From Aplectana chamaeleonis (taxonomy: Eukaryota; Nematoda; Chromadorea; Rhabditida; Cosmocercidae): a stretch of DNA of 64,000 bases. The stretch spans positions 62,001 through 126,000 of the forward strand of contig JAPDOI010001162.1 of assembly GCA_029168955.1 (NCBI GenBank). The letters are read 5' to 3'. A program made the position numbers and the translations under genes. Shown here piece by piece: positions 1-64,000 of this stretch (positions are counted from its first letter, which is position 1; every line of letters begins with the position of its first letter). The notes under the pieces are model-generated. The model made no database searches. It was not told the origin of the DNA and was given only the letters and a program-made list of their open reading frames with translations.

Positions 1-3000
1 GTCCAGACCGTGAAAGATTTAAATTATTCAGAAAAGCCACACAGTTTCCGGACAGAGCGCCGCGAAGCGGCGCGAACCCCGGCTTATGGTTCCCGGACAA
101 AGCGCCGCGAAGCGGCGCTTTGGCCGGGGTTGTCCAGACCGTGAAAGATTTAAATTATTCAGAAAAGCCACACAGTTTCCGGACAGAGCGCCGCGAAGCG
201 GCGCGAACCCCGGCTTATGGTTCCCGGACAAAGCGCCGCGAAGCGGCGCTTTGGCCGGGGTTGTCCAGACCGTGAAAGATTTAAATTATTCAGAAAAGCC
301 ACACAGTTTCCGGACAGAGCGCCGCGAAGCGGCGCGAACCTTCCGGCTTATGGTTCCCGGACAAAACGCCGCGAAGCGGCGCTTTGGCCGGGGTTGTCCA
401 GACCGTGAAAGATTTAAATTATTCAGAAAAGCCACACAGTTTCCGGACAGAGCGCCGCGAAGCGGCGCGAACCTTCCGGCTTATGGTTCCCGGACAAAAC
501 GCCGCGAAGCGGCGCTTTGGCCGGGGTTGTCCAGACCGTGAAAGATTTAAATTATTCAGAAAAGCCACACAGTTTCCGGACAGAGCGCCGCGAAGCGGCG
601 CGAACCCCGGCTTATGGTTCCCGGACAAAGCGCCGCGAAGCGGCGCTTTGGCCGGGGTTGTCCAGACCGTGAAAGATTTAAATTATTCAGAAAAGCCACA
701 CAGTTTCCGGACAGAGCGCCGCGAAGCGGCGCGAACCCCGGTTTATGGTTCCCGGACAAAGCGCCGCGAAGCGGCGCTTTGGCCGGGGTTGTCCAGACCG
801 TGAAAGATTTAAATTATTCAGAAAAAGCCACACAGTTTCCGGACAGAGCGCCGCGAAGCGGCGCGAACCCCCGGCTTATGGTTCCCGGACAAAGCGCCGC
901 GAAGCGGCGCTTTGGCCGGGTTGTCCAGACCGTGAAAGATTTAAATTATTCAGAAAAGCCACACAGTTTCGGACAGAGCGCCGCGAAGCGGCGCGAACTC
1001 CCGGCTTATGGTTCCCGGACAAAGCGCCGCGAAGCGGCGCTTTGGCCGGGTTGTCCAGACCGTGAAAGATTTAAATTATTCAGAAAAGCCACACAGTTTC
1101 CGGACAGAGCGCCGCGAAGCGGCGCGAACCCCCGGCTTATGGTTCCCGGACAAAGCGCCGCGAAGCGGCGCTTTGGCCGGGGTTGTCCAGACCGTGAAAG
1201 ATTTAAATTATTCAGAAAAGCCACACAGTTTCCGGACAGAGCGCCGCGAAGCGGCGCGAACCCCCGGTTTATGGTTCCCGGACAAAGCGCCGCGAAGCGG
1301 CGCTTTGGCCGGGTTGTCCAGACCGTGAAAGATTTAAATTATTCAGAAAAGCCACACAGTTTCGGACAGAGCGCCGCGAAGCGGCGCGAACCCCCGGCTT
1401 ATGGTTCCCGGACAAAGCGCCGCGAAGCGGCGCTTTGGCCGGGGTTGTCCAGACCGTGAAAGATTTAAATTATTCAGAAAAGCCACACAGTTTCCGGACA
1501 GAGCGCCGCGAAGCGGCGCGAACTCCCGGCTTATGGTTCCCGGACAAAGCGCCGCGAAGCGGCGCTTTGGCCGGGGTTGTCCAGACCGTGAAAGATTTAA
1601 ATTATTCAGAAAAGCCACACAGTTTCCGGACAGAGCGCCGCGAAGCGGCGCGAACCCCGGCTTATGGTTCTGGACAAAGCGCCGCGAAGCGGCGCTTTGG
1701 CCGGGGTTGTCCAGACCGTGAAAGATTTAAATTATTCAGAAAAGCCACACAGTTTCCGGACAGAGCGCCGGTTCCCGGACAAAGCGCCGCGAAGCGGCGC
1801 TTTGGCCGGGGTTGTCCAGACCGTGAAAGATTTAAATTATTCAGAAAAGCCACACAGTTTCGGACAGAGCGCCGCGAAGCGGCGCGAACCCCCGCCTTAT
1901 GGTTCCGGGACAAAGCGCCGCGAAGCGGCGCTTTGGCCGTGGTTGTCCAGACCGTGAAAGATTTAAATTATTCAGAAAAGCCACACAGTTTCCGGACAGA
2001 GCGCCGCGAAGCGGCGCGAACCCCGGCTTATGGTTCCCGGACAAAGCGCCGCGAAGCGGCGCTTTGGCCGGGGTTGTCCAGACCGTGAAAGATTTAAATT
2101 ATTCAGAAAAGCCACACAGTTTCCGGACAGAGCGCCGCGAAGCGGCGCGAACTCCCCGGCTTATGGTTCCGGACAAAGCGCCGCGAAGCGGCGCTTTGGC
2201 CGGGGTTGTCCAGACCGTGAAAGATTTAAATTATTCAGAAAAGCCACACAGTTTCCGGACAGAGCGCCGCGAAGCGGCGCGAACCCCGGCTTATGGTTCC
2301 CGGACAAAGCGCCGCGAAGCGGCGCTTTGGCCGGGGTTGTCCAGACCGTGAAAGATTTAAATTATTCAGAAAAGCCACACAGTTTCGGACAGAGCGCCGC
2401 GAAGCGGCGCGAACCCCGGCTTATGGTTCCCGGACAAAGCGCCGCGAAGCGGCGCTTTGGCCGGGGTTGTCCAGACCGTGAAAGATTTAAATTATTCAGA
2501 AAAGCCACACAGTTTCCGGACAGAGCGCCGCGAAGCGGCGCGAACCCCCGGTTTATGGTTCCCGGACAAAGCGCCGCGAAGCGGCGCTTTGGCCGGGGTT
2601 GTCCAGACCGTGAAAGATTTAAATTATTCAGAAAAGCCACACAGTTTCCGGACAGAGCGCCGCGAAGCGGCGCGAACCCCGGCTTATGGTTCCGGACAAA
2701 GCGCCGCGAAGCGGCGCTTTGGCCGGGGTTGTCCAGACCGTGAAAGATTTAAATTATTCAGAAAAGCCACACAGTTTCCGGACAGAGCGCCGCGAAGCGG
2801 CGCGAACCCCGGCTTATGGTTCCCGGACAAAGCGCCGCGAAGCGGCGCTTTGGCCGGGGCTGTCCAGACCGTGAAAGATTTAAATTATTCAGAAAAGCCA
2901 CACAGTTTCGGACAGAGCGCCGCGAAGCGGCGCGAACCCCGGTTTATGGTTCCCGGACAAAGCGCCGCGAAGCGGCGCTTTGGCCGGGGCTGTCCAGACC

Positions 3001-6000
3001 GTGAAAGATTTAAATTATTCAGAAAAGCCACACAGTTTCGGACAGAGCGCCGCGAAGCGGCGCGAACTCCCCGGCTTATGGTTCCCGGACAAAGCGCCGC
3101 GAAGCGGCGCTTTGGCCGGGGTTGTCCAGACCGTGAAAGATTTAAATTATTCAGAAAAAGCCACACAGTTTCCGGACAGAGCGCCGCGAAGCGGCGCGAA
3201 CCCCGGCTTATGGTTCCCGGACAAAGCGCCGCGAAGCGGCGCTTTGGCCGGGGTTGTCCAGACCGTGAAAGATTTAAATTATTCAGAAAAGCCACACAGT
3301 TTCGGACAGAGCGCCGCGAAGCGGCGCGAACCCCCGGCTTATGGTTCCCGGACAAAGCGCCGCGAAGCGGCGCTTTGGCCGGGGTTGTCCAGACCGTGAA
3401 AGATTTAAATTATTCAGAAAAGCCACACAGTTTCTGGACAGAGCGCCGCGAAGCGGCGCGAACCCCGGTTTATGGTTCCCGGACAAAGCGCCGCGAAGCG
3501 GCGCTTTGGCCGAGGTTGTCCAGACCGTGAAAGATTTAAATTATTCAGAAAAGCCACACAGTTTCCGGACAGAGCGCCGCGAAGCGGCGCGAACCCCCGG
3601 TTTATGGTTCCGGACAAAGCGCCGCGAAGCGGCGCTTTGGCCGGGGTTGTCCAGACCGTGAAAGATTTAAATTATTCAGAAAAGCCACACAGTTTCTGGA
3701 CAGAGCGCCGCGAAGCGGCGCGAACCCCGGCTTATGGTTCCCGGACAAAGCGCCGCGAAGCGGCGCTTTGGCCGGGGTTGTCCAGACCGTGAAAGATTTA
3801 AATTATTCAGAAAAGCCACACAGTTTCGGACAGAGCGCCGCGAAGCGGCGCGAACCCCGGCTTATGGTTCCTGGACAAAGCGCCGCGAAGCGGCGCTTTG
3901 GCCGGGGTTGTCCAGACCGTGAAAGATTTAAATTATTCAGAAAAGCCACACAGTTTCCGGACAGAGCGCCGCGAAGCGGCGCGAACCCCCCGGCTTATGG
4001 TTCCCGGACAAAGCGCCGCGAAGCGGCGATTTGGCCGGGGTTGTCCAGACCGTGAAAGATTTAAATTATTCAGAAAAGCCACACAGTTTCCGGACAGAGC
4101 GCCGCGAAGCGGCGCGAACCCCTTGGCTTATGGTTCCCGGACAAAGCGCCGCGAAGCGGCGCTTTGGCCGGGGTTGTCCAGACCGTGAAAGATTTAAATT
4201 ATTCAGAAAAGCCACACAGTTTCCGGACAGAGCGCCGCGAAGCGGCGCGAACCATCCGGCTTATGGTTCCCGGACAAAGCGCCGCGAAGCGGCGCTTTGC
4301 CCGGGGTTGTCCAGACCGTGAAAGATTTAAATTATTCAGAAAAGCCACACAGTTTCCGGACAGAGCGCTGCGAAGCGGCGCCAACCCCCCGGTTTATGGT
4401 TCCCGGACAAAGCGCCGCGAAGCGGCGCTTTGGCCGGGGTTGTCCAGACCGTGAAAGATTTGAATTATTCAGAAAAGCCACACAGTTTCCGGACAGAGCG
4501 CCGCGAAGCGGCGCGAACCCCGGTTTATGGTTCCGGACAAAGCGCCGCGAAGCGGCGCTTTGGCCGGGGTTGTCCAGACCGTGAAAGATTTAAATTATTC
4601 AGAAAAGCCACACAGTTTCCGGACAGAGCGCCGCGAAGCGGCGCGAACCCCCGGCTTATGGTTCCGGACAAAGCGCCGCGAAGCGGCGCTTTGGCCGGGG
4701 TTGTCCAGACCGTGAAAGATTTAAATTATTCAGAAAAGCCACACAGTTTCCGGACAGAGCGCCGCGAAGCGGCGCGAACCCCCGGCTTATGGCTCCCGGA
4801 CAAAGCGCCGCGAAGCGGCGCTTTGGCCGGGGTTGTCCAGACCGTGAAAGATTTAAATTATTCAGAAAAGCCACACAGTTTCCGGACAGAGCGCCGCGAA
4901 GCGGCGCGAACTCCCGGCTTATGGTTCCCGGACAAAGCGCCGCGAAGCGGCGCTTTGGCCGGGGTTGTCCAGACCGTGAAAGATTTAAATTATTCAGAAA
5001 AGCCACACAGTTTCCGGACAGAGCGCCGCGAAGCGCCGCGAACCCCCCGGCTTATGGTTTCCGGACAAAGCGCCGCGAAGCGCCGCTTTGGCCGGGGTTG
5101 TCCAGACCGTGAAAGATTTAAATTATTCAGAAAAGCCACACAGTTTCCGGACAGAGCGCCGCGAAGCGGCGCGAACCCCGGCTTATGGTTCCCGGACAAA
5201 GCGCCGCGAAGCGGCGCTTTGGCCGGGGTTGTCCAGACCGTGAAAGATTTAAATTATTCAGAAAAGCCACACAGTTTCGGACAGAGCGCCGCGAAGCGGC
5301 GCGAACCCCGGTTTATGGTTCCCGGACAAAGCGCCGCGAAGCGGCGCTTTGGCCGGGGCTGTCCAGACCGTGAAAGATTTAAATTATTCAGAAAAGCCAC
5401 ACAGTTTCCGGACAGAGCGCCGCGAAGCGGCGCGAACCCCGGCTTATGGTTCCCTGACAAAGCGCCGCGAAGCGGCGCTTTGGCCGGGGTTGTCCAGACC
5501 GTGAAAGATTTAAATTATTCAGAAAAGCCACACAGTTTCGGACAGAGCGCCGCGAAGCGGCGCGAACCCCGGCTTATGGTTCCGGACAAAGCGCCGCGAA
5601 GCGGCGCTGGCCGGGGTTGTCCAGACCGTGAAAGATTTAAATTATTCAGAAAAGCCACACAGTTTCTGGACAGAGCGCCGCGAAGCGGCGCGAACCCCTG
5701 GCTTATGGTTCCCGGACAAAGCGCCGCGAAGCGGCGCTTTGGCCGGGGTTGTCCAGACCGTGAAAGATTTAAATTATTCAGAAAAGCCACACAGTTTCCG
5801 GACAGAGCGCCGCGAAGCGGCGCGAACCCCGGCTTATGGTTCCGGACAAAGCGCCGCGAAGCGGCGCTTTGGCCGGGGCTGTCCAGACCGTGAAAGATTT
5901 AAATTATTCAGAAAAGCCACACAGTTTCCTGACAGAGCGCCGCGAAGCGGCGCGAACTCCCGGCTTATGGTTCCCGGACAAAGCGCCGCGAAGCGGCGCT

Positions 6001-9000
6001 TTGGCCGGGGTTGTCCAGACCGTGAAAGATTTAAATTATTCAGAAAAGCCACACAGTTTCCGGACAGAGCGCCGCGAAGCGGCGCGAACCCCGGCTTATG
6101 GTTCCCGGACAAAGCGCCGCGAAGCGGCGCTTTGGCCGGGGTTGTCCAGACCGTGAAAGATTTAAATTATTCAGAAAAGCCACACAGTTTCCGGACAGAG
6201 CGCCGCGAAGCGGCGCGAACCCCGGCTTATGGTTCCCGGACAAAGCGCCGCGAAGCGGCGCTTTGGCCGGGTTGTCCAGACCGTGAAAGATTTAAATTAT
6301 TCAGAAAAGCCACACAGTTTCCGGACAGAGCGCCGCGAAGCGGCGCGAACCCCGGCTTATGGTTCGGACAAAGCGCCGCGAAGCGGCGCTTTGGCCGGGG
6401 TTGTCCAGACCGTGAAAGATTTAAATTATTCAGAAAAAGCCACACAGTTTCCTGACAGAGCGCCGCGAAGCGGCGCGAACCCCGGCTTATGGTTCCCGGA
6501 CAAAGCGCCGCGAAGCGGCGCTTTGGCCGGGGTTGTCCAGACCGTGAAAGATTTAAATTATTCAGAAAAGCCACACAGTTTCCGGACAGAGCGCCGCGAA
6601 GCGGCGCGAACCCCCGGTTTATGGTTCCCGGACAAAGCGCCGCGAAGCGGCGCTTTGGCCGGGGCTGTCCAGACCGTGAAAGATTTAAATTATTCAGAAA
6701 AGCCACACAGTTTCGGACAGAGCGCCGCGAAGCGGCGCGAACCCCGGCTTATGGTTCCCGGACAAAGCGCCGCGAAGCGGCGCTTTGGCCGGGGTTGTCC
6801 AGACCGTGAAAGATTTAAATTATTCAGAAAAGCCACACAGTTTCCTGACAGAGCGCCGCGAAGCGGCGCGAACCCCGGCTTATGGTTCCCGGACAAAGCG
6901 CCGCGAAGCGGCGCTTTGGCCGGGGTTGTCCAGACCGTGAAAGATTTAAATTATTCAGAAAAGCCACACAGTTTCCGGACAGAGCGCCGCGAAGCGGCGC
7001 GAACCCCCGGTTTATGGTTCCCGGACAAAGCGCCGCGAAGCGGCGCTTTGGCCGGGGTTGTCCAGACCGTGAAAGATTTAAATTATTCAGAAAAGCCACA
7101 CAGTTTCTGGACAGAGCGCCGCGAAGCGGCGCGAACCCCCCGGTTTATGGTTCCCGGACAAAGCGCCCCGAAGCGGCGCTTTGGCCGGGGTTGTCCAGAC
7201 CGTGAAAGAGTTAAATTATTCAGAAAAGCCACACAGATTCCGGACAGAGCGCCGCGAGGCGGCGCGGACCCCCCGGTTTATGGTTCCGGACAGCGCCGCG
7301 AAGCGGCGCTTTGGCCGGGGTTGTCCAGACCGTGAAAGATTTAAATTATTCAGAAAACCCACACAGTTGCCGGACAGAGCGCTGCGAAGCGGCGCGAAGC
7401 CCCCGGCTTATGGTTCCCGGACAAAGCGCCGCGAAGCGGCGCTTTGGCCGGGGTTGTCCAGACCGTGAAAGATTTAAATTATTCAGAAAAAGCCACACAG
7501 TTTCCGGACAGAGCGCCGCGAAGCGGCGCGAACCCCGGCTTATGGTTCCCGGACAAAGCGCCGCGAAGCGGCGCTTTGGCCGGGGTTGTCCAGACCGTGA
7601 AAGATTTAAATTATTCAGAAAAAGCCACACAGTTTCCGGACAGAGCGCCGCGAAGCGGCGCGAACTCCCGGCTTATGGTTCCCGGACAAAGCGCCGCGAA
7701 GCGGCGCTTTGGCCGGGGTTGTCCAGACCGTGAAAGATTTAAATTATTCAGAAAAGCCACACAGTTTCCGGACAGAGCGCCGCGAAGCGGCGCGAACCCC
7801 CCGGCTTATGGTTCCTGGACAAAGCGCCGCGAAGCGGCGCTTTGGCCGGGGTTGTCCAGACCGTGAAAGATTTAAATTATTCAGAAAAGCCACACAGTTT
7901 CCGGACAGAGCGCCGCGAAGCGGCGCGAACCCCCCGGCTTATGGTTCCCGGACAAAGCGCCGCAAAGCGGCGCTTTGGCCGGGGTTGTCCAGACCGTGAA
8001 AGATTTAAATTATTCAGAAAAGCCACACAGTTTCCGGACAGAGCGCCGCGAAGCGGCGCGAACCCCGGTTTATGGTTCCTGGACAAAGCGCCGCGAAGCG
8101 GCGCTTTGGCCGGGTTGTCCAGACCGTGAAAGATTTAAATTATTCAGAAAAGCCACACAGTTTCTGGACAGAGCGCCGCGAAGCGGCGCGAACCCCGCTT
8201 TATGGTTCCCGGACAAAGGGCCGCGAAGCGCCGCTTTGGCCGGGGTTGTCCAGACCGTGAAAGATTTAAATTATTCAGAAAAGCCACACAGTTTCCGGAC
8301 AGAGCGCCGGTTCCCGGACAAAGCGCCGCGAAGCGGCGCTTTGGCCGGGGTTGTCCAGACCGTGAAAGATTTAAATTATTCAGAAAAGCCACACAGTTTC
8401 CGGACAGAGCGCCGCGAAGCGGCGCGAACCCCCCGGTTTATGGTTCCCGGACAAAGCGCCGCGAAGCGGCGCTTTGGCCGGGGTTGTCCAGACCGTGAAA
8501 GATTTAAATTATTCAGAAAAGCCACACAGTTTCAACAGAGCGCCGCGAAGCGGCGCGAACCCCGGTTTATGGTCCCCGGACAAAGCGCCGCGAAGCTCCC
8601 CTTTGGCCGGGGTTGTCCAGACCGTGAAAGATTTAAATTATTCAGAAAAGCCACACAGTTTCCGGACAGAGCGCCGCGAAGCGGCGCGAACCATCCGGCT
8701 TATGGTTCCCGGACAAAGCGCCGCGAAGCGGCGCTTTGGCCGGGGTTGTCCAGACCGTGAAAGATTTAAATTATTCAGAAAAGCCACACAGTTTCCTGGA
8801 CAGAGCGCCGCGAAGCGGCGCGAACTCCCGGCTTATGGTTCCCGGACAAAGCGCCGCGAAGCGGCGCTTTGGCCGGGTTGTCCAGACCGTGAAAGATTTA
8901 AATTATTCAGAAAAGCCACACAGTTTCCGGACAGAGCGCCGCGAAGCGGCGCGAACCCCCGGCTTATGGTTCCTGGACAAAGCGCCGCGAAGCGGCGCTT

Positions 9001-12000
9001 TGGCCGGGGTTGTCCAGACCGTGAAAGATTTAAATTATTCAGAAAAGCCACACAGTTTCTGGACAGAGCGCCGCGAAGCGGCGCGAACTCCCGGCTTATG
9101 GTTCCCGGACAAAGCGCCGCGAAGCGGCGCTTTGGCCGGGGTTGTCCAGACCGTGAAAGATTTAAATTATTCAGAAAAGCCACACAGTTTCGGACAGAGC
9201 GCCGCGAAGCGGCGCGAACCCCGGTTTATGGTTCCCGGACAAAGCGCCGCGAAGCGGCGCTTTGGCCGGGTTGTCCAGACCGTGAAAGATTTAAATTATT
9301 CAGAAAAGCCACACAGTTTCCGGACAGAGCGCCGCGAAGCGGCGCGAACCCCGGCTTATGGTTCCCGGACAAAGCGCCGCGAAGCGGCGCTTTGGCCGGG
9401 GTTGTCCAGACCGTGAAAGATTTAAATTATTCAGAAAAGCCACACAGTTTCCGGACAGAGCGCCGCGAAGCGGCGCGAACCCCCGGCTTATGGTTCCGGA
9501 CAAAGCGCCGCGAAGCGGCGCTTTGGCCGGGGTTGTCCAGACCGTGAAAGATTTAAATTATTCAGAAAAGCCACACAGTTTCCGGACAGAGCGCCGCGAA
9601 GCGGCGCGAACCATCCGGCTTATGGTTCCCGGACAAAGCGCCGCGAAGCGGCGCTTTGGCCGGGGTTGTCCAGACCGTGAAAGATTTAAATTATTCAGAA
9701 AAGCCACACAGTTTCCGGACAGAGCGCCGCGAAGCGGCGCGAACCCCCCGGCTTATGGTTCCCGGACAAAGCGCCGCGAAGCGGCGCTGGCCGGGGTTGT
9801 CCAGACCGTGAAAGATTTAAATTATTCAGAAAAGCCACACAGTTTCCGGACAGAGCGCCGCGAAGCGGCGCGAACCCCCCGGCTTATGGTTCCCGGACAA
9901 AGCGCCGCGAAGCGGCGCTTTGGCCGGGGTTGTCCAGACCGTGAAAGATTTAAATTATTCAGAAAAGCCACACAGTTTCCGGACAGAGCGCCGCGAACCC
10001 CCCGGTTTATGGTTCCCGGACAAAGCGCCGCGAAGCGGCGCTTTGGCCGGGGTTGTCCAGACCGTGAAAGATTTAAATTATTCAGAAAAGCCACACAGTT
10101 TCCCGACAGAGCGCCGCGAAGCGGCGCGAACCCCACGGTTTATGGTTCCCGGACAAAGCGCCGCGAAGCGTCGCTTCGGCCGGGGTTGTCCAGACCGTGA
10201 AAGATTTAAATTATTCAGAAAAGCCACACAGTTTCCCGACAGAGAGCCGCGAAGCGGCGCGAACCCCCCGGTTTATGGTTCCCGGACAAAGCGACGCGAA
10301 GCGGCGCTTTGGCCGGGGTTGTCCAGACCGTGAAAGATTAAAATTATTCAGAAAAGCCAGACAGTTCCCGGACAGGGGGGCGCGAAGCGGCCCGAACCCC
10401 ACGGTTTATGGTTGGGGACAAAGCGCCGCGAAGCCGCGCTTTGGCCGGGGTTGTCCAGACCGTGAAAGATTTAAATTATTCAGAAAAGCCACACAGTTTC
10501 CGGACAGAGCGCCGCGAAGCGGCGCGAACCCCCGGTTTATGGTTCCTGGACAAAGCGCCGCGAAGCGGCGCTTTGGCCGGGGTTGTCCAGACCGTGAAAG
10601 ATTTAAATTATTCAGAAAAGCCACACAGTTTCCGGACAGAGCGCCGCGAAGCGGCGCGAACCCCCGGCTTATGGTTCCCGGACAAAGCGCCGCGAAGCGG
10701 CGCTTTGGCCGGGGTTGTCCAGACCGTGAAAGATTTAAATTATTCAGAAAAGCCACACAGTTTCCGGACAGAGCGCCGCGAAGCGGCGCGAACTCCCGGT
10801 TTATGGTTCCTGGACAAAGCGCCGCGAAGCGGCGCTTTGGCCGGGGTTGTCCAGACCGTGAAAGATTTAAATTATTCAGAAAAGCCACACAGTTTCTGGA
10901 CAGAGCGCCGCGAAGCGGCGCGAACCCCCGGCTTATGGTTCCGGACAAAGCGCCGCGAAGCGGCGCTTTGGCCGGGGTTGTCCAGACCGTGAAAGATTTA
11001 AATTATTCAGAAAAGCCACACAGTTTCCGGACAGAGCGCCGCGAAGCGGCGCGAACCCCTGGCTTATGGTTCCCGGACAAAGCGCCGCGAAGCGGCGCTT
11101 TGGCCGGGGTTGTCCAGACCGTGAAAGATTTAAATTATTCAGAAAAGCCACACAGTTTCCGGACAGAGCGCCGCGAAGCGGCGCGAACCCCGGCTTATGA
11201 GTTCCCGGACAAAGCGCCGCGAAGCGGCGCTTTGGCCGGGGTTGTCCAGACCGAGAAAGAATTAAATTATTCAGAAAAGCCACACAGTTTCCGGACAGAG
11301 AGCCGCGAAGCGGCGCGAACCCCCGGTTTATGGTTCCGGACAAAGCGCCGCGAAGCGGCGCTTTGGCCGGGGTTGTCCAGACCGTGAAAGATTTAAATTA
11401 TTCAGAAAAGCCACACAGTTTCTGACAGAGCGCCGCGAAGCGGCGCGAACCCCCCGGTTTATGGTTCCCGGACAAAGCGCCGCGAAGCGGCGCTTTGGCC
11501 GGGGTTGTCCAGACCGTGAAAGATTTAAATTATTCAGAAAAGCCACACAGTTTCCGGACAGAGCGCCGCGGAGCGGCGCGAACCCCGGTTTATGGTTCCC
11601 GGACAAAGCGCCGCGAAGCGGCGCTTTGGCCGGGTTGTCCAGACCGTGAAAGATTTAAATTATTCAGAAAAGCCACACAGTTTCCGGACAGAGCGCCGCG
11701 AAGCGGCGCGAACCCCCCGGTTTATGGTTCCCGGACAAAGCGCCGCGAAGCGGCGCTTTGGCCGGGGTTGTCCAGACCGTGAAAGATTTAAATTATTCAG
11801 AAAAGCCACACAGTTTCCCGACAGAGCGCCGCGAAGCGGCGCGAACCCCCCGGTTTATGGTTCCCGGACAAAGCGCCGCGAAGCGGCGCTTTGGCCGGGG
11901 TTGTCCAGACCGTGAAAGATTTAAATTATTCAGAAAAGCCACACAGTTTCCGGACAGAGCGCCGCGAAGCGGCGCGAACCCCTTGGCTTATGGTTGGGGA

Positions 12001-15000
12001 CAAAGCGCCGCGAAGCGGCGCTTTGGCCGGGGTTGTCCTGACCGTGAAAGATTTAAATTATTCAGAAAAGTCACACACTTTCTGGACAGAGCGCCGCGAA
12101 GTGGCGCGAACCCCCCCGGCTTATGGTTCCCGGACAAAGCGCCGCGAAGCGGCGCTTTGGCCGGGGTTGTCCTGACCGTGAAAGATTTAAATTATTCAGA
12201 AAAGCCACACAGTTTCCGGACAGAGCGCCGCGAAGCGGCGCGAACCCCTGGTTTATGGTTCCCGGACAAAGCGCCGCGAAGCGGCGCTTTGGCCGGGTTG
12301 TCCAGACCGTGAAAGATTTAAATTATTCAGAAAAGCCACACAGTTTCCGGACAGAGCGCCGCGAAGCGGCGCGAACCCCGGCTTATGGTTCCCGGACAAA
12401 GCGCCGCGAAGCGGCGCTTCGGCCGGGGTGGTCCTGACCGTGTAAGATTTAAATTATTCAGAAAAGCCACACAGTTTCCGGACAGAGCGCCGCGAAGCGG
12501 CGCGAACCCCGGTTTATGGTTCCCGGACAAAGCGCCGCGAAGCGGCGCTTTGGCCGGGGTTGTCCAGACCGTGAAAGATTTAAATTATTCAGAAAAGCCA
12601 CACAGTTTCTGGACAGAGCGCCGCGAAGCGGCGCGAACCCCCGGTTTATGGTTCCCGGACAAAGCGCCGCGAAGCGGCGCTTTGGCCGGGTTGTCCAGAC
12701 CGTGAAAGATTTAAATTATTCAGAAAAGCCACACAGTTTCCGGACAGAGCGCCGCGAAGCGGCGCGAACCCCGGTTTATGGTTCCCGGACAAAGCGCCGC
12801 GAAGCGGCGCTTTGGCCGGGGTTGTCCAGACCGTGAAAGATTTAAATTATTCAGAAAAGCCACACAGTTTCCGGACAGAGCGCCGCGAAGCGGCGCGAAC
12901 CCCCGGTTTATGGTTCCCGGACAAAGCGCCGCGAAGCGGCGCTTTGGCCGGGGTTGTCCAGACCGTGAAAGATTTAAATTATTCAGAAAAGCCACACAGT
13001 TTCCGGACAGAGCGCCGCGAAGCGGCGCGAACCCCTGGTTTATGGTTCCCGGACAAAGCGCCGCGAAGCGGCGCTTTGGCCGGGGTTGTCCAGACCGTGA
13101 AAGATTTAAATTATTCAGAAAGCCACACAGTTTCCTGACAGAGCGCCGCGAAGCGGCGCGAACCCCGGTTTATGGTTCCCGGACAAAGCGCCGCGAAGCG
13201 GCGCTTTGGCCGGGGTTGTCCAGACCGTGAAAGATTTAAATTATTCAGAAAAGCCACACAGTTTCCGGACAGAGGCGCCGCGAAGCGGCGCGAACCCCGG
13301 TTTATGGTTCCCGGACAAAGCGCCGCGAAGCGGCGCTTTGGCCGGGGTTGTCCAGACCGTGAAAGATTTAAATTATTCAGAAAAGCCACACAGTTTCTGG
13401 ACAGAGCGCCGCGAAGCGGCGCGAACCCCGGTTTATGGTTCCTGGACAAAGCGCCGCGAAGCGGCGCTTTGGCCGGGGTTGTCCAGACCGTGAAAGATTT
13501 AAATTATTCAGAAAGCCACACAGTTTCCGGACAGAGCGCCGCGAAGCGGCGCGAACCCCGGCTTATGGTTCCCGGACAAAGCGCCGCGAAGCGGCGCTTT
13601 GGCCGGGGCTGTCCAGACCGTGAAAGATTTAAATTATTCAGAAAAGCCACACAGTTTCGGACAGAGCGCCGCGAAGCGGCGCGAACCCCCGAGTTTATGG
13701 TTCCGGACAAAGCGCCGCGAAGCGGCGCTTTGGCCGGGGTTGTCCAGACCGTGAAAGATTTAAATTATTCAGAAAAGCCACACAGTTTCCGGACAGAGCG
13801 CCGCGAAGCGGCGCGAACTCCCGGTTTATGGTTCCGGACAAAGCGCCGCGAAGCGGCGCTTTGGCCGGGGTTGTCCAGACCGTGAAAGATTTAAATTATT
13901 CAGAAAAGCCACACAGTTTCCGGACAGAGCGCCGCGAAGCGGCGCGAACCCCTGAGCGAGGAGCCTGACAAAGCGCCGCGAAGCGGCGCTTGGCCGGGGT
14001 TGTCCAGACCGTGAAAGATTTAAATTATTCAGAAAAGCCACACAGTTTCCGGACAGAGCGCCGCGAAGCGGCGCGAACCCCCGGTTTATGGTTCTGGACA
14101 AAGCGCCGCGAAGCGGCGCTTTGGCCGGGGCTGTCCAGACCGTGAAAGATTTAAATTATTCAGAAAAGCCACACAGTTTCTGGACAGAGCGCCGCGAAGC
14201 GGCGCGAACCCCCGGCTTATGGTTCGGACAAAGCGCCGCGAAGCGGCGCTTTGGCCGGGGTTGTCCAGACCGTGAAAGATTTAAATTATCTCAGAAAAGC
14301 CACACAGTTTCTGACAGAGCGCCGCGAAGCGGCGCGAACCCCGGTTTATGAGTTCCGGACAAAGCGCCGCGAAGCGGCGCTTTGGCCGGGGTTGTCCAGA
14401 CCGTGAAAGATTTAAATTATTCAGAAAAGCCACACAGTTTCCGGACAGAGCGCCGCGAAGCGGCGCGAACCCCGGCTTATGGTTCCCGGACAAAGCGCCG
14501 CGAAGCGGCGCTTTGGCCGGGGTTGTCCAGACCGTGAAAGATTTAAATTATTCAGAAAAGCCACACAGTTTCTGACAGAGCGCCGCGAAGCGGCGCGAAC
14601 CCCGGTTTATGGTTCCGACAAAGCGCCGCGAAGCGGCGCTTTGGCCGGGGTTGTCCAGACCGTGAAAGATTTAAATTATTCAGAAAAGCCACACAGTTTC
14701 CCGACAGAGCGCCGCGAAGCGGCGCGAACCCCCGGTTTATGGTTCCGGACAAAGCGCCGCGAAGCGGCGCTTTGGCCGGGGTTGTCCAGACCGTGAAAGA
14801 TTTAAATTATTCAGAAAAGCCACACAGTTTCTGACAGAGCGCCGCGAAGCGGCGCGAACCATCCGGTTTATGGTTCCTGACAAAGCGCCGCGAAGCGGCG
14901 CTTTGGCCGGGGTTGTCCAGACCGTGAAAGATTTAAATTATTCAGAAAAGCCACACAGTTTCGACAGAGCGCCGCGAAGCGGCGCGAACCCCGGTTTATG

Positions 15001-18000
15001 GTTCCCGGACAAAGCGCCGCGAAGCGGCGCTTTGGCCGGGTTGTCCAGACCGTGAAAGATTTAAATTATTCAGAAAAGCCACACAGTTTCTGGACAGAGC
15101 GCCGCGAAGCGGCGCGAACCACCCGGTTTATGGTTCCTGGACAAAGCGCCGCGAAGCGGCGCTTTGGCCGGGGTTGTCCAGACCGTGAAAGATTTAAATT
15201 ATTCAGAAAAGCCACACAGTTTCCCGACAGAGCGCCGCGAAGCGGCGCGAACCCCTGAGCTTATGGTTCCTGACAAAGCGCCGCGAAGCGGCGCTTTGGC
15301 CGGGGTTGTCCAGACCGTGAAAGATTTAAATTATTCAGAAAAGCCACACAGTTTCCGGACAGAGCGCCGCGAAGCGGCGCGAACCCCGGTTTATGGTCCC
15401 CGGCCAAGGCGCCGCGAAGCGGCGCTTTGGCCGTGGTTGTCCAGACCGTGAAAGATTTAAATTATTCAGAAAAGCCACACAGTTTCCGGACAGAGCGCCG
15501 CGAAGCGGCGCGAACCCCCCGGCTTATGGTTCCCGGACAAAGCGCCGCGAAGCGGCGCTTTGGCCGGGGTTGTCCAGACCGTGAAAGATTTAAATTATTC
15601 AGAAAAGCCACACAGTTTCCCGACAGAGCGCCGCGAAGCGGCGCGAACCCCTGGCTTATGGTTCCTGACAAAGCGCCGCGAAGCGGCGCTTTGGCCGGGC
15701 TGTCCAGACCGTGAAAGATTTAAATTATTCAGAAAAGCCACACAGTTTCCCGACAGAGCGCCGCGAAGCGGCGCGAACCATCCGGTTTATGGTTCCGGAC
15801 AAAGCGCCGCGAAGCGGCGCTTTGGCCAGGTTGTCCAGACCGTGAAAGATTTAAATTATTCAGAAAAGCCACACAGTTTCCGGACAGAGCGCCGCGAAGC
15901 GGCGCGAACCCCCCGGCTTATGGTTCCCGGACAAAGCGCCGCGAAGCGGCGCTTTGGCCGGGGTTGTCCAGGCCGTGAAAGATTTAAATTATTCAGAAAA
16001 GCCACACAGTTTCCGGACAGAACGCTGCCAAGCGGCGCGAACCCCTGGCGATGGTTCCCGGACAAAGCGCCGCGAAGCGGCGCTTTGGCCGGGGTTGTCC
16101 AGACCGTGAAAGATTTAAATTATTCAGAAAAGCCACACAGTTTCTGACAGAGCGCCGCGAAGCGGCGCGAACCCCTGGTTTATGGTTCCCGGACAAAGCG
16201 CCGCGAAGCGGCGCTTTGGCCGGGGTTGTCCAGACCGTGAAAGATTTAAATTATTCAGAAAAGCCACACAGTTTCCGGACAGAGCGCCGCGAAGCGGCGC
16301 GAACCATCCGGCTTATGGTTACCGGACAAAGCGCCGCGAAGCGTCGCTTCGGCCGGGGTTGTCCAGACCGTGAAAGATTTAAATTATTCAGAAAAGCCAC
16401 ACAGTTTCCCGACAGAGCGCCGCGAAGCGGCGCGAACCCCCCGGTTTATGGTTCCCGGACAAAGCGCCGCGAAGCGGCGCTTTGGCCGGGGTTGTCCAGA
16501 CCGTGAAAGATTTAAATTATTCAGAAAAAGCCACACAGTTTCCGGACAGAGCGCCGCGAAGCGGCGCTGAACCCCGGTTTATGGTTCGGACAAAGCGCCG
16601 CGAAGCGGCGCTTTGGCCGGGTTGTCCAGACCGTGAAAGATTTAAATTATTCAGAAAAGCCACACAGTTTCTGACAGAGCGCCGCGAAGCGGCGCGAACC
16701 CCCGGTTTATGGTTCCCGGACGTGCGCGCCGCGAAGCGGCGCTTTGCCCGGGTTGTCCAGACCGTGAAAGATTTAAATTATTCAGAAAAGCCACACAGTT
16801 TCCGGACAGAGCGCCGCGAAGCGGCGCGAACCCCGGTTTATGGTTCCCGGACAAAGCGCCGCGAAGCGGCGCTTTTGGCCGGGGTTGTCCAGATCGTGAA
16901 AGATTTAAATTATTCAGAAAAGCCACACAGTTTCTGGACAGAGCGCCGCGAAGCGGCGCGAACCCCCGGTTTATGGTTCCCGGACAAAGCGCCGCGAAGC
17001 GGCGATTTGGCCGGGGTTGTCCAGACCGTGAAAGATTTTAAATTATTCAGAAAAAGCCACACAGTTTCGACAGAGCGCCGCGAAGCGGCGCGAACCCCTG
17101 GTTTATGAGTTCCCGGACAAAGCGCCGCGAAGCGGCGCTTTGGCCGGGGTTGTCCAGACCGTGAAAGATTTAAATTATCTCAGAAAAGCCACACAGCTTT
17201 CTGACAGAGGCCGCGAAGCGGCGCGAACCATCCGGTTTATGGTTCCCGGACAAAGCGCCGCGAAGCGGCGCTTTGCCCGGGGCTGTCCAGACCGTGAAAG
17301 ATTTAAATTATTCAGAAAAGCCACACAGTTTCTGGACAGAGCGCCGCGAAGCGGCGCAAACCCCGGCTTATGGTTCCCGGACAAAGCGCCGCGAAGCGGC
17401 GCTTTGGCCGGGTTGTCCAGACCGTGAAAGATTTAAATTATTCAGAAAAGCCACACAGTTTCTGGACAGAGCGCCGCGAAGCGGCGCGAACCCCCGGCTT
17501 ATGGTTCCCGGACAAAGCGCCGCGAAGCGGCGCTTTGGCCGGGGTTGTCCAGACCGTGAAAGATTTAAATTATTCAGAAAAGCCACACAGTTTCTGGACA
17601 GAGCGCCGCGAAGCGGCGCGAACCCCGAGCTTATGAGTTCCCGGACAAAGCGCCGCGAATCGGCGCTTTGGCCGGGTTGTCCAGACCGTGAAAAGATTTA
17701 AATTATTCAGAAACGCCACACAGTTTCTGGACAGAGCGCCGCGAAGCGGCGCGAACCCCTGGCTTATGGTTTCCCGGCCAACGCGCGGCGAAGCGGCGCT
17801 TTGGCCGGGGTTGTCCAGACCGTGAAAGATTTAAATTATTCAGAAAAGCCACACAGTTTCCGGACAGAGCGCCGCGAAGCGGCGCGAACCCCCCGGCTTA
17901 TGGTTCCCGGACAAAGCGCCGCGAAGCGGCGCTTTGGCCGGGGTTGTCCTGACCGTGAGAGATTCAAATTAATCAGAAAAGCCACACAGTTTCCGGACAG

Positions 18001-18207
18001 AGCGCCGCGAAGCGGCGCGAAGCCCCCGGCTTATGGTTCCCGAACAAAGCGCCGCGAAGCGGCGCTTTGGCCGGGGTTGTCCTGACTGTGAAAGATTTAA
18101 ATTATTCAGAAAAGCCACACAGTTTCCGGACAGAGCGCCGCGAAGCGGCGCGAACCCCCCGGCTTATGGTTCCCGGACAAAGCGCCGCGAAGCGGCGCTT
18201 TGGCCGG
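1..18207. repeat. 131-bp satellite array, about 139 units, partial at left edge
   Basis: Head-to-tail units start GTCCAGACCGTGAAAG and recur every 131 bases (1, 132, 263 and onward), with occasional 128-133-base units from one-base indels in C runs. Each unit has an AT-rich segment containing ATTTAAAT, then two GC-rich inverted repeats, both GCGCCGC-GAA-GCGGCGC. In the second the stem extends to 11 bp (CAAAGCGCCGC with its complement) and, past one mismatch, to CCCGG/CCGGG. Both have the GCGAAGC core, a sequence known for an unusually stable DNA mini-hairpin. Homogeneity is high. More divergent units occur near 7.15-7.4, 10.1-10.45, 12.0-12.1 and 17.6-18.1 kb, the last being the array edge. 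The array stops abruptly at 18,207. It could be centromeric, heterochromatic or simply an expanded tandem repeat; sequence alone does not decide. Confidence 0.97.
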
Positions 18208-19228
18208 TACTTAATAATCAACAAATAGTGTTCGATATTTTTGAATAGGATCGCTTGTTCGTTCTGTTCAGATACATTTTTGGTATTCTTTTCTACATTC
18301 TCTACCTTGACAGTAACAATTCCAACAAATTTAGCACCACTCTCGTAGGAATTACAGGGAGTTCACATTTCAGGTAATCGCGAAAACCGCTGCTAAACTC
18401 GGAAACGTGTGCGAAAACAGAATGATATGTATTAATGATACACTAGGAAAAATCAAATGCAAGAGCATGACGTCAGTTTAGATAACACACCTCTAAAGCG
18501 CAAACAAGCTCAAACAATTTGCTCTAAGTCAAGGTAGAGAATACGAAAAAGAATACCCGAAATTAGTCGAATCAAAACAAGCAATCCTAAAATCGAAATG
18601 TACTTGTTGGTCATTTAAAATTATCTTCCGCTTTCCAGTCAATAATGAAACGTCAAAACAATACAGTAGAAAAAAGGCCCTATATGCAATTTTCAAACAA
18701 TAATCATCAAATAATTTTTTTAATATTTCAGTTGCTGATTTGTAATAATTGAATGAGGTTCGAACAAACCAAATAATCAAATGGATACACTCAAATGTCT
18801 AAGACAGTAAATAAATGAAATAATGAGTAAGTAAATGAACAATTTATAAATTTAAAAGGTTAAATAATTGTGTAGGAAAATAAAAATACTAGTGCCTAAG
18901 TAAATAAAAAGTTAGTATGTGACGAAAGAATGAAGGCATAAATAAATTACCGAATAAACGAATTAAAATAAATGAAAAATTAATTAATTACTCCAAAAAG
19001 AACGAAAATGGTAAAAAAACAAACCCTAGCCGGGAGCAGAGCTCGAATATAACAGCAGGAAATATTGAAATTGGAAGATTAGTGGAGAATAAAATGAGGT
19101 GAGCACTGAAAATGCTCGCCGCCGAGGTAAAACAGATGATTGGGACGGAGAAAAATCGTGTTGCATTGATTGATGGCCACCTGGCTGACACCCCACAAAC
19201 GGCCACCCACAGCACGAACTGTTCTTCT
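18208..19228. other. AT-rich non-coding DNA beside the satellite
   Basis: This stretch has no convincing gene. It is AT-rich, with TAAATAAA/TAAGTAAAT low-complexity runs at about 18,790-18,990. One isolated TGACGTCA palindrome lies at 18,468-18,475. A weakly exon-like open stretch near 18,990-19,215 has no recognisable domain or clear splice sites, so it is not called. Confidence 0.6.
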
Positions 19229-19330
19229 CAGAACTCTCCAGCCTAGCTATTTCCGCCTTATAAGTATGTAGTCTGATAGCATCATGCTACATACCATAAA
19301 GACGCAAATACCTAGAACTAAAGACGCATT
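19229..19330 (-). repeat. Inverted copy of the palindrome-centre segment at 21.22-21.31 kb
   Basis: About 100 bases here are a near-identical reverse complement of 21,218-21,313. They include a small hairpin in which GTATGTAG pairs with CTACATAC and flanking AAAGACGCA motifs. The two copies lie about 2 kb apart, so they form another inverted pair around the 20.1-21.0 kb repeat. Confidence 0.85.
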
Positions 19331-20142
19331 CTCAGAACTTTCCAGCCTAGGTTGTTGCGTCTAATTAGCCCAATTCCTTGTTACATGCGTCTTTACAGGG
19401 TCGAAAACGTCATTTCTTGTCACTTGCTCGAATGAAAACACGCAAGTAACATACGAGGGCGTGTATGGTAAGTGCGTCTTTCGGAAGAGACCACAAAGAC
19501 GCAAGTAACAAACCGTTTAGACGCAAGAAAGCTTACTCAAATTGTTTATGACGAGTGCGTCTTTCACAACTGATTGCTTTCTCGTCGATACCCACTACAT
19601 TTCACCTTCCATCATAAGTTCATGTGTTTTGCTGATAAGGAAACTTTCTCAGATTTTCATTTTGTTCGTGATTCTACGAACTATATTTCAAAACAAGGCG
19701 GTAGCGTACGACTGCTGTCTTGTGCTTACTGAAGTCGGGACATTGATCCTAGACATGACTTTCACACATTCTGGGCTTCTCAAGTATTTGCGGTGTTCGT
19801 GAAAAATAAGGAAACCGCGGAGCTGTAGACGACGAGTATACTCGTCCGCGCGTACCTTAACGCTTTGTCGGCGTCAAATCTAAAACTCAAAATCCACATA
19901 TTACATAGAAATTCGTGCGATCCGCAATTTCACGCCCTGAAATTCGGTTTGAACTTACATAGGCAACCTGATTCTTTCTGGTATAGAGCGCAGTGCAAAA
20001 GTATAGGTCCACTATAAATTCCACATTTTCGCTAAATTACGATTCGCGCTTCACGAAAATACGAAATTCAGTTACGCACAGTTACGTGTCCACGGTGAAT
20101 ATCGTCTCCCTAATTTCGTCGAAAATTAAAACAATCGGTAGC
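19331..20142. other. Gene-free DNA with dispersed GCGTCTTT/AAAGACGC motifs
   Basis: GCGTCTTT or its complement recurs near 19,387, 19,470, 19,496 and 19,556, often next to GTAAC; near-matches lie at about 19,370 and 19,516. It resembles decayed copies of the 66-bp repeat at 21.0-21.5 kb. From 20,107 a stretch of about 40 bases (beginning CTCCCTAATTTCGTC) recurs at the left edge of the giant palindrome loop (about 25,877). No coding region is supported. Confidence 0.55.
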
Positions 20143-21034
20143 TCACTGCCGCATTAGAGTTAAAAACGTACAGAAACGGGTCTAGAAAAGCACTATGAGG
20201 CCATAATTTTTGCGTTTTCCGGCGCCCTTTTGCCTTAACTCTGTTCATGATGGTCAATTTGAGAATCCGAAGAAATATTTGGAATCAGGATCGAGAGTAC
20301 TCTCTTTTAGCATTTGCACTATTTGGCATACTTTGTACAAAGCATTTAGGCGTAACAGCATGGACACATTCGCTCATAAATGCCTTGATTGCGAAATCGC
20401 GATTCGGGTTGATTGTTTCTTGTCTAATTTTGCATACATATCTTGTTTAAGAGGGAGTCATGTGTTATTCCAGAAAAAAAAACACGATGCTGATTCCCAA
20501 TATCTTGTTAGATTCCCAAATGGACCCTTTTGAACAGAGTTATGGAAAAAAGAGCGAAAAAATGCTTTCTAGCGTTTTGGGCCAAAAAACGCCAAAGTAA
20601 TGGCCAGTATTGCAGTAACAACGTTTCTCTGCAGTAAGGTATCTGCGAGCTCGAGGTATGAAACAATCTTCCTGAGGAAGGTTAAATCTCATAGTTATTT
20701 AATAATAATCAGTAATAATCTCAATGTCATATTGTTTTGTTCTTTTATTTGTTAACTACAAGAACGTAGGAACCTTAAGCTATCCATTAATGCACTTGTC
20801 GTAGTCAAATATGAAGATAATTAGTGTTTTTCCCCACGGAGATTGGGCCTTGCCGTACTTATCATCATGCACATGTTGAACATCGATTGCGAACTCACGC
20901 GATGTACGGCGCGCCTCATAAGGGCAAGTCGTTGTCATTTGGAATAAATAGTGCATTGGTCTCTCCCGAGTCCACAACCGCCGCCCTGGCGAGGGCTCTG
21001 ATATCCATAGTGTATTGGGCACGCAAACGTAGAG
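20143..21034 (+). repeat. Repeat R1, copy 1
   Basis: This 0.9-kb segment starts near CACTGCCGCATTAGAG and is colinear with 29,639-30,545 and, in reverse complement, with 21,987-22,866. Copies differ by point changes and short indels; for example, a short block with GCGTTTTT is missing here near 20,218. No reading frame is preserved across all three copies, so it looks like non-coding transposon body. Together with copy 2 it makes a 2.7-kb inverted repeat. Confidence 0.9.
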
Positions 21035-21503
21035 TAAGGCGCCTGCGTGTTCAGCGTTTGCTACATGCATCGTTGAGGAAGAATCCATGCGCCTTTGATG
21101 TAAGGCGCCTGCGTGTTAAGCGTTTGTTACGTACGTCTTTGGGGGATGATTCATGCGCCTTTAATGTAAGGCGCCTGCGTGTTCAGCGTTTGTTACATGC
21201 GTCTTTGAGGAATGATACATGCGTCTTTAGTTCTAGGTATTTGCGTCTTTATGGTATGTAGCATGATGCTATCAGACTACATACTTATAAGGCGGAAATA
21301 GCTAGGCTGGAAAGTTCTGAGTTTATCATTCCTCAAAGACGCATGTAACAAACGATGAACACACAGGCGCCTTACATTAAAGGCGCATGAATCATTCCTC
21401 AAAGACGTACGTAACAAACGCTTAACACGCAGGCGCCTTGCATCAAAGGCGCATGGATTGTTCCTCGAAGACGCACGTAACAAACGCTGAACGCGCAGGC
21501 GCC
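21035..21503. repeat. Palindrome of 66-bp tandem repeats with a central hairpin
   Basis: Three 66-base units start TAAGGCGCCTGCGTGTT at 21,035, 21,101 and 21,167. The reverse-complement series runs from about 21,320 to 21,503 with CAGGCGCCTTA or CAGGCGCCTTG at the same spacing. The centre, near 21,243-21,277, is a hairpin with GTATGTAG pairing with CTACATAC. GGCGCC in each unit is itself palindromic. No function can be assigned. Confidence 0.85.
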
Positions 21504-21506
21504 TTA

Positions 21507-21983
21507 AGCCTAGTTTTGACTGCAGGTGGTCGCTGCGGCCATGCGAGGGACAACTGTTCCTTTTTCATCGCGCGTAATGGAAAGCCGCTCCAATTGTGAT
21601 CGCTTCGTGGCAAACGTCCTACATCGCTGGGTCGCGGCGACGGAATCCTATGTTTTACTGCATCGCTGCTTGAAGAGCGATTCTCAATGGTCGCTCACCG
21701 TCGCTGCATCGCTGCCATTATGGCAGCGATGGAGCGATTGCCAGCGAACGACACGTTTCTTCTAGTGAACGTTGACCCTTTCACATGACAAGATCAGTGT
21801 TTTCGAGTCGAAACGCGTTATTGATGAATACCAGCCATTAATTTCACTGATTGGTTCAATTTCTTCGATCATCCGTCAGGCTATGCACTATGAACAGAAT
21901 CGCTGCCGCTGCTACATCGCTGCAGCGGCGGGTGTGAAATCGCTGCGATGAAAAAACAGCAGCGATGTAATTAAAACTAGGCT
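21507..21983. mobile_element. 477-bp MITE-like element with TTA target duplication (PIF/Harbinger-like)
   Basis: The ends are AGCCTAGTTTT and its complement AAAACTAGGCT, flanked on both sides by TTA (21,504-21,506 and 21,984-21,986). A three-base TTA/TWA duplication is the PIF/Harbinger pattern; TA for a mariner-type element cannot be fully excluded. The interior is full of CATCGCTGC/GCAGCGATG motifs, including a perfect palindrome near 21,708-21,732 (CATCGCTGCCA, TTA, then the complement). There is no transposase frame. The left breakpoint of the giant palindrome (21,866) falls inside it. Confidence 0.7.
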
Positions 21984-21986
21984 TTA

Positions 21987-22866
21987 CTTGTTTGCGTGCC
22001 CAATACACTGAAAATCTCCTAGCCTCGTCACGGCGGCGGTTGTGGACTCGAGAGAGACCAATGAACTATTTATTCCAAATAATAACGACTTGCCCTTATG
22101 AGGCGCGCCATACATCGCGTGAGTTTGCAATCGATGTTCAACATGTGCATGATGATAACTACGGCAACGGCCTATATTCGTGGGCAAAAACACTAATTAT
22201 CTTCATATTTGACTACGACAAGTGCATTAATGGATAGCTTAGGTTCCTACGTTCTTTAGTTAACAAATAAAGAACAAAACAATATGACATTGAATTAATA
22301 CTGATTATTATTAAATAACTATGAGATTTAACCTCAGGAAGATTGTTTCATACCTCGAGCTCGCAGATACCTACTGCAGAGAAACGTTGTTACTGCAATA
22401 CTGGCCATTATTTTGGCGTTTTCGGCCCAAAAAAACGCTAAAAAGCATTTTTCGCTCTTTTTCCATAACTCTTTCAAAGGGTCCATTTTGGAATCTGACT
22501 AGATATTGAATCAGCATCGTGTGCTCTTTTTTTCTGTAATAACACATGGCTCCTTCTTCAACAAGATATGTATGCAAGAATTAGACAAGAAACAATCAAC
22601 CAGAATCATGATTTCGCAATCAATCATTTATGGTGTTACGCCTAAATGCTATGTACAAAGTATGTCAAAATAGTGCATATGCTAAAAGAGAGTACTCTCG
22701 ATCCTGATTCCAAATATTTCTTCGGATTCTCAAATTGATCATCATGAACAGAGTTAAGGCTAAAGGACGCCAAAAACGCTTATTGCGTTTTTTCGCGGAA
22801 AACGCAAAAATTATGGCCTCATAGTCTTTTCTAGACCCGTTTCTGTACGCTCTACTGCAGCAGTGA
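21987..22866 (-). repeat. Repeat R1, copy 2 (in the left palindrome arm)
   Basis: This is the reverse complement of 29,639-30,545 and 20,143-21,034. It abuts the TTA-flanked element on the left and the 69-base hairpin on the right. It has no intact frame of note. Confidence 0.9.
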
Positions 22867-22883
22867 CTCTGAAAATCTGTGGT

Positions 22884-22952
22884 GAAGGCACCGCAATGAC
22901 GCCGTGCAGGTGTTCCCCATAGGCACCTACACGGCGTCATTGCGGTGCCTTC
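22884..22952. repeat. Imperfect 69-base hairpin (left-arm copy)
   Basis: A stem of about 31 bp begins GAAGGCACCGCAATGACG and closes with its complement. It has a mismatch near CGTGCAGG and a slightly larger loop than the perfect right-arm copy at 29,553-29,619. It lies between R1 and the inner palindrome arm. Confidence 0.9.
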
Positions 22953-24423
22953 ATTACAAATTGCCCTGCCCGCACGCCGGTATCGAAGTAGGCCTGAAAT
23001 CGCACCTCGCTGAAGAGCTCGATGAGAACCTCACCCAGGGTAATCGGACAATAAATCAGTTTAGAGTAGTCTGCAGCGTGGAAAATTAGAGAAAGAATCC
23101 TTCCGAGTACGATTACGCTGTGCATATGACTACAGATTTTGACAGTGATGGTTTTCGCTGCTCTGCCAAAGTACGAGTCTGTTATGGCCGAGATCAAAGT
23201 GATCTGAGAGAAAGATTCCGTGATCGGCGAGGTTCGAATGCCGATGACCACCCAAGTGCGCGAGGTGGTCTCCCGTTGAGCAGGTCAGGTCAGTGATCCA
23301 AAGGGAAGCGGACCGCATAGAAGGCCGCTGATGAGGGCTGGAGAGATGTCAGCTCAGCCGCACCTCCCCGCTCTACCTCTGGTGTCTGGATCTGGTGTTC
23401 GACTTGGCATTCAACTAATAAACTACTGTAATCTTCCGTCTTTGCTGCAGCAGCAACGGTAGCCTCGCCTGTTAGAGAGAGCGTAGAACTTTGTATTCTT
23501 CGGAATACAACAGTCTTTGAATTGTTTGGTTCCAAGACTACTCAGTATTCAATGAAGTGTTCGTCATTTAGGGGCGCGATGCCAGGATGAAGTGCAATAC
23601 CGGTGATTTCATTTGCGTTTTGGGCACAAAAAGGCGTTTTTATGCTTCTTTGTCGACACTCTGTTTAAAACAGACCACTCGTTGATTCAAAGAGACATCT
23701 AAAATCAGCATCAAGAGCCCTTTTTAGGAGACACATTGCTTACTCTGGAACAGGGCATGTAGGAAAACGTTAGCCTTAACACAATCAGCACGAGAAACGC
23801 GCTTGTAAACTTGAAGCAGTGATGAGTGAATGTGTCCATCGTCACGCCTACATGCCTTGTTTGAGAGCAAGCCATGTGTCATTGTAGAAAAAAGCACTAG
23901 ATGTTACTTTCGAAAGTGTCTTCATATCCCCAGGAACGTAAGAGAATGTAGTTTTCGAGTAATTCGAGCGGTCGATCATTCGGAAAAGCACGGCTTTCGA
24001 AACAACCAAAAAATGCAAACAAAGTCTGTACCTCGAATGATGCGTATTTTTGAAGAGAAATCGTCAAGTACACAGCGTATTACACTTGGGATCGGATCGA
24101 ATAATCTATCGAACAATAATCAAATTGTTCGATTTATACTCGAGTACTCGAATATTCGATTTATCTGGGAGTTAAAAATGTCGGATTTCTCGAGAATTCA
24201 ATAAATTTATGTCTCTTAAAGATTCATTTAGAAGCATTTAAGTGTTAGAGTTTCCAATTATTTCGATAGTTGTGATAAAAACATTTAAAAAGACCTCGAG
24301 TATTCGCTCATCTCGGGTCACGGGCTTCGAATAGTCTGCCATTGAAAAGAAATGTGCAGAAATATCTATGAAATATTTGAAAAGCCGAATCAAATAGGAC
24401 GAGTACTTTTGCGAATATCAATA
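22953..24423. other. Inner-arm DNA of the palindrome, no gene seen
   Basis: This segment pairs with about 28,051-29,552. It contains short self-complementary TCGA/ATTCGA-rich stretches around 23,940-24,190 (for example ACTCGAGTACTCGAATATT). Short open frames differ between the two arms by frameshifts, so coding is not supported. Confidence 0.6.
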
Positions 24424-25755
24424 TACTGCCTTTATTTGGGAGTGCACAAGCCCCCTTTTCACCCGCACACGCTGCTACAGTAATGGACCACGGCAGCACG
24501 GTCTGTGGTGAGCCCGTTCTCTCCTACTCAGGCAGTAACGCCGGCTGAGGGGGCAGGCAATACCGGCTGACTAAACATTGTACACGGGCAAGCCCCGGTA
24601 TTCACTGCCCCCTCAGCCGGTAAATGGAGGTCCGCTCACCCGATATTAGTTGCTTACCAAGTGAATGATATTGATCGGCAGGAGCATATAAAGCTCCTAG
24701 TAGCCCCCCCCCTATTCCCCAGAAAGTTCGAGGCTCCCGCTTCATCCATGAAGCGGTAAGCCTTACCACGCTTTAAAATTGAACCGATCGGTTGTCACGC
24801 GCCCACGGTCGCAACGAACCGTAAGGGGCGAGAGGTCAATAATCCATATCGTGCGGATGACCGCCCGTTGAATTCCATCATCCCGAACCATCACGATGCC
24901 CATTTTGCCCGCGCGGTATGTGGCCCTGGTTAGCCTTAGCTGTTCAGTATTGGGCCGATGATATGCATATGTCATCCCGCTCACCCGGTAAAGCGATGCT
25001 TCTCCGCCGGTAATGCTGTCTGCCCGATCAGCCGGTGACATGCGCCGCCGTGGATTTATGTCCGCCCGCTGACCCCGGAAGGCCATGCACCTCAGCCGGT
25101 AAAATGCATGCCCGCCCGCTCAGCCGGTAAGATCGCTCCGCCCGCAAAATAGGCCTGCCCGCTCAGCCGGCGAGCCTCCTTCTCCGCCCGCTCAGCCGGT
25201 GTTATTATCTGAGTACCCCATGCGACAGGCATCGACTTTCGCATGACCACCGTCGAGTCGTCCTTATGACAGACGATCATGCTCAGAGACGGTGAGTTTT
25301 TTCATTTCTTCTCTGCCGTTTTCATTTGCTTCGGTGATAATTCAAATTTCATCGTCTTGGCTAAAGGTTAGAGTATACACGAAGCTTTGCAGAATCCTTC
25401 GTTCCACCAAGAAATTGAGAAAACATCTGTTCTCTTTTTTTACGAAAAAAAACTTTATTTTTAAACATTTATCTGCTGTTTCATATCTATGGAACATTTA
25501 CCCGCATCCCATTGCGTCGACATTTAAATTATCACTGGAACATCATAATACGGCAAAAAAAAATCAAAAACTCACCTTCTCTGAGCATGATCGCCGGTTA
25601 TGCGGACGAATGAACGGTGGTCATGCGAAAGTAGATGCCTGCCACATGGGGTGGGAGAGAACGGGCTCGTCACAGACCGCGCCGCAGTGCTGCATTACTG
25701 TAACAGCGAGTGCGGGTGAAAAGGGGAACTTGTGCACTCCCGAATAAAGGCAGTA
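24424..25755. mobile_element. Element C, left copy: 1.33-kb element with about 100-bp inverted ends
   Basis: The ends begin TACTGCCTTTATT and close with the complement ending AATAAAGGCAGTA, with TA at the boundaries; similarity runs inward for about 100 bases. The body holds roughly ten variants of GCTCAGCCGGTAA between 24,530 and 25,210, spaced irregularly. The same element sits in the other arm (26,724-28,050). A TA target would fit Tc1/mariner-type non-autonomous elements, but the palindromic boundary leaves the exact end ambiguous. It has no recognised transposase. Confidence 0.7.
24763..25086 (-). other. 107-codon open frame in element C (left), function unknown
   Basis: An ATG-started frame begins MAFRGQRADINPRRRMSPAD and ends before a stop at 24,763. 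It matches no family I recognise and has many arginines, reflecting the GC-rich repeats. The same frame is open in the other arm (27,392-27,715) although the copies differ by a pair of compensating one-base indels that change about five residues. Chance openness in a GC-rich stretch is the simpler explanation. Confidence 0.2.
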
Positions 25756-25874
25756 TACCAAACGGATAGAGTAAGGTGTTCAGATTAGTTAACTCATTCG
25801 GAAATTTTGAGAAGTTTTTATTTGAAATTTTCATTCAATCAGGCAATTCAAAAAGAGATAATTGAATTACACTC

Positions 25875-26605
25875 ATCTCCCTAATTTCGTCAAAAATTAA
25901 AACAATCGGTAGCTCCTCTGAGAAAATGGGAATCGCTGGTTTCGCGATAGCCCCGAGATTCTCGCTGATATCGCGATGGGGTATCGGCAGTTGATTGGCG
26001 GCTCCGCGATCGTGGAAAAGTGGTGTGTGACGCAGTGTCCCCACAATAGCCTTATGTCGGCTCCGCAGTCCGATGAAGAGGTAGAGTCGACAACCCGGCT
26101 TCTCGGCAAAACCGCGTCGGCACCGCGATGAGTGTGCAGGCTTTCAGTTTCCCGTCGGCTCCGCGTTCGACACACCTCCGAACTGCCGCACATGAGTCAT
26201 ACTGCAGTATCGATCGAAGTTCCAACTAGACTATTTCTTTCCATCCGATTTCTATTCCGGTGTTGTCCAAATTCGTGTTTTTATGTTGTCCTCATTTTGA
26301 TCACACCATACACCGCATATGTAGTAAAATTGCCTTTATATTGAGTTTCCATCCCACGCAACAACGCCATTTATTACATTTCTCAAATTTTCGGGGTCTA
26401 CCTGAATTTCGGAATTCATCCCTTAGGTACAGGGCCGAGTAGGCATGATCATTCGACACTGATTTTTAAATAAACGAAAGAATATTGTATTTTCAGAAAA
26501 CAATTGCATATTGTCTCCGAAAAATTGAAAATTGAAATGGCAACTGTCAGAATGTTTCAAATTAACGAATTCGAAATAATGCCTTTTTGAAACTTATGAA
26601 GGAGC
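25875..26605. other. Loop of the giant palindrome
   Basis: This roughly 730-base segment has no counterpart across the axis. It opens with the CTCCCTAATTTCGTC stretch also found at about 20,107 and contains several GGCTCCGCG/CGCGGAGCC motifs at 26,000-26,170. No gene is supported; short open frames on both strands show no domain. Confidence 0.75.
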
Positions 26606-26723
26606 GAGTGTAATTCAATTATCTCTTTTTGAATTGCCTGATTGAATGAAAATTTCAAATAAAAACTTCTCAAAATTTCCGAATGAGTGAACTAATCTGA
26701 ACACCTTACTCTATCCGTTTGGT

Positions 26724-28050
26724 ATACTGCCTTTATTCGGGAGTGCACAAGTTCCCCTTTTCACCCGCACTCGCTGTTACAGTAATGCAGCACTGCGGCG
26801 CGGTCTGTGACGAGCCCGTTCTCTCCCACCCCATGTGGCAGGCATCGACTTTCGCATGACCACCGTTCATTCGTCCGCATGACCGGCGATCATGCTCAGA
26901 GAAGGTGAGTTTTTGATTTTTTTTGCCGTATTATGATGTTCCAGTGATAATTTAAATGTCGACGCAATGGGATGCGGGTAAATGTTCCATAGATATGAAA
27001 CAGCAGATAAATGTTTAAAAATAAAGTTTTTTTTGGTAAAAAAAGAGAACAGATGTTTTCTCAATTTCTTGGTGGAACGAAGGATTCTGCAAAGCTTCGT
27101 GTATACTCTAACCTTTAGCCAAGACGATGAAATTTGAATTATCACCGAAGCAAATGAAAACGGCAGAGAAGAAATGAAAAAACTCACCGTCTCTGAGCAT
27201 GATCGTCTGTCATAAGGACGACTCGACGGTGGTCATGCGAAAGTCGATGCCTGTCGCATGGGGTACTCAGATAATAACACCGGCTGAGCGGGCGGAGAAG
27301 TAGGCTCGCCGGCTGAGCGGGCAGGCCTATTTTGGGGGCGGAGCGTCTTACCGGCTGAGCGGGCGGGCATGCATTTTACCGGCTGAGGTGCATGACCTTA
27401 CGGGGTCAGCGGGCGGACATAAATCCACGGCGGCGCATGTCACCGGCTGATCGGGCAGACAGCATTACCGGCGGAGAAGCATCGCTTTACCGGGTGAGCG
27501 GGATGACATATGCATATCATCGGCCCAATACTGAACAGCTAAGGCTAACCAGGGCCACATACCGCGCGGGCAAAATGGGCATCGTGATGGTTCGGATGAT
27601 GGAATTCCAACGGGCGGTCATCCGCACGATATGGATTATTGACCTCTCACCCCTTACGGTTCGTTGCGACCGTGGGCGCGTGACAACGGATCGGTTCAAT
27701 TTTAAAGCGTGGTAAGGCTTACCGCTTCATGGATGAAGCGGGAGCCTCGAACTTTCTGGGGAATAGGGGGGGGGCTACTAGGAGCTTTATATGCTCCTGC
27801 CGATCAATATCATTCACTTGGTAAGCAACTAATATCGGGTGAGCGGACCTCCATTTACCGGCTGAGGGGGCAGTGAATACCGGGGCTTGCTCACAATGTT
27901 TAGTCAGCCGGTATTGCCTGCCCCCTCAGCCGGCGTTACTGCCTGAGTAGGAGAGAACGGGCTCACCACAGACCGTGCTGCCGTGGTCCATTACTGTAGC
28001 AGCGTGTGCGGGTGAAAAGGGGGCTTGTGCACTCCCAAATAAAGGCAGTA
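26724..28050. mobile_element. Element C, right copy
   Basis: This is the same element as 24,424-25,755 in opposite orientation, again bounded by TACTGCC and GGCAGTA with TA at both sides. It contains the reverse-complement GGCTGAGCGGGC motif series at 27,280-27,960. Confidence 0.7.
27392..27715 (+). other. 107-codon open frame in element C (right), function unknown
   Basis: This is the counterpart of the 24,763-25,086 frame, beginning MTLRGQRADINPRRR. Near 27,593-27,610 a lost G and a gained C relative to the left copy shift and then restore the frame. No family is recognised. Confidence 0.2.
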
Positions 28051-29552
28051 TATTGATATTCGCAAAAGTACTCGTCCTATTTGATTCGGCTTTTCAAATA
28101 TTTCATAGATATTTCTGCACATTTCTTTTCAATGGCAGACTATTCGAAGCCCGTGACCCGAGATGAGCGATTACTCGAGGTCTTTCTTAATGTTTTTATC
28201 ACAACTATCGAAATAATTGGAAACTCTTAACACCTAAATGCTTCTAAATGAATCCTTAAGAGAGCGGATATTCGGATTCCATAAATTTATTGAATTCTCG
28301 AGAAATCCGACATTTTTAGCTCCCAGATAAATCGAATATTCGAGTACTCGAGTATAAAACGAAAAATTTGATTATTGTTCGATAGATCATTTGATCCGAT
28401 CCCAAGTGTAATACGCTGTGTACTTGACGATTTCTCTTCAAAAAATACGCTTCATTCAAGGTACAGACTTTGTTTTCGTTTTTGGTTGTTTCGAAAGCCG
28501 TGCTTTTTCGAATGATCGACTGCTCGAATTACTCGAAAACACATTCTCTTACGTTCTCTGTCTTTGATGGGGGTATATAAAGACATTTTCGGAATTAACA
28601 TCCAGTGCTTTTTTCTATAATGACACATGGCTTGCTCTCAAACAAGGCATGTAGGCGTGACGATGGAGACATTCACTCATCACTGCTTCAAGTTTACAAG
28701 CGCGTTTCTCGTGTTGATTGTGTTAAGGCTAACGTTTTCCTACATACCCTGTTCCAGGGTAAGCAATGTGTCTCCTAAAAAGGGCTATTAATGCTGATTT
28801 TAGATGTCTCTTTGGATCAACGAGTGGTCTGTTTTAAACAGAGTGTCGACAAAGAAGCATAAAAACGCCTTTTTGTGCCCAAAACGCAAATGATATCCGG
28901 TATTGCACTTCATCCTGGCATCGCGTTTCTAAATGACGAACACTTCTTTGAATACCGAGTAGTCTTGGAATCAAACAATTCAAAGACTGTTGTATTCCGA
29001 AGAATACAAAGTTCTACGCTCTCTCTAACAGGCGAGAGCTACCGTTGCTGCTGCAGGGAAGACGGAAGATTACAGTAGTTTATTAGTTGAATACCAAGTT
29101 GAACACCAGATCCAGACACCAGAGGTAGAGCGGGGAAGTGCGGCTGAGCTGAAATGTCTTCGGCCCTCTCCAGCGGCCTTTTATGCGGTCCGCTTCCTGC
29201 TGGATCACTCATCTGACCTGCTCAACGGAAGACCACCTCACCTACTTGGGTTTTCAACGGCATTCTGAGCTCGCCGATCACGGAATCTTTCTCTCAGATC
29301 ACTTTTTGATCTGTCAGCTATAACAGACTCGTACTTTGGCAGAGCAGCGAAAACCATCACTGTCAAAATCTGTAGTCATATGCACAGCGTAATCGTTCTC
29401 GGAAGGATTCTTTCTCTAATTTTCCACGCTGCAGACTACTTAAACTGATTTATTGTCCGATTAACCTGGGTGAGGTTCTCATCGAGCTCTTCAGCGAGGT
29501 GCGATTGCGGAGCCTACTTCGATACCGGCGTGCAGGCAGGGCAATTTGTAAT

Positions 29553-29619
29553 GAAGGCACCGCAATGACGCCGTGTAGGTGCCTATAGGGCACCTACACG
29601 GCGTCATTGCGGTGCCTTC
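29553..29619. repeat. Perfect 67-base hairpin: 31-bp stem, 5-base loop
   Basis: GAAGGCACCGCAATGACG begins a 31-base arm that is exactly complementary to the arm ending at 29,619, with TATAG between. It sits at the edge of repeat R1. It could be a tiny fold-back element, a transposon end or a transcribed hairpin; no promoter is evident. Confidence 0.95.
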
Positions 29620-29638
29620 ACCACAGATTTTCTCAGAG

Positions 29639-30545
29639 TCACTGCCGCAGTAGAGTTAAAAACGTACAGAAACGGGTCTAGAAAAGCACTATGAGGCCAT
29701 AATTTTTGCGTTTTCCGCGAAAAAACGCAATAAGCGTTTTTGGCGTCCTTTTGCCTTAACTCTGTTCATGATGATCAATTTGAGAATCCGAAGAAATATT
29801 TGGAATCAGGATCGAGAGTACTCTCTTTTAGCATATGCACTATTTGACATACTTTGTACAAAGCATTTAGGCGTAACACCATAAATGCATTGATTGCGAA
29901 ATCGCGATTCTGGTTGATTGTTTCTTGTCTAATTTTGCATACATATCTTGTTGAAGAAGGAGCCATGTGTTATTCCAGAAAAAAAGAGCACACGATGCTG
30001 ATTCCCAATATCTAGTTAGATTCCAAAATGGACCCTTTTGAAAAGAGTTATGGAAAAAAGAGCGAAAAAAAACTTTTTAGCGTTTTTTTGGGCCGAAAAC
30101 GCCAAAATAATGGCCAGTATTGCAGTAACAACGTTTCTCTGCAGTAAGGTATCTGCGAGCTCGAGGTATGAAACAATCTTCCTGAGGAAGGTTAAATCTC
30201 ATAGTTATTTAATAATAATCAGTATTAATTTCAATGTCATATTGTTTTGTTCTTTTATTTGTTAACTAAAAGAACGTAGGAACCCTAAGCTATCCATTAA
30301 TGCACTTGTCGTAGTCAAATATGAAGATAATTAGTGTTTTTGCCCACGAAGATAGGGCCGTTGCCGTAGTTATCATCATGCACATGTTGAACATCGATTG
30401 CAAACTCACGCGATGTATGGCGCGCCTCATAAGGGCAAGTCGTTATTATTTGGAATAAGTAGTTCATTGGTCTCTCTCGAGTCCACAACCGCCGCCGTGA
30501 CGAGGGCTAGGAGATTTTCAGTGTATTGGGCACGCAAACATAGAG
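29639..30545 (+). repeat. Repeat R1, copy 3 (in the right palindrome arm)
   Basis: Colinear with 20,143-21,034 and inverted relative to 21,987-22,866. It contains the block GCGAAAAAACGC near 29,715 that copy 1 lacks. Confidence 0.9.
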
Positions 30546-30667
30546 TAAAGCCTAGTTTTGACTACATCGCTGCTGTTTTTCATCGCAGCGATTTCACACC
30601 CGCCGCTGCAGCGATGTAGCAGCGGCAGCGAATCTGTTCATAGTGCATAGCCTGACGGATGATCGAA
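30546..30667 (-). mobile_element. Truncated TTA-flanked element
   Basis: It starts with AGCCTAGTTTTGACTACATC and runs through GCAGCGATG motifs, matching the reverse complement of 21,866-21,983. It is cut at 30,667, where the palindrome ends. Confidence 0.8.
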
Positions 30668-31088
30668 ACAGAGCGTGGGCTTCCAAGTGTTTCCGAAATT
30701 ACGAAGAAATTGCGGGAAACGCATTAAAACGTCATATTTCAGTGGCATTATTCTCTGGCCTGGACTAGTTGTCCGATTGGATGAACATGTTCATTGTGGT
30801 TGTGACCGGTGAAAAATGGGTTCAGTCGAAAATGGAAAAATATTTTATGTAAAACAGTATTAGTAGGGTCCGACGGAGGGGACGGAGCAACAGAAAGCAG
30901 AAAATGGCGAAGGACGGGCCCACAAAATATTTCGTCGTCACAACGAACAGTTCCTGCAAGAGTAAAGTGGCGGGGTGAGAGTAAAGGATTTCGTGCACTT
31001 TTGATCCGTTTTTCTCAGTTTCTCCGACATTTTAGTTCTACCCGGGGGTCAATAATCTCAAATTGAGGATTTCCATGAACACTGCCTT
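30668..31088. mobile_element. AAGGCAGTG-type MITE, 5' truncated
   Basis: Its right end is ACTGCCTT followed by TA (31,089-31,090). Compared with the intact copy at 50,632-51,098 it lacks about 43 terminal bases where the palindrome begins. Confidence 0.8.
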
Positions 31089-32382
31089 TAGAGGATTCAG
31101 CCACGGGTATCGGTTCTCGAGATCCACTTCCCCATTCCTCGCTTTTCTTTGTTCGAACGTTTCTGTCATCAACAAACCACATTTGCTTGGTAGATATCCT
31201 TTTTAGTAGAACTTCTTTGCTTTTTCTTTTTTATCACATGCGTAACCAGCAGCGCTAGCCAAGAATTAAGTAATTTTGTTGAGGAAACTGTGTAGTACTA
31301 TGAAAAACGAGCGTTAGAATTGTCACCGATCAATCGGCATTGAAATTTTAGATAGAACTCTATCAAGTTGTTCTACAGAAAGTGCATTCACAGGAGTAAT
31401 TGTGAATACAGCTTCAGCATCCACATAGACGAAGCGGTCGTGGTTGTTCGCCAGAATATACATGGAAACCCCAATCATCCAAAAGATGCTAGTCGATGGC
31501 ACAAGAGTAGCGTCTTTTTCTTTGTGTCTCCGGCGCAGGAGATGGGGTGGAGAGAGCAGCAAGCGTGAGGGAAAGTGGGCGAGGCATGCTTGGTTGTCAA
31601 TGGTACCGCAACCGATGTAGGCCAGCCGACGTGGACAAAGAGATAGGTTGAGAATGAAGAGAAGAACCGGGCTATTCCTCGGAAACAGTCACTAATCTCA
31701 CCGCTGTTTGGCTGGAGAGATCATAAAAGGGGCGTGCCAAAGTGGCCTCCGGATGTGGGCGCCTAATGGTGGCTTCCCTCCATATCTCGCTTATTCGGAG
31801 GAATTGAGAGTTCGCACTTGGCAGGTGCTATATGGGCAGGGTCTACTTCAAATTATGTGGAAACATCAGATTTCGTCCCTGAGCTAGGACTGTGCCTTTA
31901 ACAAATCGCACAACAATCAGAATTACCCCAAAATTCTCTTTGCTAATAGAAAAAAAGGTTTCTGCTCTTAGAAAAAGTTAACTCACAGCAAGTAAAAACT
32001 GTGTTTCACATATTGCAGAAGTAAGTCCTCGTGCTAACAACAAAGTTCTGCGTTGGCGCACGGTGCAAAATTTGTAAAAGGCTGGCTGACACAAAACATG
32101 GCGCGAAGCGGAACCGGCTCGTCCCCATTTATGACGTCACTGTCTAGACAGCAGCAGAGGGTCGCAACACGAACGAGATTCTCGTACGGTTGCTAGAGTA
32201 GCCTTGGCTCCCGTTCGGTCGCTCGAGGGCAACTGCGGTGCCATCACTAGCGATTGGTAAACGCTTCTCTGGCTAATCTTTGGGTGAAAATGCGCCGGTC
32301 ACCTGATCAACCGGTGTTTGAAGGCAGTGTTCACGATGGAGATTGTTTTTCTGTTTTTCAGCCTGTTTTGGAGACGGTCCCA
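30668..32382 (+). repeat. 1.7-kb inverted duplication, left copy
   Basis: This block is the reverse complement of 49,320-51,055 at high identity. It holds a truncated AAGGCAGTG element (30,668-31,088), a dispersed family-4 repeat (about 31,140-31,265), a short open frame ending SKISMPIDR on the minus strand (31,323-31,562) with no ATG at its open start, an AAGGCACAG-type end at 31,898, and the first 62 bases of another AAGGCAGTG element (32,321-32,382). The two copies flank the 13.5-kb hAT-like element almost symmetrically. Confidence 0.9.
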
Positions 32383-33204
32383 TGCATCCATATTACCCTT
32401 TCTGCAACCAGTTACATCCTGCACTTCTGATATTCACAGCATGCGGTGTATTCAATGGCTCATTTCATCCCTGGTCTTCCCCGTTTGCACTCCCGGTTGA
32501 CCAGCCGCGAAGGTGAGAGAGGGAGAGTGCGCGACAGCTAGACACTCGCAGCCGCCAATGACGTCATCGCGCGGTACGACTAGATGCATACGCAAATTGT
32601 AAAAAATGTTAGTAATATGCATACACACATAATATCAGAGTATTTTCCGTCATCTCGTGACTTGGGCATTGCAACAAAAATCTGCGGGCAGTGGTCATGC
32701 CTTCTGTAGAATAAAATCGAACTGACATAATCGATGCAAGAGTACAACTAAGAATTAATCAACCGAAATAGGCTGATAAGCTGATTTTCAAAAGATTTTG
32801 GCAGATTTGATTCAAAGCTTTCCATTGAAGATATTTTTTTTGGGGGGGGGGGGGGGCGAGAACGCGACATTTGAGGACGGAGTTCTCGGAAATACCATTC
32901 TAAAAACCCATCCTTCAGATTTATTGGGTGTGGCCACCTATAATCTAAGGTCCTCTTATCGAGTTTTAATAGATTACGGGTCTACTTGGGTATATGATAG
33001 TTCGGCTAGAGTCTCACAAGGGAAGAAAAATTTCTATATATCTTTCAGAGTAATTCTGGGCAGCTGCGAAGGGCATATTTACACTCTACGCTGAAAAATT
33101 GTTCTAGAAAAATACATTTGAATTGGTATGGCCACTTTGGCTAGTAGTGGTTTCCTTGTCAGATTTTACCAAAAACTTCTCCGGTTGGGGTTACTCCGGA
33201 CCTA
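32383..33204. other. Gene-free spacer with a T8G15 run
   Basis: No gene is supported. A run of eight T then fifteen G lies at 32,834-32,856. A TGACGTCA site is at 32,559-32,566, beside GCGCGG-rich DNA; another is at 32,132-32,139 in the neighbouring duplicated block. Confidence 0.6.
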
Positions 33205-33690
33205 AAGGCAGTGTTCACGATGATTTTCGTTCCCGAGTTTTCCACTCAAAACAAAGCGTTGGCCACCGTGTGTTACAGAAATTACGAAGAAACGGCGAGA
33301 AACGCACTGCAACGTCATATTTCAGTAACATTAATCTCTGGCCTGGACTAGTTGTCCGATTGGGTGAACATGTTCACGGTGGTTGTCACAGGTGAAAATA
33401 TGAGTCAGTCGAAAATGGAAGAATGTTCCAGACAAAATAGTACTAGCTAGGGTCCGAAGAAAAGATCGGAGCAACAGAAAGCAAATAATTGTCAAGGACG
33501 GGCCCACAAATGATTTCATTGTCACAACGGACAGTTCCTGTGAGAGTAAAGAGGTGGGGTGAGAGTAAAGGATTTCGTGACATTCTGATGCATTTTTCTC
33601 GATTCCTTCGTCATTTTTGTTTTACCCGGGGGCCGAAAAATCGATTTAGCTATTAATCTCAAAAACGAAGATTATCGTGAACACTGCCTT
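33205..33690. mobile_element. Complete AAGGCAGTG-type MITE, 486 bp, TA-flanked
   Basis: The ends AAGGCAGTGTTCACGAT and its complement are flanked by TA at 33,203-33,204 and 33,691-33,692. The body matches the elements at 30,668 and 50,632 (for example GGCCTGGACTAGTTGTCC). It has no coding capacity, so it would need a transposase in trans. Confidence 0.85.
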
Positions 33691-33692
33691 TA

Positions 33693-34132
33693 AAGGCAGT
33701 GTCCACGATAAATTTTGTCCTCGGTATTTGGCCGGAAATCGAAAGTTCAGGGTCTAATTGGAGCACTGGGGTCGGAAGAACGAACGAAAACGAGCCCGAA
33801 AGAGCTCCATACGGCTCCGAAGTCCGCTCGCGCTAGCCTTTCCGCTCGCGGTCGAGTTTTCCGAGGAACAGATTGGTCCGTTTCTACATTAGCATTGGAG
33901 CGCGAGCGCGGCTGAGTTTTAGCATTGGGGCGCATTTGCGCACGTTGTCCACTTCAGGCCCATGCCCGATCAACTCATCCACAGTTGAAATGTGGCTTTC
34001 AAGAAGAAGAGCTGGCTTTGGATGTTTTGCAGCGTTTTTCATGATTCTTTCTTGACTGATGAAACAGTCAGACTCTAAACCTTCGTTTTCTGGTGGAAAC
34101 TCGCAAAATATTTTTATCGTGGACACTGCCTT
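33693..34132. mobile_element. Complete AAGGCAGTGTCC-type MITE, 440 bp, sharing a TA with its neighbour
   Basis: The ends AAGGCAGTGTCCACGATAAA and complement are flanked by TA. The left TA (33,691-33,692) is also the right flank of the preceding element. The body is different from its neighbour. Back-to-back placement implies insertion at the TA duplicated by the first element. Confidence 0.85.
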
Positions 34133-34405
34133 TAAAGACAAATTTGAAGTCTATTTGCCAAACTTTAAAATATAAATGTGGGTTACCCCAGTTCAATGAC
34201 AGTATACCCGCCGCAACCTACAGTTTATCTTCCGAATTTCGGCAGGTGGGCTCCAGATTACGTCCGTTAAAAGGTTATTCGTGAAAATTGGCCTCGACAC
34301 TCGTAATACTCCCTTAAAAGTTTATTCCTTCTTGGAAGAACGAGTTCACTCGAGTTGCAAGAGAACTCGGCCCAAGGGGTCAGGACTTTCCCGCAGCGGC
34401 GGGGC
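34133..34405. other. Flank left of the hAT-like element
   Basis: No gene is seen. From about 34,375 the sequence resembles an AAGGCACTG-type element interior (GGACTTTCCCGCAGCGG and onward), matching 52,538-52,570 in reverse. That makes this the disrupted host element. Confidence 0.6.
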
Positions 34406-34413
34406 TTGCCCAC
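34406..34413. repeat. 8-bp target duplication, left (TTGCCCAC)
   Basis: TTGCCCAC lies immediately before CAGGGGTGTGCG and is repeated exactly at 47,906-47,913 after the other end. The related uninterrupted sequences at 51.5 and 52.5 kb carry the same or a nearly identical word once. Confidence 0.88.
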
Positions 34414-34652
34414 CAGGGGTGTGCGTAAATGAAATTTCAAATTTCGTAAATCGTAAAACGTAATTACGACAAAACCACCGTAAATCGTAAACCGTAAACC
34501 GTAAATCGTAAACAACAACCAATAACAATAACCACTAACATATTATTACTGTGGTGAAACAAGAGAAACAACGTAGTGCCCACTGCTTCACGTCCTAGTA
34601 CATAATAGGTTGCGTTCAGTATTTGACAGCTAACCACGCTTAAGGGATACGG

Positions 34653-34935
34653 TACTGTGCTTCTCTGGGCCAAATTCCGGTCCGCAATTGCGTCTCGACA
34701 CGCTTTGCGGTCGCGCGCTTTCGAGTCGGAAGAGTTTCCAGCGCCCCAGCCGCCAATTTGTTGACTCTAGGTGGGTTTTGGAAACTGGAAACTAAACGAA
34801 ATTGGAGAAAACTGTATATAAAAGCCACATCGAGTCGGCTTTAGAGCTGGAAACTCGATTGACTGGAGCGCGTGCGGCCGCAAAGCGTGTCAAGACGCAA
34901 TTGCGGACCGGAATTTGGCCCAGAGAAGCACAGTA
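34653..34935. repeat. 90-bp-arm inverted repeat with a TATA-like motif in the loop
   Basis: Arms 34,653-34,742 and 34,846-34,935 are imperfect complements beginning TACTGTGCTTCTCTGGG. The roughly 100-base loop has TATATAAAAG at 34,815-34,824, a good Pol II TATA match. An open frame of 176 codons reads on the minus strand at 34,792-35,322, but it crosses the element junction at 35,154 and shows no known domain, so it is not called as a gene. Confidence 0.7.
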
Positions 34936-35589
34936 CACTTTGTCGCTGTAATAAGCGACAGGCGTGAAATCTAGCACAAATCGCGTGGGACCTGCACCGG
35001 AGCAGCGGCATCGGTTGCAGTAGGAACAAGTAGCCGCAGCGACGTATCGCGGAGGGCTGACATACTGCAAATGTGCCGAAGCCGGTCGCTGCCGCTGCGC
35101 AGAGCGACGCGACCGTGCTTCGTAAAAGTATGCCATACCCTTAAAGGCAGTGGTCGTGATTAAATATGCTTGTCGTCTTTTTCTCTCCGAATCCTTCTCT
35201 GGGTCTCGATTAGTAGGACCTACAAGAAAAAATCGCGAAAAAACCACTGTTTTGGGCCAAATTTGAAGCCTGAACTTTCTTGTCTTTTGATGGCGGACGA
35301 GCCCACTCCACATCATCGGCATCGATGACCTCTTATATCAAGAACATCAGCTGACTTAAAATTGAATTGTGGTTCTCTATGAGGAAGCGCTTTTGGCTCC
35401 ATAAAGGACTTTGATTATGTGAGTGCCGATAAAATATGTATATATGCATGTAAACCTAATAGCTATCATTAAAAAGGAGATGATGTTAAATTGTTTTAGG
35501 AACCAGTCAATTCTTCCTCGTAAAATACCACAACGGTTTGTTTCCGCTGTTTGGAAGTTTCGAAAAAGAAAAAGAGTTCTTGGAGGATA

Positions 35590-35755
35590 TTGTTCATTTT
35601 TGTAGACTCTCCTCTTTCCGCTTTCCTATTGTTCCCTTTTTGTTGAAGCATTTGTAACGCTAACCAAACCACTTTTGCTTGGGAGACCCCTTTTTTACAG
35701 AATTGTTCACTTTTTCTTGATATTACGCTGTAATATCCCATGCAAGAATTTCGAA
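35590..35755 (-). repeat. Dispersed family-4 repeat
   Basis: Recognisable around CCAAGCAAAAGTGGTTTGG on the minus strand, this segment is similar to 51,955-52,090 and, more distantly, 31,140-31,265 and its inverted copy near 50,455-50,585. It interrupts or ends the open frame that begins at about 35,912. Confidence 0.6.
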
Positions 35756-35759
35756 CAAA

Positions 35760-35912
35760 GATCTCTTCATCTCCCCACTGGATCAGTCCTCTTTCTGTGG
35801 TCACAAGAATCAATGAACCAAACTGTTGTAAAACTATCTCAGAAAAATCACTCGATGTGAAAAGCGCGCCCATGCCGATCACTTTTTCCGCAGGGCTACC
35901 GTAACCATTCTT
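35760..35912 (-). pseudogene. Exon-like fragment, unknown protein
   Basis: On the minus strand this encodes an ordinary-looking globular segment beginning NGYGSPAEKVIGMGALF and passing through LILVTTERGLIQWGD. A possible acceptor (TTGTTCAAG) precedes it and a possible donor (AGC then GTAATATC) follows. It does not join the upstream fragments in a consistent phase, and similarity to family-4 repeat DNA begins at its 3' end. No family is recognised. A partial antisense copy lies at 36,108-36,175. Confidence 0.3.
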
Positions 35913-36107
35913 GAACAAAACATGATAACGAATGTAAACACACGCTCATAACATGCGGGGTATAAAGAGCGGAGGAGCGGTATGCATTCATTCACACACC
36001 GCTCTCCTCGAGAAGCCACTGGGAGTGGCTGAGGAGGTCGAAATTGTGCAAACATGTTTGTTGGCTATTAGGATGTGCTCATAACCATGCTGACACTTGG
36101 AAAAATT

Positions 36108-36175
36108 TTAAGGAAGGTTACGGTAGCCCTGCGGAAAAATGATCGGCATGAGCGTGCTTGTCTCGATGTGGCTGA
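36108..36175 (+). repeat. Inverted copy of the exon-like fragment start
   Basis: About 65 bases starting GGTTACGGTAGCCCTGCGG repeat, on the plus strand, the first part of the 35,760-35,912 fragment. The space between the two contains short hairpins such as GCCACT-GGG-AGTGGC (about 36,015-36,029) and a TATA-like GGTATAAAGAGC near 35,960. Confidence 0.75.
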
Positions 36176-36295
36176 CAAGACCGATGTTCACATGATATTA
36201 GCTAAGAAATGAATGATATCCATGATATCGTTCCACATAATTCATTCATATTGATCGCGTCAGCCACATCTGGCTACACCGGGTGTTATTTGCAC

Positions 36296-36624
36296 CTTCC
36301 ATGTTTTTCATACGTATCGAACGGGTCGGCCACTGTGATTTTCTCAACCAACTCTGACAGGGACCTTAGGCCCCGGTTATAGTTGGTCGCCCAGACGTAG
36401 CCAGCCCGGTCGATAATCATGAAAGCCTGCTGGCCTACAGCCGGATGCAGAATCTGCCTGCAGTTCTTCGCTTTCAAATGAAACTAACTTAAAACCGGGA
36501 CAGTCAGAAACTACCTTCCATTCCATCTGGACACTTTCACATCAGTGGAACAAAGCAGTTTTACATACTCATTATTTCGTTTCCGTTGCCCCATTCGTTC
36601 GCAGAACAGCCGCTTCGATTCCAT
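36296..36624 (-). pseudogene. Two-exon gene fragment, unknown protein
   Basis: The proposed exon 1 runs 36,624-36,515 from an ATG (MESKRLFCERMGQRK). A 57-base intron, 36,514-36,458, has GT and CAG ends. Exon 2 is 36,457-36,296, joined in phase to give a run reading NGRQILHPAVGQQAFMIIDR and ending before GTGCAAAT. The frame is also open upstream of the ATG to about 36,795, with a hydrophobic stretch near 36,690-36,750. I recognise no domain. With no stop, promoter or consistent downstream exon, this looks like a captured or broken piece of a host gene within the larger element. Confidence 0.35.
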
Positions 36625-36799
36625 GAATCTGATATGAAAAAGCTCTGCTGAGCTGCGAATGGAGATAGTTCTAACAATTTGTTTTTGAATTTGGATGCTA
36701 ATAAGCAAGCATATACCATTTATTGCAGAAAAAATCAGTAGGCTGGTGAAGAAGGAAGAGGGAGCACTCAAAATGGGGTTGTGTGAATGACCTTACGAA

Positions 36800-37052
36800 A
36801 CTGAAAAGCAGCCTGGCAACATGACCTGACATGACCCACATAACATCTCAAACTTTCTGCTTGCTATGCTTGTCATCCTTACACTTTTACAGAAGTTTTG
36901 CAAGGTGTTCTCTCCTGCGCAAATTCCGGGGCATAATTTCTCGGATGGCTAGCATCGAGTCTGGGCTCCTGCTCACTCTACGGGGTGGTCTTCACAACTT
37001 TTCGGATGAGCAGCAACGGGTCCCGAACACCTGCCCACTATCCGGGTTTCCA
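36800..37052. other. Non-coding flank of the compound repeats
   Basis: There is no clear gene. The stretch leads directly into the first CGACGTCCCGATGACTTCATC unit at 37,052. Confidence 0.5.
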
Positions 37053-37808
37053 CGACGTCCCGATGACTTCATCAGAAGCCCGAAGCACTTTTGGGACTAT
37101 CCTAGACGGGGGGGGGTCACCCACGATTTTCCCATGAAAATGAATGGAAAACCTGATAAAAGATGTTTGATGCTGCTATCAGTCATTGTTGTTGATGAAG
37201 TTCTGTAGAAATAATTCGATTGATAGCGTTATAGATCGGTGGTTCATTCCATTTCTGACTTGAATCTTGAGTGCCCCCCCCCCCGTCTAGGATAGTCCCG
37301 CACTTCTCATGATGTCCCGATGACGTCATCAGAAGCCCGAAGCACTCTTGGGACTATCCTAGACGGGGGGGGGGCACCCACGACTTTCTCATGAAAATGA
37401 ATGGAAACCTTGATAAAAGGTGCTTGATGCTGCTATCAGTCATTGTTGTTGATGAAGTTGTGTAGAAATACTTTGATTGATAGCGTTATAGATCGGTGGT
37501 TCATTCCATTTCTGACTTGAATCTTGAGTGCCCCCCCGTCTGGAGTAGGCCCGCACTTCTCACGATGTCCCGATGACGTCATCAGAAGCCCGAAGCACTC
37601 TTGGGACTATCCTAGACGGGGGGGGGCACCCACGACTTTCTCATGAAAATCAATGGAAACCTTGATAAAAGGTGCTTGATGCTGCTATCAGTCATTGTTG
37701 TTCATGAAGTTGTGTAGAAATACTTTGATTGATAGCGTTATAGATCGGTGGTTCATTCCATTTCTGACTTGAATCTTGAGTGCCCCGTCTGGGGTAGGCC
37801 CGCACTTT
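37053..37808. repeat. Three compound units: one CRE-type repeat plus a G-tract mini-element each
   Basis: GTCCCGATGACGTCATC-type units recur at about 37,053, 37,312 and 37,563, 250-260 bases apart. Between them sits a segment of about 190 bases with inverted ends CTATCCTAGACGGGGGGG and complement; G/C runs reach nine to twelve bases. In the second and third units the right end is shortened (CCCCGTCTGG). This looks like a 42-bp-type repeat unit carrying an inserted mini-element, amplified as a compound unit at the edge of the array. Confidence 0.8.
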
Positions 37809-40800
37809 TCACGACGTCCCAATGACGTCATCAGAAACTCGAGGTACCTTTTACGACGTCCCGATGACGTCATCAGAAGCCCGAAGCACTTTTCACGACG
37901 TCCCGATGACGTCATCAGAAGCCCGAAGCACTTTCACGACGTCCCGATGACGTCATAAGAAGCCCGAAGCACTTTTCACGACGTCCCGATGACGTCATCA
38001 GAAGCCAGATGCACTTTTCATGACGTCCCGATGACGTCATCAGAAGCCAGATGCACTTTTCCTGACGTCCCGATGACGTCATCAGAAGCCAGATGCACTT
38101 TTCACGACGTCCCGATGACGTCATCAGAAGCCAGAAGAACTTTTCACGACGTCCCGATGACGTCATCAGAAGCCAGAAGCACTTTTCACGACGTCTCGAT
38201 GACGTCATCAGAAGCCAGATGCACTTTTCATGACGTCCCGATGACGTCATCAGAAGCCAGATGCACTTTTCCTGACGTCCCGATGACGTCATCAGAAGCC
38301 AGAAGCACTTTTCACGACGTCCCGATGACGTCATCAGAAGCCAGATGCACTTTTCATGACGTCCCGATGACGTCATCAGAAGCCAGATGCACTTTTCCTG
38401 ACGTCCCGATGACGTCATCAGAAGCCAGATGCACTTTTCACGACGTCCCGATGACGTCATCAGAAGCCAGAAGAACTTTTCACGACGTCCCGATGACGTC
38501 ATCAGAAGCCAGAAGCACTTTTCACGACGTCCCGATGACGTCATCAGAAGCCAGATGCACTTTTCATGACGTCCCGATGACGTCATCAGAAGCCAGATGC
38601 ACTTTTCCTGACGTCCCGATGACGTCATCAGAAGCCAGATGCACTTTTCATGACGTCCCGATGACGTCATCAGAAGCCAGATGCACTTTTCATGACGTCC
38701 CGATGACGTCATCAGAAGCCAGATGCACTTTTCATGACGTCCCGATGACGTCATCAGAAGCCAGATGCACTTTCATGACGTCCCGATGACGTCATCAGAA
38801 GCCAGATGCACTTTTCATGACGTCCCGATGACGTCATCAGAAGCCAGATGCACTTTCCTGACGTCCCGATGACGTCATCAGAAGCCAGATGCACTTTTCA
38901 CGACGTCCCGATGACGTCATCAGAAGCCAGAAGAACTTTTCACGACGTCCCGATGACGTCATCAGAAGCCAGAAGCACTTTTCACGACGTCCCGATGACG
39001 TCATCAGAAGCCAGATGCACTTTTCATGACGTCCCGATGACGTCATCAGAAGCCAGATGCACTTTTCCTGACGTCCCGATGACGTCATCAGAAGCCAGAT
39101 GCACTTTTCATGACGTCCCGATGACGTCATCAGAAGCCAGATGCACTTTTCATGACGTCCCGATGACGTCATCAGAAGCCAGATGCACTTCTCATGACGT
39201 CCCGATGACGTCATCAGAAGCCAGATGCACTTTTCATGACGTCCCGATGACGTCATCAGAAGCCAGATGCACTTTCACTGACGTCCCAATGACGTCATCA
39301 GAAACTCGAGGTACCTTTTACGACGTCCCGATGACGTCATCAGAAGCCCGAAGCACTTTTCACGACGTCCCGATGACGTCATCAGAAGCCAGAAGAACTT
39401 TTCACGACGTCCCGATGACGTCATCAGAAGCCAGAAGCACTTTTCACGACGTCCCAATGACGTCATCAGAAGCCAGATGCACTTTTCATGACGTCCCGAT
39501 GACGTCATCAGAAGCCAGATGCACTTTTCCTGACGTCCCGATGACGTCATCAGAAGCCAGATGCACTTTTCATGACGTCCCGATGACGTCATCAGAAGCC
39601 AGAAGCACTTTTCACGACGTCCCGATGACGTCATCAGAAGCCAGAAGCACTTTTCACGACGTCTCGATGACGTCATTAGAAGCCAGATGCACTTTTCATG
39701 ACGTCCCGATGACGTCATCAGAAGCCAGATGCACTTTCCTGACGTCCCGATGACGTCATCAGAAGCCCGAAGCACTTTTCACGACGTCCCGATGACGTCA
39801 TCAGAAGCCAGATGCACGTTTCATGACGTCCCGATGACGTCATCAGAAGCCAGATGCACTTTTCCTGACGTCCCGATGACGTCATCAGAAGCCAGATGCA
39901 CTTTTCACGACGTCCCGATGACGTCATCAGAAGCCAGAAGAACTTTTCACGACGTCCCGATGACGTCATCAGAAGCCAGAAGCACTTTTCACGACGTCCC
40001 GATGACGTCATCAGAAGCCAGATGCACTTTTCATGACGTCCCGATGACGTCATCAGAAGCCAGATGCACTTTTCCTGACGTCCCGATGACGTCATCAGAA
40101 GCCAGATGCACTTTTCATGACGTCCCGATGACGTCATCAGCCAGATGCACTTTCATGACGTCCCGATGACGTCATCAGAAGCCAGATGCACTTTTCATGA
40201 CGTCCCGATGACGTCATCAGAAGCCAGATGCACTTTCGCGACGTCCCGATGACGTCATCAGAAGCCAGATGCACTTTTCATGACGTCCCGATGACGTCAT
40301 CAGAAGCCAGATGCACTTTCCTGACGTCCCGATGACGTCATCAGAAGCCAGATGCACTTTTCACGACGTCCCGATGACGTCATCAGAAGCCAGAAGAACT
40401 TTTCACGACGTCCCGATGACGTCATCAGAAGCCAGAAGCACTTTTCACGACGTCCCGATGACGTCATCAGAAGCCAGATGCACTTTTCATGACGTCCCGA
40501 TGACGTCATCAGAAGCCAGATGCACTTTTCCTGACGTCCCGATGACGTCATCAGAAGCCAGATGCACTTTTCATGACGTCCCGATGACGTCATCAGAAGC
40601 CAGATGCACTTTTCATGACGTCCCGATGACGTCATCAGAAGCCAGATGCACTTCTCCTGACGTCCCGATGACGTCATCAGAAGCCAGATGCACTTTTCAC
40701 GACGTCCCGATGACGTCATCAGAAGCCAGAAGAACTTTTCACGACGTCCCGATGACGTCATCAGAAGCCAGAAGCACTTTTCACGACGTCCCGATGACGT

Positions 40801-43800
40801 CATCAGAAGCCAGATGCACTTTTCCTGACGTCCCGATGACGTCATCAGAAGCCAGATGCACTTTTCACGACGTCCCGATGACGTCATCAGAAGCCAGAAG
40901 AACTTTTCACGACGTCCCGATGACGTCATCAGAAGCCAGATGCACTTTTCATGACGTCCCGATGACGTCATCAGAAGCCAGATGCACTTTTCATGACGTC
41001 CCGATGACGTCATCAGAAGCCAGATGCACTTTTCATGACGTCCCGATGACGTCATCAGAAGCCAGATGCACTTTTCCTGACGTCCCGATGACGTCATCAG
41101 AAGCCAGATGCACTTTTCACGACGTCCCGATGACGTCATCAGAAGCCAGAAGAACTTTTCACGACGTCCCGATGACGTCATCAGAAGCCAGAAGCACTTT
41201 TCACGACGTCCCGATGACGTCATCAGAAGCCAGATGCACTTTTCATGACGTCCCGATGACGTCATCAGAAGCCAGATGCACTTTCCTGACGTCCCGATGA
41301 CGTCATCAGAAGCCAGATGCACTTTTCATGACGTCCCGATGACGTCATCAGAAGCCAGATGCACTTTTCCTGACGTCCCGATGACGTCATCAGAAGCCAG
41401 ATGCACTTTCATGACGTCCCGATGACGTCATCAGAAGCCAGATGCACTTTTCACGACGTCCCGATGACGTCATCAGAAGCCAGATGCACTTTTCACGACG
41501 TCCCGATGACGTCATCAGAAGCCAGATGCACTTTTCATGACGTCCCGATGACGTCATCAGAAGCCAGATGCACTTTTCCTGACGTCCCGATGACGTCATC
41601 AGAAGCCAGATGCACTTTTCATGACGTCCCGATGACGTCATCAGAAGCCAGATGCACTTTTCATGACGTCCCGATGACGTCATCAGAAGCCAGATGCACT
41701 TTTCATGACGTCCCGATGACGTCATCAGAAGCCAGATGCACTTTTCATGACGTCCCGATGACGTCATCAGAAGCCAGATGCACTTTCATGACGTCCCGAT
41801 GACGTCATCAGAAGCCAGATGCACTTTTCATGACGTCCCGATGACGTCATCAGAAGCCAGATGCACTTTTCATGACGTCCCGATGACGTCATCAGAAGCC
41901 AGATGCACTTTTCATGACGTCCCGATGACGTCATCAGAAGCCAGATGCACTTTTCATGACGTCCCGATGACGTCATCAGAAGCCAGATGCACTTTTCATG
42001 ACGTCCCGATGACGTCATCAGAAGCCAGATGCACTTTTCCTGACGTCCCGATGACGTCATCAGAAGCCAGATGCACTTTTCATGACGTCCCGATGACGTC
42101 ATCAGAAGCCAGATGTACTTTTCATGACGTCCCGATGACGTCATCAGAAGCCAGATGCACTTTCATGACGTCCCGATGACGTCATCAGAAGCCAGATGCA
42201 CTTTTCATGACGTCCCGATGACGTCATCAGAAGCCAGATGCACTTTTCATGACGTCCCGATGACGTCATCAGAAGCCAGATGCACTTTCCTGACGTCCCG
42301 ATGACGTCATCAGAAGCCAGATGCACTTTTCCTGACGTCCCGATGACGTCATCAGAAGCCAGATGCACTTTCATGACGTCCCGATGACGTCATCAGAAGC
42401 CAGATGCACTTTTCATGACGTCCCGATGACGTCATCAGAAGCCAGATGCACTTTTCCTGACGTCCCGATGACGTCATCAGAAGCCAGATGCACTTTTCAT
42501 GACGTCCCGATGACGTCATCAGAAGCCAGATGCACTTTTCATGACGTCCCGATGACGTCATCAGAAGCCAGATGCACTTTTCATGACGTCCCGATGACGT
42601 CATCAGAAGCCAGATGCACTTTTCCTGACGTCCCGATGACGTCATCAGAAGCCAGATGCACTTTTCATGACGTCCCGATGACGTCATCAGAAGCCAGATG
42701 CAGCTTTCATGACGTCCCGATGACGTCATCAGAAGCCAGATGCACTTTTCCTGACGTCCCGATGACGTCATCAGAAGCCAGATGCACTTTTCATGACGTC
42801 CCGATGACGTCATCAGAAGCCAGATGCACTTTTCATGACGTCCCGATGACGTCATCAGAAGCCAGATGCACTTTTCACGACGTCCCGATGACGTCATCAG
42901 AAGCCAGATGCACTTTTCATGACGTCCCGATGACGTCATCAGAAGCCAGATGCACTTTTCATGACGTCCCGATGACGTCATCAGAAGCCAGATGCACTTT
43001 TCATGACGTCCCGATGACGTCATCAGAAGCCAGATGCACTTTCATGACGTCCCGATGACGTCATCAGAAGCCAGATGCACTTTTCATGACGTCCCGATGA
43101 CGTCATCAGAAGCCAGATGCACTTTTCATGACGTCCCGATGACGTCATCAGAAGCCAGATGCACTTTTCATGACGTCCCGATGACGTCATCAGAAGCCAG
43201 ATGCACTTTTCATGACGTCCCGATGACGTCATCAGAAGCCAGATGCACTTTTCATGACGTCCCGATGACGTCATCAGAAGCCAGATGCACTTTTCATGAC
43301 GTCCCGATGACGTCATCAGAAGCCAGATGCACTTTCATGACGTCCCGATGACGTCATCGTGGCCAGATGAATTTTCAGCGACGTCCCTGATGACGTCACT
43401 CAGAAGCCAGATGCGCACTTTTCATGACGTCCCGATGACGTCATCAGAAGCCAGATGCACTTTTCATGACGTCCCGATGACGTCATCAGAAGCCAGATGC
43501 ACTTTTCATGACGTCCCGATGACGTCATCAGAAGCCAGATGCACTTTTCATGACGTCCCGATGACGTCATCAGAAGCCAGATGCACTTTTCATGACGTCC
43601 CGATGACGTCATCAGAAGCCAGATGCACTTTTCATGACGTCCCGATGACGTCATCAGAAGCCAGATGCACTTTCATGACGTCCCGATGACGTCATCAGAA
43701 GCCAGATGCACTTTTCATGACGTCCCGATGACGTCATCAGAAGCCAGATGCACTTTTCATGACGTCCCGATGACGTCATCAGAAGCCAGATGCACTTTTC

Positions 43801-45953
43801 ATGACGTCCCGATGACGTCATCAGAAGCCAGATGCACTTTTCATGACGTCCCGATGACGTCATCAGAAGCCAGATGCACTTTTCACGACGTCCCGATGAC
43901 GTCATCAGAAGCCAGATGCACTTTTCATGACGTCCCGATGACGTCATCAGAAGCCAGATGCACTTTTCATGACGTCCCGATGACGTCATCAGAAGCCAGA
44001 TGCACTTTTCATGACGTCCCGATGACGTCATCAGAAGCCAGATGCACTTTTCATGACGTCCCGATGACGTCATCAGAAGCCAGATGCACTTTTCATGACG
44101 TCCCGATGACGTCATCAGAAGCCAGATGCACTTTTCACGACGTCCCGATGACGTCATCAGAAGCCAGATGCACTTTTCATGACGTCCCGATGACGTCATC
44201 AGAAGCCAGATGCACTTTTCCTGACGTCCCGATGACGTCATCAGAAGCCAGATGCACTTTCATGACGTCCCGATGACGTCATCAGAAGCCAGATGCACTT
44301 TTCATGACGTCCCGATGACGTCATCAGAAGCCAGATGCACTTTTCGCGACGTCCCGATGACGTCATCAGAAGCCAGATAGATGCACTTTTCATGACGTCC
44401 CGATCACGCCATCAGAAGCCAGATGCACTTTTCATGACGTCCCGATGACGTCATCAGAAGCCAGATGCACTTTTCATGACGTCCCGATGACGTCATCAGA
44501 AGCCAGATGCACTTTTCATGACGTCCCGATGACGTCATCAGAAGCCAGATGCACTTTTGATGACGTCCCGATGACGTCATCAGAAGCCAGATGCACTTTT
44601 CATGCCGTCCCGATGGCGTCATCAGAAGCCAGATGCACCGTTCATCACGACCAGATGACGTCATCAGAAGACAGATGCACTTTTCATGACGTCCCGATGA
44701 CGTCATCAGAAGCCAGATGCACTTTCATGACGTCCCGATGACGTCATCAGAAGCCAGATGCACTTTCATGTCGTCCCGATGACGTCATCAGAAGCCAGAT
44801 GCACTTTTCATGACGTCCCGATGACGTCATCAGAAGCCAGATGCACTTTTCATGACGTCCCGATGACGTCATCAGAAGCCAGATGCACTTTTCATGACGT
44901 CCCGATGACGTCATCAGAAGCCAGATGCACTTTTCATGACGTCCCGATGACGTCATCAGAAGCCAGATGCACTTTTCATGACGTCCAGATGACGTCATCA
45001 GAAGCCAGATGCACTTTTCATGACGTCCCGATGACGTCATCAGAAGCCAGATGCACTTTTCATGACGTCCCGATGACGTCATCAGAAGCCAGATGCACTT
45101 TTCATGACGTCCCGATGACGTCATCAGAAGCCAGATGCACTTTTCATGACGTCCCGATGACGTCATCAGAAGCCAGAAGAACTTTTCACGACGTCCCGAT
45201 GACGTCATCAGAAGCCAGAAGCACTTTTCACGACGTCCCGATGACGTCATCAGAAGCCAGATGCACTTTTCCTGACGTCCCGATGACGTCATCAGAAGCC
45301 AGATGCACTTTTCATGACGTCCCGATGACGTCATCAGAAGCCAGATGCACTTTTCATGACGTCCCGATGACGTCATCAGAAGCCAGATGCACTTTTCATG
45401 ACGTCCCGATGACGTCATCAGAAGCCAGATAGATGCACTTTTCATGACGTCCCGATGACGTCATCAGAAGCCAGATGCACTTTTCATGACGTCCCGATGA
45501 CGTCATCAGAAGCCAGATGCACTTTTCATGACGTCCCGATGACGTCATCAGAAGCCAGATGCACTTTTCATGACGTCCCGATGACGTCATCAGAAGCCAG
45601 ATGCACTTTTCATGACGTCCCGATGACGTCATCAGAAGCCAGATAGATGCACTTTTCTGGCGACGTCCCGATGACGTCATCAGAAGCCAGATGCACTTTC
45701 ATGACGTCCCGATGACGTCATCAGAAGACAGATGCACTTTTCATGACGTCCCGATGACGTCATCAGAAGCCAGATGCACTTTTCATGACGTCCCGATGAC
45801 GTCATCAGAAGCCAGATGCACTTTTGATGACGTCCCGATGACGTCATCAGAATCCAGATGCACTTTTCATGACGTCCCGATGACGTCATCAGAAGCCAGA
45901 TGCACTTTTCATGACGTCCCGATGACGTCATCAGAAGCCAGATGCACTTTCAC
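37809..45953. repeat. 42-bp minisatellite with a CREB/ATF palindrome in nearly every unit, about 194 units
   Basis: The unit is ATGACGTCCCGATGACGTCA followed by TCAGAAGCCAGATGCACTTTTC. It contains the perfect palindrome ATGACGTCAT, and so the consensus CRE TGACGTCA, plus a second TGACGTC eleven bases upstream. Variants at the CATG/CCTG/CACG and GATGCAC/GAAGAAC/GAAGCAC positions form a five-unit, 210-base higher-order repeat in the left half. The right half is mostly one variant. Units of 41 bp (one T missing) recur, some 377 bases apart. Because 42 is divisible by three, both strands stay open over long runs, but 41-bp units break every frame repeatedly, so no protein is called. Confidence 0.95.
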
Positions 45954-46036
45954 CAGCCTGCGTCCCCCCAACTTACCTGCCTGAAATTGACCGCCTGTGA
46001 CCATTGGCAGTGAATACTAGCAGTGAAGAATGAAAA

Positions 46037-46090
46037 GCGTGACGGCCTACGGCCTACGGCCTACGGCCTACGGCCCACGGCCTACGGCGC
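46037..46090. repeat. GGCCTAC microsatellite
   Basis: About six 7-base units, mostly CGGCCTA, with one CGGCCCA variant. It is not the nematode telomere repeat TTAGGC, although one strand contains GTAGGC. Confidence 0.9.
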
Positions 46091-46290
46091 ACACCATCAA
46101 TTTTTCCTAAGCTTTCGGCCTCACAACTTTGTTATTTGTGAACCGATTCGGCTCAAATTTTGAGAGCTGGTGTCTTTTGGACCCCTTCACTTATATCCAG
46201 AAGGGAATCTGCCGAAAATTTGTTTAAATGGTTTTATAAACTACTTTATAAAATTAGAAGTGATCACAAGGTCTAGGCAAAACCAAACCT
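46091..46290. other. Non-coding DNA between array and right element end
   Basis: No gene seen; a few short open frames only. Confidence 0.5.
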
Positions 46291-46313
46291 CTCCAGCCGC
46301 TTCGCGGCTGGAG
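46291..46313. repeat. 10-bp-stem hairpin with a TTC loop
   Basis: CTCCAGCCGC-TTC-GCGGCTGGAG is a perfect hairpin. Its other strand contains GCGAAGC, the same core found twice in each 131-bp satellite unit. Confidence 0.9.
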
Positions 46314-47796
46314 CGATTTCAATCAATGAAGCTTCGGATTTATGCACACATATAGTCAAAAGCATTGACTGAAATGCTTGCTTTCATTGTTCAACTGTTT
46401 TTATTAGGGAAATTTGTTTTTATTTCTTCCTCTGAGTGTCGATGATTTTTGACTGCTCCGCATGAGACTGCGATCTTTTTCGTCATCGCTGTGCACGTGT
46501 GCACGAACTAGCATCTTTTGGCCCTAGAAACTCTAATTCTAGCCCGTTTTTCACCGCTCTACCTTCATAGTTTTTCAGCTGTTTTTGATCTAAGCTGATT
46601 TTTGTAGTTTTTTCTATAACGTTTTTCATCGTGACCACTGCCTTTAACGGGACCGTCTTACCCGTATTTCTCTGCTTTCCCTAACCACTGATTCCACAAC
46701 TCCTTCCCAGATCTTGAGAGTCCGATTCAGCTGTCCGCATATCTGCTGGGCAACAGGGACACAATTATTCTCGTAATGCCTCTCCCGGAACGCTAACGCC
46801 GTTGTAAGCTTTGAGCCAAAATCACCGTATTTGAGCGAATCTCAACAGTCGAATTTGAGAACTCTTCCCATTTGCTAGCGGAACCGCAACACTGATTATA
46901 CAATCGGTAGGGATCGCACTCATATGCTGTATATTATGTACTCCGAGCTCCCTACTGAAGGTTGGCTCAAACTCGGTGCACGTACGTTAAAAAGCATGAC
47001 ATCTAGCTTGCGCCAACCTTCAATAGAGATCGCAAAGTATCAGTACGATCCGTGCCAACTCTATAATATCTAGAGCACAGTATCGGTCGCCAAGCGCAGG
47101 CTATTTTTTCAGATATCCAATAAATCACTTGTAGAATCGTAGCTTTCTGGTGACGATACTGCAGATTCTCAAAGGAAGCGTAGGCACAAAAATCTGCTTT
47201 CTAATTTTCGCCGCTGTGTAGTTTAATCACCATAGTTAAAGAATGTAGCCAACGCGCCCCACCGAGAAATTATCTAGAGGGAACGACTTTTAGCTTCAAA
47301 TTTTTAGGATAAAAAACGATTCTTTTAGGATTCTCGTAATGATTTTTGTGGACTCTGAGTAGCCGTGATCTACTCAAAAGGCGGGCCAGGAGCACTATTT
47401 GAAGCAATTATTTGATTGATTAGACTGCTTCGCTCGATGTTTTGCCGGCAATCGAGTTATTGGAATCAGGAAAATTGATTTTTATGAAAAACTCGAAAAC
47501 GAAGTTCCTGGTGAAGAGTGGGTTTAGATTGCATCGCGTCGTAGGCGACAGCTAGTCAGACGTGTGCGGCGGGCAACGCGGATCTGCTCTCCAGCGCCTT
47601 CAACTCCGACCGTGTGTCCCGCATTATAATGATAGAATCACGTCAAAGAATGATAATGGGATCGTGCTGTGTAATCACACGCCTGGGTTGGTCCCATCTC
47701 CTGACCAAAAGGATTATTATACCCAAAGTGGGATTGGAGCAGGTCAATTGGAGATGTGATTTACTTCCATCGCTTGTGTTTTTATTTACGAAAAAT
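46314..47796. other. Right body of the nested elements, no gene seen
   Basis: 46,314-46,644 belongs to the TA-flanked element and 46,647-47,796 to the hAT-like element. A small inverted repeat (GAAGGTTGGC with GCCAACCTTC) spans about 46,962-47,027. An open stretch at 47,560-47,825 has no known domain. No transposase motifs are visible on either strand. Confidence 0.6.
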
Positions 47797-47895
47797 TACG
47801 ATTTACGGTCCAAAATGTCGTAAATCGTAAATCGTAATTACGAGACGAAAAAACACCGTAAATCGTAAAATCGTAAATCGTAAACCGTAATTACG
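47797..47895. repeat. Right subterminal CGTAAAT array of the hAT-like element
   Basis: Repeated CGTAAAT, CGTAAAC and CGTAATTACG words; the same words occupy 34,418-34,516 near the left end. A likely role, by family analogy, is transposase binding. Confidence 0.75.
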
Positions 47896-47905
47896 CACAC
47901 CCCTG

Positions 47906-47913
47906 TTGCCCAC
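47906..47913. repeat. 8-bp target duplication, right (TTGCCCAC)
   Basis: Exact match to 34,406-34,413, directly after CACCCCTG. Confidence 0.88.
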
Positions 47914-48043
47914 TCTTTCGAGCCCTTTTTAGGCTTCCGAAGGCGTTTCACGTCGCGGTTCCGACACTGATGTGCTTGTGGGACCCATCAGAGAACTTTT
48001 TCATGGGGAACCTGAGAATGAAACTTATTGCGAACAGTGCCTT
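47914..48043. mobile_element. Right remnant of the host AAGGCACTG-type MITE
   Basis: It ends with ATTGCGAACAGTGCCTT, the AAGGCACTGTTCGC-type end seen at 51,172 and 52,885. It continues the host element interrupted by the hAT-like insertion. Confidence 0.65.
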
Positions 48044-48894
48044 AATAAGCACAATAAGTAAATCACTAACATCGGCGACGGTGGAAACGGCAACTACAGG
48101 GGGCGGATAAATACAGGGGCCGGGCCCTCTTTTTACTCGTGTAGCGTCATTCTGAGTATTTTTTGACGCTCCAAAATGCCTAGACGTTGTGTTTTGAACC
48201 ACACCTTTTTATTTCCGCAGTTATCTCAACCACGTTTATGAGCGTGTGCGCTGCCTTTAAAGGGCGGATATCTCTAAGCTCGCTAGCTCGCAGCACCAAA
48301 GGCGGACTTCTGTCTCCGCGCAGTCTCCTCCCACTTCTGGAGCTAACAAGTCAGAATTTTCGCAGCAGCAAGCCCGCCGCTCTAGAACTGCTGTTGAACT
48401 TTCAGAGGGGTGGGTGTAGAGGCGGACCCGCCGCCCTTGCTGCTGCAAGAGATGTTGCGCTCGAAAAATGGTCTTTGTCAGGGGGCGTGCCAAAGTGACT
48501 TCCTGCTGTGAGCGCGCCGGAATGGCTTCCTCCTATATCTAGCTTATTCGAAGGAAATGAGAGCTCGCACTTGGCAAATGTTATCTATGACGGATCTATT
48601 AAGCAATGAAGTGAAAATCTCAGATTTCGTCCCTGAGTTTGGACTGTGCATTTAAGAGGATGAAGCCTCTTACGAGGATACGGTACACAGACTTTGGGTA
48701 GGGCTGTTAATGTCGTCACATACCCCAACAGGATCCACCCCAACATAGTCCGCAATGCGGTGGCCTCCCTCACAACGGTCCATAGTTGATACTGTCGGCG
48801 TTCAAAATTTTTTCTCCATAGTGTTTCTCGAAGTCACCTCCCAGGAGTGGACTAGAAAAATCATCTGCCCGCTTGTATGAGAAGGGGCGCTTCA
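48044..48894. other. Fragments of AAGGCA-type elements, no gene
   Basis: An end of another subtype (GAGCGTGTGCGCTGCCTT then TA) lies at 48,240-48,259, and an AAGGCACAG-type end (GGACTGTGCATTTAA) at about 48,641-48,655. The body at 48,500-48,650 matches 31,780-31,900. Nothing coding is supported. Confidence 0.6.
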
Positions 48895-49382
48895 AAGGCA
48901 GTGTTCACGATGAGAAATGTGTTTCTGTTTTCACTAGGAATGGGTAGTAGAGGGGCACACTGTAACGTTGACGTCGAAAGAGCCCATGAAAACGAGCCAG
49001 GAAGAGCCTCAAAAGAGCCCGAAGTGTCCACTTTGAGCGCAAGGCTAACCCCAGAAGCGCAATGCCCGCCCTCCGACGTGAACAAAAGAAAATTCGAGAT
49101 CGTGAAATGAGCGATGGTTTCCGATCAATAGCCCCGTTCTGCCCTTCACTCTCAACTTCTCTCTTTACTCAGATCAGCTCGCATGCGTCGGCTGCAAAAG
49201 ACGGAAGTTACAAGCCTCGGACGACTCGTCAACCATGCTTCCCTAGCTCAATTTCTAAGGGGCCATAACTCCGTTACCAGAAGGTCCTGTACGATTTCAG
49301 AGACATCATTGAAATCAGCATGGGACCGTCTCCAAAACAGGCTGAAAAACAGAAAAACAATCTCCATCGTGAACACTGCCTT
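48895..49382. mobile_element. AAGGCAGTG-type MITE, 488 bp
   Basis: The left end is AAGGCAGTGTTCACGATGA; the right end is its near complement. Both flanks are CA instead of TA, probably drifted TA. The interior shares the block with GGAAGTTACAAGCCTCGGAC found in the 51.2 and 52.4 kb elements. Its right 62 bases are duplicated at 32,321-32,382. Confidence 0.75.
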
Positions 49383-51055
49383 CAAACACCGGTTGATCAG
49401 GTGACCGGCGCATTTTCACCCAAAGATTAGCCAGAGAAGCGTTTACCAATCGCTAGTGATGGCACCGCAGTTGCCCCGAGAGCGACCGAACGGGAGCCAA
49501 GGCTGCTCTAGCAACCGTACGAGAATCTCGTTCGTGTTGCGACCCTCTGCTGCTGTCTAGACAGTGACGTCATAAATGGGGAGGAGCCGGTTCTGCTTCG
49601 AGCCATGTTTTGTGTCAGCCAGCCTTTTACAAATTTTGCACCGTGCGCGAACGCAGAACTTTGTTGTTAGCACGAGGACTTACTTCTGCAATATGTGAAA
49701 CACAGTTTTTACTTCCTGTCAGTTAACTTTTTCTAAGAGCAGAAACCTTTCTTTCTATTAGCAAAGAGAATTTTGGGGTAATTCTGATTGTTGTGCAATT
49801 TGTTAAAGGCACAGTCCTAGCTCAGGGACGGAATCTGATGTTTCCACATAATTTGAAGTAGACCCTGCCCATATAGCACCTGCCAAGTGCGAACTCTCAA
49901 TTCCTCCGAATAAGCGAGATATGGAGGGAAGCCACCCTTAGGCAAACCCCGCCTTAGGCGCCCACATCCGGATGCCACTTTGGCACGCCCCTTTTATGAT
50001 CAATCCAGCCAAGCAGCGGCGAGATTAGTGACTGTTTCCGAGAAATGGCGCCGTTCTTCTCTTCATTCTCAACCTATCTCTTTGTCCACGTCGGCTGGCC
50101 TACATCGGTTGCGGTACCATTGACAACCAAGCATGCCTCGCCCACTTTCCCTCGCGCTTGCTGCGCTCTCCACCCCAGCTCTTGCGCCGGAGACACAAAG
50201 AAAAAGACGCTACTACTGTGCCATCAACTGGCATCTCTAGGATGGTTGGGGTTTCTATGTATATTCTGGCAAACAGCCACGACCGCTTCGTCTATGTGGA
50301 TGCTGAAGCTGTAATCACAATTACGCCTGTGAATGCACTTTCTGTAGAACAACTTGATAGAGTTCTATCTAAAATTTCAATGCCGATTGATCGGTGACAA
50401 TTCTAACGCTCGTTTTTCATAGTACTACACAGTTTCCTCAACAAAATTACTTAATTCTTGGCTAGCGCTGCTGGTTACGCATGTGATAAAAAAGAAAAAG
50501 CAAAGAAGTTCTACTAAAAAGGATATCTACCAAGCAAATGTGGTTTGTTGATGACAGAAACGTTCCAACAAAGAAAAGCGAGGAATGGGGAAGTGGATCT
50601 CGAGAACCGATACCCGTGGCTGAATCCTCTAAAGGCAGTGTTCATGGAAATCCTCAATTTGAGATTATTGACCCCCGGGTAGAACTAAAATGACGGAGAA
50701 ACTGAGAAAAACGGATCAAAAGTGCACGAAATCCTTTACTCTCACCCCGCCACTTTACTCTTGCAGGAACTGTTCGTTGTGACGACGAAATATTTTGTGG
50801 GCCCGTCCTTCGCCATTTTCTGCTTTCTGTTGCTCCGTCCCCTCCGTCGGACCCTACTAATACTGTTTTACATAAAATATTTTTCCATTTTCGACTGAAC
50901 CCATTTTTCACCGGTCACAACCACAATGAACATGTTCATCCAATCGGACAACTAGTCCAGGCCAGAGAATAATGCCACTGAAATACGACGTTTTAATGCG
51001 TTTCCCGCAATTTCTTCGTAATTTCGGAAACACTTGGAAGCCCACGCTCTGTTTT
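49320..51055 (-). repeat. 1.7-kb inverted duplication, right copy
   Basis: Reverse complement of 30,668-32,382. It includes an AAGGCACAG-type end at 49,806, the minus-to-plus counterpart of the short open frame (50,158-50,397, ending SKISMPIDR) and most of the intact MITE at 50,632. The two copies differ by point changes and a few indels; for example, there is an extra segment near 49,940-49,960 here. Confidence 0.9.
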
Positions 51056-51098
51056 ATGTGAAAAACTCGCAAGTGAAAATCATCGCGAACACTGCCTT
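50632..51098. mobile_element. Complete AAGGCAGTG-type MITE, 467 bp, TA-flanked
   Basis: TA at 50,630-50,631 and 51,099-51,100 flanks AAGGCAGTGTTC ends. It is the intact counterpart of the truncated element at 30,668-31,088 and close to 33,205-33,690. Confidence 0.85.
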
Positions 51099-51171
51099 TA
51101 ACTCGCTAAAATAACCCGTTTTGTTATTATTCATAGAAAAAACTTTATGATTTCAAAAATGTCTTCTCTTA

Positions 51172-51659
51172 AAGGCACTGTTCGCGATAAAAATCGCTTT
51201 TCTGTTTTTTTGCCTATCTTGAACCCGGTCCCATTCTGATTCCAATGATGCTTCTGGAATCGTACAAGACCTTCTGGGAATGGAGTTAAGGTCCCTCAAA
51301 AATTGAGCTAGGGAAGCATGGTGGACGAGTTGTCCGAGGCTTGTAACTTCCGTCTTTTACAGCCGATGTATGCGAGCTGACCTGAGTAAAGAGAGAAGTT
51401 GAGAATGAAGGAAAGAACGGGGCTTTTGATCGGAAACCATCGCTTAACTCATGATTTCGAGTGTTTCTTTGTTCACGTCGAGGGGCGGGAAGAGGCGGGA
51501 CTTGCCCACAATGGCGGGGTTTTCCCACTTTTCTAAGCCGTTTTGTGGCTCCTGGGTAGCTTTTTGTACCGTTTTTTTGACGCTGTTCTGCTTCTGGGAG
51601 CCACGAGAAGCGTTTGTCATGAAAAATTCGAGGATGAAGTTTATCGCGAACAGTGCCTT
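51172..51659. mobile_element. Complete AAGGCACTG-type MITE, 488 bp, TA-flanked
   Basis: The ends AAGGCACTGTTCGCGATAAA and complement are flanked by TA at 51,170-51,171 and 51,660-51,661. Its interior at 51,490-51,540 shows the uninterrupted version of the hAT target region. Confidence 0.85.
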
Positions 51660-52405
51660 TAATTCGGTTATATTCTAGTACCAAGGAAAAATCGTGCACT
51701 CAATGCTTATTATTAGAAAGAAAACACAATGTTTGTAATTTCATAGAAACGATTTCATTTTGACGTTCAGAAAAGTAAACCAGTGAAAGTGCAGTAGCAT
51801 GTGCAATTACTAGCACATGAACCTTTTCAGCCGAATAAAAGCCCTTCTTCGAAAAGCCTAGGACACTTTCATGTGAAAAACCCCAGCGGTTTGTTTGGGG
51901 AGAATTAAACAATTTTGTCCACGGAAATCGGTTCTCAAGAAAAAAATTTAATTTTTTCGTAGACTCGCCCACTCCACTTTCCTGATATTCCTTTTTGTTG
52001 GAGCGTTTCTGCCAGCGCCAAACCGCTCTTGCTTGGAGAAATCCATTTACCTAGAATTGTTAACTCTTTCTTAGTATCACGTAGTAATACCCACGAGAAA
52101 TCATCACGATTAGCCAATCTGTATCGTTTGATTTGATAAACAGTAAACGACCAACTTGCTAATCAATTTCCCTATCCCACCCATCAAAAAAGCATCGCTT
52201 ACAACGTGGTTTCGCGATTTGGTCTAATAATCTAATATTCATTTGATAATTAGTAAGTAACCAACTTGTTAATTGGTTCTCTTAAACCACCGCCTTGAAA
52301 AAACTCACGCTACAAAGTCTTTCAGTCCTCTGATTTAGGAGTCAATTACTTCAGAGATCCTGTCTTGGGGCAAACTTTGCTCAGGAGCTCGCTCAAGATA
52401 TATTA
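51660..52405. other. Spacer with a family-4 repeat copy
   Basis: About 51,955-52,090 resembles 35,590-35,755. Minus-strand open frames here (51,700-52,117) echo that repeat and are not supported as a gene. Confidence 0.6.
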
Positions 52406-52885
52406 AAGGCACTGTTCGCGATAAACTTCAACCTCGAATTTTTCATGACAAACGCTTCTCGTAGCTCTCAGAAGCAGAACAGCGTTGAAAAAACGGGACG
52501 AAAAGCTACCGAGGGGCCGTAACACGGATTAGAAAAGTGGGCAAACCCCGCCGCTGTGGGAAAGTCCGGCCCCTTTCCGCCCCTCGACGTGAACACTGGA
52601 AATCGTGAGTTGAGCGATGGTTTCCAATCAAAAGCCCCTTTCTTCCCTTCATTCTCAACTTCTCTCTTTACTCAGGTCAGCTCGCATACATTGGCTGCAA
52701 AAGACGGAAGTTACAAGCCTCGGACAACTCGTCCACCAAGCTTCCATAGCTAAATTTTTGAGGGACAATAACTCCATTTCCAGAAGGTCTTGTGCGATTC
52801 CAGAAGGATCATTGGAATCAGAATGGGACCGGTTCCAAGATAGGCAAAAAAACAGAAAAGCGATTTCTATCGCGAACAGTGCCTT
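52406..52885. mobile_element. Complete AAGGCACTG-type MITE, 480 bp, TA-flanked, opposite orientation
   Basis: TA at 52,404-52,405 and 52,886-52,887; the body is the reverse of 51,172-51,659. At 52,538-52,545 it carries the complement of TTGCCCAC in the same sequence context as the hAT insertion, so it represents the empty site. Confidence 0.87.
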
Positions 52886-53549
52886 TAATGAAAATTAAAT
52901 TTCTTCTAACATCAGATATCTGAGAGCGTTTCCTAGGGACTCCATGGAAATACTTAGATTTGTAAAAGCTGTATCCTTCAATCCTCTCTGGAAAGCTGAT
53001 AGCCCCCTCCTAAAATGAGATTGCACCTACATATCCCTGTACTGTACAGCCAAAGCTGTTAATGATCCCTCTCCGCGGAGACGCAGAGATAGCCAGTTTG
53101 TACTTTGGCCAGGCGAGAGAATGCCAAGCCGGCTCTCAGCGCCTTTCTTTTAGCCCTATGCGCTCATCATACTGACTCGAAGACCCCGCGTGCCGGGTTG
53201 TCAATGCTCCGGAGACCGCATACATCGGGTTCAAATGACGGAAGTTACAAGCCTCGGACAACTCGTCCACCATGTTTCCGCTGCACAATTTTTCAGAGGG
53301 CGTAACTCTGTTCCTAGGGGGTCTTGTACGATTCCAGAGAACACACTGGAATGAGCGTGGAACCGTTTTCAAGATAGGCTGGAAGACAGGAAAGCGATTC
53401 TGAGGTTGGACTGTGCCTCTCATAAAAACCTTCAAAGACTCTCATAAAATGATGACCACTACCAGCGAGATTGTTGCTACGTCTGCTCAAAACGGATCCG
53501 AGCCTCTGTTTGTGGGGATGATAGACATTCTGAGATCTACGTATTCTTA
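52886..53549. other. Degenerate AAGGCACAG-type fragment
   Basis: An end resembling GGTTGGACTGTGCCT is at 53,405-53,418, and GGAAGTTACAAGCCTCGGAC is at about 53,240, both typical of these elements. The other end is not identifiable. No gene is seen. Confidence 0.55.
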
Positions 53550-54035
53550 AAGGCACAGGACACCCAGAAAATTAATTATTAGATTTCATGCTTATCTAGG
53601 AGAGAGTCACATGCTGATCACATTGGTATCTCTGAAATCGTCCAAGACCCTCTTTGAACAGAGTTATGGCTCTTCAAAGATGCCTAGATTCTGAGGGTAA
53701 AAAATTGGTGGACGAGTTGTCTCAGGCCTGTATTTCTCTTCATTCGCAATCGTTGCGTGAGAGAAAGTCAGGATAAGGAGACAGTCCGGTAATGGACTGA
53801 AGAACGACGACTCGTTGGAATTCATCAATCCATCGAGCCGTTATCGAGTTCGAAAATTTGTTAGGGGGTCGGGCCTGTGGTGGTGAGCGAAGGGGGTCGG
53901 GCCTGTGGTGGTCGCTTATATCTCGCTTATTTGGAGGAAATGAAATCTGGCATTTGGCACGTGTTATACAGGAGGGGTCTTCTACACAATTACATGAAAA
54001 CCTCAAAATTCATATCTGAGGCTGTACTGTGCCTT
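53550..54035. mobile_element. AAGGCACAG-type MITE, 486 bp, TA-flanked
   Basis: TA at 53,548-53,549 and 54,036-54,037; ends AAGGCACAGGACA and the complement of AAGGCACAGTACAGCC, similar but not identical. Confidence 0.75.
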
Positions 54036-54037
54036 TA

Positions 54038-54622
54038 AAGGCACAGTCCAACCTCAGAATCGTTTTTCTGTTTTTCTGCTTATCTTGAAAACGGTCCCAC
54101 GCTGATTCCAATGATGTCTCCGAAATCGTACAAGACCCCCTTGGAGCGAAGTTATGGCCCCTCGAAAATTGAGCTAGGGAAGCATGGTGGACGAGTTGTC
54201 CGTGGCCTATAACTTCCGTCATTTGCAACCGATGTATGCGAGCAGACGTGGAGAAATAGATAGGTTGAGAATGAAGAGAAGAACGGGGCTATTCCTCGGA
54301 AACAGTCACTTTTGGTGCCCCAGACACGCCTGGTGCCCCAGATCCGCCCCTCGGAAGGAACAAATGAAGACTCAGATTACAGGAATGATCAAGTGAAGGA
54401 AGCGCTGATAAGTGAGCTGATCGCTTCATTGCACTGATAGGTATCATCCTCCTAGCGGTCAATTCCTCCACGCTCAAAAATCAGCGTAAACAAGAGAGGA
54501 CCTATTTTTGTTAAAAAACGCGTCTTTCGTGTCCTTTTTAAGCATGCCTTGCTATATAGGGCACCAGACCTTCCGAAAACCGTGGAGATTTCGGAAGTGA
54601 AATCTATCGTGAACACTGCCTT
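54038..54622. mobile_element. Composite element with mismatched ends
   Basis: The left end is AAGGCACAGTCCAACCTCAG; the right end at 54,622 is of the other subtype (CGTGAACACTGCCTT). The left flank TA is shared with the preceding element. The body to about 54,300 matches 51,220-51,460. Probably two truncated elements or a hybrid. Confidence 0.5.
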
Positions 54623-54956
54623 CAAGTGCTTGTCATATTTCAAATAAACCCATCTATGTGTCCGAAACCTGAGTTGCAGTTTGGTGTCCGGAGAGCACTT
54701 CGAAAACTGCGCGTTTCGCACTCTAAACAAGGAGTACGCGACATTTGCTGTTTGACGATTGACGGTCATTTTCAAGACTTGTTGTAACCCATTTTTCCCC
54801 CTCTTCGCTAAGAATCGTGTCTGTTAGCCTAATCTTTGCCACAAGTAACTGCTTTACCCCATATTTGCCCACCGCAGTTTTTGCTGATAATCAGTTAGGA
54901 ACGATAAGATTAAAATTTGTCTGACTTGCTGCAACTGAAAATGTGGTTAACACTTA
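54623..54956. other. Gene-free spacer
   Basis: No coding region or repeat unit is recognised. Confidence 0.5.
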
Positions 54957-55065
54957 AAGGCAGCATACACGCTCAAAAATGATATCAATTTTATGGAATG
55001 AATCGATGGTCTGAAGCTGTTAATATTCAGAGATAACAAAAAAACCGGGAAATAATCGACTGAAA
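54957..55065. mobile_element. Left end of an AAGGCAGCATACACGC-type element
   Basis: AAGGCAGCATACACGCTCA preceded by TA. The same end subtype, in the other orientation, occurs at about 48,240-48,257. No matching right end is visible downstream, so the element is truncated or very long. Confidence 0.45.
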
Positions 55066-55242
55066 TCCTTACATATAATAATCGGCGTAGTGGTGTGTCT
55101 GACCACATGTCTGGCACGTCCGACCGTCTGTCCGGTCTTTGAATTTCCCGCAGTTTTTGACACCATTAGTTAGAGCGCGTTATTGTTCCAAAACTACACA
55201 GAGATGGTCGAGGAAAGTGAGTTAGGTCTAGGAGGAGCGCGC
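55066..55242. repeat. Flank repeat A, copy 1
   Basis: It starts around CATATAATAATCGGCG and passes through TGGTGTGTCTGACCAC, GTCTGGCACGTCCGAC and AGCGCGTTATTGTT to GGAGCGCGCACAGC. It recurs at 62,350-62,540, and its start again near 62,919. It brackets the 60-bp array as a direct repeat. Confidence 0.75.
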
Positions 55243-58200
55243 ACAGCATTGCGATTGTGGTGGGGCCACCCTACCTGTTGCATATAGGGTCCTTTTAAGT
55301 TTCAATGTTATGGATCGTGGTGGGACCACCCTACCTGTTGCATATTGGGTCCTTTAAACTTTCAAAGTTATGGATCGTGATAGGACCACCCTACCTGTTG
55401 CATATTGGGTCCTTTTAACTCTAATCGTTATGGATCGTGGTGGGACCACCCTACCTGTTGCATATTGGGTCCTTTAAACTTTCAACGTTATGGATTGGGT
55501 ATTAAACTACTTGGGGGTGCCCTCAGGATTCATTTGGAGCATGAATGATACCGCTCTCAGAAGTCGAAGTATTTTCATGGAATCTCCAAGAAAAGAATGA
55601 CTGATAACGCTATCAGGCATATGATATCAGCCCAAATTTTCATTTTCATGAATGAACCATTTCATTTTCTCGAGTTCCCTTCTCCCAAGAAAAAGTTACA
55701 AGCCATGGATCGTGGTGGGACCACCCTACCTGTTGCATATTGGGTCCTTTTAACTCAAATCGTTATGGATCGTGGTGGGACCACCCTACCTGTTGCATAT
55801 TGGGTCCTTTTAACTCTAATCGTTATGGATCGTGCTGGGACCACCCTACCTGTTGCATATTGGGTCCTTTCAACTCTCTTCGTTATGGATCGTGGTGGGA
55901 CCACCCTACCTGTTGCATATTGGTCCTTTAAACTTTCAAGGTTATGGATCGGGTATTAAACTACTTGGGGGCGCACACAGGATTCATTTGGAGGATGAAT
56001 GATACCGTTCTCAGAAGTCGAAGTATTTCCATGGAATCTCCAAGAAAAGAATGACTGATAACGCTATCAGGCATATGATATCAGCCAAAATTTTCATTTT
56101 CATGAATGAACCATTTCATTTTCTTGAGTTCCCTTCTCCCAAGAAAAAGTTTCAGGCCATGGATCGTGGTGGGACCACCCTACCTGTTGCATATTGGGTC
56201 CTTTGCACTTTCAACGTTATGGATCGTGGTGGGACCACCTTACCTGTTGCATATTGGGTCCTTTTGACTTTCAATGTTATGGATCGTGGTGGGACCACCC
56301 TACCTGTTGCATATTGGGTCCTTTTAACTCTCATCGTTATGGATCGTGGTGGGACCACCCCACCTGTTGCATATTGGGTCCTTTAAACTTTCAACGTTAT
56401 GGATCGGGTATTAAACTACTTGAGGGCGCACACAGGATTCATTTGGAAGATGAATGATACCGTTCTCAGAAGTCGAAGTATTTCCATGGAATCTCCAAGA
56501 AAAGAATGACTGATAACGCTATCAGGCATATGATATCAGCCCAAATTTTCATTTTCATGAATGAACCATTTCATTTTCTCGAGTTCCCTTCTCCCAAGAA
56601 AAAGTTTCAGGCCATGGATCGTGGTGGGACCACCCTACCTGTTGCATATTGGGTCCTTTGAACTTTCAACGTTATGGATCGTGGTGGGACCACCTTACCT
56701 GTTGCATATTGGGTCCTTTTGACTTTCAATGTTATGGATCGTGGTGGGACCACCCTACCTGTTGCATATTGGGTCTTTTTAACTTTCAACGTAATGGATC
56801 GTGGTGGAACCACCCTACCTGTTGCATATTGGGTCCTTTTAACTCTCATCGTTATGGATCGTGGTGGGACCACCCTACCTGTTGCATATTGGGTCCTTTT
56901 AACTCTAATCGTTATGGATCGTGCTGGGACCACCCTACCTGTTGCATATTGGGTCCTTTCAACTCTCATCGTTATGGATCGTGGTGGGACCACCCTACCT
57001 GTTGCATATTGGTCCTTTAAACTTTCAAGGTTATGGATCGGGTATTAAACTACTTGGGGGCGCACACAGGATTCATTTGGAGGATGAATGATACCGTTCT
57101 CAGAAGTCGAAGTATTTCCATGGAATCTCCAAGAAAAGAATGACTGATAACGCTATAAGGCATATGATATCAGCCCAAATTTTCACTTCATGAATGAACC
57201 ATTTCATTTTCTCGAGTGCCCTTCCCCCAAGAAAAAGTTTCAAGCCATGGATCGTGGTGGGACCACCCTACCTGTTGCATATTGGGTCCTTTGAACTTTC
57301 AACGTTATGGATCGTGGTGGGACCACCCTACCTATTGCATATTGGGTCCTTTGAACTTTCAACGTTATGGATCGGGTATTAAACTACTTGGGGGCGCACA
57401 CAGGATTCATTTGGAGGATGAATGATACCGTTCTCAGAAGTCGAAGTATTTCCATGGAATCTCCAAGAAAAGAATGACTGATAACGCTATCAGGCATATG
57501 ATATCAGCCCAAATTTTCATTTTCATGAATGAACCATTTCATTTTCTCGAGTGCCCTTCCCCCAAGAAAAAGTTTCAGGCCATGGATCGTGGTGGGACCA
57601 CCCTACCTGTTGCATATCGGGTCCTTTGCACTTTCAACGTTATGGATCGTGGTGGGACCACCTTACCTGTTGCATATTGGGTCCTTTTGACTTTCAATGT
57701 TATGGATCGTGGTGGGACCACCCTACCTGTTGCATATTGGGTCTTTTTAACTTTCAACGTAATGGATCGTGGTGGAACCACCCTACCTGTTGCATATTGG
57801 GTCCTTTCAACTCTCATCGTTATGGATCGTGGTGGGACCACCCTACCTGTTGCATATTGGTCCTTTAAACTTTCAAGGTTATGGATCGGGTATTAAACTA
57901 CTTGGGGGCGCACACAGGATTCATTTGGAGGATGAATGATACCGTTCTCAGAAGTCGAAGTATTTCCATGGAATCTCCAAGAAAAGAATGACTGATAACG
58001 CTATCAGGCATATGATATCAGCCCAAATTTTCATTTTCATGAATGAACCATTTCATTTTCTCGAGTGCCCTTCCCCCAAGAAAAAGTTTCAAGCCATGGA
58101 TCGTGGTGGGACCACCCTACCTGTTGCATATTGGGTCCTTTGAACTTTCAACGTTATGGATCGTGGTGGGACCACCCTACCTATTGCATATTGGGTCCTT

Positions 58201-61200
58201 TAAACTTTCAACGTTATGGATCGGGTATTAAACTACTTGGGGGCGCACACAGGATTCATTTGGAGGATGAATGATACCGTTCTCAGAAGTCGAAGTATTT
58301 CCATGGAATCTCCAAGAAAAGAATGACTGATAACGCTATCAGGCATATGATATCAGCCCAAATTTTCATTTTCATGAATGAACCATTTCATTTTCTCGAG
58401 TGCCCTTCCCCCAAGAAAAAGTTTCAGGCCATGGATCGTGGTGGGACCACCCTACCTGTTGCATATTGGGTCCTTTGCACTTTCAACGTTATGGATCGTG
58501 GTGGGACCACCTTACCTGTTGCATATTGGGTCCTTTTGACTTTCAATGTTATGGATCGTGGTGGGACCACCCTACCTGTTGCATATTGGGTCTTTTTAAC
58601 TTTCAACGTAATGGATCGTGGTGGAACCACCCTACCTGTTGCATATTGGGTCCTTTGAACTTTCAACGTTATGGATCGTGGTGGGACCACCCTACCTATT
58701 GCATATTGGGTCCTTTGAACTTTCAACGTTATGGATCGGGTATTAAACTACTTGGGGGCGCACACAGGATTCATTTGGAGGATGAATGATACCGTTCTCA
58801 GAAGTCGAAGTATTTCCATGGAATCTCCAAGAAAAGAATGACTGATAACGCTATCAGGCATATGATATCAGCCCAAATTTTCATTTTCATGAATGAACCA
58901 TTTCATTTTCTCGAGTGCCCTTCCCCCAAGAAAAAGTTTCAAGCCATGGATCGTGGTGGGACCACCCTACCTGTTGCATATTGGGTCCTTTGAACTTTCA
59001 ACGTTATGGATCGTGGTGGGACCACCCTACCTATTGCATATTGGGTCCTTTGAACTTTCAACGTTATGGATCGGGTATTAAACTACTTGGGGGCGCACAC
59101 AGGATTCATTTGGAGGATGAATGATACCGTTCTCAGAAGTCGAAGTATTTCCATGGAATCTCCAAGGAAAGAATGACTGATAACGCTATCAGGCATATGA
59201 TATCAGCCCAAATTTTCATTTTCATGAATGAACCATTTCATTTTCTCGGAGTGCCCTTCCCCAAGAAAAGTTTCAGGCCATGGATCGTGGTGGGACCACC
59301 CTACCTGTTGCATATTGGGTCCTTTGCACTTTCAACGTTATGGATCGTGGTGGGACCACCTTACCTGTTGCATATTGGGTCCTTTTGACTTTCAATGTTA
59401 TGGATCGTGGTGGGACCACCCTACCTGTTGCATATTGGGTCTTTTTAACTTTCAACGTAATGGATCATGGTGGAACCACCCTACCTGTTGCATATTGGGT
59501 CCTTTTAACTCTCATCGTTATGGATCGTGGTGGGACCACCCTACCTGTTGCATATTGGGTCCTTTGAACTTTCAACGTTATGGATCGGGTATTAAACTAC
59601 TTGGGGGCGCACACAGGATTCATTTGGAGGATGAATGATACCGTTCTCAGAAGTCGAAGTATTTCCATGGAATCTCCAAGAAAAGAATGACTGATAACGC
59701 TATCAGGCATATGATATCAGCCCAAATTTTCATTTTCATGAATGAACCATTTCATTTTCTCGAGTGCCCTTCCCCCAAGAAAAAGTTTCAAGCCATGGAT
59801 CGTGGTGGGACCACCCTACCTGTTGCATATTGGGTCCTTTGAACTTTCAACGTTATGGATCGTGGTGGGACCACCCTACCTATTGCATATTGGGTCCTTT
59901 GAACTTTCAACGTTATGGATCGGGTATTAAACTACTTGGGGGCGCACACAGGATTCATTTGGAGGATGAATGATACCGTTCTCAGAAGTCGAAGTATTTC
60001 CATGGAATCTCCAAGAAAAGAATGACTGATAACGCTATCAGGCATATGATATCAGCCCAAATTTTCATTTTCATGAATGAACCATTTCATTTTCTCGAGT
60101 GCCCTTCCCCCAAGAAAAAGTTTCAGGCCATGGATCGTGGTGGGACCACCCTACCTGTTGCATATTGGGTCCTTTGCACTTTCAACGTTATGGATCGTGG
60201 TGGGACCACCTTACCTGTTGCATATTGGGTCCTTTTGACTTTCAATGTTATGGATCGTGGTGGGACCACCCTACCTGTTGCATATTGGGTCTTTTTACTT
60301 TCAACGTAATGGATCGTGGTGGAACCACCCTACCTGTTGCATATTGGTCCTTTAAACTTTCAAGGTTATGGATCGGGTATTAAACTACTTGGGGGCGCAC
60401 ACAGGATTCATTTGGAGGATGAATGATACCGTTCTCAGAAGTCGAAGTATTTCCATGGAATCTCCAAGAAAAGAATGACTGATAACGCTATCAGGCATAT
60501 GATATCAGCCCAAATTTTCATTTTCATGAATGAACCATTCCATTTTCTCGAGTGCCCTTCCCCTAAAAAAAAGTTTCAAGCCATGGATCGTGGTGGGACC
60601 ACCCTACCTGCTGCATATTGATTCCTTCAAACTTTCAACGTTATGGATAGTGGTGGGACAACCTATCTGTTGCAAATTGGGTCCTTGAAACTTTCATGGT
60701 TATGGATCGGGTATTAAACTACTTGAAGGCGCACACAGGATTCATTTGGAGGATGAATGATACCGTTCTCAGAAGTCGAAGTATTTCCATGGAATCTCCA
60801 AGAAAAGAATGACTGATAACGCTATCAGGCATATGATATCAGCCCAAATTTTCATTTTCATGAATGAACCATTTCATTTTCTCGAGTGCCCTTCCCCCAA
60901 GAAAAAGTTTCAGGCCATGGATCGTGGTGGGACCACCCTACCTGTTGCATATTGGGTCCTTTGCACTTTCAACGTTATGGATCGTGGTGGGACCACCTTA
61001 CCTGTTGCATATTGGGTCCTTTTGACTTTCAATGTTATGGATCGTGGTGGGACCACCCTACCTGTTGCATATTGGGTCTTTTTAACTTTCAACGTAATGG
61101 ATCATGGTGGAACCACCCTACCTGTTGCATATTGGGTCCTTTTAACTCTCATCGTTATGGATCGTGGTGGGACCACCCCACCTGTTGCATATTGGGTCCT

Positions 61201-62260
61201 TTAAACTTTCAACGTTATGGATCGGGTATTAAACTACTTGGGGGCGCACACAGGATTCATTTGGAGGATGAATGATACCGTTCTCAGAAGTCGAAGTATT
61301 TCCATGGAATCTCCAAGAAAAGAATGACTGATAACGCTATCAGGCATATGATATCAGCCCAAATTTTCATTTTCATGAATGAACCATTTCATTTTCTCGA
61401 GTTCCCTTCTCCCAAGAAAAAGTTTCAAGCCATGGATCGTGGTGGGACCACCCTACCTGTTGCATATTGGGTCCTTTTAACTCTAATCGTTATGGATCGT
61501 GGTGGGACCACCCTACCTGTTGCATATTGGGTCCTTTTAACTCTAATCGTTATGGATCGTGCTGGGACCACCCAACCTGTTGCATATTGGGTCCTTTCAA
61601 CTCTCATCGTTATGGATCGTGGTGGGACCACCCTACCTGTTGCATATTGGTCCTTTAAACTTTCAAGGTTATGGATCGGGTATTAAACTACTTGGGGGCG
61701 CACACAGGATTCATTTGGAGGATGAATGATACCGTTCTCAGAAGTCGAAGTATTTCCATGGAATCTCCAAGAAAAGAATGACTGATAACGCTATCAGGCA
61801 TATGATATCAGCCCAAATTTTCATTTTCATGAATGAACCATTTCATTTTCTCGAGTGCCCTTCCCCCAAGAAAAAGTTTCAAGCCATGGATCGTGGTGGG
61901 ATCACCCTACCTGTTGCATATTGGGTTCTTTGAACTTTCAACGTTATGGATCGTGGTGGGACCACCCTACCTATTGCATATTGGGTCCTTTGAACTTTCA
62001 ACGTTATGGATGGTGGGGGGACCACCCTACCTGTTGCATAATGGGCCCTTTAAACTTTCAAGGTTATGGATCGTGGAGGGACCACCCTACCCGTTGCATA
62101 TTGGGTCCTTTGAACTTTCAACGTTATGGATCGTGGTGGGACCACCCTACCTGTTGCATATTGGGTCCTTTAAGCTTTCAACGCTATGGATCGTTTTTGG
62201 ACCACCCTACCTGTTGCGTATCGGGTCCTTTAAACTTTCAACGTTGTGGATCGGGTATTA
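55243..62260. repeat. 60-bp repeat with 215-bp spacers, about 63 units in 16 blocks
   Basis: The 60-base unit contains GGATCGTGGTGGGACCACC and CTACCTGTTGCATATTGGG, with GGTGGGACCACC self-complementary. Blocks of two to seven units alternate with a spacer of about 215 bases beginning GGGTATTAAACTACTTGGGG. Spacer starts fall near 55,497, 55,950, 56,407, 57,039, 57,375, 57,887, 58,224, 58,738, 59,075, 59,587, 59,924, 60,376, 60,710, 61,227, 61,678 and 62,256. Between 57.0 and 59.9 kb, five-unit and two-unit blocks alternate strictly, an 850-base higher-order repeat. The unit is twenty codons long, so open frames of 95-140 codons recur, but nothing indicates translation. Confidence 0.93.
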
Positions 62261-62349
62261 AACTACTTGGGGGGGGCACTCAGGATTCAGTTGAAGGATG
62301 AATGATAATGCTTTAAGAAATCGAAGTATTTCCATGTCTCCAAGAAAAG

Positions 62350-62540
62350 AATCCTTACATATTATGAGCGGCGTGGTGTGTCTGTCCGACTGTCTGGCAC
62401 GTCCGACAGACGTCTGTTTGACCGGTGTTCAGATTTACCGCAATTTTTTCACCTTTAGTCGTAGCGCGTTATTGTTTCAACAATACACAAAGAAAGTCGC
62501 GTAAAGTGAGTGGGGTTCAGGAAGAGAGCGCACACCATTG
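62350..62540. repeat. Flank repeat A, copy 2
   Basis: Direct-orientation copy of 55,066-55,242 with moderate divergence, ending near GAGAGCGCACACCATTGCGATCG. Confidence 0.75.
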
Positions 62541-62755
62541 CGATCGTGTTGGTACCACCCTAGCCGTTGCATATTCAGCCCTTCGAGCTAACTTCGCTGT
62601 TGATCGTGGTGGGACCACCCTAGCTGTTGCGTATTTAGTCCTTTTAGCTACCTTCGTAATGAATCGAGATCAGACCACCCTAGCCGTTGCATATTATATC
62701 CTTTGAGTTAACTTCGTTGCTGATTGTGGTGGGACCTCCCTAGCTATCAAAGTGA
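62541..62755. repeat. Three or so diverged 60-bp units
   Basis: GACCACCCTAGC(C/T)GTTGC-type units recur at about 62,560, 62,618 and 62,677 with a partial fourth near 62,735. They are more divergent than the main array. Confidence 0.8.
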
Positions 62756-63210
62756 CGCCTAGAACGTGCATGGAGCTGAGGGACCACCACGAGTTACTTT
62801 GTGAAGAAGGGCAGGGCTTCGGATTTACCGTAAGGTTCGCGTTCTCGGAAATAGAAAGTAGCCGTGGTCTGACCTGTTTTAACGAAAGCGAACGCGAAAC
62901 CAGCAAATCCTCATCAGGTATAATAATGGGCGTGGTGATGTGTCTGACCACTAAAGCTGCTGCATATGGAGTTTTTTTTAGCTTTCCATTGAAGTAGGTC
63001 TTATTAGGGAGTATTGGGTGGAGCATCCTAGACTTTATAAATCTACCTGCATGTCATATAGCTGTGCACAGTCCTATCTCCATTCTCGCAGAGTATGTTT
63101 GGCAGAATATAATGTGTGTCTGCGAAACTATCTGTACGTATGCACGCATGCACGGGTGAATAAATGACACTCAGAAATTCCAGAATTTTTGTCATAAAGT
63201 AGAGAACGAT
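62756..63210. other. Spacer between arrays
   Basis: It contains a partial third copy of the flank A start (GGTATAATAATGGGCG at about 62,917). A short open frame at 62,752-62,997 spans this repeat boundary and is not supported as a gene. Confidence 0.55.
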
Positions 63211-64000
63211 AATGTTATGCCAATTTGGAGAACGTCGTAGAAAACGAGTAGAGGTTCAGAAGGAGCACGCACAGTGCCGTAGAAAGGGAGTAACTGGTCT
63301 ACGAAAAGCGCGCACAGTGTCACGGAAGGTGAATAGGGGTTCACAAAGTGCGTGCAGTGTCGTTGGTAGGGAGAAGGGTACAGGAGGAGCCCGTTTAGCG
63401 TCGTGGAAGTAAATAGGGGTCCAGGAGGTGCGCGATGTGCCGCTGGAGGGAGTACGGTTACGAGGTTCAAGAGGAGCGCGCACACGGTCGATGAAGGTCA
63501 CTGGGATTAGAAGGGGTGTGCGCACACCATTAAGGAAAGTGTTTAGGAGGAGCGCCCAAAAAGTCGGTGAAAGTAATTGGGGTTCAAAGGGGTGTGCACA
63601 AACCAGTAGGAAAGGTGTGTATGGGTTTAGGAGGAGCCCGCACAACGTTCGGGAGAGTGTTTTGAGCTTGGAAGGAAGTGCACATCCTATTTTTCGGAGG
63701 TGTATAGGGGTTAAGGAAAAGCCAATCGTTGAGGAAAGTTACTAGAGTTTGAAAAGGTGTGCGTACACCACTTCGGAAGGTGTATGCTGAATAAGGAGGA
63801 GCGAGAACAACGTTCGGGATACCGATTGGGTCATTGAAGGGTGTGCAGATCCCTCCGTTTAAACTCTCCGCTTGAAGTTGTATAGGGGTTGAAAAGGAGT
63901 GCACACAACGTCGGGAAATTATTAGAAATCAAATGAGTCTGCGCACACACTTACTGAAGAAGTATAGGGATTTGAGAGAATTGAGTGGAAACCTTTTTCA
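63211..64000. repeat. Degenerate 40-44-bp minisatellite, runs off right edge
   Basis: About eighteen divergent units combine a GTCG.GGAAAGT-like start, an AGGGGTT core and a GGAGCGCGCAC or GGGGTGTGCAC end. The two end types tend to alternate, suggesting an ancestral dimer of about 84 bases. The same words (GAAAGTGAG, GGAGCGCGCAC) occur in flank repeat A, so the families are related. Confidence 0.75.

What the first reader, a model, noticed from the sequence alone, without database searches (positions are those of the whole stretch)
34406..47913. A 13.5-kb hAT-like element with a perfect 8-bp target duplication carries the whole CRE minisatellite
Seen: TTGCCCAC immediately outside both ends, 15-bp inverted ends CAGGGGTGTGCGTAA, and CGTAAAT arrays just inside both ends. 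Known: hAT elements start CA(G), make 8-bp duplications and often have repeated subterminal binding motifs. Related MITEs at about 51,490-51,540 and 52,530-52,570 show the same local sequence uninterrupted, which serves as an internal empty site. A giant non-autonomous transposon that carries an 8-kb array of transcription-factor sites would be a vehicle for moving regulatory DNA.
Basis: partly seen in the sequence, partly recalled or inferred. Interest (0 to 1): 0.9.

Follow-up and report, generated by a model that had tools for sequence, protein, structure and literature searches.

The report
Helitron-like element carrying CRE-motif minisatellite array
In a large nematode genome, an 8-kb array of about 190 cAMP-response-type DNA sites is not cargo of a giant hAT transposon but of a rolling-circle-type (Helitron-like) element that landed inside two older nested transposons and that occurs, often with such arrays, at many other places in the genome.

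Summary
In detail: TTGCCCAC flanks 34406-47913, the 15-bp inverted ends are exact, and they belong to a large hAT-like family (1,529 exact 15-mers genome-wide; 8/8 or 7/8 flank identity in 27 of 29 end pairs examined). One giant transposon it is not. Uninterrupted relatives show a hAT-like element with about 1.7 kb of own sequence, interrupted by a TA-flanked MITE (34655-34933) and by a 549-bp TTAA-flanked element (35145-46643). The latter is itself split exactly between A and T by an 11-kb element (35367-46316) that carries the whole CRE array. I read this innermost element as a non-autonomous Helitron-like element: constant 3' end with a perfect hairpin, A|T insertion without duplication, variable 5' end. 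Its exact 39-bp 3' end occurs 2,154 times; 13 of 20 sampled ends carry dense CRE arrays, of two unit types that share GATGACGTCATC. From a common reference point to the 3' end, 13 copies span 3.6-10.1 kb; unit order at the array's left edge is partly shared. The organism is a nematode (exact SL1 22-mer). Closest precedent: Caenorhabditis Helitrons spreading heat-shock elements. CTRR is absent, no partner with matching ends was found, and CRE activity is untested.

The parts
34406..34413 (.). Left 8-bp target duplication TTGCCCAC of the outer hAT-like element
34414..47905 (+). Outer hAT-like element; about 1.7 kb of own sequence (34414-34654, 34936-35144, 46648-47905), interrupted by later insertions
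34414..34428 (+). Left terminal inverted repeat CAGGGGTGTGCGTAA
47891..47905 (-). Right terminal inverted repeat CAGGGGTGTGCGTAA
47906..47913 (.). Right 8-bp target duplication TTGCCCAC
34655..34933 (.). Nested MITE, 279 bp, inverted ends identical over the 36 bp compared (CTGTGCTTCTC...), TA on both sides (34653-34654, 34934-34935); absent from the nine aligned relatives
35145..46643 (+). Nested TTAA element, 549 bp of own sequence (35145-35366 and 46317-46643), inverted ends AGGCAGTGGTC; TTAA duplication at 35141-35144 and 46644-46647
35367..46316 (+). Helitron-like element (5'-truncated copy, 10,950 bp) inserted between A35366 and T46317 of the TTAA element; carries the CRE array
35860..36161 (.). 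MITE inside the Helitron-like element, about 300 bp, flanked by CTCGATGTG on both sides; absent in copy L054, present in L052 and L053
37051..37836 (+). About three 249-257-bp composite units, each holding one 42-bp-type unit
37802..45950 (+). 42-bp minisatellite, about 194 copies; the Helitron-like element holds 194 exact TGACGTCA (37321-45923); GATGACGTCATC occurs 188 times in the window
46042..46088 (+). Short ACGGCCT microsatellite between array and 3' end
46291..46316 (+). 3' end of the Helitron-like element: hairpin with perfect 10-bp stem (46291-46313) then CGA; host T follows

Best explanation
The interval is a nest of transposons. A non-autonomous hAT-like element with about 1.7 kb of own sequence inserted into an older repeat and made the TTGCCCAC duplication. 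A 549-bp TTAA-type element (and, separately, a TA-type MITE) then inserted into it. Later a non-autonomous Helitron-like element inserted into the TTAA element at A|T without duplication. The CRE minisatellite belongs to that last element: it was already an array in the ancestor of several copies, travels as cargo, and is expanded or contracted in each copy by unequal exchange or by slippage during copying. Shown: the layers, their ends, target sites, empty sites, dispersal, partly shared left-edge unit order and length variation. Inferred: rolling-circle movement by a helper Helitron protein, and the mechanism of array length change. Not shown: binding of CREB/ATF-type proteins or any effect on genes.
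For: Insert-free hAT-like copies. Joined TTAA-element query: 40 of 40 scored places match from TTAA to TTAA, 92-95%; of four empty sites read, three are ATTGAATTTCAATC and one ATTCAATTTCAATT, where the window has ATTGAA | element | TTTCAATC. 5' part of the Helitron-like element: 39 other scored places, 90-98%. 3' flank: 39 of 39 other scored copies stop at 46316-46327, 28 of 39 within one base of 46317, 95-99% identical; 10 of 10 fetched 3' ends read GGAGCGA then T. 11 of 11 full 5' ends read are preceded by A; an insertion in an ATAAC tandem repeat (C1303) keeps register. 2,154 exact 3' 39-mers, reversed control 0. Hairpin z -6.4. Left-edge unit order J-G-H in window, L075 and L076, J-G in L053. 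Two copies of one insertion on C996 differ in length, 4.6 and 8.7 kb. Helitron proteins: 42 PF14214 matches; frames of 1709 and 2107 aa with Helitron_like_N and PIF1 domains.
Against: The 3' end is GCGA, not the CTRR of canonical Helitrons; the hairpin stops 3 nt from the end; the 5' end is TTCTG in 10 of 11 read, TCTG in 1. The three autonomous Helitron stretches fetched share no end sequence with the element, though they may not reach those elements' ends. L052 and L054 share less of the left-edge unit order. Only 40 candidates per DNA search were scored (of 3,001, 5,669 and 7,337).
Confidence: 0.85

Rival explanations
1. A single giant 13.5-kb non-autonomous hAT transposon that acquired the array and moves it by cut and paste.
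For: Perfect TSD and ends. Other long hAT-ended copies have perfect TSDs: 8.6 kb (L033) and 14.0 kb (L031/L032).
Against: Insert-free copies; the TTAA element and the Helitron-like element each have their own ends, empty sites and dispersed copies; none of 40 scored TTAA-element copies continues into hAT sequence.
Confidence: 0.04
2. The array-bearing element is not a Helitron relative but another, undescribed class that inserts at A|T without duplication and has a fixed 3' hairpin end and variable 5' ends.
For: Missing CTRR, hairpin next to the end, no matching autonomous partner found.
Against: Target site, lack of duplication, 3' hairpin and 5'-side variation are the Helitron pattern (recalled); Helitron proteins are present.
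Confidence: 0.15
3. The repeats are iteron-like sites for the transposition or replication protein rather than transcription-factor sites.
For: A palindrome repeated in tandem ahead of the 3' hairpin and present in two unit types.
Against: 4 of 20 sampled copies with the same 3' end have no TGACGTCA in about 860 bp upstream, three of these with other tandem repeats there, so the sites are not needed at that place.
Confidence: 0.1

Closest known systems
Caenorhabditis Helitrons carrying heat-shock elements (Helitron1_CE, HelitronY1_CE, HelitronY4_CE; PMC6927752, search listing and passages seen)
   Same: Nematode Helitrons, mostly non-autonomous, with clusters of one transcription-factor motif; eight HelitronY4_CE copies hold more than 100 HSEs
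   Different: Here the motif is CRE-type TGACGTCA in a 42-bp minisatellite; binding by HSF-1 was measured there, nothing is measured here; sequence relation of the elements not tested
Cg_HINE non-autonomous Helentrons of Crassostrea gigas (PMC7492417; abstract, section 7 and part 1 of the discussion read)
   Same: Central tandem arrays between conserved flanks, a microsatellite, a 3' palindrome, no TSD
   Different: There 140-180-bp units on average, longest array 29 monomers, oligo-T insertion, 11-12-bp subterminal inverted repeats, microsatellite before the array; here 42-bp units, about 194 in the window, A|T insertion, microsatellite after the array
hAT transposons, Ac-type by target consensus (recalled)
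   Same: 8-bp duplication nTnnnnAn, CAGGGG ends, repeated subterminal CGTAAA motifs
   Different: No transposase seen in the element and none assigned to the family
Kolobok / T2-type TTAA elements (recalled)
   Same: TTAA duplication, inverted ends beginning AGG
   Different: Assignment by ends only; no transposase sought

Membership tests
hAT superfamily (outer element) | 8-bp target-site duplication | tested here: met
   16 of 29 pairs 8/8 and 11 of 29 7/8, two pairs not matching
hAT superfamily (outer element) | Short terminal inverted repeats starting CA(G) | tested here: met
   CAGGGGTGTGCGTAA, 1,529 exact copies, reversed control 0
hAT superfamily (outer element) | hAT transposase encoded by a family member with these ends | tested here: inconclusive
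   150 scored PF05699 matches (of 851 candidates); none of those on C1-C13 lies within 15 kb of a listed end; other contigs not checked
Helitron (inner element) | Insertion between A and T without target duplication | tested here: met
   Window junction against 4 empty sites; 11 of 11 left A, 10 of 10 right T, two of these one duplicated insertion
Helitron (inner element) | 3' hairpin | tested here: met
   10-bp stem, z -6.4 in the window; same sequence or one-letter variant in 10 of 10 fetched ends
Helitron (inner element) | 3' CTRR terminus | tested here: not met
   GCGA in 10 of 10 fetched ends
Helitron (inner element) | 5' TC terminus | tested here: inconclusive
   TTCTG in 10 of 11 and TCTG in 1 of 11 full 5' ends
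Helitron (inner element) | RepHel helper with matching ends | tested here: inconclusive
   RepHel proteins present; 3 stretches of 9.9 kb show no matching ends but may not reach the ends
Helentron/HINE | Insertion at T|T or oligo-T | tested here: not met
   A|T target
Helentron/HINE | Short subterminal inverted repeats shared by both ends | not tested
   No systematic search made; a 190-bp inverted pair lies at the 5' end only
Kolobok (middle element) | TTAA duplication and AGG ends | tested here: met
   Ends; 40 of 40 scored copies end within 10 bases of the TTAAs
Kolobok (middle element) | Kolobok transposase | not tested
   No search made

The most novel reading that the evidence does not exclude
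A nematode rolling-circle transposon family has amplified CRE/bZIP palindromes into arrays of up to about 190 sites and seeded them at many of its roughly two thousand insertion places, with the 12-bp palindrome kept by selection in diverged unit types. It would be a second, independent case (after heat-shock elements in Caenorhabditis) of Helitrons dispersing dense arrays of one transcription-factor site, perhaps serving helper expression or acting as a factor sink.
Probability: 0.2. Interest if true: 0.75.

Novelty: new variant of a known kind. Interest (0 to 1): 0.5.

Why it matters
It corrects a giant-transposon reading: perfect outer duplications can enclose unrelated later insertions, and insert-free copies must be checked before calling cargo. 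The array-bearing element offers a natural test of whether long arrays hinder transposition, as a published model predicts (as cited in PMC7492417): here copies spanning 3.6-10.1 kb from a common reference point to the 3' end are dispersed at high identity. It also gives a nematode system, parallel to heat-shock-element Helitrons, in which to ask whether dispersed arrays of bZIP sites affect nearby genes.

Tried and rejected
Rejected: giant hAT carrying the array (see rivals). Rejected: later deletion as the cause of the window copy's short 5' end; the target A|T is intact on both sides, so the truncation was probably there at insertion (inference). Helentron assignment considered and lowered because of the A|T target.

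Led nowhere: search for matching ends at three autonomous Helitron stretches; transposase near hAT ends on C1-C13; Rfam scan of the window, 0 matches; tRNAs, 0 with a bacterial-code scan. Literature: hAT transposon with minisatellite and nematode, 2 papers, both off the point by title; Kolobok with TTAA and minisatellite, 0 papers; tandem repeat, MITE, central, satellite DNA, TGACGTCA, at least 4 of 5, 78 papers, 15 listed, none of these 15 holding TGACGTCA; Helitron with tandem repeats, nematode and cAMP response element, 0 papers; Helitron with CREB, 13 papers, 12 listed, none on this by title and abstract start; Helitron with TGACGTCA, 2 papers, of which I read passages of one. So I found no report of CRE arrays in Helitrons in those searches; most subscription papers are not in the library.

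Not obtained: genome-wide count of the 42-bp units, and best-copy identity of the hAT-like element (tool busy each time). The order hAT oldest, TTAA element, Helitron-like youngest rests on nesting; identities (67-93% in matched stretches of 100 bp or more of hAT copies; 92-95% for the 40 scored TTAA copies; 95-99% for 39 scored 3' flanks) agree, but the hAT copies were taken by position and the others are best-scoring, so they are not strictly comparable. L076's per-position count is spoiled by non-array sequence in the slice and is not used.

Full report
What was claimed and what is there. The duplication TTGCCCAC (34406-34413, 47906-47913), the exact 15-bp inverted ends and the CGTAAA clusters are there. 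The window is contig C279:62001-126000 of a 1.037-Gb assembly. The exact SL1 leader GGTTTAATTACCCAAGTTTGAG in two SL1-like genes (50 and 48 bits, below Rfam's cut-off of 75) marks it as a nematode.

The outer family. CAGGGGTGTGCGTAA occurs 765 + 764 times in the assembly, its reversed control 0 times. Of 30 facing pairs visible in the listing (first 100 places) I examined 28; with the window, 16 of 29 have 8/8 identical flanks, 11 have 7/8, one 6/8 (L036) and one 2/8 (L037). Two pairs (L003/4, L005/6) share the same duplication and are probably one duplicated insertion. Position 2 is T in 24 of 29 and position 7 is A in 23 of 29 left flanks, the nTnnnnAn pattern that I recall for Ac-type hAT elements. 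Left and right ends differ beyond the first 15-16 bp.

Insert-free copies. Nine hAT-like copies of 1.73-2.15 kb align, with smaller gaps of their own, to window 34414-34654, about 34935-35144 and 46645-47905 and have no 11.5-kb insertion. Where the window has CCATACCC-TTAA-AGGCAGTGG ... CCACTGCCT-TTAA-CGGGACC, copy L043 reads CCATACCCTTAATGGGATC. A second insertion in the window (34655-34933) has inverted ends identical over the 36 bp compared and TA on both sides.

The middle layer. A query of 100 bp of hAT sequence, the two TTAA-flanked pieces joined (35145-35366 and 46318-46643), and about 113 bp of hAT sequence gave 40 scored matches of 7,337 first-look candidates. All 40 cover only the part from TTAA to TTAA (start 91-101, end 656-666), at 92-95% identity, without interruption at the join. 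The query lacked T46317; with it the element is 549 bp. None of the 40 continues into hAT sequence.

The inner layer carries the array. Window 36180-37836 has 39 other scored copies, some partial, 90-98% identical (40 of 3,001 candidates scored, the window included). The 3' flank has 39 other scored copies (40 of 5,669), 95-99% identical, all stopping at 46316-46327, 28 of 39 within one base of 46317; only the window continues. Ten fetched 3' ends read CTCCAGCCGCTT[C/T]GCGGCTGGAGCGA followed by T and then unrelated DNA, except that the two on C996 have the same flank (1 mismatch in 221) and are taken as one insertion in a duplicated stretch. The hairpin folds at -12.9 kcal/mol, z -6.4. Of the full 5' ends read, 10 of 11 begin TTCTGT and 1 of 11 TCTGT, and 11 of 11 follow an A; the two C996 copies and the window start further in. 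In four empty copies of the TTAA element the site reads ATTGAATTTCAATC (three) or ATTCAATTTCAATT (one); the window has ATTGAA, the element, then TTTCAATC. The element therefore sits exactly between A and T with nothing lost or duplicated, although its 5' end is truncated. An insertion in an ATAAC tandem repeat (C1303) also keeps the repeat's register. These are Helitron features (recalled), except that CTRR is missing and the hairpin is unusually close to the end. Helitron proteins are present: 42 PF14214 matches, and frames of 1709 and 2107 aa with Helitron_like_N and PIF1 domains. The three stretches of 9.9 kb that I fetched around such proteins show no matching ends, but may not reach those elements' ends, so the helper is unknown.

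The array. The Helitron-like element in the window holds 194 exact TGACGTCA; about 0.15 per 10 kb are expected from base composition. L075 and L076 hold 161 and 91 exact sites, 162 and 92 with listed one-letter variants. From the position equivalent to 36180 to the 3' end, 13 copies paired measure: window 10.1 kb, C996 4.6 and 8.7, C584 5.2, C73 4.2, C3 3.6, C6 3.6, C350 4.0, C94 4.9, C850 8.3, C1303 4.3, C1402 6.4, C1606 5.3; pairing is by strand and nearness, an inference. The two C996 values belong to what looks like one duplicated insertion, so array length changed after insertion there, unless the assembly is wrong. Coding units by exact sequence, the left edge reads J-G-H-K-A-B in the window and L076, J-G-H in L075 and J-G in L053; L052 and L054 share less of it; a B-C-E-D-A-B order recurs within arrays; L076 contains a large internal duplication. 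I infer that an array was inherited and then changed in each copy.

How widespread. The exact 39-bp 3' end occurs 1,089 + 1,065 times, reversed control 0. I looked at about 860 bp upstream in 20 of the first 21 listed places (the one left out, C3:2320531, was already in hand through). 13 of 20 have a dense array (7-14 TGACGTCA): 8 with window-type units (L096 a variant) and 5 with a second 42-bp unit type, TGATGACGTCATCAGATGCCCTATGTACTTTACATGACACCC; 3 of 20 have one or two sites; 4 of 20 have none, three of these with other tandem repeats. The pattern itself contains the final T, so these 20 say nothing about the target base. How many of the 2,154 carry arrays, and how long, was not measured.

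Is the CRE core conserved? The octamer differs from consensus at 0.19% per base against 2.7% for the rest in the window (most conserved of 42 circular 8-bp windows), 0.16 against 2.2% in L075 (rank 8), 1.9 against 7.9% in eight sampled copies (rank 4) and 0.2 against 2.9% in five copies of the second type (rank 1). Much of the excess outside comes from a few positions that distinguish unit variants. Counting distinct variant types, the 12-bp palindrome has fewer per position than the rest in each set, with p 0.04, 0.32, 0.02 and 0.47 in the four usable sets; 8 fixed differences between the two unit types all fall outside it (p 0.05; the two consensus units were read by eye). This is suggestive only, and no factor binding was tested. 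The name CRE rests on the recalled consensus.

Known relatives. In passages of PMC6927752 five Caenorhabditis elegans Helitron classes hold more than 10,000 heat-shock elements, with over 100 in each of eight HelitronY4_CE copies, and HSF-1 binds Helitron sites. PMC7492417 (abstract, section 7, discussion part 1) describes non-autonomous Helentrons with central satellite-like arrays. The review PMC12628747 (passages) states that Helitron/Helentron elements often hold central arrays. The present element is thus a new variant: nematode, CRE-type 42-bp unit, more units per array than the oyster elements. Interest is moderate.

Noticed in passing
window 1-18207: 131-bp satellite array, about 139 copies by three tandem-repeat rows, with a GC-rich hairpin GCGCCGCGAAGCGGCGC in the unit
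   Followed up: no
window 22668-29845: Very large imperfect palindrome: inverted arms 90-99% alike around about 26.2 kb
   Followed up: no
window 30666-32385 and 49318-51054: Inverted pair 97-100% alike on either side of the nest
   Followed up: no
window 55253-62744: 60-bp repeat in higher-order units of about 335 and 455 bp
   Followed up: no
L031/L032 (C6:1032904-1046944) and L033 (C2:6383985-6392607): Other long hAT-ended copies (14.0 and 8.6 kb) with perfect 8-bp duplications; L033 contains a diverged relative of the CRE-bearing element with 3 TGACGTCA, at a different position of the hAT-like element
   Followed up: partly
G000 contigs C1125-C1293: Many hAT-domain matches with equal scores, many in long open frames (up to 1141 aa), several per contig; could be another compartment or a contaminant
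   Followed up: no
L088, L102, L104: Elements with the same 3' end but with a different, longer tandem repeat instead of CRE units near that end
   Followed up: partly
outside the genome: PMC13370393 (preprint, passages read): FISH probe for a Caenorhabditis auriculariae satellite (Ca_SR8) contains TGACGTCATCAG, as the 42-bp unit does; satellites and Helitrons are enriched there in DNA eliminated during development. May be coincidence
   Followed up: no
window 35513-35703 and its inverted partner in L052 (514-704): 190-bp inverted pair at the 5' end of the Helitron-like element; a diverged stretch of it at window 51954-52092
   Followed up: partly
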